Source: Bacteroidota bacterium
Lineage (GTDB): Bacteria > Bacteroidota > Bacteroidia > Flavobacteriales > Flavobacteriaceae
NCBI GenBank assembly: GCA_024279425.1
Contig: JAJRRO010000063.1
Location: forward strand, 1 to 47,442
Length of the DNA: 47,442 nt
Direction of reading: 5' to 3'
In this document: positions 1-47,442 of the stretch, one piece after another
How positions within the stretch are numbered: the stretch's first letter is position 1
Layout: every line of letters begins with the position of its first letter
Notes under the pieces: model-generated
Told to the model about the DNA's origin: nothing
Seen by the model: only the letters and a program-made list of their open reading frames with translations
The model's database searches: none
Position numbers and translations under genes: made by a program

Positions 1-48
1 GATGAATTCTACTTTTTGTTCCATAGTCGTTGTTACTTTCCAAGGCAT
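1..48 (-). CDS. IS481-family transposase, N-terminal 16 residues only
   Basis: The first codons read MPWKVTTTMEQKVEFI. The MPW start followed by a short linker and an M-(E/D)-x-(K/R)-x-x-F-(I/V) segment is the usual beginning of IS481-family DDE transposases, which move the element by cutting and rejoining its ends. The frame stays open to the left edge, so the gene is cut by the window and not shown to be truncated. I chose the ATG at 48 over the internal one at 24 because the MPW start is the family norm and is preceded by the expected terminal repeats. The family call rests on these few residues plus the terminal motifs. Confidence 0.65.
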   Translation of the reverse strand, partial: MPWKVTTTMEQKVEFI

Positions 49-131
49 GATAATTTGTTTTTCAAACAAATTATAAATCCTAAAAGTGTAAACTATGTCC
101 CTTTAACTTTGTAAAGGATGTCTCTTTATCA
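1..131 (-). mobile_element. IS481-family element, one end (runs off left edge)
   Basis: Read on the minus strand, the element starts TGATAAAGAGACATCC near position 131, and a transposase start codon follows about 80 bases in. Within the end are two near-copies of a 17-18 base motif, visible on the plus strand as GTAAACTATGTCCCTTTA (88-105) and GTAAAGGATGTCTCTTTA (111-128). Tandem terminal motifs of this kind are typical of IS481 ends. The other end and the target duplication lie outside the window. The boundary at 131 is inferred from the TG...CA convention. The element sits about 13 bases beyond the start of what would be the next cassette of the neighbouring array. Confidence 0.7.
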
Positions 132-279
132 TACCAGAATTGGTGCTAACGGTTCAGCTATGATACGTTGTGGAAAACGTCCGCAGGACTTTTCCGCCTG
201 ATACTAAACCATTGTATAAAATTAAGGATTTCCGTCAAGTAAATCCACCCGCAATGGATTATAGGTTTTGTTGTAATGC
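132..279 (-). repeat. attC-like spacer after cassette gene 2
   Basis: Non-coding spacer of about 148 bases between the small gene at 284-712 and the IS481 end. It begins (minus strand) with GCATTACAAC (279-270), the exact inverse of the GTTGTAATGC that opens the same cassette (737-728). It ends at an ACCGTTAGC-type core (about 145-153) that would open a third cassette. Inside is an imperfect hairpin, GGAAAA(c)GTCC-GCA-GGACTTTTCC (172-195), and ATTATAG/CTATGAT arms nearer the ends. This layout resembles an integron attC site, but the ends do not fit the canonical GTTRRRY/RYYYAAC cores. Confidence 0.45.
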
Positions 280-283
280 GTTT

Positions 284-712
284 TTATGTTTTAAAAATAT
301 TCAGTCCTTCAATCCAGAAGATTTCAGATTCAAAAAACAAAAGCCTCGTTTTTATGACTCGGTCGGTTTTGTCCCGAGAAGATTTTGTTACAAAATGCGC
401 CTTAGAATTACTAAAGTCCAGTGTATGTTTTTCGTCAAGGTTCTTTTCCTTGTCTGTAAAAAAAGAAACAACTTTACCGTCTACGCTCCAATTTCCTTTT
501 CCATATTTATTTTCTTCCCATGGAATCCCATTTTTGTGATTCCTATATGAATGAAAGAAAAACGTTCCATCTTGATTTAATGTCAATTTGTATTCAATTA
601 GGTGTTTTTCCTTATTCCCAACTTGAAGGTAATAATCTCCCACCAAGTTGTCCGATTGCGAGAACAAAGTCCAGCTACATATTAGAAGTAAAAAGGTCAT
701 TCTTAATTTCAT
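284..712 (-). CDS. Small secreted lipocalin-like hypothetical protein (cassette gene 2)
   Basis: 142 residues with a clear Sec signal peptide (basic start, hydrophobic stretch to about residue 18, ending LFSQ). The mature part begins LVGDYYLQVG and contains GTFFFHSYRN, YGKGNWSVDG and KVVSFFTDKE segments. Alternating strands with a central G-x-W motif are typical of small lipocalin-like or META-like beta-barrels common in Bacteroidota, and function cannot be inferred. The gene fills its cassette: the upstream inverted repeat ends 16 bases before the start and the downstream one begins 5 bases after the stop. No promoter of its own is evident. The plus-strand frames over this gene are antisense shadows. 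Confidence 0.75.
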   Translation of the reverse strand: MKLRMTFLLLICSWTLFSQSDNLVGDYYLQVGNKEKHLIEYKLTLNQDGTFFFHSYRNHKNGIPWEENKYGKGNWSVDGKVVSFFTDKEKNLDEKHTLDFSNSKAHFVTKSSRDKTDRVIKTRLLFFESEIFWIEGLNIFKT

Positions 713-727
713 AAGCTGTTTTTAAAT

Positions 728-932
728 GCATTACAACGTTTAGTATAAAAGAAGTAGGGCTGTTGATAAGCGATAAATTTTCGGGTTAACAACAAGCCAA
801 ATTTTTTGTATTTTGATTTATCTTATTTTTCAAAAAGCCAAATCAAAAGATTTGGCGACATCGCAAATAAGCCTTAGCTATTGAGTTTGCACTTACTTGC
901 CCTATTTTTTTTATACATTGTTACCAAACGTT
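728..932 (-). repeat. attC-like spacer between cassette genes 1 and 2
   Basis: A 205-base non-coding element between two small genes. Its outer arms are GTATAAAAGAAGTAGGGC (743-760) and GCCCTATTTTTTTTATAC (899-916), which pair at 16 of 18 positions. A perfect 8-bp hairpin GCCAAATC-AAAA-GATTTGGC sits at 837-856. At 920-932 lies GTTACCAAACGTT, the inverse (12 of 13) of AATGTTTGGTAAC at 1420-1432 at the other end of cassette 1. At 728-737 lies GCATTACAAC, which pairs with 270-279 at the far end of cassette 2. Each cassette therefore carries its own matched ends, as integron cassettes do. It could instead be another repetitive spacer family. Confidence 0.55.
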
Positions 933-940
933 TGTTCTTT

Positions 941-1408
941 TTAAGACTCTAATATTTCAGAAATTAATGCCTTATATTCTTGAATATCCTTTTCAAATTT
1001 CTTCTGTACAGTAATCCATAATACAATTCCTACTGCTAATAGTATTCCTCCAAGTATGTACATTGAAGCACTGCTGCTTATTCCTGAGATCATGCCAATT
1101 AGAAAACCCAAACCCAAAAACATATTTGTAAATATTATCAATTTCCATAAAAAGTATTGAGTAAAAGCAATTTCTATAGTGGTCTCATCTTCAGTCTCTG
1201 TTTTTAAAATCTTTCCATTTACAATGATTTTATTAATGAAAATAAGATAAAATGCATATAGACCTCGTTTACGTACTTTAAATGTTACTGAATCATTTTT
1301 ATCATCATCTATATTAAAAACAAATCCGTCAGCAGATCCAAGTGTAGAGTCTAGTTTCTTAATAATTTCTTGAACATTACTTTTTACTTTAAAATTCCAT
1401 TTTTTCAT
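941..1408 (-). CDS. Hypothetical protein with two membrane segments (cassette gene 1)
   Basis: 155 residues, no signal peptide. The first 90 residues are a soluble domain starting MKKWNFKVKSN, with the acidic turn NIDDDKNDS and a strand-rich segment. Two hydrophobic helices follow (about residues 91-111 and 115-133, the second running through MYILGGILLAVGIVLWI), then a charged C-terminus (QKKFEKDIQEYKALISEILES). It is probably an inner-membrane protein with a cytoplasmic N-domain of unknown function. The gene lies immediately downstream of the recombinase in the same direction and is bounded by inverted repeats at 920-932 and 1420-1432, so it looks like the first cassette of an array. I recall similar proteins in flavobacterial genomes but cannot verify this. 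Confidence 0.75.
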   Translation of the reverse strand: MKKWNFKVKSNVQEIIKKLDSTLGSADGFVFNIDDDKNDSVTFKVRKRGLYAFYLIFINKIIVNGKILKTETEDETTIEIAFTQYFLWKLIIFTNMFLGLGFLIGMISGISSSASMYILGGILLAVGIVLWITVQKKFEKDIQEYKALISEILES

Positions 1409-1414
1409 ATTATT

Positions 1415-1465
1415 GCTTTAATGTTTGGTAACGTATGGATACGTACCGTTACGTATATTTCTACT
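1415..1465 (-). other. Candidate recombination (attI-like) site next to the integrase 3' end
   Basis: Between the recombinase stop (1478) and the first cassette gene is a compact palindromic stretch. It contains ACGTA-TGGA-TACGT (1431-1444), extended to an imperfect GGTAACGTAT/ATACGTACC pairing, and a further copy of the half-site as GTTACGTAT (1448-1456). The first cassette's boundary repeat AATGTTTGGTAAC (1420-1432) overlaps it. Location at the 3' end of the integrase, facing the array, is where the attachment site lies in integrons whose integrase points the same way as the cassettes. The assignment is inference from position and symmetry. Confidence 0.4.
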
Positions 1466-1477
1466 TTGTTAATACCA

Positions 1478-2603
1478 CTAATCTAGTGGATTTTTAATGG
1501 ATTTAAGAGTATTTGTGGCTACATGGGTATAAATTTCCGTGGTCTTACTGGAACCATGTCCTAGAAGTACTTGAATTTTTCTTAGATCGACCCCAGATTC
1601 CAATAGGTGGGTAGCAAAGCTATGGCGCAGGACATGCGGGGTGATGGATTTTCTAATCCCTGATTTGATGGCGGCTCTTTTTACAATTTTCAACACTTTC
1701 ACCGCTGTATTTCCCTCCGTTTTGACCTTCAAATAGAAATATTTTAGGCCTCCATTCCTTATAGTAAAGGCGTAGATCTTTCAATGCCGTTTGAGATAAA
1801 AGCGTATGTCTGTCCTTATTGCCTTTAGCTCCTTCTACCCTTATGAGCATTCTCTTACTATCTACATCCTCCAATTTTAAGTTTAACAATTCGCTTCGTC
1901 TTAAACCTGCGCTATATAATAATTGTATTATGCACCTATGTTTAATGTTATTGGCATTTTCAATAATGGAAAGTACTTCCTCCTTTGAAATAACGGTGGG
2001 AAGTTTGGATTCTTTTCTTGGTCGCTCTATTTCATAAAATCTATTTGGCATACCCAAGACCACCTCATAATAGAACTTTATGGCATTGATAACTTGATTC
2101 AAGTAAGAATTGGACACGTTTCTTTGAATCAGTTTCTGAAGAAATTCCCTAATATCACTTTCGTTAATAGCATTCAGTTCTTTGTCCTTATAATGGTTGA
2201 TGAACATTTCAAAGAAGGAAACATAGGTCCGTACCGTACTATTGGCGTATCTTTTTAATTCAAGCTTTAAAAGATATTCTTCGGGACAGGGCCTGTACTC
2301 GGGGATGGGTTTTCTTTTCCTGAACCATGTTACATCTACTATTTCATTTTTGGTATTTACTGGTTTGTTGATCAAAAACCTATTATAATTGATCGAGACC
2401 ATACCCTTGAAGGTATTAAAAATGATTCCAAGGTTACCCTTGGTATTAAGGATATAGGCCATATTATATTGTTGGCTCCATTTAGGGTCTGGAAGGCCTT
2501 TGATCAACCCCTGTACAAGCTTGTCTGGATAAAATTTAATGCCTATCATCTTTTCATTATTGATCATAAGATGATAAAGTGTAATTGATTTTATAGTATT
2601 CAT
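1478..2603 (-). pseudogene. Xer-like tyrosine recombinase/integrase, interrupted by a frameshift
   Basis: The first frame (2603 down to about 1695) holds an N-terminal domain of about 100 residues (KGLPDPKWSQQYNMAYILNT...), a SAM-like core-binding domain (about 105-190) and the first half of the catalytic domain, with Arg in YSAGLRRSELL (about 235) and Lys in GAKGNKDR (about 260). The second half lies in another frame (from about 1732 to 1478): [28 protein letters not shown] with the catalytic Tyr. The match resumes at [10 protein letters not shown], so one extra base (or two missing) near 1692-1698 separates RK from HRHY. As written the enzyme should be dead unless a +1 frameshift or sequencing error restores it. 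It lacks the extra helix insert of true IntI and is Xer-like. Confidence 0.8.
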
Positions 2604-2667
2604 AGAACAAGTTTAGCCAAGTTTCGACTTTTAAATAGTATATTAAACCTATAATATACGTTTACAA

Positions 2668-3051
2668 ATGACTAATATTAAAAAATGCCATGTATGTGGC
2701 ACATTGGTAATAGGTAGATCTGATAAGAAATTCTGTTCCACAAAATGTAAATCCATCGACCAATACGAGAATCGCCAAGAAAATGAAGGTTTTTATCTGC
2801 GGGTGGACAGGCAACTGAAAATAAACAGGAAACTATTGAAAAGGTACAACAAGTCAGGATATACGACCCTTCGAAAATCTCAATTGTTGGCCGAAGGTTT
2901 CGACCCCAATTTTTTCACCCATTACTGGAAAACACAAAAAAAGGAGGTGTATCTTTTTTGCTATGACTATGGCTTCCTTTTATTGGAAAGAGATGGGAAA
3001 AGTAAATATCTAATAGTACAATGGCAGGATTATATGGGAAAAAGAAAATAA
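2668..3051 (+). CDS. Zinc-ribbon hypothetical protein divergent from the integrase
   Basis: 127 residues. The N-terminus has a four-cysteine knuckle, CHVCGTLV...KKFCSTKC (Cys at about 8, 11, 23 and 27), a treble-clef or zinc-ribbon arrangement like that of proteins that recognise nucleic acid. It continues with a basic helix (RQLKINRKLLKRYNKSG) and a strand-rich C-terminal part (YWKTQKKEVYLFCYDYGFLLLERDGK). Proteins of this plan are widespread in Bacteroidota and remain unnamed. It starts 64 bases from the integrase start in the opposite direction, so the two share a promoter region (2604-2667) and may be co-regulated. The function is unknown, and a DNA-binding or recombination-accessory role is only a guess. 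Confidence 0.8.
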   Translation: MTNIKKCHVCGTLVIGRSDKKFCSTKCKSIDQYENRQENEGFYLRVDRQLKINRKLLKRYNKSGYTTLRKSQLLAEGFDPNFFTHYWKTQKKEVYLFCYDYGFLLLERDGKSKYLIVQWQDYMGKRK

Positions 3052-3846
3052 GTTCTAATTATTTGTGTTCCTATATAAACCATCGATTCAATGAGGGCCA
3101 AAAGCTTGTGCTTTTACAATGAAAGAATATCATTTATTTCACCGTATTTGCATTTTGAGTACAGATGGTGTGCGATTTGGAAATAACAGTGTAAAACCCT
3201 GACGTAAACCCTCTTGCAATAATCAGGCTCTTCCTGCAGACTTAAGACAAGGAATTTATTAAAAATCCACACTTTCACTATCAACTTGATCCATTTGTCA
3301 TCGATTTTTTTACTGGTTCACTTTCGTACGGTGAAGTGGCATATTATGACCGTTTTATGCTCCTAAGGTTTTGAACGAAGACAAAATAATGTCCAGGTCA
3401 TGGATTTTAACAAACCTCTTCCCTATTTTGATGGGGACAACGGCTTAAAAACTTTATCCATGGAGTTGAAACGCAATTTTACCAATGTAATAAGAAAAAA
3501 TTATGCTTTGGAACAAAAACGTGATTATTGAAAAGTGGCCAACTTAAATTTGAGAAAAAAAAGGACTATAAAACCAATAAATATTTTTTAGCGCCAAATA
3601 TTTTATTCAGCTTGTAAAGTGACCATTGGTATGCCCTGTTTTCCTGTTTTTCTATATTACAATTATCCATAATTTTATACGGGCAGGAGTGATTCGAAAT
3701 TCGTATAAAATATTGTTGTAAAAATTACAGATTTATTGAATAATTGGTGTTAAATTTAAATGAAATTAATGTTTAATCTGAGTATACGATTTCGTACACG
3801 ATTTATTAAGAATAAGAGGTATATAAGGGTGGATTCAACTGTTTTT
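3052..3846. other. Gene-poor stretch with possible decayed coding fragments
   Basis: No convincing intact gene in about 800 bases. Two short plus-strand pieces read like decayed protein: one around 3321-3380 (GSLSYGEVAYYDRFMLL) and an open frame from ATG 3400 to TGA 3531 (43 residues, starting MDFNKPLPYFDGD and ending YALEQKRDY). They sit in different frames and I recognise neither. The rest is AT-rich with stops in all frames. This lies between the zinc-ribbon gene and the tRNA fragment and could be the eroded interior of the element whose integrase stub follows. Confidence 0.35.
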
Positions 3847-3894
3847 TCGGATTCATAACCCGGAGGTCTGGGGATCGTGCCCCCCTCTCGCTAC
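3847..3894 (+). tRNA. tRNA-Met(CAU) 3' fragment, probable att-site scar
   Basis: The sequence contains an anticodon arm with CAT flanked as CGGATTCATAACCCG, then AGGTC (variable loop), a G4/C4 T-arm (GGGGATCGTGCCCC) and an acceptor-like end CTCTCGCTAC. No matching 5' half (acceptor strand plus D-arm) is visible upstream, where the DNA is AT-rich filler, so this is not a working tRNA. A 3' tRNA fragment directly followed by an integrase gene is the usual signature of an attL or attR produced when an integrase targets a tRNA gene. The ending CTCGCTAC suggests initiator tRNA-Met. The T-loop departs from the canonical TTCGA, so the fragment may be diverged. Confidence 0.55.
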
Positions 3895-3916
3895 ATTATA
3901 AAATCACCAAAACAAG

Positions 3917-3945
3917 CGGTTTAGTTCACTCTAAACCGTTTTTTT
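3917..3945 (+). terminator. Rho-independent terminator after the tRNA fragment
   Basis: Perfect 8-bp stem CGGTTTAG (3917-3924), six-base loop TTCACT, CTAAACCG (3931-3938), then seven T residues ending at 3945. It fits a canonical intrinsic terminator for the tRNA locus reading rightward. The integrase stub's ATG starts at the very next base (3946), so that gene would be read poorly from any upstream promoter. Confidence 0.75.
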
Positions 3946-4266
3946 ATGGCTACATTTAACGAAATAATCACTTTAGAACACGAAAGTGAACACGTTTTAG
4001 AACACGATTTGTCCAATCGGAAGAATTTTTCGGTGCCAAAAATCTACACTGCGAAAGGTGATATCACCAAGCACTGGTATGTGAATATTTCCTTCAGAAA
4101 TCCCAAAACACTGAAATTGCAAAGGATGAAGAATGTTTATGGAAAGGCCAATCTGAAGGCTACAATTGAAAATGACAAGAAATTTCAGTTAACTTCAATT
4201 TTATCTCTGGTTTATAAAATAATACCTATCGTTTTTTATAAAAAAGATGTGTTTTTTAACTCCTGA
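3946..4266 (+). pseudogene. Tyrosine integrase, N-terminal stub (phage/ICE type)
   Basis: 106 codons. Residues about 29-80 (VPKIYTAKGD...HWYVNISFRNPKTLKLQRMKNVYG) match the N-terminal arm-binding region seen in Bacteroidota phage/ICE integrases, where a (Y/W)-Y-V-x-(Y/F)-S-F-R-N-P pattern opens the protein. After about residue 82 the sequence loses that character (DKKFQLTSILSLVYKIIPIVF) and stops. No core-binding or catalytic domain is present and none follows downstream, so the gene has lost more than two thirds of the usual length of about 400 residues. With the adjacent tRNA 3' fragment it marks the end of a former integrative element, and it is a different integrase lineage from the one at 1478-2603. 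Confidence 0.6.
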
Positions 4267-4379
4267 TACCCAATCATATAATTAGTATCTATCCAATAAA
4301 ACAAAAATAAACTCAGCGATTACTGGTCTTTCAACAATCACTCAAGATAAAACCTACAAGTTATTATTCCTTTATAAAT

Positions 4380-5009
4380 CTATTGAGTAGCTAGTGCCAA
4401 TCCTTCTTTAGCAGAAGTATCATTTGGTTTATTAAGTAGTACTTTTTGAAATAATAACTTGGCATCTTTTTTCTTCCCAAGTTTTAGGTTGCACCAAGCA
4501 TACATCAATAATCCATCATAATCAAATGGATATAGATCTACAACCTGTTCAAAAAGTTTGATTGACTTGTCAATTTGTCCACGATTATAATAAATGGTAC
4601 CTAAATAATATAAAGCCTTGGTATTATGGGGTGAGCTTTTTAAAATTGCATCATAAACAGTTATCACTTCATCCCAACGACCTAGTGCAGATATTGGAAA
4701 AATATATCCGAATTTTGCTTCATTGGCATAGGGCATCAAATCCATTGATTTTTGATAAAAAGCGATAGATTCCTTAAAGTTCCCACCCATATAATTCAAC
4801 CAACCCAACCGTAAATTAGATTCATATGAGTTATCTTGATATACTGATTTAATTTGATCAGCAGCTGATTTATAATTGCCTTGCGATTCCAATGCATAAC
4901 TTTTGGTAAATGCTTCATGTACTTGTGCAAAATTAACTTGTGCAAAAAGAGCCGGTCTAAATAAAAAAAATAATAAACCTAAAATGAAAATTTTTCTTAG
5001 AGTTTCCAT
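4380..5009 (-). CDS. TPR-repeat periplasmic protein, last gene of the PqqD/ATP-grasp operon
   Basis: 209 residues: a signal peptide (basic start, FILGLLFFLFRPALFAQ) and then four to five tetratricopeptide repeats from about residue 30 on, recognisable by Y-x(3)-G-x-(Y/W/F) spacings and closing P residues (YYLGTIYYNRGQIDKSIKLFEQVVDLYP). TPR solenoids bind partner proteins, and in the periplasm they usually scaffold an envelope complex. Its start overlaps the end of the barrel gene by 13 bases, which implies co-translation and a shared function with that protein, whose own N-terminus also carries TPR-like helices. Nothing in the sequence identifies a ligand. This closes the six-gene operon that starts at 11179. 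Confidence 0.8.
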   Translation of the reverse strand: METLRKIFILGLLFFLFRPALFAQVNFAQVHEAFTKSYALESQGNYKSAADQIKSVYQDNSYESNLRLGWLNYMGGNFKESIAFYQKSMDLMPYANEAKFGYIFPISALGRWDEVITVYDAILKSSPHNTKALYYLGTIYYNRGQIDKSIKLFEQVVDLYPFDYDGLLMYAWCNLKLGKKKDAKLLFQKVLLNKPNDTSAKEGLALATQ

Positions 5010-6304
5010 ATTATTCCTCCTATTATATTTTGTTGATTAAAACTAAATGTTGTTGGTAATATACTATTATCCTCAGCGACGAAATTATCTTCCATTTTCA
5101 TAAAAGAATATCCAATTTTAATATCAATTTTTTCAGTGATAAACTTCATTGTCGATCCAAATTCACTTAAAGCAGCAGCTGATTGATTATATATTAAAGA
5201 TGCATTATTAGCAACAAAATTGTTCAATTCACCTGTATTACCATATCCGGTAATTGAAAAATTAGTTGTATTAATCGATATACCCCCTGTATATACCACA
5301 TTAGACTTTTTATTTTCATTTTGAAACTGAACAGAGCCAAAAGGCACCAATAAAATATTTTCTAATGGATAAAGTGAAACTGTATATCCTCCTTGAAATT
5401 GATTAAATCCATTTAAATTTGATATGGATACATTAACTGTATTTCGTATAAAATAAGATGCTTTTGTAAGAGAGCCACCGAATACATAATCTGTATACTT
5501 GATAGATGAAGATAAAGATGAAGAATTTCTTCCTGGTGGATTAAGATCAGTTTGTGAATCTGAATTTACATCATCATACTTTCCAAAAATCAAATTCAAA
5601 TAGGTGTCAAAATACCAACGATTTCCTAATGCAAAAGTCACATCTGCATAATAACGAGTTTCATTTCCATTAAAAAAAACATTATTAATTTCTCCTGATA
5701 AAATTTTTTGTTGAACCGATGAAATCGGCATTACAGAAAGACGATGATAGAAATTTACCCTTTTGGAAAAAGGATGGTTTAAACCCAAAGAGTACAATTG
5801 ATAATTTTCTGGAAAATAACGGACATCATTATCATTTGACACAAGCATTTTATCGTAATCTGAATTACTAGTCGCTAATACTCCAAAATCTATAACAGAA
5901 ATAGCAGGTAAATCTAATTGAATCTTATCCTTGACTTCTTTTGATATCTTAGTGTAAAATAAATGAGACTCTAATATTAATCCACTATAACGATACGCCC
6001 AATATAGATATTCCTGCACTACAATATCATAGGTGTTCACGACATAAGCTTCTTCTAATATTTTAATGGCACTTAACATTTTACCTTCTTTAAAATAAGC
6101 AATTCCCATTCGTACTTTAAGGTAATAAAAATCTATTCCTTCCTTTTGAGATTTTTTTCCCATTTCTAACACTAATTTCCAATCTTGTTTTAGATATAAA
6201 GCATATGTTGTACTATCTACATGTTTATATGACAAGGGAATTTTCTGAGCACTAGCTGTAGCTACAAACCACAATACTAATATTGATATAATTTGTTTTC
6301 CCAT
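4997..6304 (-). CDS. Outer-membrane beta-barrel protein with TPR-like N-terminus
   Basis: 435 residues with a cleavable signal (to about residue 19, ATASAQ). Residues about 30-120 form helical pairs resembling TPRs (AYFKEGKMLSAIKILEEAYVVN). The remainder is alternating amphipathic strands with aromatic girdles (RYYADVTFALGNRWYFDTYL, YTDYVFGGSLTKASYFI) and finishes with a terminal strand, QQNIIGGIIWKL, as in outer-membrane barrels. The layout resembles YaiO-type TPR-plus-barrel proteins, though no signature confirms that. It overlaps the upstream transporter/peptidase gene by 28 bases and the downstream TPR gene by 13. In context it could be the exit or entry pore for whatever the operon makes or handles. 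Confidence 0.75.
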   Translation of the reverse strand: MGKQIISILVLWFVATASAQKIPLSYKHVDSTTYALYLKQDWKLVLEMGKKSQKEGIDFYYLKVRMGIAYFKEGKMLSAIKILEEAYVVNTYDIVVQEYLYWAYRYSGLILESHLFYTKISKEVKDKIQLDLPAISVIDFGVLATSNSDYDKMLVSNDNDVRYFPENYQLYSLGLNHPFSKRVNFYHRLSVMPISSVQQKILSGEINNVFFNGNETRYYADVTFALGNRWYFDTYLNLIFGKYDDVNSDSQTDLNPPGRNSSSLSSSIKYTDYVFGGSLTKASYFIRNTVNVSISNLNGFNQFQGGYTVSLYPLENILLVPFGSVQFQNENKKSNVVYTGGISINTTNFSITGYGNTGELNNFVANNASLIYNQSAAALSEFGSTMKFITEKIDIKIGYSFMKMEDNFVAEDNSILPTTFSFNQQNIIGGIIWKL

Positions 6305-8490
6305 TTTAAATTAATTTTTGAGGTTTTAGACGATTCACATCTAATATTTATTTCTCTATTCTTATGTACTGCTATTTGAGCTAAAAAAAAAGCATGATTA
6401 GCACGACCGGTAATCTGAGATTCCATTTCCAATTGTTGTGGATTGAACATTTGATCGGTTTCTTTATAAGATAGCTTGTAATTTCCTTTGAGGAACATAC
6501 CAAAAGGCACTAAAAAATCTTGAATTGTTAGCAAAGGAAAACGATAAAGATGATGAACCGGAAAAGGTGTTTCTACTGAAAGGGCACTATGTTCACTTAG
6601 GATTATTTTATAAAAAGAGCGATAAAAATAAAATAATGCACTCTTTTTAGAACCAATATAATTTAGAGCAGAAAATGTTTTACCATTATTTTCATAATAT
6701 AATTTCGCTCCTGTTTTTGAGCAAATAAGAAATGACTGGTTATAAATATCAATTTCATTTCTAATAGAAAAAATGATTTCCTTTTCATCTTCTGTGGTCA
6801 TACTCAACACAAATTCATCACCAGGATTCCATTTAAAAGCAGCTTGAAGTATAGGTGAAGTTGAAATATTTGATATTGTATCTTGTTCTTCAGGAATTCC
6901 TTTTTGTACGAATCTTAATTTCATTTTATCGCCAACGATATATTCTGAGAGTGGCCAAAAAATAGTTGGATCACCAATTTTTGAAGAAGATTGTAATTGA
7001 AAATGTAAATGTGGATATGGTGAACGCCCTGAATTACCACATTTCCCAATGCCCTGCCCTTCTACTACAACATCACCGACTTCAACTTCAACCGACCCCT
7101 TTTTTAAATGGCTTAGTTTTGAATATAAATAATCATCATGTTTTATTACGACTGTATTTCCCCAGTTTTGAAGTACATTGGTAATTCCTATTTCATTATC
7201 ATCAACTGTATTTACAGCAGCAACAATGGTTCCGGCTGCTGGTGCAATCACGGGTTTATCAAAACAAAAATAATCGCTTGGTAAAAGTCCTTCTCCCGAA
7301 AATTCTTTTTCTGAAAATGTATCTATGATTATAAAATCCCAGGCAAAACGAAAAAATTCTTTATGTGTGTATGTTCCGTCATGCCCCTGATTTACAGTCC
7401 ACTGACCCATAAATGGTAATCGAATAGGAGAAACAAAGGCAGCATATTTTTTTGCAGGTTGACTATCAAATAAGTATGCATTTGTTTCAGGATTTTTTTG
7501 TTGAACCAATGTTAGAATTGGTGAACGAGTTTGGTCATATCTAATTTTAAATGCATACAAAACTCCAATAATTACCATATTGAACGGCAAAGAAAAAACT
7601 GACAATTCAAACATTCCGAAAAGGCGATCAGAACCTATTGTGGTAATAACCAATACAGGAATTAATAACAAACTCCATAAAAAAGATTGACGCGAAGGAA
7701 TTAAAAAATATCCTCCAATTGCGATTGCTGACAATATAAAATTGAAGCCGTAGTAGGTATAATTCAATGAGCCGGTATACATGCCCAGAAATGAATAAAC
7801 TCCAAAGGCTACAAAAAAACCTACTAAGGAAAATAAGAAGTTTATACGTGAATGAATTAGCAAACCAATTGCAATAAGTACACCTGCCAAGATGTTAAAC
7901 TGAAAAAAAATAGCTCCCAACGACAAAAAATAAGTGTCGAATCCTGTATCTTGAAAAAGGTTGGCCAAACCATCAACAAATACAACAAGTGCATTGCCTC
8001 CTAACTTAAAAAACATATTTGATGGGTAAAGCGCCTCTGTATTTAAAGTAATCCCTGTAAATGATGGAAACGCTAATAATAGTAGCCACATAGCAAGTAA
8101 AAATGGTATACTTAAAAATGGTAAACCGCATTTTGTCAATAATCCCATTAAGAAAACGGTACTAAAAAACGCTATAGCACCACCCATAATAATCAATAAC
8201 AGAACATCAAAACCAGGTGAAAAATAAGTGCCAACTCCCAGCCCTACCAATAAAGCATTAAAACTGAATAATCCTTTTCGAATTATTACAGAAGAATATC
8301 CTAAAATCTCAGATAATGCTACTGCTGTAATTACCGCAATTAAACCACTTAAACCTGTCCACCAATCAATAAAACTAACGATAACCATTACTACTGCTAA
8401 TATCTTATTATCAGTAAAAAAAATCTGAGAGTAGCTTGTTAAGATAGCTTCTCCTATAAAAAGGCATTTTTCTATTAACTTATTTTTCAT
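6277..8490 (-). CDS. Urea-transporter-like membrane domain fused to M23 peptidase domain
   Basis: 737 residues. Residues about 20-310 form about ten membrane helices in two homologous halves, marked by FNALLVGLGVGTYF (about 77-90) and FNFILSAIAIGG (about 249-260), the repeated signature of urea transporters. A periplasmic M23 (LytM/lysostaphin-type) zinc-peptidase domain follows at about 365-510: His376 and Asp385 in THKEFFRFAWDF, His461 in LSHL, and the HLH motif at 494-496. M23 enzymes cut peptidoglycan cross-bridges or stem peptides. About 220 residues of uncharacterised sequence follow. The fusion places a channel for small uncharged amides and a cell-wall peptidase in one protein. Urea itself may not be the substrate. 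The gene starts 40 bases after the decarboxylase and overlaps the barrel gene. Confidence 0.85.
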   Translation of the reverse strand: MKNKLIEKCLFIGEAILTSYSQIFFTDNKILAVVMVIVSFIDWWTGLSGLIAVITAVALSEILGYSSVIIRKGLFSFNALLVGLGVGTYFSPGFDVLLLIIMGGAIAFFSTVFLMGLLTKCGLPFLSIPFLLAMWLLLLAFPSFTGITLNTEALYPSNMFFKLGGNALVVFVDGLANLFQDTGFDTYFLSLGAIFFQFNILAGVLIAIGLLIHSRINFLFSLVGFFVAFGVYSFLGMYTGSLNYTYYGFNFILSAIAIGGYFLIPSRQSFLWSLLLIPVLVITTIGSDRLFGMFELSVFSLPFNMVIIGVLYAFKIRYDQTRSPILTLVQQKNPETNAYLFDSQPAKKYAAFVSPIRLPFMGQWTVNQGHDGTYTHKEFFRFAWDFIIIDTFSEKEFSGEGLLPSDYFCFDKPVIAPAAGTIVAAVNTVDDNEIGITNVLQNWGNTVVIKHDDYLYSKLSHLKKGSVEVEVGDVVVEGQGIGKCGNSGRSPYPHLHFQLQSSSKIGDPTIFWPLSEYIVGDKMKLRFVQKGIPEEQDTISNISTSPILQAAFKWNPGDEFVLSMTTEDEKEIIFSIRNEIDIYNQSFLICSKTGAKLYYENNGKTFSALNYIGSKKSALFYFYRSFYKIILSEHSALSVETPFPVHHLYRFPLLTIQDFLVPFGMFLKGNYKLSYKETDQMFNPQQLEMESQITGRANHAFFLAQIAVHKNREINIRCESSKTSKINLKWENKLYQY

Positions 8491-8530
8491 TTATTAGACA
8501 ACTCACATAATGGTAGTCACCCTACTTTAC

Positions 8531-9883
8531 TTAATTAACCTTAAGGTGTTCAGGTATCATTTCTTGTCTTCTGAACACTTCTTTATCCTCTTGTTTTCTT
8601 ATAACATGTGTTTTACCTTTTTCGTCAATTAAAACAATATTAGGACGGTAGGTAATAAACTGCATCCATTGAGTCATTGTATATGCTCCTACACGTTTAA
8701 TTACAAAGCGATCTCCTTTATTGAGTAATGGAAAATCAATATTTTTTCTAATAATATCAATATTCATACATAAAGGCCCGTAAATGGTTGTAGGCTCTGA
8801 TTGGAAACTTGTTTCATGTACAGGATAAATTTCATGATCGTACCAAAATGCTGTAAATAGTATATTCACACCGGTATCTATAACCATAGCTCTATGTCCA
8901 TCAGCCAAACGCTTATTTGCTAATACAGTACCTGCAAGCCAGCCTGCATCATCAATTAAGGCTCTTCCCGTTTCTAAAATAAGTGTTGGCGTTTCATTAT
9001 TAGGGAAACTAGCAGATGTCATTGCAGTTGTAATTGTATGTGCATAATCATCAAAACTAGGCGTCGTATCAGTTGCCGGTAAATAAGCACCCTGTAATGT
9101 GTTTTGAGAAGCAAAACCACCTCCAACATCAATATAACCAATGCTGATTTGGAAACGTTCAAATATTCTAGTTGCTAATACTGCTAATTTCTGAATAGCA
9201 GTTGCATATGCTTTAGACAATGTGATATATGTGCCGACATGTATATGCAATCCTATTAAATCAATGTTGCCATTGGTCAAAATACGATTAATAGCATTCC
9301 AAGCTTCACCACTTTCATAGTTAAAACCAAAACGATCCCATTGTGGTACAATACCGGTATCCATGTTCACACGAATAGCAACTTGTGGGCGCTCTTTTAA
9401 TTCATCTAACATTTCAATAATAGCATACAATTCATCAAAATGATCAATATGAATCAATGATTTGTTATTAATTGCTCTAGCTAAATCTTCTTCGCTTTTA
9501 TCAGGGCCATTAAAAATAATTTTGTTTCCTGGTATATTATTATCAAGTGCTTTTTCATATTCAAAACCAGAAACTACTTCTGCCCAAGCTCCTTCTTGAT
9601 GAAATACCCTACAAACGGCATCTATATAATTAGTTTTATAAGACCAGGCAAATTGCACTTTTGGATATCGCGTTGAAAAAGCACGATAAGCTGTACGATA
9701 GGTCTCTCGAATTGTTTTCTCAGACAGCACAAAAACAGGTGAGCCATATTGATCTATGAGATTATCAATTAGCACATTATCTATTGATTCTATTGGGCGC
9801 AACCTTTTTAAACTTCCAAATTTATTTGGAATACCTTCAACTACTTTGCGCAATATCGGACGTTCATATATTTTTTTATCCAT
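8531..9883 (-). CDS. PLP-dependent amino-acid decarboxylase (DapDC/LysA fold)
   Basis: 450 residues of the fold-III Orn/Lys/DAP decarboxylase family. The PLP lysine is Lys83 in FAWSYKTNY. Further family marks are HIHVGT (about 213), the glycine loop DVGGGFAS (about 250), ETGRAL (about 304, in place of EPGR) and GPLC (about 372), which carries the cysteine contributed across the dimer. Members decarboxylate meso-DAP, lysine, ornithine, arginine or carboxynorspermidine. The altered substrate motifs (ETGR, and GPLCMNID instead of GPxCESxD) argue against a housekeeping LysA. It lies 9 bases after the ATP-grasp gene, so the pair probably acts in sequence on one amino-acid-like substrate. The extra N-terminal 40 residues are unusual. 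Exact substrate is undetermined. Confidence 0.85.
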   Translation of the reverse strand: MDKKIYERPILRKVVEGIPNKFGSLKRLRPIESIDNVLIDNLIDQYGSPVFVLSEKTIRETYRTAYRAFSTRYPKVQFAWSYKTNYIDAVCRVFHQEGAWAEVVSGFEYEKALDNNIPGNKIIFNGPDKSEEDLARAINNKSLIHIDHFDELYAIIEMLDELKERPQVAIRVNMDTGIVPQWDRFGFNYESGEAWNAINRILTNGNIDLIGLHIHVGTYITLSKAYATAIQKLAVLATRIFERFQISIGYIDVGGGFASQNTLQGAYLPATDTTPSFDDYAHTITTAMTSASFPNNETPTLILETGRALIDDAGWLAGTVLANKRLADGHRAMVIDTGVNILFTAFWYDHEIYPVHETSFQSEPTTIYGPLCMNIDIIRKNIDFPLLNKGDRFVIKRVGAYTMTQWMQFITYRPNIVLIDEKGKTHVIRKQEDKEVFRRQEMIPEHLKVN

Positions 9884-9892
9884 TTTTATTTT

Positions 9893-10936
9893 TTATAGTT
9901 CCCCAAAAATTATAATTTTCTCGAAATCTGATATATCACCTATTAAATCCCAAGAGTAGCGAATAAACATTTTTCCGAATTCATATTCTGTAACAGATTC
10001 AACTTTTTCACCTAATGCCAAACGGCATAACATTTCAGGAATATTTTGCCCTGCTCCTACTGCCAAATAAACCCAGGCTGGTATTCTTGGATTAATCTCA
10101 ATAAGATGATATTCACCATCATCGGTTTTTATCATTTCAAGTTCCATTCCGCCACGCCATTTAGTTTCTCTAATGATATGATGTGTGATTTCGAGTAGAC
10201 GTTCATCATTTAAGGTAATGCCACCCCAGGCTTTCCCTTTATCTGTAATATATTGTTTACGCATTGGTACGGCGGCAACGGTATTCCCTTTTCCATCACC
10301 CAAAGCAACTACATTTACTTCTGTCCCTTGAATAGATTGTTGAACCACGACCGGAAGTCCCCATTTTGCTGATAATTTATTAAAATAGAAAACGGCCTGA
10401 TTATTATTAATAACTTTAAAAGCCTCGTAAAACTTACCTTTAATCCAATAAGGATAAGATAAAGGTTTCGGTAAGTTTGCTAATTCTTTACTGTTTACAA
10501 TGGCTTTACTTTCGGGTACTGTTATATTATACTTTTTAGAAAATTCCGGTAAATTATCTTTATGTCGTTCTTCAAATTGCTCCATAGTAGGTAAGAAAGT
10601 ATGGATACCCATTTCTAATAGTTTGTCACTGAACTTAATGAACAAGTACAATTCAGAATCAAAATTAGGGATAACAATATCTATTTGTTCTTTTTCATGA
10701 ACATATGCTAAACGTTTTAGAAAAGCTTCACTTCCTGTTGAAGGGAATGGCATTAAATAGGTTTTATCCACCAATCTCGGCATATAAATCCCTGGTTCTA
10801 AGTTTTCGTAGGCCAATCCTATTATACGAGCATCTAAATTAGAGTCTTTTATACCTCGGATTACGGGCACTCCAGGTCCCGGACTATCAATATTATTTAA
10901 TCCGGTAACCGCTATGGTTAGTTTTTCATTTCCCAT
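9893..10936 (-). CDS. ATP-grasp carboxylate-amine ligase
   Basis: 347 residues, carbamoyl-phosphate-synthase-like ATP-grasp. It opens with a Rossmann-like strand (LTIAVTGLNN) and a pre-grasp domain. It then has the ATP-grasp subdomains, with a nucleotide-binding strand near VVVQQSIQGTEVNVVAL and the metal-binding signature ELEMIKTDDGEYHLIEINPR, whose E and N-P-R coordinate Mg-ATP. Such enzymes activate a carboxylate as acyl phosphate and join it to an amine. It starts 3 bases after the PqqD-like gene and ends 9 bases before the decarboxylase, so translation is probably coupled. With a PqqD partner a peptide-modifying role is possible, but no precursor peptide is visible. A free amino-acid ligase role is equally consistent. 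Confidence 0.8.
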   Translation of the reverse strand: MGNEKLTIAVTGLNNIDSPGPGVPVIRGIKDSNLDARIIGLAYENLEPGIYMPRLVDKTYLMPFPSTGSEAFLKRLAYVHEKEQIDIVIPNFDSELYLFIKFSDKLLEMGIHTFLPTMEQFEERHKDNLPEFSKKYNITVPESKAIVNSKELANLPKPLSYPYWIKGKFYEAFKVINNNQAVFYFNKLSAKWGLPVVVQQSIQGTEVNVVALGDGKGNTVAAVPMRKQYITDKGKAWGGITLNDERLLEITHHIIRETKWRGGMELEMIKTDDGEYHLIEINPRIPAWVYLAVGAGQNIPEMLCRLALGEKVESVTEYEFGKMFIRYSWDLIGDISDFEKIIIFGEL

Positions 10937-10939
10937 AGC

Positions 10940-11179
10940 TTAATCTGTCATATTTTCACGTTTCAAGAAATCTAGGAACTCGTATAGATCACGTCCTGCA
11001 GTTACATTATCTATTTCAAAATCTTCGGTAATTGCATTGATGATTTCATCGCCAGATTTACCTTCTTTAAGAAGGTTTATAATAAATAAGCCCATTTCAT
11101 TTGTTGTGAAAGATTCACCCGTAGCCGGCTTGAAAATGAATCCGTTATCGCTTATTGCAAGTGAGTTTAATTTACTCAT
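10940..11179 (-). CDS. PqqD-like small protein (RiPP recognition element fold)
   Basis: 79 residues. It has strand pairs at the start (LAISDNGFIFKPATGESFTTNE), then helix GLFIINLLKEGKSGDEIINAITEDFEID and a C-terminal helix with D-L-Y-E-F-L-D-F-L. The order of a short beta part, then a winged helix with (D/E)-x-D-x(5)-D-(L/V)-x-x-F-(L/I), fits PqqD, the peptide-binding chaperone fold (RRE) that presents precursor peptides or carrier substrates to modifying enzymes. It is the first gene of the six-gene operon. No second domain is present. No plausible precursor peptide occurs immediately upstream on either strand, so this copy may act on a protein or be a carrier-like partner for the ATP-grasp enzyme. 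Confidence 0.7.
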   Translation of the reverse strand: MSKLNSLAISDNGFIFKPATGESFTTNEMGLFIINLLKEGKSGDEIINAITEDFEIDNVTAGRDLYEFLDFLKRENMTD

Positions 11180-11439
11180 ATTTATTTATATTTATATTTT
11201 TTAGACTAAAATTCACTTAAAAGGTTTAAAGTAAAATCTGAATAAATACCATATAAAATTTGGCAACAGCTTTGCTGTTTTTATCGATTTTATTATGGCA
11301 AAAATGCATCGTCTCAACTTCTATTTAGAGCATACAAATTTATAAGTTATACACTGAAGCATAAATGACATTTATCAGTTAACATGATCAGTAAACAATT
11401 ATTCAATTTGGCTTCTTATCTTTCAAAGAATTGCTATGA
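11180..11439. other. Upstream region of the six-gene operon
   Basis: About 260 bases of AT-rich DNA with no gene. It must contain the operon promoter. A TTG-N19-TATTCAG arrangement on the minus strand (11266 to 11238) has the right spacing for a Bacteroidota promoter but fits TAnnTTTG poorly. A short hairpin AACAGC-TTT-GCTGTT with a following T run (11265-11284, plus strand) is present with no upstream gene to terminate. Confidence 0.3.
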
Positions 11440-11607
11440 GACTGTTTTGAAATTTATCATTTGAATTTGTTAAACATCACTCTTACCATTGACAATTGTA
11501 TAAATGCAATGCTGGAATCCGTCAACCGTTCTGTCTCTATTTTTAATAGTGGCATGACCGAAAACTTATCCGATCATTATCCGATTATGGCCGAGTTTCA
11601 GTTTTAG
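11440..11607 (+). pseudogene. Remnant: C-terminus of an endonuclease/exonuclease/phosphatase-family protein
   Basis: An open stretch of 55 codons with no start. The last 30 or so residues (SVSIFNSGMTENLSDHYPIMAEF then QF and stop) match the end of EEP-fold enzymes, including bacterial sphingomyelinase-like phosphodiesterases, whose conserved SDHYP motif provides the catalytic histidine near the C-terminus. The upstream residues have lost family character, and everything 5' of about 11440 is gone. It is a gene end left behind by a deletion or element insertion. The nearby IS3 fragments are likely culprits. Confidence 0.55.
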
Positions 11608-11941
11608 GCAAAAATGATGATTTTCGTTTCCAGAGAACGCCATGCCTAAATTGTCACGATTTAGCTTTACAATAGTATAACAACGTATTCTGCGAAAACC
11701 CTAAGTCAGGAACTTAAAATTGGTTTTTGTTTTTTTATTATCCCTTTTCTATTCAAACCCCAATACTGTATGGCCTCGCCAAAATGATTTTGTTTGCTAT
11801 AAGAACATTGTACAAATTGACAGATGTACCATTCACTTTATTGATTTATTTTTTCGGAAAGCAATCTAGGGAGTTCTAACCATTGTGCCCTGATTATTGA
11901 TTTATTCAAATTCTTATCGTAATTTCTACACTTAATTTTCA

Positions 11942-12344
11942 GTGATGGAAAAGCAACGAAGAAAATTCGCATCGAAGTTCACGACCAAGGTGGTATTAGA
12001 GGCTCTTAAGGAGCGTGAAACGGCTCAAGACCTTGCCCAAAGGCGAGATATCACCGCAACAGGTCAACCTCTGGAAACGGGAATTTCTGGCACAGGCGGA
12101 ATCCGTATTTACCAAAGGCCAAAAATCTGCCAAGAGTGAGTCGGAAGATATTAAACTAAGTATGGACGGTAAAGGAAGGGCAATCGACAATGTTTTCATA
12201 GAACGTCTCTGGAGAAGTGTTAAATACGAAAGTATCTATCTCAATCCCCCAGACTCTGGGATCGATCTATACGAACAACTCAATAAATATTTGACTATTA
12301 GAATAACAGAAGAAGACATCAAGGAATCGAACAACGAAAAGTAG
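11942..12344 (+). pseudogene. IS3-family transposase remnant (orfA start fused to orfB end)
   Basis: The first frame starts MMEKQRRKFASKFTTKVVLEALKER, the usual opening of an IS3-family OrfA with its helix-turn-helix. A frameshift near 12040-12060 moves to a second frame with ISPQQVNLWKREFLAQAESVF, the OrfA leucine-zipper region. From about 12150 the sequence jumps to the end of the DDE domain of OrfB (SMDGKGRAIDNVFIERLWRS, then KYESIYLNPP). Most of OrfB, including the two Asp residues, is missing by an internal deletion. The tail after about residue 90 is unlike the family. It is non-functional, with plus-strand orientation. Confidence 0.75.
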
Positions 12345-12354
12345 CTTAAATGAA

Positions 12355-12513
12355 TACTGATCTTGACCTCCTCCCAATATACCGGACAGATTAAAACTAG
12401 AGGATTTTGGGCGAATAAATGTTAAACTTTAAATAGATTATTTGCTTATGAAACGTTCAAAATTCAGTGAATCTCAGATTGTGTTCGCAATCAAATAGGC
12501 CGAAACGGGCATA
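12355..12513 (+). mobile_element. Second IS3-family remnant, left end plus orfA start
   Basis: After an IS3-like end (TGACCTCCTCCCAATATACC, from about 12364) an ATG at 12448 opens MKRSKFSESQIVFAIK. An in-frame TAG follows at 12496 where the family has Gln, then AETGI continues in frame. This is the first 20 or so residues of another IS3 OrfA. It breaks off at about 12513, exactly where a minus-strand transposase start abuts it. Confidence 0.65.
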
Positions 12514-12650
12514 GCTCAATTCAACAGCCTTTTGTTTAAACTCAACCGTGTAATCCCTTTTTTCTCTTGACATTTTTCAAAGTTGATTTTAAAAGCGAAC
12601 ACGCTCTTAACTTTATGTCCAGTTAAATATAGTAAGTCCAATCCAATTAG
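12505..12650 (-). mobile_element. Third IS remnant, minus-strand orfA start and end sequence
   Basis: From 12573 leftward the minus strand reads MSREKRDYTVEFKQKAVELSYAR, the typical start of an IS3-type OrfA helix-turn-helix (here 23 residues), then loses the frame at about 12505. Upstream of the start (toward 12650) lies a likely terminal repeat beginning TTGGACTTACTATATTTAAC. This fragment and the plus-strand one at 12448 meet head to head within a few bases, so two elements recombined or one inserted into the other before both decayed. Confidence 0.6.
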
Positions 12651-12723
12651 ATGGTCATGATTCTGTCCGACGAAAAGCGCCATTAAAAACTTTTTCAGAT
12701 TGGATTGCATTTACACCCTAGTA

Positions 12724-13842
12724 TTATTTTTCAAAATAATATCTATGTACTTCATCTATAACTCCATCCCCATCATAATCTTGGGATTCGGTAATAAAAA
12801 AGGTATCCCCATCAATAACTATGCTACCGTCCAAAACCAACTCGGCATCTCCTGGTTCCAAGGTTACAATTTCTTCCAGTTCGCCGTTTATTTCAGAAGA
12901 GTACTTGTATTCTACAATTGTTAGTCTTTTATCAGCTTCAACATAGGCCCAGTTACCTTCGCTTATGTCTTTATAAACTTCATTTATGTACACAGCTTCA
13001 CAGCTTAGGGTAGAAGCGGTATAATCGACAAATCTGTCCAAACCTTTAAATTCTGCATTATAGGTGCCATCCGCATTCACAACTACGGTTCCGTATTCCC
13101 TGGTATTACATTCCGTTGCTTCCAAGGTGCCTCCGTTGTTGCACTCGTAACTTTCTGAATAGCAATTTTCCGATCCTACAAGGGTGGACTCGGTTTCACC
13201 ATTATTTATTTCCTCCACTTTCACCAATTTCCATGTACCAACCATATCAATATTACCTCCCCAGCTTTCTACGGTTACACACACTTCTTGAGGGGCACTT
13301 ATATTTCCTTGTTCATCGTATACACATAAAACATAGCAAAATTCTCCTGGAGGTATTTCCGAGCCGAAATCCACATCCAGGGTTGCATTGTTTATCTTGT
13401 GGGCCAATGAATTTGCGCTCATCTTTCTTGAGATCAATGCCTTCTTGGTTGTGCTTTTTTTATTGGAGGAATTGGCAACGATATCAACATCATAATAACT
13501 ATCGGCCACAGTTCCATCATTGGCTTTAAATTGAATATAAGCACCTACGATTTCCGCATCGGAACTTAAAGCAACTTCAAATCCTTCACCTAAAAAAGCC
13601 GTCTTACCAGAATCGGATATGTCCAATGAAATAGCCTCATTGGGTATAGGAGGCACACCATCTTTTTTGGTTCCTCCCGTAATGACCACATTATTGGAAA
13701 CTTGATTGGCCTCCAAGGGGGTATTTTCCAATATTTCCGCTTGTTCATTTGAAATCTGGTTGGATAATGGTGAATCGTCATTACTACAGGACACTAATAT
13801 GGCAAACAGAGACAGAATTATAATACCAATAAGATTTTTCAT
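12724..13842 (-). CDS. Surface lipoprotein with Ig-like region and lipocalin-like C-terminal domain
   Basis: 372 residues. It has a lipoprotein signal with lipobox ILVSCSND (Cys about 19), followed by a Ser/Asn-rich linker. A beta-sandwich-like region spans about 70-195 (EAISLDISDSGKTAFLGEGF ... EFCYVLCVYDEQGNISAPQE). A lipocalin-like domain runs from about 200 to the end, opening DMVGTWKLVKVEE and closing RLTIVEYKYSSE...HRYYFEK. Two cysteine clusters (ENCYSESYECNNGGTLEATEC) suggest disulfides outside the cytoplasm. A DYDGDGVIDE stretch near the C-terminus resembles a calcium-binding loop. The function is unknown, and such proteins are common accessory lipoproteins in Flavobacteriia. It is a lone gene between IS scars and the adhesin locus, with no operon partner. 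Confidence 0.8.
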   Translation of the reverse strand: MKNLIGIIILSLFAILVSCSNDDSPLSNQISNEQAEILENTPLEANQVSNNVVITGGTKKDGVPPIPNEAISLDISDSGKTAFLGEGFEVALSSDAEIVGAYIQFKANDGTVADSYYDVDIVANSSNKKSTTKKALISRKMSANSLAHKINNATLDVDFGSEIPPGEFCYVLCVYDEQGNISAPQEVCVTVESWGGNIDMVGTWKLVKVEEINNGETESTLVGSENCYSESYECNNGGTLEATECNTREYGTVVVNADGTYNAEFKGLDRFVDYTASTLSCEAVYINEVYKDISEGNWAYVEADKRLTIVEYKYSSEINGELEEIVTLEPGDAELVLDGSIVIDGDTFFITESQDYDGDGVIDEVHRYYFEK

Positions 13843-13989
13843 GTTAAAATAAATTTAAATAATGAATATTAATAACGCTTGTATTGAACTCAATATTGTA
13901 ATTCAGGAATGTTATGTTCTGAATACAGTAAAAACCAGAGTCAAACCTCGCATGTCGAGCACCCTGTGTGGTCTTAAGGTTATTCATGA

Positions 13990-14253
13990 ACTAATTGTAA
14001 AGAGAGAGTTATACCTGATAGGAGCACAGAAAATAGCATACTTTCATTACAGATCACCAAGAATGGACAAACATATAATAGTAGTGTTGATAGTTCATCT
14101 AAAAGCATTTCAATTGACATTGAAGATTTTGATCTATCACAATCCGTGACTCCAACGATTCAGATTGGCAAAAGAGTAACTCTACTACCTTCAGTAAGCA
14201 TAACACAAATAATGAAAACAAGGTACTCTCGTCTAAAATTACCATGGAATTAG
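13990..14253 (+). pseudogene. Remnant of a cadherin-like/DUF5018-type surface-protein domain
   Basis: An open plus-strand stretch of 87 codons with no credible start codon. The middle reads SILSLQITKNGQTYNSSVD, then ISIDIEDFDLSQSVTPTIQIG and LLPSVSITQ. A short strand with G-x-T-Y, then V/I-D-x-x-x-K-x-I-x-I, then a LxxSxTPTIxIG turn, is the repeat pattern of beta-sandwich modules in Bacteroidota cell-surface lipoproteins. Homology stops near 14215 and a stop follows at 14251. The start and the rest of the protein are gone. The annotated-looking frame at 13862-14149 is a different, unsupported frame. Confidence 0.35.
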
Positions 14254-14258
14254 GTAGG

Positions 14259-15260
14259 TCAATAAAATTTACTGTAATTTTTTCTTCTTCGCTCTTTAAA
14301 GCGAGAGATATCAAAAACCAAAAACAGTTCCAGTGAATTAGGTATAAATTGTTTGGCTTGGGCTCCAAAGGGCATTCTATAGTTTAACCCAAATTCAAAG
14401 GTCTCCAAGGTAATACTCGTAGCAAGTCCTATTTCGGAGAAAGAAGCGGATTCCAAAAAATTAAAATGCTCATTAATTCCCAAGCTTACATTTCCCAAGA
14501 TCATTTCTTGGTAAAAATCCAATCTCGTATTGGGTCCTTGTAAGGAAACTGCATTGAAAAAATATAAATAAGAATATTCTGGTAATTTAGATTGGCCGAA
14601 TTCATTAAGGTCCATTTCATACCCAAATTGCCCAGAAACGAGCATGCTTAAATTTATATTATTCTCACTTTCCCTAGATGATATTTCTGGCTGATTTAAA
14701 TGTTTTACCGAAAGTCCAAAAAGCATGTTCATATCGTTATGCACTAAAAAGGAGGCGCCCATATCCAAGTATCCAATATTTTCTGAAGCCGTTATGGGAT
14801 CAATCGTATTTGCGCTAATCTGTCCTGTGAATATGTTAATTTGATCTTGAAAAGTAAGGTTGTTAAAATCAAACCTATAATTGCTGTAAGCTGCTGTTAT
14901 TCCTGGATACAATACCCATTCGTTCGGCAAAATTAATTTATACATATAACTTATGGCAGCTGAGGTATAATTAAAGCCAGAGTTATTTAAAGTGTTATTA
15001 AATAAATCAATTCCCAATTGAAAATTGTATTCCTCAAAAGAAGTAGAACCAAATGCATATTTATGCTGGGAATGTGATCCTTGGTTTTGGCTTGCAAATT
15101 CAGTTAACACCCCAATTCTAGTTTTGTCTTTAAAAGCATGAAAACTTGGATTTAAAGATGCAGGGGCCTTACTAAGATTATGCACGATTTTTTCTTGGGT
15201 ATAGACCCCAAACGAAATACAAATAAAGAGTAGGGTCAGTATACTTTGTTCTTTTATCAT
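14259..15260 (-). CDS. PorP/SprF-family type IX secretion membrane protein
   Basis: 333 residues with a signal peptide (to about residue 21, ISFGVYTQ). It then has the PorP/SprF pattern: an N-terminal HNLSKAPASLNPSFHAF segment (the family usually has N-P-A-x-x-G), repeated amphipathic strands, ENIGYLDMGASFLVHNDMNM, the FGLSVKHLNQPE motif in which family members read GxSxxHLxxP, and a C-terminal barrel end. Family proteins sit in the outer membrane and are needed for secretion or attachment of a cognate type B T9SS adhesin (SprF for SprB in gliding). Its ATG overlaps the adhesin stop codon by one base (TAATG), so the two form a translationally coupled pair. The C-terminal KERRRKNYSKFY tail is basic and unusual. 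Confidence 0.85.
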   Translation of the reverse strand: MIKEQSILTLLFICISFGVYTQEKIVHNLSKAPASLNPSFHAFKDKTRIGVLTEFASQNQGSHSQHKYAFGSTSFEEYNFQLGIDLFNNTLNNSGFNYTSAAISYMYKLILPNEWVLYPGITAAYSNYRFDFNNLTFQDQINIFTGQISANTIDPITASENIGYLDMGASFLVHNDMNMLFGLSVKHLNQPEISSRESENNINLSMLVSGQFGYEMDLNEFGQSKLPEYSYLYFFNAVSLQGPNTRLDFYQEMILGNVSLGINEHFNFLESASFSEIGLATSITLETFEFGLNYRMPFGAQAKQFIPNSLELFLVFDISRFKERRRKNYSKFY

Positions 15261-18200
15261 TATCGTAATATTGAGGCTTCGCCAGTTTTGGTTATTTGGT
15301 TATTTCCGGTGGTCGTTCCTACAAATAAGTATCGAAAAGACGTATTACTATACGGTTTTCCCGTGCTTAAATTACCATCCCAACCCCAATTTATGGGCAT
15401 ATCGCCAAAATCATGTGCAACGCTATAAATTAGGGCTCCCCACATATCGTAAATTTGAAAAGTGAATGAGGCTATTCCAGTAAATTCTCCTTGGAAATAA
15501 TCATTTATGCCATCTGCATTAGCGGAAAAAACATTGGGAAACATCACATCATAACCCTTACCAATTTGTACGCTTTGTTGTACTTCCTTGCTACAACCTT
15601 GCTGGTTATACAGTGTTAGTGTTGTGGTAAATATGCCCGGGAAGTTATAGCTGTGTGTGCTAACGGAACCCTCAGCATTTGGATCTACACTAATGATGGG
15701 GCTTCCATCCCCAAAACCCCACGATGCATAATCATAGCCGATTTCACTGGTATTGTTAAATCTAATGTCTTCTTTGGCCAATAAAAGACCCGTAATTTCA
15801 AATTCCTCTGAGCTATAGGTAAATGTAGGCTGCATTACTCCAGCGCTTAACGGCATTGTAAACCCACATCCTTGATTATTTACCACATTTAATGTGGCAT
15901 TTTCCAATGGATTTGCAATTTGTACGGCATATGTATCTATACCTGTTTTTACGGAAGGCATAAGAACATTTTCATAGTAAAAACTTAAATCACCACCTTG
16001 GTTATTAAAAATGGATACAGAAATACTGCCTGGATTTCCCAAACATAAGGACTGGTCAAAATAGGGCCCGTCCAATAGTTGTAAGGATTCTGTTTTGTTA
16101 AGGGTGATTATTTCTTTATAAAAATAAGATGGATCAATCTGTGTACAACCGTTTATAGTACTTGTAACCGTAAGTCTATATCTTCCCACTTCCAATCCAT
16201 TTAGTAAGGTAATATTTTGTCCTAAGGGTGTAAATACGGGTGCTGGATTATTTGTTGTGCCTGCTTCTTCTTTTTCCCATAAAATATCGTAAGGTCTATT
16301 GCCTCCGTTTAGGGCAATGGAAATAGCACCATCTGAGGTTGAACCACAGCTTACGAGGGTTATCGCCTTATCCACTGTAATAGGATCATATGCCGCGTTA
16401 AAAGTAAATTCAATTACCTCGGATGAACAATTTCTACTGTCAGTTATTGTTAACCCATACGTACCGGGCAAAGCATTAAAACTTGTAATGTCCTGTGCCA
16501 TAAAATTGTTTGGGCCAGTCCAGTCGTATAAGTAATTTGAAATGTTATTGGCATCAATAAAAGGACTTCCACCAGCAACTAAATTGTTATCTAGCGTAAA
16601 TGGGAAGGTTGCTTCACAGATTTCTAAAGTGTATAATTGAGTGCCCGCATAAGAAATAGCATCATAACGGTCCATAGTAAAAGATTGTACTACACATTGG
16701 TTGGTATCCGTTACGTAAATACTATGATTATCATTTGTAAGTGATGTAATGGTAGTTTCCAAAGTATTGAAGAAAACTGGAGTGCCATTATCTACAACAT
16801 ATTGATAAGGTGCCGTACCACCCTGAACAGCAACAGTAAAAGTTCTATTGGCATTTGTATCAAAACAATTTGGGTTTGTAGTCGTAACTTTTGTTGCGCT
16901 AAATAGTTGGGGAGCAACTATTTCAAAAGATTTAGTGCTGGTGCAAGGAGCGTTAGGGTCACTATTGGTATCGGTAACAATTACTTCATAGGTTCCTTCC
17001 CCTAAATTAGTAAGATTGGTACTATTGGTGGTGTAGCTTGTTCCGTTTTTATACCAGTTTATTTGCAGTTGGCTACTTGGATCTGCATTCACTTGAATAC
17101 TTATTTCAGCATTGGTATCACCAGCACATTGCAGTTGCTCGTTGGTAAGCTGCACATTGTTGATCGCAAGTTCTAGTTTGGAGGCCACGTTTGTCGTAAA
17201 TGCCGCTGTACATCCAATTTGGTCCGTTACAGATAGTACATAAACCCCAGGCACCAGATTCGTAATGTTTTCGGAAGAATACCCTACGTTATTTGGCCCT
17301 GTCCAACTAAAATCATAAGGAGGAAAACCACCGGTTACCGTTGTAGCTCCAATATTTAAGCTAATAGTGCCATCATTTTGTCCAAAACATGTCGCATTTT
17401 CCACAACAACGGAAGCTTCATCAAATTGTAAGCCCAAAGGCAGGGTAATTGTTTGTAATTCTTCCTGGCCACAGGAGGCATCTTTTACTTTTATAGTATA
17501 GGTAGCTCCTCCAGTTAAATTGGTATAGGTAATATTTGGATTGTTCGATGTTTGTACCAAGGTAGTGCCGTTGGGCCTAGTAAGCGTAAAGGTAAACGGG
17601 GCCATCCCTCCAGTACTGTAAGCTGTAATTGCTGTGTTGCAAGTATCTCCTATGTTTAGTGTTAAAAGCTCTGGTTCTGCAACCAAAAATGGAGAAGATG
17701 TTGTCCCACAGAATTCATTATAGACCGTTAATTGGTACACTCCCGCTGTTAGATCAGTAATGCTTAGTGTAGACGCTGTAAAGTTGGTATCCCCAATTTT
17801 AGTCCATTCATAGGTATTGGCAAGGGCGTTTGCTTGGGTAATTACATTGGAAGCACTTGCATTTGTTGAACTACCGGTACTGGCAAATGCTGTAAATGCT
17901 ATTCCGGCAATTTTTGCGGTCAATATAATTTCATTTGCATTGGTTGAGGCAATTACCTCGCTAAGGTTTGCTCCCGTAGCAGCATTTATATTTTGGGCAA
18001 GGGCTGCGGCCACTTCATCACTATTTTGGATCTGATTTAGGCCATTCAAGGTTACTTGATGCTCATAGACAATACCATTGATAATTAGACTGTAGGTATT
18101 ATTTAGCTCTGTAGTTCCCCAAAGGGAAATCGTATTGATTTGTTTTTGGGCAGTATTGCCTCCGGTAATTCTTCCATTTGGTATTACGATGCTTCCGTCA

Positions 18201-21200
18201 TTTCCTCCAAAGCAACTCACATTGCCAATGTCATTTGCATTAACAGCGTCATTATCTATAATTGGATAAGGGATGACTGTTACTAATTTGGGCGATGTTT
18301 CATCCGTACAAGAAACTCCATTTATACTACTGGTAACCACTCTTTTAAAATAGGTAGACGTATTGAGTGTACTTGGGGGGGTATAATTAGCCTGTGTTGC
18401 ATTGGTAACCATAGTGTATGATTGGTTGTCCGGAGAAGACCACCATTGATAGGTTATGGCTCCGATCCCTGTAGCTGACTCTTCTTCCACAATAGCATCG
18501 GGTTGATCACCTTCGCAAACACTTTGATTATCCCTTATTTTTCCAGCATATACGGCGTTGCCCGTTATGGTTATGGTATTTGTTTCTACCACGCAAGTAA
18601 GGTTGTTTAAAGAAGTTCTCGTGGTAGTTCTCTTGAAAAGTATCGTTCCTGTTGGAATTGGTGGAGCATATGAAGCAGTACTAACACCAGTATCCAACCA
18701 AATAACACCGTCGGTAGAAGTATACCAATTATAACTTTGGTCGTTAAAAGTACTACCCCCCGAAACCGCTAATGCCGCGGGCACATCGCCTTCACATATG
18801 GTTTGATTGTTGGTTAAGGTTCCCGGTACAATTTCGTCTGTGACCGCTACAACGATGATGTTGCTGTCTTCGGAACATACTACACCGTTTAAGGTCGAAA
18901 AAGCTGTTCTTTTAAAATAGGTGGTTGGAAAACTGCCGGCCATTGGATCGTAGGCATTATTTACCGCTCCATCTATTAAACTCCAGTTGGTATTATCTTC
19001 AGAAGAATACCATTGATAAGCCAGAGCGCCAGATGCTGTTCCATTAGTTGTATTATCCAATAAACCCGGGTCTTCTCCAAAGCATATTTGTTGATCACCC
19101 AGAACACTGCCCCCACTAACCACATTGATGATAACTTCAATCGTATTACTAAGTTCTTCGGGGCCGCATACATTTCCGTCAACAGTGGTCACATATCCTC
19201 TACGATAAAATTTATTGGATGTGAAGGCTATATTTGGGCTGTATGTAGCCCCTGTTGCACCAACTATTGCAGAAAAAGTAATAGCATCATCGGAATCATA
19301 CCATTGAAAACCCAAATAAGGTAAACCCTCTATGGTACTTACATTGCCAATTGTTGGTGGGACGGTATTATTACATATGGTACTATCGGAACCAATATCG
19401 TTTGCATTAGGCACTAAAACCACTACGGAATTACTATTTACAACACAGGTTACACCAGATATATCTGTACTATAAGTGGTTCTATAATAGGTCGTTGTTT
19501 GCGTCAGACCAGTTGGTGGATCATAACTTAAGCTTGTTGCTCCAGGTACTAGGGCGTTGTTTGCAAACCATTGAAAAGCAAGCGTTTGACCACTTGCGGG
19601 CGTTAGTTCTTCTATTACACTTGGATTACCGCCTTCACATATTACTTCTTCATTGGTGCCATTTGTACCATTGGCATTGGTGGTACCAACGGTTCCGGCG
19701 GTAGCATTTCCTCCATTTATTATCTCTAAAATATTACTGCCAACACTACACGAAACTCCGTTTAGAGTGGAAGTGGTCATTCTTTGATAGTAACTGTCTG
19801 CGTTGACAGCGGGGGGGTCGTAAGTAATGAAAGTAGCTCCTGGAATATCCGTAAATGTAATATTGTCATTGGAAATCTGCCATTGGTAACTTAAAGTTCC
19901 AGAGGCAAGTAGGGTAAAATTGGTGTCGAAGGCCAGCGGGTCTCCTTGGTTACATACCACAGTGCTTCCTGTTGCCCCCGAGGTGAATGTTATGTTATGA
20001 TTCGATGCATTATTGAACCTATTTACATAAATTATTATGGATTGTGTTATTGCTTCGCATGACGTAGTTGCCAGAGTTGCAGTTGCTTTTCTTCTATAAT
20101 TGGCTTCTAAGGCGTTGGAGTTGTTAGGGGTATATGTAGCTTGATTTGTGTTTGCAATATCAGACCATGTACTTCCATCTGCTGAACTTTGCCAAGTATA
20201 GGTTATTGTTCCGTTGGAAGCCGCATCGGCTAAACTAGTAAGAGGAGCAATGTTTGCTGAACCACAAACGGTTTGAGTTTGCGAAATTGCTCCTTCGGAT
20301 AGGGTAAGTAAGGTCACTAATGTTGGAAGACTAGTAGCCTCACAGGTATTCCCATTGCCGGTAAGGGTAACATTTCTTTTAAAATAAGCAGATGCTGTCA
20401 ATCCTGAAGAAAAACTTAAGCTCTCTCCGGTTTCTCCTGCAATTGTATTGTAATTAACATTATCTGTTGAAGAAAACCATTGGAAATTAATGCCAATTCC
20501 AGAAGTAGTTCCATTGGTAATACTTATAGTGGAAGGGGCTTCATTTTCACATACGACCTGGTTCGCTGAACCTTCCCCACCCGAAATTATGCCCGCAACA
20601 GTTATGGTAATTTCATTGGTATACTCCGAACAAACTTTGGCATTTAGAATGCTTGTATCCATTCTTCTGTATTGGGTAGAAGTTCCAAGTATTCCAGGCG
20701 TAAATGTCGAGCCTATAGCAGCGGGTATAACGCTCCAAGTTACTCCATTATCGGTAGACTCTTCCCATGCATAGCTCAAGTTTCCGGCTGCAGTTGTATT
20801 GCTTAGATTAATTAAGGTACTTGGCAGTTCTCCAGCACAAATACTTTGATTGTTCCCAATTATTCCTAGGCTAAGGTTGTTTACAAAAACGGTACTTTCT
20901 GTAGAATGTTCGTAACAAACTTTTTCATTGTTCGCTACAAGTGTTTGCCTTCTGTACCTTGTAGTAACTAAAGGTGCATTGGCAAAATTGAATATAGTAT
21001 TGGTTTCTCCATTTATATTTGTAAAATTTCCAGTGGTTGCAGATTGCCATTGATAGGTAATGTTTACATTGGAAGTAGTTCCATTTGTAATAACTATTGA
21101 ATTGGGTATTTCACCTTCGCAAATCGTTTGGTCCGCACTTGCATTGCCCCCGTTAATTTCGTCAAGAACTGTGACGATAATTTCATTGGTATAATCGGAA

Positions 21201-23344
21201 CAAGTAAACGCATTTAACAGTATACTATCTTGTCTTCTAAAAGAGGTGGTTTGCTGTAATGCGCTGGGTTGGTATTCCGCGTTGTTGGCCCCAGAAATAA
21301 CTATCCAAGAATTTCCATCAAATTGCTCCCATTGGTAAGAGACAGAACCAGTTCCCGTAGCATTGACACTGGATATTAACAAGTCTGGGACTGCGTTATA
21401 GCAAACAGTCTCAGCACCTGAAATACTTCCTACCATAAAATTAGTGAAAGTTATGGTTGCTACGGTACTTATTCCTTGGCAGCTTGCGCCAGATACCGTT
21501 GTAACCCTTCTAAATTCTTGTACCCCTGTAGTAATATTATTACTGGCGTCATAGATATTTTGTGTTGCACCGTTTATGTTTTCCCAATTACCTTGATTGC
21601 TTTTTTGCCATTGATAAGTTCCATTGTTTTCCCCATTGTTTACGGTTAGTAACTGTAAATCATTTAAAGAGCAGCTATTTTGATTAGATGTGGTCCCTCC
21701 TGCTATATCGGATATAACGGTGACAATGACCGTATTCGTTTCCGCAGCACAGATACTTCCGTTAAAGGTACTGGTATCTATACGTTTAAAATAAGTTGTT
21801 TGCGTAAGAACATTTGGACTATAGTTGGCATTAATCGCTCCGGGAATATTTATAAAATCAATATTGTTTGTAGAAGATTGCCATTGATACGATATTGCCC
21901 CTTGCCCGGTAGCATTAAGGTTACTCGTAAGTGTGCCAGGACTTGTGCCATTGCAAATAGTGGTATCTCCTTGGATCGAACCTTCTGTAAAATTATCCAA
22001 AGTTATTGTTCCAGTGGTACTCATACCCTGGCAAGAAGCTCCTTGCTGTGTGGTTATTCTTCTATAATAGGATATGGGGGTGTTTAAATTTATGGGCACA
22101 TAATTAGCAGCAGTAGCATTATTAATATCGGTAAAGTTAGTATTGTCCGTGGAGGCTTGCCATTGATAGGTCAGTGTTCCAGAGGTTGTATCGTCAGTTA
22201 CCGTAATGGCTTGTAGTTCCGAAGCATCACAAAGATTTTGATTAGATGCCGTGCCTCCTAAAACTGCTGAATTTACAACAATAATTACGGGTGTAGTTTC
22301 ATCGAAACAACTAAATCCGTTAATGACATTTGTTATTCTTCTTTTAAATGATGTGGATACTGCCAATATAGTGGGTTGATAAAAATTGTCTGTTGCCCCG
22401 TTAATGGGATTCCAAGTTCCCGAATCGTTTTTAAACCAATTGTAGACGGCTGCACCAGCAGGGGTTACCGCAACATCACTTGAGGTGCTTAACTGTTGAG
22501 GTGTGTCGGTGGTACAAATATTTTCATTATTCCCTTCTGTAATACTTCCTGGATAAATTTCATTTACGGTAATGGTTGCCGGGGTGCTTGTTAAAGTACA
22601 GGTTTCCCCATTTAGAGTAAAAGTGGTTAGTCGTCTATATTTACTTATCCCATTGGAAAAAGTATTATTGTCTACAACCAGTATTTCTGAATTGGAATTT
22701 GCAATGGGCGTCCAAATGCCGTTTTCGTCAATTTCCCATTCAAAGGTTCTGTTTTGGGCCACATTGGAACCCGTGACACTAATATTTTGTACATCTGCAA
22801 TAGCACATACTTCTTGATTTACCCCTGTTCCCCCTGTGAGCGAACTAAAAGAAATCGTGGCAAGTGTCTCATTATCCGTTAGTCCATTAACATTATTACT
22901 ATTGCCATCTAGTATATAATTTAAATTTCCGTCCGTTGTAGATGCATTTGGTATTAGCTGTATGCCAACATTTTCAATGGTAACAACATCTAAGGAACCC
23001 TGGCCGTTGGATGTAATAGTTATTTCCAACCTAGAAGCATTATTTGAGTCTTGGGATACCATTACATTAGTAATGTCCGTTCCTGTCTCTGCAAATGTGG
23101 TTGCATTTATTTCAAAGTTGGACGGCGCTTGGATAAAAAAGGTATAGATGCCAGCTTCGAAATCTGTTGCTAAGGATTCCGATAACACCAAATTTCCAAG
23201 ATTTAGTTCGGTTTGCGGCAGGTTGGTGCTGCATATATCAAAACTGGTATTCTGTAATATCGTGGTTACTTGTGCTAGACTGTACCAGGTATTAAAACCA
23301 AATAACAAAGTTAAAAAGACTAGCTTTAAGGTCGATTTTATCAT
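15260..23344 (-). CDS. Giant repetitive T9SS-secreted adhesin with gliding-motility C-terminal domain
   Basis: 2694 residues. A signal peptide (ending SLAQ, about residue 25) and an N-terminal strand-rich domain precede about sixteen Ig-like repeats of 80-95 residues (about 170-1650). Each repeat has a Cys pair, a Y/F-x-W-x-x-S core (for example TLTYQWQASTDN) and a YY-(K/R)-R-(I/T)-T-T motif. Next come SprB-type repeats opening with C-F-G-x-N-D-G-(S/T)-I, one interrupted by a foreign module (about 1730-1840). They are followed by a PKD-like domain (YASWGFGDGSP) and the type B sorting domain (VMFPNVFSANADGINDYFQG ... WDGNLSTGKPYSNTSFRYLF). It is expected on the cell surface, transported by T9SS with the coupled PorP/SprF protein, for adhesion or gliding. 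The many plus-strand frames inside it are shadows. Confidence 0.9.
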   Translation of the reverse strand: MIKSTLKLVFLTLLFGFNTWYSLAQVTTILQNTSFDICSTNLPQTELNLGNLVLSESLATDFEAGIYTFFIQAPSNFEINATTFAETGTDITNVMVSQDSNNASRLEITITSNGQGSLDVVTIENVGIQLIPNASTTDGNLNYILDGNSNNVNGLTDNETLATISFSSLTGGTGVNQEVCAIADVQNISVTGSNVAQNRTFEWEIDENGIWTPIANSNSEILVVDNNTFSNGISKYRRLTTFTLNGETCTLTSTPATITVNEIYPGSITEGNNENICTTDTPQQLSTSSDVAVTPAGAAVYNWFKNDSGTWNPINGATDNFYQPTILAVSTSFKRRITNVINGFSCFDETTPVIIVVNSAVLGGTASNQNLCDASELQAITVTDDTTSGTLTYQWQASTDNTNFTDINNATAANYVPINLNTPISYYRRITTQQGASCQGMSTTGTITLDNFTEGSIQGDTTICNGTSPGTLTSNLNATGQGAISYQWQSSTNNIDFINIPGAINANYSPNVLTQTTYFKRIDTSTFNGSICAAETNTVIVTVISDIAGGTTSNQNSCSLNDLQLLTVNNGENNGTYQWQKSNQGNWENINGATQNIYDASNNITTGVQEFRRVTTVSGASCQGISTVATITFTNFMVGSISGAETVCYNAVPDLLISSVNATGTGSVSYQWEQFDGNSWIVISGANNAEYQPSALQQTTSFRRQDSILLNAFTCSDYTNEIIVTVLDEINGGNASADQTICEGEIPNSIVITNGTTSNVNITYQWQSATTGNFTNINGETNTIFNFANAPLVTTRYRRQTLVANNEKVCYEHSTESTVFVNNLSLGIIGNNQSICAGELPSTLINLSNTTAAGNLSYAWEESTDNGVTWSVIPAAIGSTFTPGILGTSTQYRRMDTSILNAKVCSEYTNEITITVAGIISGGEGSANQVVCENEAPSTISITNGTTSGIGINFQWFSSTDNVNYNTIAGETGESLSFSSGLTASAYFKRNVTLTGNGNTCEATSLPTLVTLLTLSEGAISQTQTVCGSANIAPLTSLADAASNGTITYTWQSSADGSTWSDIANTNQATYTPNNSNALEANYRRKATATLATTSCEAITQSIIIYVNRFNNASNHNITFTSGATGSTVVCNQGDPLAFDTNFTLLASGTLSYQWQISNDNITFTDIPGATFITYDPPAVNADSYYQRMTTSTLNGVSCSVGSNILEIINGGNATAGTVGTTNANGTNGTNEEVICEGGNPSVIEELTPASGQTLAFQWFANNALVPGATSLSYDPPTGLTQTTTYYRTTYSTDISGVTCVVNSNSVVVLVPNANDIGSDSTICNNTVPPTIGNVSTIEGLPYLGFQWYDSDDAITFSAIVGATGATYSPNIAFTSNKFYRRGYVTTVDGNVCGPEELSNTIEVIINVVSGGSVLGDQQICFGEDPGLLDNTTNGTASGALAYQWYSSEDNTNWSLIDGAVNNAYDPMAGSFPTTYFKRTAFSTLNGVVCSEDSNIIVVAVTDEIVPGTLTNNQTICEGDVPAALAVSGGSTFNDQSYNWYTSTDGVIWLDTGVSTASYAPPIPTGTILFKRTTTRTSLNNLTCVVETNTITITGNAVYAGKIRDNQSVCEGDQPDAIVEEESATGIGAITYQWWSSPDNQSYTMVTNATQANYTPPSTLNTSTYFKRVVTSSINGVSCTDETSPKLVTVIPYPIIDNDAVNANDIGNVSCFGGNDGSIVIPNGRITGGNTAQKQINTISLWGTTELNNTYSLIINGIVYEHQVTLNGLNQIQNSDEVAAALAQNINAATGANLSEVIASTNANEIILTAKIAGIAFTAFASTGSSTNASASNVITQANALANTYEWTKIGDTNFTASTLSITDLTAGVYQLTVYNEFCGTTSSPFLVAEPELLTLNIGDTCNTAITAYSTGGMAPFTFTLTRPNGTTLVQTSNNPNITYTNLTGGATYTIKVKDASCGQEELQTITLPLGLQFDEASVVVENATCFGQNDGTISLNIGATTVTGGFPPYDFSWTGPNNVGYSSENITNLVPGVYVLSVTDQIGCTAAFTTNVASKLELAINNVQLTNEQLQCAGDTNAEISIQVNADPSSQLQINWYKNGTSYTTNSTNLTNLGEGTYEVIVTDTNSDPNAPCTSTKSFEIVAPQLFSATKVTTTNPNCFDTNANRTFTVAVQGGTAPYQYVVDNGTPVFFNTLETTITSLTNDNHSIYVTDTNQCVVQSFTMDRYDAISYAGTQLYTLEICEATFPFTLDNNLVAGGSPFIDANNISNYLYDWTGPNNFMAQDITSFNALPGTYGLTITDSRNCSSEVIEFTFNAAYDPITVDKAITLVSCGSTSDGAISIALNGGNRPYDILWEKEEAGTTNNPAPVFTPLGQNITLLNGLEVGRYRLTVTSTINGCTQIDPSYFYKEIITLNKTESLQLLDGPYFDQSLCLGNPGSISVSIFNNQGGDLSFYYENVLMPSVKTGIDTYAVQIANPLENATLNVVNNQGCGFTMPLSAGVMQPTFTYSSEEFEITGLLLAKEDIRFNNTSEIGYDYASWGFGDGSPIISVDPNAEGSVSTHSYNFPGIFTTTLTLYNQQGCSKEVQQSVQIGKGYDVMFPNVFSANADGINDYFQGEFTGIASFTFQIYDMWGALIYSVAHDFGDMPINWGWDGNLSTGKPYSNTSFRYLFVGTTTGNNQITKTGEASILR

Positions 23345-23833
23345 AACAATCGTAAAGCATTTTTAAACTTATATGAAATAATATTAGCTCATATTTGTAA
23401 GTAATAACTTATTTAACGATGGTGACCTAACTGTATTGCCATAAATTTCACAATAATTCACTTCAACCTTTTGTTTTGTTGTGAAACTGCATATAACAGT
23501 GGTGTATATTTTTATATGGATGCAACTATCTTTTAAAACCCACTCATAAATCAAAGTTGAAAAACATTCTAAAAGTGTCATCTATTTAAATGTTCTAAAC
23601 CATCATATTCAAATAGAAAAACCGGAACTGCAAGAAGGAGGCTAGGAAAGAAAAGAAGCTTGCTTTTGAAAAAAAAGGCCAAGTGCCACAAACGCAATTC
23701 TTATAAAATCCAAGACTACCTTCTTACCATGTAAGAGATTTGGCATTCTTCTTTTTAGGCATTTGTTTTGCTTTTAAAGGTTATTGAATATATTAAATCT
23801 GTCTCTTAGATTTAACCCTTTAAAAGTTCACTT
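23345..23833. other. Non-coding stretch upstream of the adhesin
   Basis: About 490 bases without a supportable gene. The adhesin promoter must lie in its left part (minus strand). A plus-strand frame around 23630-23735 (basic, Arg/Lys-rich) ends at a TAA and has no start or family resemblance. The right part leads into the truncated istB. Confidence 0.4.
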
Positions 23834-24496
23834 TTTGCTGACACTATACACATCGAGTACACCAATGATGAGCTGATAGTTTATCTAATGCAGTCGGAGT
23901 GGGACGACCGCCAGAACCGAAAGATAGAACGCCTGACCAAGGCCGCCAAGTTCAGGTATAGTGCCGTTATGGAAAATATCGATTACGACCCTACACGTAA
24001 TATCGATAAAAACCAGGTAAACCGTTTTGCAGGCTGCGACTTTGTAATGCAAAAGGAGAACATATTGATAACCGGAAGCCCGGGTGTGGGAAAAAGCCAT
24101 ATGGCATCCGCCATAGGCCATCAGGCATGTTCGTTGGGCCATAAGGTGATGTACTTCAACACTGCCAAACTCTTAACCATGCTCAAAACATCCAAGGCCG
24201 ACGGCTCTTATGTAAAGCAAATAAACAAGTTGGAAAAACAAGGTCTGCTCATATTTGATGACTTCGGACTTAAAGGCCTGGACAATATCAATAGACACTC
24301 CTTCATGGAAATCATCGAGGACAGACATGGAAAGAAATCCACCATAATCACCTCTCAACTACCTGTCGAGGCATGGCACAAGATCATAGGGGAACAGACC
24401 ATTGCAGATGCCATTTTAGATCGTCTAGTCCATACAGCACATAGAATAGACATCAAAGGAGAATCAATGCGAAAAAAATTAAAAAATAAACAGTAA
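23834..24496 (+). pseudogene. istB: IS21-family IstB ATPase, N-terminally truncated
   Basis: IstB-like helper ATPase of IS21 elements, an AAA+ protein that loads the IstA transposase. From the ATG at 23888 it has 202 residues: DDRQNRKIERLTKAAKFRY, the Walker A variant GSPGVGKSH (about 61-69), Walker B LLIFDDFGL, and the typical end IDIKGESMRKK. The match continues upstream of that ATG in the same frame (FADTIHIEYTNDELIVYL) to about 23834. There it breaks off, lacking about 40 N-terminal residues, including the usual start. No IstA gene precedes it. The downstream piece near 24550-24590 looks like the IS21 end. It is therefore an immobile remnant and probably not translated from its own start. 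Confidence 0.85.
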
Positions 24497-24539
24497 TTTT
24501 AACCACAATGGAATCGATTTTAAGCACTTAGTTTACTAT

Positions 24540-24590
24540 GCTCACTTTAATCCGGCGCACGTGGTATACTTTGACCGGCTCATCCAATAT
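24540..24590 (+). mobile_element. Probable right end of the IS21 remnant
   Basis: Downstream of istB the sequence GTGGTATACTTTGACCGGCT (24561-24580) resembles the GTATACTTTGACxGG stretch I recall near the 3' ends of Bacteroidota IS21 elements. A protein-coding reading frame on the minus strand terminates within it (stop at 24582-24580), which suggests the element cut that gene. The exact tip cannot be fixed without the second end. Confidence 0.4.
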
Positions 24591-25224
24591 GCTCTTTTTT
24601 ACGTAAATCTATATATTCGTTAAAATCATTTTGGCCAAGTACTTTAGGTAAGCCTTTATCCTGTAAATAAAGGGTGAAACCACTTCCTAACATTTGAAGT
24701 ATGACTTTACTCTTTACATTTTCCTCTTTTTAAAGGTTTACCGCAATGGACTTATCCTCGATCACATTGAAGTTTTTAAGCACTCTAAGCTTTGTCGTTG
24801 TAAGCCTTGAATTGTTAAATCCGATTGTAACAAAAAACTGTTCCTTTTTATTGGCATCCGAAAATTCGAATCCAATTTCTCCATTTCCAATGCACGAATC
24901 CAAATCGATTGAATAGGTCGCAAAAGGATTAAAACCTCCAAACCATATTGCAGTCTGCGTATCTTCTTTGGATTGAATGACTAATTTGTCATTATTGATT
25001 AAAATGTTGGCTTGTTCATTAGAATAATGTTTCGCAGGGTGCATTACCGATAATCCAACGATTTTTTGGGGTTCAAGTCTTGCCAATGAAATTGATTGAT
25101 CCTCATCAAATATCATTCTTTGCACACCTTGTCTTACAAAGTTTATCTTCTCTGGTGAAGTCTGACTTAACCCAACGTGATTTATAGTAATGACCAGAAT
25201 TATGGAAAGAAATAGATATTTCAT
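24580..25224 (-). pseudogene. Secreted protein truncated by IS21, with an in-frame stop
   Basis: A signal peptide (ending GLSQ, about residue 20) and 144 further residues lead to a TAA at 24730. The same frame then continues for 49 more protein-like residues (VILQMLGSGFTLYLQDKGLP, then VLGQNDFNEYIDLRKKEHIG) to a TGA lying inside the IS21 end. The content is beta-rich (NILINNDKLVIQS, TAIWFGGFNPFATYSIDLDS), like the N-terminal concanavalin-type domain of a larger carbohydrate-active protein. I cannot name the family. The gene is last in the run with the DUF1080 and cytochrome genes, starting 11 bases after the DUF1080 stop. Both the nonsense codon and the lost 3' part make it non-functional as a full protein. 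Confidence 0.6.
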
Positions 25225-25235
25225 AAATTTTATTG

Positions 25236-25943
25236 TTACTCTTTTTTAGATAATTTTCTGATATTAATATCCTTATAAAACACCTGCATGTTTGGTCCTT
25301 TGTGAACCTGAAGAGCGAACAATCCAGCATCTGAATTCTTGCCTGTTTCATTATCAACTACATCAATGGTTTTATGCCCATTTATATAATGCTGCAAGTG
25401 ATTACCTTTGGCAATAACCTTATAATCGTTCCATTGTTCACTTTTGATATTCTCTTGAATAAAAGCACTGTCTGCAAATTGATTTTCAGATTTATTTCCA
25501 TCTTTATCAATAACAACCTGTTTTCCTCGTTTTGCTAAAACTCCTCTCCCTTTTTCTTCGTATAAAATTCCGGTATGGTCTAAACCAGCCTCCATATCTG
25601 CTTGATATCCACCCACAACAAACAAGGCTTCATCAATTACTTTTGAACGGTATTGAACACCACTATTACCACCTATAATCTTATATTGAAAAGTGAGTTC
25701 AAAATCTAAAAATGAATCTTCATATATTAAAAAGGTGTTCCTTTCTATTTGATTTTCATCTGTCGTTTGACCTAGAATACAGCCATCCTTCACTGACCAA
25801 ATACGAGAATCTCCTCGCCATTTATCCAAACCTTCTCCATTAAAGAGCGAAATTATTTTTGCTTTTTCCTGCGAAGTTTCATTTTGAGATTTGCATGACA
25901 AAAGTGTAATACAAACAAATAGATACACCCAACTTAGTTTCAT
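25236..25943 (-). CDS. DUF1080 lipoprotein (3-keto-glycoside hydrolase family)
   Basis: 235 residues. It has a lipoprotein signal with lipobox ITLLSCKSQ (Cys about 17) and then one DUF1080 concanavalin-like domain: ISLFNGEGLDKWRGDSRIWSVKDG at the start, NSGVQYRSKVID with the conserved glycine/arginine turn, GYQADMEAG, the EQWNDYKVIAKGN strand and a closing LQVHKGPNMQVFYKDINIR. Members of this family hydrolyse 3-keto-glycosides, generated beforehand by Gfo/Idh-type oxidoreductases; this is established for gut Bacteroides enzymes. Here it is lipid-anchored, probably in the periplasm or on the surface. It shares a minus-strand run with the cytochrome-type dehydrogenase upstream and the truncated gene downstream. 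Confidence 0.85.
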   Translation of the reverse strand: MKLSWVYLFVCITLLSCKSQNETSQEKAKIISLFNGEGLDKWRGDSRIWSVKDGCILGQTTDENQIERNTFLIYEDSFLDFELTFQYKIIGGNSGVQYRSKVIDEALFVVGGYQADMEAGLDHTGILYEEKGRGVLAKRGKQVVIDKDGNKSENQFADSAFIQENIKSEQWNDYKVIAKGNHLQHYINGHKTIDVVDNETGKNSDAGLFALQVHKGPNMQVFYKDINIRKLSKKE

Positions 25944-25978
25944 TATTTTGTTTTTATGTGATTTTTTATTTAAAAAAA

Positions 25979-28597
25979 TTAATTTTTATACACTTTATTA
26001 TTTTTATCTCCTCCTGCAACCAAATACGCCAATAAATCTGTTAACTCTTGTTCATTTAATCGATTAAAAAGTCCAGGAGGCATTGGTGAAACCAGAGATT
26101 CTTCTTTTGAATCAATTCTACTTTTTCGAATGATTGTTTTTAAATCGGGTGCGAAAGCATTGGTACTTATCTGCAGCGCGCCTTTATCTTCTTCTATAAC
26201 TTTACCCGTAACCATTCTACCGTCTTCCATATGATACGTGTCATAGCGGTATCTATCAGAAATTGTGGACGAAGGATCTACAACAGCCTCGGCTAAATCC
26301 TCAATTGAGAACCTAGTCCCTACTTTAGATAAATCTGGCCCTATATTTCTTCCTACTCCATTCATACTATGACAATTTGCACATAACGAAGCCTTAAAAT
26401 AATCTCGCCCGTTTTCAAAATTTGCGTTCTTTCTGTTTTTAGAATACGCTTCTTTCACAGATGAAACACTCCAATTTTGGCCAGGGCCATTAGGCTGTTT
26501 TGCTCCTTTTGCAAAATTATTTACATCTCTCAGTGCTTCACTTGCCAAAGCTTCGAAAAACTGTCTATCCTCTATAGGTACATTTGCAAGTGCTGTTTCT
26601 TGAATTGCACGAATAAACTGGGCATACGATTTTCCTCCCGACCTTTGCAAAGCTTTACTATACCAATCAAAATACCTTGTTCTCAATTCCTTCGTCCAGC
26701 CCTCAGTAATAACACCTAAACTCTTGGCATAACTTACATGTTGAGCATTTGGCATGTTTTCTAGCATCTCTTCTACTTGTTTTCCGTATTGCTCACTTCG
26801 TTGAGAAATTTCACTAGAAAGATAAAGACATTTCTGACTTTTATCTTCTTCTCCAGACTCCATAGCCGTTAACGTAGATTCAATGATTTCTGATCCTTGT
26901 AAAAAACTAAGTGTTTTGCACAACTCTTTGTTTACAACGGCAGAACTCTTTAAGTACTCAGGTAGTAATATATGAACAAGACGACTCTTTAGAGATGCAT
27001 TTATAGTATTCTCTTTACGAATCAATAATAACTCAATAGCTCTAACAAAATCGATTTTCTTTGACTCTTCGAAAGATGTCCAATCAATTTCTACTAATTT
27101 GTTTAGCGCATTCTCTTTATCAGAATCATTTCCACTTCTAGCAATCGCAATAGACAAAGCAATAGTTGAATTATGAGATTTGTTTTTATTAATCTCATTT
27201 TTCCAAAGATTATAATCTTGCTGTTCCAATGCTGTTCTAGCTGCAAATCTTGTAAATCGATCTTCATGATCTATGTTAGAAAGTATAAAGTCAATTTTAC
27301 TAGCATCTTTCTTGGTATGCAATACTTCTAATTCTTTTCTTAATGATCTTTCTTTTTTTCCTCCTTCATGTTCTGCTAATTGAATAACTTCATTAGGTTT
27401 ATCACCTTCATATTTAAGTCTATACAATTTCGACTCTAAACGTCTTCCTCCTGTCAAAAAATAAATTGCTCCATCATCTCCAACGATTCCTTTCGTTAAA
27501 GGTAAAGGCACTCCTGATAAAAATTGTGTTATTTCTACATCATAACTACTTCCTTTAGGAGTCAAACTAGCAAAATACATGGTTCCATAACTCCAATCAA
27601 ATAAGAAAAGCCCCTTTTGATAATAGGACGGAAACTTAAGTCCTTCGCCATGTATTAATCCTGTTGGAGATCCTTGTCCTAAATTGGCAATTCCAGGTAA
27701 ATTATCTGGATATTCTGGCAAGAATTTTCCAGATCCCGAACGCCAACCAAACTCACTACCACTCGTAAAATGACATAATCGAATAGGTCTATACCAAGGC
27801 ATTCCTAAATCCAATTCCATATCTGAATCAAAACCAAATAATTCTCCATCTTGATTGAAAGCAATATCATAAGTGTTTCGCATTCCAACATTATGAACAA
27901 TCCATTCCTCTGTTTCAATATTGACCTTTGCAACCCATCCTCCTGGTGCTTTTATTTCATTTACATGGCCACTTGGATCTTTTATAGAAGGAATTATATT
28001 GTCTTCATCCCAAATTCGTGGCGCATAACTCTGTATTTCTTCAGGTATCTTTATACGATTGCCCAAAACCAAATAGAGGTCTTTTTTATCTGGAGAGAGT
28101 AATATATTATGAGGTCCATGCTCTCCAAAACTACCTTTAAAAATTCGCAAAGCTTGCACTTTGTCTAATGCTCCATCACCACTGCTATCCATAATTTTGT
28201 AAAATCCACTATGGATAAACAAATCGCGCCTAACATTAGAATTTACCAATACATACAAAACGCCTTTATGCCAAAGAAGCCCCTGTGCCAGTCCAATATT
28301 TAAATCTAGTTTTTTAACAACAATTCCTCTTAATTTGTTGCTACTGTTTGGAAGAGTAACGTGGTAAATATGACCAAACTGATCGGAAGTATATAGATTC
28401 CCTTGATCATCTTTTGTCATGGCTACCCAAGAACCTTGTTCATGATCTTTAGGTGTGTACAAATCTTCTAAAACAAACCCTTTCGGAATTGTGATTTCAT
28501 TTGAAACATAGGTTTCAACAATTGGCTGTTCTTTGTTTGTACAAGAAACAAAAATTATTAAGGACACTAATAAAAAAGTGTAAACTGCTTTTTTCAT
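25979..28597 (-). CDS. PVC-type heme-binding membrane-bound dehydrogenase-like lipoprotein
   Basis: 872 residues with lipobox LIIFVSCTN (Cys about 19). Residues about 30-400 form a beta-propeller of the sorbosone/glucose dehydrogenase type (DDQGNLYTSDQFGHIYHV, FNQDGELFGFDSDMELDLG). A helical HEAT-like segment spans about 420-720. The C-terminal cytochrome c domain has Cys739-Ala-Asn-Cys742-His743 and a likely axial Met in VSPMPPGLF (about 839). The architecture matches large planctomycete/Bacteroidota proteins thought to oxidise sugars in the periplasm and pass electrons to heme. It lies between two DUF1080 genes, which supports a role in generating 3-keto sugars or accepting their electrons. 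The substrate is unknown. Confidence 0.85.
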   Translation of the reverse strand: MKKAVYTFLLVSLIIFVSCTNKEQPIVETYVSNEITIPKGFVLEDLYTPKDHEQGSWVAMTKDDQGNLYTSDQFGHIYHVTLPNSSNKLRGIVVKKLDLNIGLAQGLLWHKGVLYVLVNSNVRRDLFIHSGFYKIMDSSGDGALDKVQALRIFKGSFGEHGPHNILLSPDKKDLYLVLGNRIKIPEEIQSYAPRIWDEDNIIPSIKDPSGHVNEIKAPGGWVAKVNIETEEWIVHNVGMRNTYDIAFNQDGELFGFDSDMELDLGMPWYRPIRLCHFTSGSEFGWRSGSGKFLPEYPDNLPGIANLGQGSPTGLIHGEGLKFPSYYQKGLFLFDWSYGTMYFASLTPKGSSYDVEITQFLSGVPLPLTKGIVGDDGAIYFLTGGRRLESKLYRLKYEGDKPNEVIQLAEHEGGKKERSLRKELEVLHTKKDASKIDFILSNIDHEDRFTRFAARTALEQQDYNLWKNEINKNKSHNSTIALSIAIARSGNDSDKENALNKLVEIDWTSFEESKKIDFVRAIELLLIRKENTINASLKSRLVHILLPEYLKSSAVVNKELCKTLSFLQGSEIIESTLTAMESGEEDKSQKCLYLSSEISQRSEQYGKQVEEMLENMPNAQHVSYAKSLGVITEGWTKELRTRYFDWYSKALQRSGGKSYAQFIRAIQETALANVPIEDRQFFEALASEALRDVNNFAKGAKQPNGPGQNWSVSSVKEAYSKNRKNANFENGRDYFKASLCANCHSMNGVGRNIGPDLSKVGTRFSIEDLAEAVVDPSSTISDRYRYDTYHMEDGRMVTGKVIEEDKGALQISTNAFAPDLKTIIRKSRIDSKEESLVSPMPPGLFNRLNEQELTDLLAYLVAGGDKNNKVYKN

Positions 28598-28667
28598 TAA
28601 TTTGGATTTAAAATTATATACATTTGAGACCTTGACATCGTCATTTTATTTTTCAAAATATCTAAGT

Positions 28668-30059
28668 CTAATTCAATTCTTTAATTTTTACGTTTCTGAA
28701 TTTCACCTCATCTCCATGGTCTTGTAACAAGATATGTCCCGTCTCAAAATTCCCGAAATTCTCCCACTTTTGATATTTGCTATAATTTACAAAAGCATCC
28801 CACATCTGTGTATTTCTTTCGTATTCTACCACTTTAACACCATTTAAGAAATGAGCCACTTTATTTCCTCGTACTTCTACGCTAGCTCGGTTCCATTTAT
28901 TAATCCCGTTAAAACGTTTTACTTTTAAATTTTTATTAAACATTTGTCCGTTTGCTGGAATCAAATCATATAAAGAAGCAACAGTTCTGTTACCTAGATT
29001 TCCTTTTTTTGCATCAGGATGTTTCTTGTCGTCTAAAATTTGGAATTCACATCCAATGGCAGATCCACCCCCACTATTTATATTTCCTTGAACAAAGTAT
29101 TTTATTCCACTATTTGCTCCTTCCGTCATATTAAAATCAACTTCCAAAACAAAGTTTTTATATTGTTTCTCTGTTACTATATCTCCACCGTTACCTGATT
29201 CTGCTCCATCTGATTTTTCAACTACCAAATCGTCATCTTCAATATGCCAACCACGACTTGGAAATTCGTTCAATTTTACACCTCTCCAACCTTTGGTTGA
29301 TTTTCCATCCCACAATAATTTCCAACCATTTGCCTTTTCAGTTGCTGTTAATTCATTGGTTAAATAACTTACTTCTCTAATATCACTTGGCATTGATTTA
29401 CGATGATCCTGAACATTATCCGTTATAATGCGAATATTCTTCCAACGAATCGTTTTACCTTCACGGTCTTTACTACTTCCTATTCCATGTACTTGTAGTC
29501 CAATGAAACCTTCTGCCGTTAAATCATCAACTAAGTTTGAAACAGGGATACCGTTTAACCATGTTCTGATAGAGTTTCCTACAGCCTCTACTCTGAAAGA
29601 ATTCCACTGCTCTTTTTTATATGCCTTTTTAGCGACTTGATTGTATTCAACTGGATATAGCCATCCTCTTCTACCTTCATCAAAAATTCCGGCAGACCAA
29701 GCTCTTTCGCTGTGATCACATTCTACTTGATAACCATGAACTTTTCCATCTCTATAGTCCTTAAAACTGTTACTTCTTACCTGAACACCAGAATTAATAC
29801 CAGCATCCATTCTCATATCATATTCCAAAATAAAATCGCCGTATAATTTCTTTGTCGTAAGAAAAGTATTTGGAGTTCCAGTTTTAGTAGTTCCTACAAT
29901 CGTTCCATCCTCAATTTTGTATTCCGCTTCACCGTTTAAAACTTTCCATCCTTTTAAATTTTTTCCATTAAAAAGATTCTTCCATTCCGCACTTTCTTGT
30001 GCCGTAGCAATTAGTGTAGAACTGACAAACAACAGTCCTAGTAAACATATTTTTCTCAT
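28668..30059 (-). CDS. Secreted protein with two DUF1080 domains
   Basis: 463 residues: a signal peptide (ends IATAQ, about residue 21), then tandem DUF1080 concanavalin-like domains. The first (about 23-215) opens [19 protein letters not shown] and contains [14 protein letters not shown] and [19 protein letters not shown]. The second (about 240-463) opens [20 protein letters not shown] and contains [11 protein letters not shown] and a closing [18 protein letters not shown]. Family function is hydrolysis of 3-keto-glycosides. Tandem arrangement suggests two substrates or a binding-plus-catalysis split. It is the first gene of the run that continues into the cytochrome and single-domain DUF1080 genes, and the 200-base gap upstream probably holds the promoter. 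Confidence 0.85.
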
Positions 30060-30183
30060 TTAATTATTTATTTAAGTTTTACTTTATTTATTCTTCAACT
30101 CAAAATTAGTATCCTATTCTTGCAAACCTTTTAAACTACATAACAATTAGCAAATCCAATTTTTTGAAAGTCAAACATTTTAT

Positions 30184-30197
30184 CGTGTGTGAACACG
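30184..30197. promoter_or_regulatory. Small inverted repeat upstream of the DUF1080/cytochrome run
   Basis: CGTGT-GTGA-ACACG lies about 125 bases upstream of the 30059 start, in the only sizeable gap ahead of that run. The half-site resembles the CGTG/CACG arms of the inverted repeat upstream of susC (40586-40625). It is a possible operator for a shared regulator, but the repeat is short and could occur by chance. Confidence 0.25.
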
Positions 30198-30259
30198 GGC
30201 ATACTTGAATTTTGTTCCTTTTTAGTTAAATTGTTTCTAACTAATTCTTTACTGGTTGA

Positions 30260-32278
30260 CTAGTCATTTTCCACCTTTAACACTCCACCATTAGTCAAAT
30301 CGTTATGATTGATTTCTGGCTTATCAAGAACAGCGTCATTCCATTTAGCGTTTTTAATATATCTATTAGTATTGCTATTATCTTCAGTTACGATTTCTAT
30401 TTTATCACCTTTATAATAATTGGTATTCAAATGAATAGTGATTTTATCAAAAATCGGACTTCCAATATCCACCTTAGGTGTCAACTCAGCACCAGATTTC
30501 ATTTCAAACAATCCCATTTTCATCAATGCCGAAAGTGAGCCCATTAGCCCTTGATCTTCATCTCCACTATAACCTAAATTAGGAGATAAATCACCAAACA
30601 CCGTATTTACTACTTCTCTCGACCAATATTGCGTAAGCCAAGGTTTTCCAATATGGTTAAACACGAAAGCGGTTTCTATAGAGGGTTGATTGCCATAATT
30701 AATCGGTATTTTTCTATAGGCATCATCCAATTCACTCGAATGGGATTTTCCTGAAGTAAAATCTAATTTTGCTGCTGTTTCAAAAGACTCATTCAACTTA
30801 TCTACTGCAGCGTCATTTCCTCCCATTAATTTAGCGAGACCTTCAAGATCTTGCGGTACATACCACGTGGCTTGAGCGGAGCTGGCCTCTACGAATCTTT
30901 TTTTAACCTCATAAGGATCAAAAGGTGTTTGCCAATTTCCATCATGATCTTTAGGTCCCATCCACCCAGTTTCTGAATCAAACACATTCTTCCAATTATT
31001 TGATCGAGACTTAAACAACTTATAATCCTCCTCTTTTCCTAAGGCTTTTGCCATTTGAGCTAGGCACCAATCTTGATAAGCATATTCTAAGGTTTGGCCT
31101 GCTCCTCCTTGATGTCCTGCATACCTTTTACCTAAGGGATAAGGAACATAGCCTTTATCAATATAATATTCTAAACCACCCCCCTTTTATAGTTTTATGT
31201 TCGTACCCAGACTTCCCCATAGTACCACCAAGCATATGGTTTTTCTTCATGCCCTGATATACTTTCTCCACGTCGTAATTTCGAATGCCTTTCATGTAAG
31301 CACCAACAATAAACGGGGTGGAAGAAGCTCCAGTCATTACGTGCGTATAATTTCCTCCTGATGGGCCTCTTGGAATAAATCCTCCATCATCGTACATGAG
31401 TAACATCGAAGTAATAAATTCTTCAGCTATTTCGGGATAAACCAACTCCCATAGGGTCGTAATTGTCCATTGTGCTTCCCAAAAAGAGTCTGAATTGTAA
31501 TGATTGAATTTTGGGCTCCCGTTCGCATCCAAAGGAATTTGCCCTGTCCTCGGCTGATCCCCAGTCATATCACAGTATTGTCCATTTGCATCACTAACAA
31601 TGCGCCTTCCTTGTAATGACTTCCATAAATCGGTATAAAAAAGACGTTGCTGCTTTTCTGTATTTCCTTCAATTTCAATACGTCCTAGACGTTCATTCCA
31701 CTCATTTCTAGATTCCGCAACTACCTTGTCGAAATCCCAATGATTCAGTTCTTTTTCTGTATTTAGTTTTGCCTGGTCTGCATTTACATAAGAAATTCCA
31801 ACTTTCATTTGTGGAATCCTACACGTCTTGTAGAGGTTAACTCAACATTGATTCCATAATCTTTTAGTTTTAACTGATGGTAACCGGGAAACACGGTTTC
31901 ATCATCATGAGAAAAAGAAGACTGGTAATTATTTTGTCCCAAATGACCTTTAAATTTTCCAGTTGTTGGCATAACAGGTACACCAGAAAGTTGCCAAGCG
32001 CGGATATGACTGAAAAACTTTATAGAATCTTCATCATATCGATAACCCGAATTCCATGCCCAATCAATATCCATATCTGGACTCACATTAACTATTCCAA
32101 ATGGTCTACTCGCTGAGGAAAAATAAAACCAACGTGAATTAGCGGCATCTAAAAATGGATATACCATATCTACAAACTCCGGGCTATCCTTTTCTTTATT
32201 AATATTTATACTGCAACTGCACAGCAATAATGTTAATAGTATAGTGCAAAACAATATGTATTTAGTTCTTGATAGCAT
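30260..32278 (-). pseudogene. GH92 alpha-mannosidase, broken in two places
   Basis: Three minus-strand pieces make one GH92 lipoprotein. The N-terminal part (32278-31805, lipobox LLCSCS, then FLDAANSRWFYFSSASRPFG) ends RRVGFHK. The sequence then jumps to MKVGISYVNADQAKL (31808 on), losing roughly 100 residues that normally lie between. The middle part (EAQWTITTLWELVYPE, GGFIPRGPSGGNYTHVMTG) shifts frame at a run of six G near 31187-31192, where five would keep the frame. The rest (GLEYYIDKGYVPYPLG to the end, with YSGDEDQGLMGSLSALM) is in the third frame. GH92 enzymes are calcium-dependent exo-alpha-mannosidases. The deletion should inactivate this copy whatever the status of the G run. Confidence 0.85.
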
Positions 32279-32368
32279 ATGATTTGATTTCTTAATTTTT
32301 GAATGTGTTTTTATATTATAGCCACAAAAGTTTTCAATTTTTCATGCTAAAAAACTTGAATGATCCAT

Positions 32369-33922
32369 TTATTTACGCATAGTAACTCCCGAGATATTTG
32401 AATTTTTACCGAAGGGTTTAACTTCTTTTAGCACACTTCCATTTACAGACAACTTACTTAAATTTAGCCCTTTTACATCTTTTATCACAAATTGTGTATG
32501 TTTTGATTGAGAAAAAACACTGCCTCCCTCAATATTTAAATTTCTAACATCATCAAAAACATATGCTGGGCGATAATCCTGCTCTCTGGCACTTAACCGA
32601 ACATTTTTCATTGAAAGCCCATCTACATGTCGAACATATAATCCCCAAGATGGTAATTCTCCAAACATAGAAAATTCAGGATATGAAAATTCTCTTTCTG
32701 GAACGGAATTCAATCGCCAAAGCGGCAAACTGGCATACCCTTGATCTCCCCTCCCTGGATATGAAATTGAAACATTTTCTAAACTAACATTTTGTACATT
32801 ATGTCCTGGAAGTCCAGATATTGAAGCTGGAAATATATTGTGGAAAAATGGAGAAACAGGTCCTTGTATGACATATTCAATATCCGGCTTTTCAAAAGGA
32901 ATGTGAACATTTAAATTTTTGATAGTTATATTTTTAATAGACCCTATTTCACCTTCTTTATTTCTACGACCTAATTTAATAAAAAGAGCATTTCCTGTAT
33001 TCGTGGCTGTAACATTTTTTACTACTACATTTTCAATATGTCCACCATCTACGGCTTCAAAAGCCAAAGCAGATCTATAAGTGTCAAAAATTGTAATATT
33101 TTCTATCGTAATATTTTTAAATCCACCATGGGATGCTGTACCAAATTTTATGGCACTCGCACTAGAACGTATTGTACAATCTGCAATATAAACATTGTCA
33201 TTAGTGTGATCTTTTGAATGTGACTTTAGGCAAATTCCATCATCGGCAGCATTTACATAACAGCCTGTAACTCTCACATTCTTGCAATCGCTAATATCAA
33301 TACCATCATTATTCCAATAGGCATCACTATCGACTTTGATCTTATCAATAACCAAATTCTCGCACTTATCATACGTTTGCACCCAACAAGCTGCATTCTT
33401 TACTGTAACTTCTGAAATAAGTACATTCTTGCACTGCACCATTTCAATAATTTGAGGACGCAAATATTCACCAGGCCTTTTTCTTCTCAAATTATAATGT
33501 ACACTATCCAATTTTCCTACATGAAAAAGACTATCGACTTTTAATGCTAATTTTTGGCCTTGACCATTTATTATACCCTTACCGGTTATAGATATACGAT
33601 CTTGATTATTGGCAAGAATAAGTGACTTCCAACGATTTGTACTTTTATAATCGTAGGGATTCGTACTTCCTAAAAGAATAGCCTTCTCATTTAAATGTAA
33701 TTCTACCCCTGATTTAAGAATAATACTTCCTGATAAAAAAATTCCTTCTGGCACAATTACCTTCCCTCCTCCATTTTTAGAAGCTTGATCAATGGCAGCC
33801 TGAATAGCAGTTGTGGCTATGGTTTTTCCATCACTTTTAGCACCGAAAGATTTTATATTATATTGCTGGCCAAAGATGACCGAAGACATCATTAAAAACA
33901 AACAAGTTGTTATCAATTTCAT
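32369..33922 (-). CDS. GH28-family polygalacturonase-like hydrolase
   Basis: 517 residues from the ATG at 33922. A further upstream ATG (33985) would prepend 21 residues before an obvious signal peptide, so I prefer the inner start (signal ends SVIFGQ). The body is a right-handed beta-helix with repeated N/D-V-x-I segments. GH28 catalytic motifs appear as NNDG (about 204-207, family NTD), DD (227-228) and SHG (264-266, family GHG). The RIK motif is not obvious, as in the exo-acting and rhamnogalacturonan-specific branches. It should cleave alpha-linked galacturonic-acid bonds in a pectin-like or other uronate-containing glycan. It follows the Gfo/Idh gene in the PUL, with the broken GH92 after it. 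Confidence 0.85.
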   Translation of the reverse strand: MKLITTCLFLMMSSVIFGQQYNIKSFGAKSDGKTIATTAIQAAIDQASKNGGGKVIVPEGIFLSGSIILKSGVELHLNEKAILLGSTNPYDYKSTNRWKSLILANNQDRISITGKGIINGQGQKLALKVDSLFHVGKLDSVHYNLRRKRPGEYLRPQIIEMVQCKNVLISEVTVKNAACWVQTYDKCENLVIDKIKVDSDAYWNNDGIDISDCKNVRVTGCYVNAADDGICLKSHSKDHTNDNVYIADCTIRSSASAIKFGTASHGGFKNITIENITIFDTYRSALAFEAVDGGHIENVVVKNVTATNTGNALFIKLGRRNKEGEIGSIKNITIKNLNVHIPFEKPDIEYVIQGPVSPFFHNIFPASISGLPGHNVQNVSLENVSISYPGRGDQGYASLPLWRLNSVPEREFSYPEFSMFGELPSWGLYVRHVDGLSMKNVRLSAREQDYRPAYVFDDVRNLNIEGGSVFSQSKHTQFVIKDVKGLNLSKLSVNGSVLKEVKPFGKNSNISGVTMRK

Positions 33923-33988
33923 ATACCTGTTTTTTTCTGGAATTAGTTTTAACATCACAACAACATGAAATGATATTTCTTTCAAATT

Positions 33989-35395
33989 TTAAAGCTTATA
34001 ATATTCTTCCCATCCCTTTCTAGGCTGTGCTCCAGTAAGTAGCACATTCGCCAGTGGATTATTGGTGATTTGCTTCGTTTCACGATTGAAAATTAGTTTT
34101 GTATTTAATCTTTGTGCCAATACGCCCAAGTTAAATACTTGACTTAAAGGTCCTGCAATTTCGAAGGACGATCTACATTTTTCCTTACCCTTACATGCCA
34201 ATAAGAAATTCTGAAAATGATCTGAAGGACTTTCAGGTACTATAGGTAAACTACTTTGTATTTGTAATGCACGTTTTTCTGGAATAATCTCTAATGGACG
34301 ACCGTGACTGCCACCTTTAAAAGTTAAATCTTTACCATAAATAATTTTACCCGCTTTTAATTTTTTAGGCAATTCGGTACCATCGGTTGGTGGTGGAATG
34401 TTAGGATCTGCCTTTAATTCGCCATAACCTTCTGGTAATGGTGGTAAATTATCTACACCATCGTACCATGTAATATCAACTGGTGGCATATCGCCTCGTT
34501 CAGGAAATTTAAATACTAATGTTGAAGCTTTTGGAAAGAAAAACGGATTATGACCTTCAATTTTAACAGGATCAACCTCATAAGGTAAGCCCAACTCTAA
34601 AAATTGATGTGCGGTATCCATAATATGCGCTCCCCAATCGCCCAAAGCTCCCATACCAAAATCGTACCAGCAACGCCATTGACCATTAACAAAATCTTTA
34701 TTATAATCATGTTGGTTAGCGGTTATTAACCAAGTATCCCAGTCCATTGTTTCTGGTATATTTTCAGCATCAGGAAATTTCGTCATTTTAGTGTCAAATC
34801 CATGCCACCTTCTTCTTCCATTCATGTGTGCCGTTATGGCCGTAACATCTTTAATAATACCAGCTTCTTTCCAAGCTTTAAACTGAAAATAGTTTTCCCC
34901 AGAATGTCCTTGATTACCCATTTGAGTAACCACATTATATTTTTTTGCTCCTTTAATCATGAGTTCTACCTCATTAAAAGTACGTGCCATGGGTTTTTCT
35001 ACATATACATGAATTCCTATAGACATGGCGTGCATAGTTATTGGGAAGTGGGAAAAATCTGGAGTACCAACACTAACGGCTTCAATATCATCACCCATTT
35101 TATCGAACATCTCTCTAAAATCTTGAAAACGCGGTACGTCTGGAAATTTCTCTAAAATCTTAAGCGTATGTGGAGCACCTATATCTACATCACACAATGC
35201 CACGATATTTGCTAATCCAGTTTCAAACAATGAATTAATAATGCTTCCGCCTCTAAAACCAATCCCGCAACATGCAAGATTTACTTTATTATTAGATATT
35301 GTTTTTCCCATTGAATTTCCTAAAACTGTTGAAGGTATTAAAGAAAGTCCTGCTGTTGCTGAAGCGCTATTTTTAATAAAATTTCTTCTTTTCAT
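33989..35395 (-). CDS. Tat-exported Gfo/Idh/MocA-family oxidoreductase
   Basis: 468 residues. It begins with a twin-arginine signal, MKRRNFIKNSASATAGLSL, so it is exported folded with its bound cofactor. Residues about 38-160 form the Rossmann domain (VNLACCGIGFRGGS, ALCDVD) and carry the family motif EKP in VYVEKPMAR (about 134). The substrate domain follows, with GALGDWGAHIMDTAHQFLELG holding the catalytic Asp/His. Periplasmic members of this clade oxidise sugar C3 hydroxyls to 3-keto-glycosides, the substrate of the DUF1080 hydrolases encoded nearby. It lies downstream of susD and upstream of GH28, consistent with a role in the same PUL. Confidence 0.85.
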   Translation of the reverse strand: MKRRNFIKNSASATAGLSLIPSTVLGNSMGKTISNNKVNLACCGIGFRGGSIINSLFETGLANIVALCDVDIGAPHTLKILEKFPDVPRFQDFREMFDKMGDDIEAVSVGTPDFSHFPITMHAMSIGIHVYVEKPMARTFNEVELMIKGAKKYNVVTQMGNQGHSGENYFQFKAWKEAGIIKDVTAITAHMNGRRRWHGFDTKMTKFPDAENIPETMDWDTWLITANQHDYNKDFVNGQWRCWYDFGMGALGDWGAHIMDTAHQFLELGLPYEVDPVKIEGHNPFFFPKASTLVFKFPERGDMPPVDITWYDGVDNLPPLPEGYGELKADPNIPPPTDGTELPKKLKAGKIIYGKDLTFKGGSHGRPLEIIPEKRALQIQSSLPIVPESPSDHFQNFLLACKGKEKCRSSFEIAGPLSQVFNLGVLAQRLNTKLIFNRETKQITNNPLANVLLTGAQPRKGWEEYYKL

Positions 35396-35482
35396 ATGTC
35401 CTAACTATATTTTTTTAATTAAATGCTTAAAATTCAGTTAGCTTAATAATTCTTCTATTTATCGATTACCGTCTAGCTGTTT

Positions 35483-35512
35483 AAAACTAAACCCTAATAA
35501 AATATATTAGGG
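35483..35512 (-). terminator. Probable terminator after the susCD genes
   Basis: Perfect inverted repeat CCCTAATA-AAATA-TATTAGGG (35492-35512). On the minus strand, the direction of susCD, the stem is followed by TTTAGTTTT. It lies 43 bases beyond the susD stop. The downstream oxidoreductase starts about 100 bases later, so readthrough or a separate promoter is needed to express it. Confidence 0.5.
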
Positions 35513-35554
35513 CCTAGTAACAAACTTAAAAAACTAACTTACAAAGTTTCTTAA

Positions 35555-37396
35555 TTAATACCCATCGTTTTGAGGCACAACATTAGATGCTAAATCTATT
35601 TCTTGCTGAGGTATTGGTCTTAAATAGTGTTTTGCAGCTATTGTACCACTTGCTTTAGTCCAAGGGTTATGTTTGTTCGCTCTATCAATTAATGTTTCAG
35701 TACGTTTTAAATCATACCATCTGTTATATTCTCCCATTAACTCTCTCATACGCTCATCTAAAATCATATCGATTGTAACCGCTCCAGCCGCTCTATAGGA
35801 CGAAGCAACTAAAGAAGTAACATCTTCTGGAGTTGAAGCTTGCATAGGATCTGAACCAGCATTTGCGCCTAAAGCGCGATCTACAATCTCGTTGTAATAC
35901 ATATCAGCACCACCTAAATTACCACCAGACGCACCTTTAACAATAGCTTCAGCAGCTAACAAATATGCTTCAGCAGAACGGAATAATGCAAAATCGAAAG
36001 TTCCTTCACCATTTGCATATGGAATGCCTGGCTCCCAAAATTTCCAAAACATTGGAAACTTAGTGTTATTATGATAGTTTGAATTCCCTTCGTTTCTACC
36101 ATATTCATCATTATTAAGTACAGCATATGGCATGGTACCTCCAACAATATCTAATCCTCTTTCTGCAGCTGTGGTAACTGGGTTATCCCAAGGTCTAAAT
36201 TCAAGCACTTTATCGCCAGCGGCAATATCGATAGGTGTAGCACCTTCTGCAGGCACAAAACCTGGTGCATCAATTAACGCATATAATGCATCAACCCAAT
36301 TATGATCGTGTCTTGTATCGATGTTTGGATCATACAATCTATACGTGGAAGGCGTTGCAATAAACTTATTTAAATATCTATTGTAAGCCGATGAACGCGC
36401 CACAGAACCAGGAATATCGTCTGCACCACTACCAAAAATAGAATGATAGTCGTTACCTATAATACTTTCGTTATTGGTAGCATCTCCAGCATTGGTAAGC
36501 GTATTTTCATTAAACTGTACAGCAAATACAATTTCATCGTTTTTAGCATTTTGCATACCAGGATTATTGGTTTCTAAAGTTGGATTTTCAACTCTTTGAG
36601 GGAACAAATCGTTATAGTTTGCTGCCAATGGATATGCCGCTATAACTTTATCTGCAAAATTTAGTGCTTGATCAAAATCTGAAGCACTACCACCTAAAGA
36701 ACCATTAAAATTCCATCCACGTGTTAAATAAACTCTAGATAATAAAAATTGAGCAGTACCTTTAGTAACACGACCATAATCGGTTGATGATGCCACTGGC
36801 AACGTTGCTTCTGCTGCAGTTAAATCTGCAATAATTTGCGCATAAACATCGGCCGCAGGAACTCTAATTAATTCTTTATTCGCACTTGTAGTTTCTACTA
36901 ATGGCATTGGAATATCTCCCCATTGTTGTACGGCATAAAATAATGCTAATGAACGTAATACCATAGCTTCTGCCACACGATCTTCTTTTAAAGCCTCGTC
37001 CATACCAACAACACCGTCTGCACGTGTTATTACAGTATTTGTTCTATTAACCTCTCTATAAAGTAGGTTCCATAGTGTTGCAAGAGGCTCAAATGCTGCG
37101 TTAAAATTTAGATCATAAGCATCCTCTACTGGGTATGTAGTTGAGGTAGCTGCCTGATCCCAAGCACCAGCACTAAACTCATCGGTTCCTCTTAATACCA
37201 ACGTTCTTTCGCGAATAATATCACGATACAACGGATATATAGATCTTGTTAAATCTTCAAAACCATCTGGTGTTGAATAATAACTATCTGCTGTTTGCAA
37301 TGACACTGCCTCTTCGTCCAACAAATCGGTACATCCAACTGTTGCAAAAAGCAGCATGATTGCAGTAAATACTTGCCAATTTTTATATGTTTTCAT
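35555..37396 (-). CDS. susD: SusD/RagB-family glycan-binding lipoprotein
   Basis: 613 residues from the ATG at 37396. The longer frame from 37444 adds 16 charged residues ahead of a good lipoprotein signal (MKTYKNWQVFTAIMLLFATVGCTD), so I prefer the inner start. It has the SusD hallmarks: LDEEAV after the lipobox, an early FEDLTRSIYPLYRD helix, TPR-like helical pairs (VAEAMVLRSLALFYAVQQWGD), FDFALFRSAEAYLLAAEA and the C-terminal MILDERMRELMGEYNRWYDLKRT and YLRPIPQQEID. SusD forms the lid over its SusC partner and captures oligosaccharide at the surface. It starts about 50 bases after susC ends and is clearly co-transcribed. The gene symbol denotes the family and not a specific starch system. 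Confidence 0.92.
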   Translation of the reverse strand: MKTYKNWQVFTAIMLLFATVGCTDLLDEEAVSLQTADSYYSTPDGFEDLTRSIYPLYRDIIRERTLVLRGTDEFSAGAWDQAATSTTYPVEDAYDLNFNAAFEPLATLWNLLYREVNRTNTVITRADGVVGMDEALKEDRVAEAMVLRSLALFYAVQQWGDIPMPLVETTSANKELIRVPAADVYAQIIADLTAAEATLPVASSTDYGRVTKGTAQFLLSRVYLTRGWNFNGSLGGSASDFDQALNFADKVIAAYPLAANYNDLFPQRVENPTLETNNPGMQNAKNDEIVFAVQFNENTLTNAGDATNNESIIGNDYHSIFGSGADDIPGSVARSSAYNRYLNKFIATPSTYRLYDPNIDTRHDHNWVDALYALIDAPGFVPAEGATPIDIAAGDKVLEFRPWDNPVTTAAERGLDIVGGTMPYAVLNNDEYGRNEGNSNYHNNTKFPMFWKFWEPGIPYANGEGTFDFALFRSAEAYLLAAEAIVKGASGGNLGGADMYYNEIVDRALGANAGSDPMQASTPEDVTSLVASSYRAAGAVTIDMILDERMRELMGEYNRWYDLKRTETLIDRANKHNPWTKASGTIAAKHYLRPIPQQEIDLASNVVPQNDGY

Positions 37397-37448
37397 CTTA
37401 TTTATATTTTTTGTGAGACTTTTTATATTTTGTTCTACCATCATCTAA

Positions 37449-40400
37449 TTAAAAAGACAAATTTAATCCGATTGCATACATTGCATAAGGAACATCATCA
37501 CTATTAGCTCCAGAATTATACTCTGGACTAAGTCCTTTTACATCTGTAAACAAAATTGGGTTCGTAGCTTGTGCATAGACTCTTAATTGGCTTAAACCTA
37601 AAGTCGATAATACATCTTGAGGAAGTGTATACCCCAAAGTGATATCTGAAATTCTTAAGAAATCCGCTTTAACAACAGACCAAGACCTTCTTGGTGTTTT
37701 TCCTGAACCTCCAGTACCATTTAAACCATAATAATCATTTGTTGGATTGTTTTGTGTCCAGTAATTAAGCGATGCATCCTTATTGTATCTGTCTGATGAA
37801 ATATCACCCATAGTACCATCTAAATATCTACTTTTCCATTGTACACCTTGTCTTGTATATACGAAGAAAGAGAAGTCGAAATCTTTGTAATTAAACATGT
37901 TACGAATACCCAATGTAAAATCTGGAGATTCATTTCCTACTACGATTCGGTCATCAGCATCTGTAATGGCGTTATCATTATTTTGATCTACGAATTTTAC
38001 TTGACCAGGCACGTATCCATAAACAGCAGCTTCTGCCGCCTCATCCAATTGCCAAATACCAGCAACTTCATAGTAATAAAGAGAATTAACCGCTTCACCA
38101 ACAAATCTATTGTTTCCAACATCTTTTAGTAAGCCACTTGCTAACTTAGTTACTTTATTTTTGTTTGTAGAAAAAGTAAAATCAGAACTCCATCTAAAAT
38201 TATCATTGGCTACATTAACCGTATTTAATAAAACCTCTACGCCAGAGTTTTCAATTTCCCCTACGTTATCAATAACATCAACAAAACCAGTAGAATTAGG
38301 AAGTTTATCTCCTAAAATTAAATCGACTGTCTTTCTGTTATAAACTTCGATAGACGTCGTAATTCTGTTATTAAGAAGTCCTAAATTTAAACCAATATTA
38401 AGCTCTTTACTACGCTCCCAAACTAAATTCTGGTTAGCTAAGTTATTAATAGCAAAACCAGTAGCTGCAGAACCATCAAAATCATACTGTGTTTGAGAAA
38501 TGCTCGACTGTGTCGCATAAGGGCTTATAGACGTTGCGTTACCTACCTCACCATAACTCACTCTTAATTTTAAATCGGAAACGACGTCAGAATCTTTTAA
38601 AAAGTCTTCATCGCCAATACGCCATCCTACTGCTACAGAAGGGAAAAATTGCCATTTATTATCTTCAGATAATACCGACGCTCCATCTGTTCTTCCTGTT
38701 AAAGTCAACAAGTATTTATCTTTAAACGTATAATTAATACGTCCCATATAAGAAATTAATGCTCTTTCTGCTAAGTCAGATTCTAATCTTGTTACCTCAC
38801 CATTTCCAAGTGCATGCCATAAGGATCTGTATGGTAAATCTTTAACATCGATACGAGAATATTGTCGACGCTCTTCAAAAATACTATGAAGTCCTGTTAC
38901 CGTAATATTATGCAATCCAGTATTCAATTTATAAGTAAGAATGTTATCTAAAGTATAAGTTGAAATATCTGTCGTTTGCTGATTAACTCTTGGCAATCTT
39001 GTTGTTTTTTGAGACTTCGTATAAGTCCCTCTATAATCACCTTGTCTTTGATTTGTTATATTAGCAGAAATAGAAGACCTAAAAGTCAAACCTTTTACTG
39101 GTTCAAATTGAGCAAAAGCATTTGCCAACATGCTAGATCGTAATGTTTCTAGGATGAAGTTTTCTGGGTTTATCTCTACTAATGGATGTATTACTTGACT
39201 ATCATCAATTCCCATAAATACGGCATAGCCATTCCAGTTTTTATCACTGGCTTGATCTGCAGTTTGCAAGTCGTCGAAAAAATTAGTTCCTGTAGGTCTA
39301 GATCTATATGCCGAACGAATAGCCTCAGTACCGCCAAGATTCTGTTTGCTAAAAGCATAATTTACAGTCATTCCGACTCTTACCTTGTCATTTATTTTAC
39401 TTTCCAGACCTCCTTTAATGGTGTATCTTTTATACCCAGTCTCTAAAGTATTTCCTTCTTCATCTAAATATCCACCTGAAAAATCGTAAGTCGTATTTTG
39501 TGATCCTCCAGATACTGAAATGGTATGACTTGTTTGAACACCAACTCCAGTAATCAAATCTAACCAATCGGTAGAATTTCCGCTATCAATCATCGCTTGC
39601 TCACTTGCTGTTAATTGTCTTCCTGTTGGACTACCTCTTTCAATTGGTCTATCTACATATACTGTTTGATAGAACTGTTGAGCAGTCATGAATTCTGGTA
39701 AATGTGCAGCTGTTTTAAGCCCCATAAAACCATTATAAGTAAATTTCGCTTTTCCTGATTTACCTTTTTTAGTCGTAACAATGATTACACCATTGGCACC
39801 ACGAGAACCGTAGATAGCCGTAGAAGATGCGTCTTTTAATACATCGATACTCCCAATATCGTTAGGGTTAATGGCATTCAAATCGCCTCCCGTAACACCA
39901 TCAATAACCACTAAAGGCTCACTGCCAGTAGAACCACCAAAGTTACTAAGACCACGAATATCAATAGTATAACCATCACCTGGTCTACCTTTTACTTTAT
40001 TAATATTTACACCCGTCACTTGCCCTTGAATGGCAGCAGCTGCAAATGTAGGATTTGATCTTATAATCGCATCCGATTTAATTGAACCAACGGCACCAGT
40101 TAAATCACGTTTCTTTTGTGTACCGTAACCAACTACCACGACTTCACTTAACGAATTGGCTTCTGCTATTAAGCTAATATTAAATGTTGTTTGGTTTCCA
40201 ATTTGAACTTCCTGAGTTGAAAATCCAATAAAGGTAACTGTTAACGTTGTAGCACCTGAAGGTACAGAAAGGGTAAACTTTCCATCGAAATCTGTCGCTG
40301 TTCCATTATTAGAACCTTTAACGATTACTGTAGCACCTGGTAATGGTACGCCACCTTCATCGGAAATTGTTCCGTCTATTTGTTTATTCTGAGCGAATGC

Positions 40401-40508
40401 AATAGATACGCTAAAGAAAAATGCCATCAGCATTAAACAATTTAAAAAGCTAAATGGCTTTTTGTTGTTCTTGGCTCGAAGTCTCCTAAAATTTTTACTT
40501 TGGTTCAT
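37449..40508 (-). CDS. susC: SusC/RagA-family TonB-dependent receptor
   Basis: 1019 residues: a long basic N-region and signal peptide (ends SIAFAQ, residue 40). A CarboxypepD-like domain follows (about 43-117, with GVPLPGATVIVKGSNNGTAT). The TonB-box region SEVVVVGYGTQ leads into the plug (about 128-248, with YGSRGANGVIIVTTKKGK, the SusC signature). The 22-strand barrel ends in YAMYAIGLNLSF. It imports oligosaccharides across the outer membrane using TonB energy, as a pair with SusD. The 385-base gap upstream carries candidate operator sites, and the hybrid two-component regulator is encoded just beyond. No truncation is seen. Substrate identity must come from the neighbouring enzymes: GH28, a GH92 relic, a sulfatase and 3-keto enzymes. 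Confidence 0.93.
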   Translation of the reverse strand: MNQSKNFRRLRAKNNKKPFSFLNCLMLMAFFFSVSIAFAQNKQIDGTISDEGGVPLPGATVIVKGSNNGTATDFDGKFTLSVPSGATTLTVTFIGFSTQEVQIGNQTTFNISLIAEANSLSEVVVVGYGTQKKRDLTGAVGSIKSDAIIRSNPTFAAAAIQGQVTGVNINKVKGRPGDGYTIDIRGLSNFGGSTGSEPLVVIDGVTGGDLNAINPNDIGSIDVLKDASSTAIYGSRGANGVIIVTTKKGKSGKAKFTYNGFMGLKTAAHLPEFMTAQQFYQTVYVDRPIERGSPTGRQLTASEQAMIDSGNSTDWLDLITGVGVQTSHTISVSGGSQNTTYDFSGGYLDEEGNTLETGYKRYTIKGGLESKINDKVRVGMTVNYAFSKQNLGGTEAIRSAYRSRPTGTNFFDDLQTADQASDKNWNGYAVFMGIDDSQVIHPLVEINPENFILETLRSSMLANAFAQFEPVKGLTFRSSISANITNQRQGDYRGTYTKSQKTTRLPRVNQQTTDISTYTLDNILTYKLNTGLHNITVTGLHSIFEERRQYSRIDVKDLPYRSLWHALGNGEVTRLESDLAERALISYMGRINYTFKDKYLLTLTGRTDGASVLSEDNKWQFFPSVAVGWRIGDEDFLKDSDVVSDLKLRVSYGEVGNATSISPYATQSSISQTQYDFDGSAATGFAINNLANQNLVWERSKELNIGLNLGLLNNRITTSIEVYNRKTVDLILGDKLPNSTGFVDVIDNVGEIENSGVEVLLNTVNVANDNFRWSSDFTFSTNKNKVTKLASGLLKDVGNNRFVGEAVNSLYYYEVAGIWQLDEAAEAAVYGYVPGQVKFVDQNNDNAITDADDRIVVGNESPDFTLGIRNMFNYKDFDFSFFVYTRQGVQWKSRYLDGTMGDISSDRYNKDASLNYWTQNNPTNDYYGLNGTGGSGKTPRRSWSVVKADFLRISDITLGYTLPQDVLSTLGLSQLRVYAQATNPILFTDVKGLSPEYNSGANSDDVPYAMYAIGLNLSF

Positions 40509-40585
40509 ACAATAGTTGTTTTAATTTAAGTTTGGTTGATTGTAATTTTTAATCATACTTAATAATAGGTTTACATTAGTTGGTG

Positions 40586-40625
40586 TTTTCGTGCGTTTGC
40601 ATTTTTTAGTGTGCGCACACGAAAA
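40586..40625. promoter_or_regulatory. Inverted repeat TTTTCGTG...CACGAAAA upstream of susC
   Basis: Perfect 8-base arms TTTTCGTG (40586-40593) and CACGAAAA (40618-40625) lie 78-117 bases upstream of the susC start. Just inside the right arm is the palindrome GTGCGCAC (40611-40618). The position suits an operator or promoter-proximal site for susCD. It could instead form a hairpin in a 5' leader. Confidence 0.4.
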
Positions 40626-40721
40626 TTTAAATAATTGAAAATATTAATAACAAGAATTTCGAACTAATTTAAATTCCTATCATTAATATTGTGTAAAATT
40701 ATGGAGGAATTGCATTTTATA

Positions 40722-40756
40722 CATGGAAAAATCCATCAAAATCATGGAAAAATTCA
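40722..40756. promoter_or_regulatory. Direct repeats CATGGAAAAATYCA, 21 bp apart (candidate HTCS operator)
   Basis: CATGGAAAAATCCA (40722-40735) and CATGGAAAAATTCA (40743-40756) match at 13 of 14 positions and start exactly 21 bp apart, two helical turns. AraC-type output domains of hybrid two-component regulators typically bind direct repeats on one DNA face. The pair lies in the gap between the regulator gene and susC, about 215-250 bases from the susC start. The assignment to the regulator encoded at 40894 is inference. Confidence 0.45.
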
Positions 40757-40771
40757 CTAAAAAACAAGAGA

Positions 40772-40810
40772 TTTTTGTAGCCTTCCCCTTTTTAGGGAAG
40801 GCTACAAAAA
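40772..40810. repeat. Perfect 16-bp stem palindrome between regulator and susC
   Basis: TTTTTGTAGCCTTCCC (40772-40787), seven-base loop, and its exact inverse (40795-40810). An additional direct copy of GAAGGCTACAA follows at 40814-40824. The T run is on the 5' side and the A run on the 3' side of the stem on both strands, the reverse of an intrinsic terminator. A T-rich stretch about ten bases further on the minus strand could still assist termination of the regulator transcript. It may alternatively be a cruciform or protein-binding site. Confidence 0.6.
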
Positions 40811-40893
40811 GGTGAAGGCTACAATTAGTCGGTTTTTAAATTATTACCCTAAATACTACGCAACACGATCGTAATTATTACTACTCTATCTAA

Positions 40894-43800
40894 TTATTTA
40901 AGGTATTTACTTGGAGAGTTTCCAAATTGATTTTTAAAACATTTACTAAAATACAGTGGATCATTAAAACCAACCATGTTTGCTACTTCAGATACGTTAT
41001 GCTTTTTGGTTTTTAATAACTGTACTGATTTTTTTAAGCGCATAGTTCTAACAAATTCCTTTGGAGTAAGATCGGTCAATTGTTTTATCTTTCGATACAA
41101 TTTTGAGGAACTCATTCCCATTGCATCACATAAATATTTATCAGTCAACTCTGGATTACTCATAGAGCCTTCTATTACATCTTTTACTTTTGAAATAAAA
41201 TCAATATCAATTTGAGAATGAGCCAAGGTACTCACATCACTTTCTACTTCCCCAGAAAACTTCTGTTTTAAGTCTGAATGAATTTTTATAATATTCTTAA
41301 TTCTCGTTTTTAACAAGGATGGATCAAAAGGTTTTACTAAATAACCATCAACTCCAAGACTGTATCCTTTTATTCTATTTTCATTTTCCGCTAAGGCAGT
41401 TAATAAAATAATTGCAGTATGACTAATATACTCGTCATTTTTAACCGCTTGCACATACTCGAAGCCATTCATTTCTGGCATCATCACATCAACCACACAT
41501 AGAATTGGCTTCACTCTTCTACAAACTTTCAAACCTTCCACACCGTTTTCAGCTTCGTACACTTTATAATAATCTGACAAGAAATCAACGAGATATTTTC
41601 TAAGTTCAAGATTGTCTTCAATAATTAATATTTTATGCTTAATATCGAGATTATTCTTTACTTTCTTAATCCATACTTCTGCTATTTCTTCGGTCGGTTC
41701 TAGTTTAAATTCAAAAATTTCACTTTCTTTAAAACAACCTTTATAAACTGGTAATCTAACCGTAAAAATACTTCCGAATTTAGGAGTACTTTCAACTTTA
41801 ATTTCTCCTCTATGTATTTCGACGAGTGCTTTTACAAGTGACAAACCAATACCAGTTCCAGTAGTGATCAACTTACTATTAGATGCCTGATAGAATCTAG
41901 AAAATATTTTTTCTTGACTTTCTTCTGGAATTCCAATTCCGTCGTCACTCACTTCAATAATTAATGTACGATTCTGGCCTTCTTCAATCCCAACGAATAA
42001 ATTTACGTTTCCATAATTTTCTGTGAACTTCATTGCATTTGAAAGCAAATTGTACAATATCATATTGTATTTCTCTACATCAATCCAACAATCTACAACT
42101 TCGTTTTCTATATCTAAATTAAAACTTATATCCTTTGACTCTGCTAGTTCACTAAATGAATAAAATATGTTTTTAGTGGGCACTGATATCTCTGCATTTA
42201 CCAGCTTTAATTTTATAACTCCGGTTTCGGCTCTTCTAAAATCTAATATTTGATTTACCAAACGCAGCAATCTATTTGCATTCTGATTTATCAAATTAAT
42301 CCTGCTTCTCTCATGAGAATTGCTATTACTTTCTAACAACTGCTTTACTGGGCCTAAAATTAAAGTCAATGGAGTTCTTAATTCATGCGAGATATTTGTG
42401 AAAAAACGCAGTTTTTCATTGTTCAATTTTTCATCACGTTCTCTCTTTATTTTTTCTTCTAATAATGCATTCTTAAGTTGTCTGCGATACCTTAATTGCT
42501 TGCTTACGAAATAAACTAGAATTGCTAAAATGATTAAAATCAGTGATACTCCATCAAGGGATAGCCAAAATGGCGGTAATACTTTTATTTGATAAGAAAC
42601 CGTCTCACTCCAAACACCATCACTATTCCTTGCTTTTACCTTAAAGACATAATCATCTGGGCTTAAATTTGCATATTGAATCGTTCTTGAAACACTATTC
42701 ACTTCTATCCAATTTTCTTCAATGCCCTCTAGCATGTACTGAAACTTATTCAAAGTTTGATTGCTATAGGCAGGTGCTGAAAATTGAATTAAAAAATTTC
42801 GATTTTTATAATCCAGTTCAAAATCTTTTTTATAATTCAAATCCAATTTAAGCGGAATTTGACCATTAATTTCTGTTCCTGCTTCGATAAAATTATTATC
42901 AATTTTAAATCTGGATATTATTGGGTCTGGAGACCATTTATTTTCCTCTAAGTCATTTGGAGAGAAATAAATGACACCATTTTTTCCGCCTAAATAAATC
43001 TTGGAATTATTAAAATTATAAAAACCACTCGAACTAAATAGATCCAAGCGGTTACCACTATTTACATGATAAATATTTAATTTTTTCAGTTTAACATTAT
43101 ATTTAGCAATTCTATTATTGTTTAAGTTTAGCCAAATATTGTCTCCATTACCTCTTATCAAATCAGTAGACCATACCCCTTTGATTTCTTCAAGTTCAGA
43201 AACAACTTTAAACTGATCACTTGCAACATCATATTTAGCCAAACCTTTTCGAGTGGCAGCCCATACATTATTCTCAGAATCAATAAGAACATCACTCACA
43301 TTATTATGTGGAAGACCATCTTTCACATCAGCCTTGCTTTCATATAATTTTACATTTTGTGATTTCATATTGTATTTCACCACTCCTTTCTCGGTGGCCA
43401 TCCAAAAATATTCAGGACCATTTTTTATTATTTTAGCAACCGTAAAATTAGGAAGAATCCTGCCTGAAGGAATAATTATTTCAAACGTATTATTATCTAA
43501 TACTGCAATACCTCTACCAACTGATCCTATAATAATTTGATTAGGCCCATAGCTAGAAATATTAAGTATCCGTTTATTTTCAATACCCGTACTTACTACT
43601 TTTGAACTGTTATTTTGATAATCATAAACTAGAATTTTGCCATTTCGTAAACCGCAATAAAATATTCTACCATCTTCAGAAAAAATACTCGCTAGATCAT
43701 ATGGCCCATCATAGAGAGGTGAAATTTCATCGTTTTCCGAAATAAAAAGACCATTATTAGCCGTGGCCACTATCACTTTTGAGTCATACGTTTTTGCAAA

Positions 43801-44913
43801 CCCTTTGATTATTGGAACATTATTACCTATATGTATGGAAATGTCATTGTTATTTCTAAATTGATTTTCAAATGGGTCATACTTGTCAAACCCATCTTCT
43901 GTTCCTATCCATAAAACTCCGGCAGGATCAAAATGCAAGGCGTAAACTAGATTGTCTACCAAGGAACTCTCCTCCGTAATAACGGCTCTATGCCATTCAA
44001 ATTTCCCTTTTTCAATATCTTCCAATGTATCACATACAATAAGACCTCCTAAAGTCCCCAACCAATACTTTCCATTTGGAGCACGCGCAACCGATAAAAA
44101 ATAGGGGCCCAAACTTTCTCGAATTGCGTTATCTTTAATATAAAGGTTCTTAAATGTATTCGTCTCAACATCTAATTTGTACAATCCACCTTCACGCGTA
44201 CCAACAAAAATATCTGATTTGAAATCTTCATAGATAAAATTTACATAAGGGTTTATCAGATTAGTATTAGGTATAGATAATGTATAGGTAGCTATGTCTG
44301 AGAGCCTTCCTAATTTATCTAAATTGATTTTTGCAATAGAACCGGTATTGTAACTACCAATCCAAATATTTCCTTTTTTATCTTCAAATATTTCTTTTAC
44401 ATGATTAAAACCCTCTATAACTACTTTTTCAAACCGTTCTTCTTTTGGGTAAAACAAGTACAAACCCATATCTTTAGTCCCAACCCAAACTCTTTTAAAT
44501 TTATCTACATATACAGACCTAACTTCTCGATCTGGCAAACTATTCGGGTTATTTTCATCGGGCAAAAAAGTCTTAAATTCATGAGAATCTAATTTAAATA
44601 CCGTTAATCCATTTCGAGTTCCTATCCAAAGTCTATTTGTAGACTCATCTAGTTCAAGCGCTGTTACATCATTGCTATTGATACTATTTCCTTCCGAAGT
44701 AGTCGTATAAGGTTTAAAATGATACCCGTCAAAACGATTGAGCCCAAAGAAAGTACCAAGCCATAGAAATCCGTTTTTATCTTGTACAATATGTCTAACG
44801 GAATTATGAGACAATCCATCACCGTCGTTATAATGCTCAAATTTTAAATGTTGACCGAAAACTCCATTTATTGAAGTAACACAAAGTAATATGCAAATAA
44901 GATATAATCTCAA
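40894..44913 (-). CDS. Hybrid two-component system (HTCS) regulator of the PUL
   Basis: 1339 residues. A signal/anchor (ends VFGQ) is followed by a periplasmic sensor of two seven-bladed-propeller-type Reg_prop sets (GLSHNSVRHIVQDKNGFLWL near the start) and a Y_Y_Y domain (about 700-780, LEGIEENWIEV). It then has one membrane helix (783-807), HisKA with phospho-accepting His843 in NISHELRTPLT, and HATPase with N-box Asn959 and DGIGIP/GTGIGL. The receiver domain (about 1093-1205) has Asp1142 in VVDVMMPEMNG, and the AraC-type HTH (about 1250-1339) closes with VANMVGFNDPLYFSKCFKNQFG. All catalytic residues are intact. It should bind a glycan fragment in the periplasm and directly activate the adjacent susCD genes. 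Confidence 0.95.
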   Translation of the reverse strand: MRLYLICILLCVTSINGVFGQHLKFEHYNDGDGLSHNSVRHIVQDKNGFLWLGTFFGLNRFDGYHFKPYTTTSEGNSINSNDVTALELDESTNRLWIGTRNGLTVFKLDSHEFKTFLPDENNPNSLPDREVRSVYVDKFKRVWVGTKDMGLYLFYPKEERFEKVVIEGFNHVKEIFEDKKGNIWIGSYNTGSIAKINLDKLGRLSDIATYTLSIPNTNLINPYVNFIYEDFKSDIFVGTREGGLYKLDVETNTFKNLYIKDNAIRESLGPYFLSVARAPNGKYWLGTLGGLIVCDTLEDIEKGKFEWHRAVITEESSLVDNLVYALHFDPAGVLWIGTEDGFDKYDPFENQFRNNNDISIHIGNNVPIIKGFAKTYDSKVIVATANNGLFISENDEISPLYDGPYDLASIFSEDGRIFYCGLRNGKILVYDYQNNSSKVVSTGIENKRILNISSYGPNQIIIGSVGRGIAVLDNNTFEIIIPSGRILPNFTVAKIIKNGPEYFWMATEKGVVKYNMKSQNVKLYESKADVKDGLPHNNVSDVLIDSENNVWAATRKGLAKYDVASDQFKVVSELEEIKGVWSTDLIRGNGDNIWLNLNNNRIAKYNVKLKKLNIYHVNSGNRLDLFSSSGFYNFNNSKIYLGGKNGVIYFSPNDLEENKWSPDPIISRFKIDNNFIEAGTEINGQIPLKLDLNYKKDFELDYKNRNFLIQFSAPAYSNQTLNKFQYMLEGIEENWIEVNSVSRTIQYANLSPDDYVFKVKARNSDGVWSETVSYQIKVLPPFWLSLDGVSLILIILAILVYFVSKQLRYRRQLKNALLEEKIKRERDEKLNNEKLRFFTNISHELRTPLTLILGPVKQLLESNSNSHERSRINLINQNANRLLRLVNQILDFRRAETGVIKLKLVNAEISVPTKNIFYSFSELAESKDISFNLDIENEVVDCWIDVEKYNMILYNLLSNAMKFTENYGNVNLFVGIEEGQNRTLIIEVSDDGIGIPEESQEKIFSRFYQASNSKLITTGTGIGLSLVKALVEIHRGEIKVESTPKFGSIFTVRLPVYKGCFKESEIFEFKLEPTEEIAEVWIKKVKNNLDIKHKILIIEDNLELRKYLVDFLSDYYKVYEAENGVEGLKVCRRVKPILCVVDVMMPEMNGFEYVQAVKNDEYISHTAIILLTALAENENRIKGYSLGVDGYLVKPFDPSLLKTRIKNIIKIHSDLKQKFSGEVESDVSTLAHSQIDIDFISKVKDVIEGSMSNPELTDKYLCDAMGMSSSKLYRKIKQLTDLTPKEFVRTMRLKKSVQLLKTKKHNVSEVANMVGFNDPLYFSKCFKNQFGNSPSKYLK

Positions 44914-44937
44914 TTTTTTTTAATTATTAAATCCAAG

Positions 44938-44976
44938 TTTGAAGTCAACTAATTTCATCATTTAGTTGATTTCAAA
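44938..44976. promoter_or_regulatory. 15-bp imperfect hairpin just upstream of the HTCS gene
   Basis: TTTGAAGTCAACTAA (44938-44952), nine-base loop, TTAGTTGATTTCAAA (44962-44976), pairing at 14 of 15. It sits 25-63 bases upstream of the HTCS start and 35 bases past the stop of the broken oxidoreductase. It lacks an immediate U tract in the minus direction, so it may be an operator or a 5' leader structure for the regulator gene, or a weak terminator of the gene before it. Confidence 0.4.
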
Positions 44977-45010
44977 ACTACTAAGAGGTACAATTTATTA
45001 AACTTTTTAA

Positions 45011-45624
45011 CTATTTCATTTCTTTATCGCAAAAAGGTAATTTGCTTGGTTTACCAAAATACCAATAATATAAATCTATATAGTGAGACGCTTGTTGCAT
45101 GAAAGGCCCTCCTCCATCAATTTTATAGGTTCCTCTGTAGGCTCCGAATCATAATAAGTATCATCTCTATAATTTTTAACAGACAGATTAACAGAAAATA
45201 TTTTTCCTAATTTATTATTATCAATCAGTTGCTTCACACTTGGATTGTAAGAACTAAACCTTCGTTGGTAGGCTACTCCCAGTTTTACTTTATTTTCTTT
45301 GCAGATTGTAATGATATTATCAATGGACTCTGACGAAATATCAATTGGTTTTTCACAAAGTACATGCTTCCCCAATTTTGCAGCTTCAACGGCACTAACA
45401 TGATGATAGCCATTTGGAGTACAAATAATTACAGCATCAAAATCTAAATCAATTTCGTCTAAGGAAGAAAAAACATCCAGTGTTCTAAAATTCACGCGGG
45501 TATTTAATTTTTTTGATACCACTTCTATGACCTCAGCATTTTCAATTTGCTGAATTGCCATTACGTAAGTGTTTGCAATATTTCCACTTCCTATAATTAC
45601 AAATTTTATCTTCTTATTCATCAT
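45011..45624 (-). pseudogene. Gfo/Idh/MocA-family oxidoreductase, frameshifted and truncated
   Basis: It begins MMNKKIKFVIIGSGNIANTY (Rossmann fingerprint) and has VICTPNGYHH and HVLCEKPID (EKP motif), with no export signal, so it is cytoplasmic, unlike the Tat-exported paralogue at 33989. At about 45144-45145 one G is missing. Restoring it continues the family sequence AYRGTYKIDGGGPFMQQ and ASHYIDLYYWYFGKP, which includes the conserved GGG and the catalytic His. Even so, the frame ends at 45011 after about 205 residues, whereas family members have about 330, so the C-terminal third is also lost. It probably once completed oxidation or reduction of a sugar released by the PUL. The annotated-looking stop at 45076 is only the shifted frame. 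Confidence 0.75.
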
Positions 45625-45707
45625 TTTTCACATTTATAACCTACTCTAAAACTTACATTATTAGCTTTATTTAAATAAAAAAGCCTCATATATCAATTTA
45701 CTCATAA

Positions 45708-47243
45708 TTACATTTCAAACTCTTTAGCCCAGTCATTATACATAGCTTTAAGTTCATTAAATTTTTCGGGATTAGAAATGATCAAATCATGCGCTTCCAC
45801 AGGGTCAATTTTTAAATTATACAAACTCCATTTGTTTTTGTAAGCAACTAACTTCCAGTTACCGTCTCGCACTGCTTTCCCATGTTGCCATTGCCAAAAT
45901 AAGGGTTTTGTTCTCTCTACTTCTTCTCCCTGTAATATTGGTAAAAAACTAATTCCGTCTAATGGATGAATCTCTTCATTGTTATACGTGGATGGGTACT
46001 TAACTTCCGCCACATCTACAAAAGTCGACATCAGATCTATGAGATGTAAAGGGGTGTTTGAAATCTTATTTTTTTCTTTAATTACTTTAGGCCAATAAGC
46101 AATCATTGGCGTTTTAATACCACCTTCACTACTGTGATTTTTGAAAAAGCGTAGCGGCGTATTTGATACATTTGCCCAATGCTTATCAAGAGATGTCCAT
46201 CGACCAAGGGTTCCTATTTCTCCAGTCGTTTTTATATTTTTTACAACTTCGGCAGAAGCTCCATTATCTGATAAAAATAAAACCAAGGTATTGTCAGCAA
46301 CACCCATATCATTCAATTTTGTTAGTAATCGACCTATGTTTTGATCCAATCGATCTATCATGGCACCATATACAGCCATCTTTAGATCTTCCTCTTTCTT
46401 TTCTTCATCAGATAAACTATCCCAATCTTGGAATGTTGATTTAGACAAAGGGTAATCTGGTGCAATTAGGCCTAATTTTTTTTGCTTTTCGAACCTCGCT
46501 ATTCTAGTTGCTTCGTAGCCGTCCATGTATTTACCTTGATATTTCGCAATATCTTCCGGCCATGCCATTAATGGATCATGGGGTGCGGTATACGACATAT
46601 ACAAGAAAAAAGGTTTAGTTGCTTCTTGTCTATCCATCCAGTTCAATGCGTAATCTGTAAACGCATCGGTTGTGTAAAAATCTTTGGGAGGTGTATAAGG
46701 CTGAATTACTTTTCCATCAATTACCCAAGGTCTGTCTGGTCTTTTTTGTGCAGGTTGAGTTTCACCGTCTCTTTGCATTCCTGGATTAAAATGGTTACTC
46801 GCACCTTCAAATAATCCACTATAATGATCAAAACCTCTCTCCGTTGGCATTTCTGTACTATGGTGTTTCCCAGACCACATGGTGGTGTATCCTGCCGTTT
46901 TGAATAGTTCTCCCAATGTAATGGCATTGTTCATGGGTTTCCTATAACTTTTATGATATCCAGTTCTTTGAGAATACAACCCTGTAAGTAAACTAGCTCT
47001 AGACGGATAGCATTTTGAAGTATTATACATTTGAGTAAATCGAATTCCTTGTGATGCAAGTCGATCTAAATTTGGGGTTTTAACTTCACTACCGTAACAA
47101 CCAATATCAGACCAGCCCATGTCATCAGCAAAAATGAGGACTACATTTGGAGATTCATTTTTAGGTTTTTGTGCCGTACATGATATTAGAAAAAATATTG
47201 AAATAAGGCTGAAAACGTACATAATTGACTTGGTTTGGTTCAT
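45708..47243 (-). CDS. Formylglycine-dependent sulfatase lipoprotein (S1 type)
   Basis: 511 residues with a lipoprotein signal (FFLISCTAQ, Cys about 22). The alkaline-phosphatase-like fold starts with the metal-binding NVVLIFADDMGWSDIGCYG. The active-site motif SKCYPSRASLLTG places Cys78, converted to formylglycine by a sulfatase-maturating enzyme. Further metal and sulfate ligands appear in SGKHH and LFLSDNGAS. The C-terminal sub-domain ends in EKFNELKAMYNDWAKEFEM. It removes sulfate esters from carbohydrates in the periplasm or on the surface, which implies that the PUL substrate is sulfated, as in many marine algal glycans. It is first in the minus-strand run, 83 bases before the broken oxidoreductase. 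The maturase is not in this window. Confidence 0.9.
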   Translation of the reverse strand: MNQTKSIMYVFSLISIFFLISCTAQKPKNESPNVVLIFADDMGWSDIGCYGSEVKTPNLDRLASQGIRFTQMYNTSKCYPSRASLLTGLYSQRTGYHKSYRKPMNNAITLGELFKTAGYTTMWSGKHHSTEMPTERGFDHYSGLFEGASNHFNPGMQRDGETQPAQKRPDRPWVIDGKVIQPYTPPKDFYTTDAFTDYALNWMDRQEATKPFFLYMSYTAPHDPLMAWPEDIAKYQGKYMDGYEATRIARFEKQKKLGLIAPDYPLSKSTFQDWDSLSDEEKKEEDLKMAVYGAMIDRLDQNIGRLLTKLNDMGVADNTLVLFLSDNGASAEVVKNIKTTGEIGTLGRWTSLDKHWANVSNTPLRFFKNHSSEGGIKTPMIAYWPKVIKEKNKISNTPLHLIDLMSTFVDVAEVKYPSTYNNEEIHPLDGISFLPILQGEEVERTKPLFWQWQHGKAVRDGNWKLVAYKNKWSLYNLKIDPVEAHDLIISNPEKFNELKAMYNDWAKEFEM

Positions 47244-47271
47244 TGATTAATATTTTAATAGAGGTCAGTAG

Positions 47272-47442
47272 TTAGGCGCATATCAAATTCTTGTGGTAGA
47301 TTTTATCCTTTTCGACCATTCTTGTGATCAGGTTATTGAATATGGTTGCTTTGTTCTGAGATCTGTTTATTCTAAAACAAAACTCGTTAAAATATCTGTT
47401 GATATTGAAATCGATTACCCATGAATAAGTTGTCCTTATCCA
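47272..47442 (-). CDS. IS1595-family (ISXO2-like) transposase, C-terminal end (runs off right edge)
   Basis: The last 56 residues read in from the right edge: TYSWVIDFNINRYFNEFCFR, then INRSQNKATIFNNLITRMVE and a short tail to TAA at 47272. The Y-x-N-E-F-(C/H)-(F/W)-R-x-N-R block followed by a helix ending in a Met-rich segment is the characteristic C-terminus of IS1595/ISXO2-type DDE transposases. The gene continues outside the window, so completeness cannot be judged. It stands 29 bases upstream of the sulfatase start, so an insertion here may affect expression of the PUL's first gene. Confidence 0.75.
   Translation of the reverse strand, partial: WIRTTYSWVIDFNINRYFNEFCFRINRSQNKATIFNNLITRMVEKDKIYHKNLICA

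Follow-up and report, generated by a model that had tools for sequence, protein, structure and literature searches.

Six genes at nt 4380–11179 of the window (the whole stretch analysed, 47,442 nt, positions 1–47,442 of contig JAJRRO010000063.1 in assembly GCA_024279425.1, from a Bacteroidota bacterium of the Flavobacteriaceae) are a conserved system that forms one unit. The gene set is apparently undescribed: no matching description was met in the literature that could be searched, in agreement with an earlier note on this DNA that knew of no characterised pathway with such genes.

All six genes lie on the minus strand, and the layout first described was reproduced exactly, with gaps of 3, 9 and 40 bases and overlaps of 28 and 13. 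They encode a PqqD-like small protein (79 aa, nt 10940–11179; PF05402, 45.4 bits, cut-off 23.4), an ATP-grasp carboxylate-amine ligase that is PRK12767/PylC-like (347 aa, nt 9893–10936; ATPgrasp_Ter, 43.0 bits, cut-off 29.1), a PLP-dependent decarboxylase of the alanine racemase (AR) fold (450 aa, nt 8531–9883; Orn_Arg_deC_N, 111.7 bits, cut-off 23.4), a urea-channel/M23 fusion (737 aa, nt 6277–8490; UT, 190.2 bits, cut-off 25, and Peptidase_M23, 59.2 bits, cut-off 28.7), a 435-aa outer-membrane barrel protein with TPR-like helices at its N-terminus (nt 4997–6304; labelled from its structure model, fold matches and TPR segment) and an exported TPR protein (209 aa, nt 4380–5009; TPR_2, 75.6 bits, cut-off 27). 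Five of the six labels are above curated Pfam cut-offs, the barrel being the exception. In related loci the channel and barrel genes have a median gap of −9.5 (52/52 pairs within 200 bases) and the barrel and TPR genes one of −13 (49/50 within 200 bases). Since order and tight spacing recur in this way, the arrangement is more than chance.

The single unit proposed earlier is supported, and its genes co-occur strictly. Among 395 genomes sampled from the phylum, 34 (27 of 170 genera) had the ATP-grasp gene; the channel/M23 gene occurred in the same 34 and in no others at the threshold used, and the two were adjacent in 34/34, at distances of 1.4–2.1 kb. The set recurs together in many marine and sediment bacteria. 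Channel and M23 domain share one frame in 33 of these genomes and occupy neighbouring frames in one. The apparently separate channel and M23 frames of one genome (G153, L203) were considered as a clue to the topology of the M23 domain and discarded, because the break falls within a stretch of T residues and resembles a frameshift.

The related loci examined were the 80 top-ranking ones among 326 genome candidates. All six genes were found in order in 49 of these 80, and many others were cut by contig ends. Corrected for contig ends, gene content in this same set was 75/76 for PqqD (73 by tblastn alone), 75/75 for the decarboxylase, 55/58 for UT, 53/56 for M23, 39/41 for the barrel and 37/40 for TPR. 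A PqqD relative was located in 78 of the 80 loci (67 by a greedy longest-ORF pick, 76 by tblastn, 78 by both together), and the remaining two have less than 430 bases upstream. Thirteen loci were without a channel cluster gene; leaving out L060, L070, L096, L097, L105, L124 and L125, six genomes were searched for one, and channel-M23 was found elsewhere in the genome in five. It was followed by barrel and TPR genes in two of those five, and had no barrel or TPR relative alongside in the other three. In several more distant loci the barrel gene is shorter and lacks the TPR part. Some loci have insertions between operon members; the inserted genes were mostly diverse, and were rejected as a missing part of the operon. 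One type (cluster c10), which bears a sorting tail of a secretion system, lies between the ATP-grasp and decarboxylase genes in 5/80 loci. A search for phage carriage gave no match. Carriage of the operon on plasmids was rejected: in 72,556 records the ATP-grasp protein had two distant relatives, and the decarboxylase had three relatives. On an Antarctobacter plasmid, two decarboxylase relatives stand in tandem, along with a protein of 76 aa.

The decarboxylase has intact catalytic residues, with Lys83, His215, Gly254–256, Arg307 and Cys372 present in 75/75 alignment rows and an invariant pocket of W347, M373, N374, I375, Q405 and W406. It is not LysA, because the genome has a separate LysA elsewhere (376.8 bits against the lysA model TIGR01048, to which the operon enzyme scores 207.9, below the cut-off of 297.9) and because the residues that read diaminopimelate (DAP) are replaced. 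The specificity-helix Arg of LysA (R343 in PMC7857480) is Thr344 in 74/75 rows, and where LysA has an acidic residue beside the catalytic Cys this enzyme has Met373 in 75/75; the genome's own LysA keeps the Arg and, judged by eye beside an alignment gap, has a Glu after the Cys. Standard lysine biosynthesis, named earlier as an outcome that would undo the idea of a new pathway, does not account for the enzyme.

The nearest solved relative of the decarboxylase is N-citrylornithine decarboxylase (7kh2). Against the FslC/FigC model NF041039 the operon enzyme scores 223.7 bits, below the cut-off of 500, and the FigC citrate contacts H357 and R387, which come from docking in PMC7857480, correspond to Ile375 and Gln405 in 75/75 rows. 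On the basis of these pocket residues, a strictly citryl-type siderophore enzyme was rejected. The pocket is otherwise FigC-like, with Thr and Tyr on the specificity helix (T344, Y348), Met after the Cys (M373) and no Asp or Arg as side-chain reader, and FigC residues T327, Y331 and M355 are shared. The substrates put forward earlier for assay (DAP, lysine, ornithine and arginine) are unlikely in free form, as the side-chain-binding residues of relatives are replaced by neutral ones; this suggests, from the sequence, that the substrate is a conjugated amino acid. A neutral distal group would be predicted from the neutral pocket (W347, I375, Q405, W406). According to PMC7857480, FigC, SbnH, AcsE, MccE and BtrK are AR-fold relatives that act on conjugated amino acids, BtrK decarboxylating carrier-bound glutamate.

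The ligase carries the motifs KGxxYEAF, GKxW and NPRxPAW. A plasmid protein of Streptomyces zaomyceticus (WP_327166871.1, 758 aa, annotated as hypothetical) consists of ATP-grasp and decarboxylase relatives fused together, the former at 27 percent (E 2e-33) and the latter at 21 percent (E 9e-10). It differs from the operon in that no channel-M23, barrel, TPR or PqqD gene is annotated nearby.

In the fusion protein a UT-fold channel (residues 1 to ~315) precedes an M23 zinc peptidase (~354–510) and a beta-rich C-terminal domain (~520–737). The model (pLDDT 86.8) matched dvUT chains by Foldseek with TMt 0.79–0.87, and both UT fold and PF03253 identify the channel as a urea-transporter relative, with a score (115 bits) below the TIGR03441 cut-off of 274.6. 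The middle filter of dvUT is made up of L84, T130, L247 and T294. Both Leu are kept in 59/59 channel rows. At the Thr130 position 58 rows have Ser and one has Thr; at the Thr294 position 52 have Ser and seven have Ala; the Glu187 position is Ala. Most channel rows read Ser/Ala/Ser where dvUT reads Thr/Glu/Thr; three lone urea transporters from the phylum also have the standard Thr/Glu/Thr, with Thr retained in 3/3. By its predicted structure and alignment, the channel keeps the urea-transporter fold with a filter changed from the standard.

Positions H376, D385, H494 and H496 of the M23 domain, assigned as the zinc ligands by motif (His, Asp, HxH), occur in 59/59 rows. By homology to urea transporters, whose topology would presumably place it there, the M23 domain may face the cytoplasm; a positive-inside charge count on the channel indicated no side. 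M23 relatives in the Flavobacteriaceae look secreted or lipidated (nine sequences, by eye).

The PqqD-like protein has a conserved N-terminal core and a C-terminus that varies across relatives. A carrier attached via the C-terminus was rejected because of this variability, and the protein matched none of the acyl-carrier models of Pfam and NCBIfam. With PF05402 above cut-off it belongs to the PqqD fold family, and it is a possible peptide- or carrier-binding partner. The earlier remark that no precursor peptide is visible holds for the surroundings: a scan out to 3 kb from the operon, covering the 80 loci as well as the window, turned up no conserved small reading frame (18–110 aa, at one BLASTP threshold), and there was no precursor in the 400 bases upstream; upstream sequence, gaps and flanks alike yielded none.

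Neither Pfam nor NCBIfam gave a hit for the barrel. Its model (pLDDT 88.8) shows N-terminal TPR-like helices and ~14 strands, with general porin-like fold matches (FadL, OmpG, BcsC). By eye, both barrel and TPR protein have signal sequences.

Upstream of the related loci, an AraC-type regulator lies within 3.5 kb in 26/80, a DUF2202 cluster no more than 2 kb away in 4/80 (3 of the 61 loci with that much upstream sequence, among which roughly 0.002 would be expected), ECF sigma genes in 6/80 and Metal_resist/LTXXQ-type clusters in 5/80. One representative was scanned for each neighbour cluster, and two for AraC; one Metal_resist representative was below cut-off. The window's own locus has no AraC, DUF2202, ECF sigma or Metal_resist neighbour.

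The reading we tentatively favour, at somewhat less than an even chance, is a two-module make-and-move system that conjugates, decarboxylates and carries a product across the envelope. In the cytoplasm, the ATP-grasp enzyme would join an amino acid to a small acid, an amine or a PqqD-held group, and the PLP enzyme would then strip the alpha-carboxylate from the conjugated amino acid to leave an amine-bearing product. In the envelope, the product would pass the inner membrane via the altered-filter channel, the fused M23 peptidase would trim or release it, and the TPR protein and TPR-barrel would take it across the outer membrane. We infer the order of reactions, the conjugated substrate, export over import and the substrate of the peptidase. 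Co-occurrence, gene content, the Streptomyces fusion, the conjugate-acting relatives, the filter change and the signal sequences speak for this two-module system. Against it, the role of PqqD is unexplained without a visible peptide; M23 relatives look secreted, whereas UT topology implies a cytoplasmic domain; the Streptomyces fusion stands, in the annotation, without channel, PqqD or barrel; unlinked channel-M23 genes can lack barrel and TPR; and several more distant loci have the shorter barrel. As UT proteins are passive channels, it is not evident that one would export a charged amine. A somewhat doubtful variant, which would make this a new class of natural-product system, has the ligase–decarboxylase pair building the amine on a PqqD-presented peptide or carrier, with a peptidase fused to a re-tuned urea channel freeing the product and letting it pass. 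Such a peptidase-coupled small-molecule channel would be a transporter type for which no description was found.

A carrier-peptide or RiPP-like pathway, in which the PqqD-like protein recognises an unlinked precursor, the ATP-grasp enzyme adds an amino acid, decarboxylation takes place on the peptide and M23 matures it, is unlikely. The PqqD fold assignment, best NCBIfam matches to lasso-peptide chaperones (all below cut-off) and the accompanying peptidase domain fit it, as do MccE and BtrK, which set a precedent for decarboxylating a peptide- or carrier-bound residue, but no small frame is conserved within 3 kb of the operon and no radical-SAM gene is among the six. Uptake or salvage, with barrel and channel importing a small molecule freed by M23 for the cytoplasmic enzymes to modify, is distinctly unlikely: a ligase that uses ATP, paired with a decarboxylase, points to biosynthesis, and the surroundings of the loci show no recurrent family of catabolic partner genes, even though a passive, bidirectional channel, secreted-looking M23 relatives and a porin-like barrel would suit import.

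A metallophore-like chelator akin to rhizoferrin or staphyloferrin B, made by an ATP-grasp ligase under metal stress, is improbable. It draws on the siderophore enzyme FslC/FigC as best NCBIfam and PDB relative of the decarboxylase and on the AraC-type, DUF2202, ECF sigma and Metal_resist/LTXXQ-type genes upstream in some loci; however, the citrate-binding residues are absent, the six genes include no uptake receptor, the window's locus lacks such neighbours, one Metal_resist representative is below cut-off, and metal sensing by AraC is only presumed, its N-terminal part having no Pfam match. The cell-wall role envisaged in the earlier note, an amine-modified amino acid or peptide on peptidoglycan where M23 acts, found no support and is highly unlikely. 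Among the solved M23 relatives many hydrolyse peptidoglycan, and the zinc positions are invariant, but nothing indicates peptidoglycan as substrate, nothing ties the product to the wall, the decarboxylase has lost its DAP-reading residues and the M23 domain may sit on the cytoplasmic side. It is barely conceivable that the operon serves ordinary metabolism of lysine or polyamines and includes mere bystander genes: the sub-threshold lysA match is its one attraction, and the separate LysA, the replaced pocket residues and the strict co-occurrence with channel-M23 contradict it.

The two-module structure and near-invariant pockets make the favoured system directly testable with a handful of genes. 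If true, it would add a widespread, apparently undescribed biosynthesis-and-transport system to Bacteroidota and relatives, with a new decarboxylase specificity and a ligase–decarboxylase pair that occurs fused in Streptomyces. It would likewise be a case of a channel fold known for urea-like solutes being put, with a peptidase attached, to another use.

Known systems resemble parts of the operon. In FslA/FslC (FigA/FigC) of rhizoferrin and SbnH of staphyloferrin B, a ligase likewise conjugates an amino acid and an AR-fold decarboxylase acts on the conjugate. Those pathways use an NIS synthetase, whereas the operon ligase is an ATP-grasp enzyme; the six genes also include no receptor, and the export genes differ. 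BtrI/BtrJ/BtrK of butirosin similarly combine a small partner protein, a ligase (BtrJ, an ATP-grasp enzyme) and an AR-fold decarboxylase, but the operon's small protein is PqqD-like in place of a phosphopantetheine carrier. With dvUT/SLC14 the operon channel has the UT fold in common, and is additionally fused to M23 and the C-terminal domain. BcsC and PgaA likewise have periplasmic TPR helices followed by a barrel, of 16 strands; the operon barrel differs in its short TPR part, ~14 strands and weak fold match to BcsC (TMq 0.36), and its operon has no synthase.

The six genes at 4380–11179 (− strand) are a genuine system, conserved across genomes and, it appears, not described before. The earlier note placed them exactly: they share one strand, three of the intervals between them are gaps (3, 9 and 40 bases) and the other two are overlaps (28 and 13). 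The PqqD-like protein, the ATP-grasp ligase, the PLP decarboxylase, the urea-channel (UT)/M23 fusion (both domains) and the TPR protein match above curated Pfam cut-offs. The outer-membrane barrel has no match in Pfam or NCBIfam, and none of the six genes reaches the cut-off of any NCBIfam model among the matches listed. No relevant description of the combination was found among the open-access papers searched; one in subscription journals is possible.

The earlier note had asked whether these genes travel together in other genomes, and they do. A profile of the ATP-grasp protein (A1) was run against GTDB 220, with each species represented by a single genome. This left 326 confirmed candidates, and the 80 best of them were examined. 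These are mostly MAGs, and their record titles (some possibly misassigned) include Lutibacter, Polaribacter, Seonamhaeicola, many Bacteroidales, Labilibaculum, Kapaibacterium, Ignavibacteria/Chlorobiota and one Victivallaceae. All six genes, in the order PqqD, ATP-grasp, decarboxylase, channel/M23, barrel, TPR, were present in 49 of these best 80 loci. The 7.7 kb of downstream sequence was available in only 40 of the 80, and counts for individual genes were restricted to loci with sufficient sequence on the relevant side: PqqD in 75/76 (73 by tblastn alone; 78/80 overall), decarboxylase in 75/75, UT in 55/58, M23 in 53/56, barrel in 39/41 and TPR in 37/40. An independent draw of 395 Bacteroidota genomes contained the ATP-grasp protein in 34 (E 1e-40), and the channel profile (A2) detected the same 34 genomes plus three more (37/395 at E 1e-15), the additional three carrying lone transporters of about 300 aa. 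Co-occurrence was seen in 27 of 170 genera (Fisher p ~7e-50 by species and ~6e-32 by genus, kinship ignored), and the distance from ATP-grasp to channel was 1.36–2.05 kb in 34/34 genomes. UT and M23 share one frame in 33 of the 34; in the other (G153) they occupy adjacent frames, apparently separated by a frameshift.

The channel cluster gene was absent from 13 of the 80 loci, in many cases owing to a contig end, and at L061 the channel gene lies upstream on the opposite strand. The genomes of six of the 13 (L103, L108, L110, L123, L089 and L106) were searched, and because a channel-M23 gene was found elsewhere, apart from the cytoplasmic genes, in five of them, the set can split into two modules, one cytoplasmic (PqqD, ATP-grasp, decarboxylase) and one of the envelope. 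No channel-M23 gene was found in the sixth genome, of 1.8 Mb. The envelope module itself is not always kept together: barrel and TPR genes adjoin the unlinked channel-M23 in two of these five genomes (L196, L198), and the other three stretches examined have no barrel or TPR relative beside it. In two stretches of the latter kind (L195, L197), a pair of genes whose products look like outer-membrane proteins seems, by eye, to recur close to channel-M23, and these are possible substitutes. More distant operons (L204–L209) keep ATP-grasp, decarboxylase and channel-M23, with barrel genes that are shorter or unrecognised. In the barrel model about 14 strands come after a set of TPR-like helices, and its Foldseek matches are general (FadL, OmpG, BcsC and the polysaccharide secretin 4y25). 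A search for conserved small reading frames covered 3 kb on each side of the operon and found none.

The closest solved relative of the decarboxylase is the N-citrylornithine decarboxylase 7kh2 (E 1.2e-58), followed by DAP decarboxylases. The window's genome has its own DAP decarboxylase, LysA, on another contig (376.8 bits), and the operon enzyme, at about 207 bits, is below the cut-off. Defining tests for membership placed it outside both LysA and FslC. In an alignment of 75 rows (the window and 74 loci) no catalytic residue varies, and neither do W347, Y348, M373, N374, I375, Q405 and W406, which with T344 (74/75) line the sites by which related enzymes recognise the side chain. T344, Y348 and M373 equal T327, Y331 and M355 of FigC, whereas the FigC citrate contacts H357 and R387 are replaced by Ile and Gln. 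The paper behind these residue roles (PMC7857480) assigns them partly by docking, and groups FigC with SbnH, AcsE, MccE and BtrK, whose substrates are amino acids attached to something else; the same grouping also takes in DAPDC and D-ODC, whose substrates are not so attached. We infer that the substrate would be an amino acid in conjugated form, its distal part being neutral.

Two plasmid relatives of the ATP-grasp protein were found. One, from Haloarcula, lies among polysaccharide genes. The better, on Streptomyces zaomyceticus plasmid NZ_CP108525.1 (L213:8998-11274), is an ATP-grasp/decarboxylase fusion of 758 aa, the C-terminal half of which matches decarboxylase domains. By BLASTP it matches the window ATP-grasp at 27 percent (E 2e-33) and the window decarboxylase at 21 percent (E 9e-10), and a profile comparison with the ATP-grasp family gave E 2.5e-29. 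The motifs KGxxYEAF, GKxW and NPRxPAW are retained, and Met follows the catalytic Cys, as in the window decarboxylase. This fusion, known from a single protein of a single record, lends support, short of proof, to the view that ligase and decarboxylase work sequentially on one substrate; no second such fusion was found on plasmids. The gene that follows it overlaps by 4 bases and encodes a 195-aa product with no Pfam match. Two tandem alanine-racemase-fold decarboxylase genes, annotated as hypothetical, occur on Antarctobacter heliothermus plasmid NZ_CP022543.1 (L215:6917-9954). The genes after them encode a 76-aa protein, a methyltransferase and a hydrolase, and the group may be a related biosynthetic cluster.

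The AlphaFold model of the channel-M23 protein (22-sequence alignment; pLDDT 86.8) matches chains of the solved urea transporter dvUT (TMt 0.79–0.87), with M23 domains next, and no extra membrane helix was seen in it between UT and M23. Both termini of urea transporters are cytoplasmic, which by homology would put M23 there. Nine M23 relatives in Flavobacteriaceae have signal or lipoprotein sequences, by eye, and the average charges of the channel favour neither membrane side for M23. H376, D385, H494 and H496, which we take to be the M23 motif residues, are invariant in all 59 rows compared (the window and 58 loci). The urea-filter membership test placed the channel outside the standard urea transporters. 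According to PMC4357013, the middle filter site of dvUT (L84, T130, L247, T294) is identical in mammalian UT-A2 and UT-B, and E187 of the outer site is variable, being Gln in UT-A2. Both filter leucines are retained in 59/59 rows of the operon channel, with Ser (58) or Thr (1) at the Thr130 position, Ser (52) or Ala (7) at Thr294, and Ala (56) or Ser (3) at Glu187, whereas Thr, Thr and Glu are all kept in the phylum's three lone transporters, which argues that the operon channel is probably not tuned to urea.

The operon was likely acquired recently. The ATP-grasp gene is present in just one of 12 genomes from the genus, the one that holds the window. At family level, four of 149 genomes give a full-strength match and eight others a weak one (E 1e-14 to 6e-11). 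On one side of the operon is a transposase remnant, on the other a tyrosine recombinase gene that is interrupted. The former, an integrase-core (rve_3) fragment at 12015–12344 (+), below the Pfam cut-off and about 0.8 kb upstream, is likely an insertion sequence remnant; the latter, at 1478–2603 (−), is apparently split over two frames and so is probably inactive. A PorP/SprF-like gene and an adjoining 2694-aa repeat-rich protein (14259–23344, −) form a usual type IX secretion/gliding pair.

Neighbouring genes in other loci give hints of metal or envelope stress. In 26/80 loci an AraC-type regulator is encoded no more than 3.5 kb upstream (the cluster has 27 members, one elsewhere), ECF sigma factors occur in 6/80 and Metal_resist/LTXXQ-type clusters in 5/80 (of two representatives scanned, one passes the Pfam cut-off and the other falls short of it). 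DUF2202-cluster genes (one representative scanned) lie beside the operon, upstream of ATP-grasp, at L089, L092, L120 and L125, within 2 kb in 4/80 loci (3/61 with at least 2 kb upstream). DUF2202 is found in 13/198 phylum genomes and is commoner by the operon than its rarity predicts (rough chance expectation 0.002, kinship and lineage ignored); no relevant paper on it was found among the open-access papers searched. The window locus is without AraC, DUF2202, ECF sigma or Metal_resist neighbours. ECF sigma and anti-sigma cluster genes lie upstream of ATP-grasp at L108, L119, L078, L085 and L070, all except L070 also having a Metal_resist/LTXXQ-like cluster gene. A GTAAC element, a possible promoter or regulator site, precedes the PqqD gene in 9 of the 12 relatives aligned (L047–L058) and is absent from the window.

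The mechanism that best fits the set is one in which an amino acid would be conjugated, the conjugate would be decarboxylated, and movement across the envelope would follow. Its chemistry is alike in logic to that of FigA/FigC and of BtrI/J/K.
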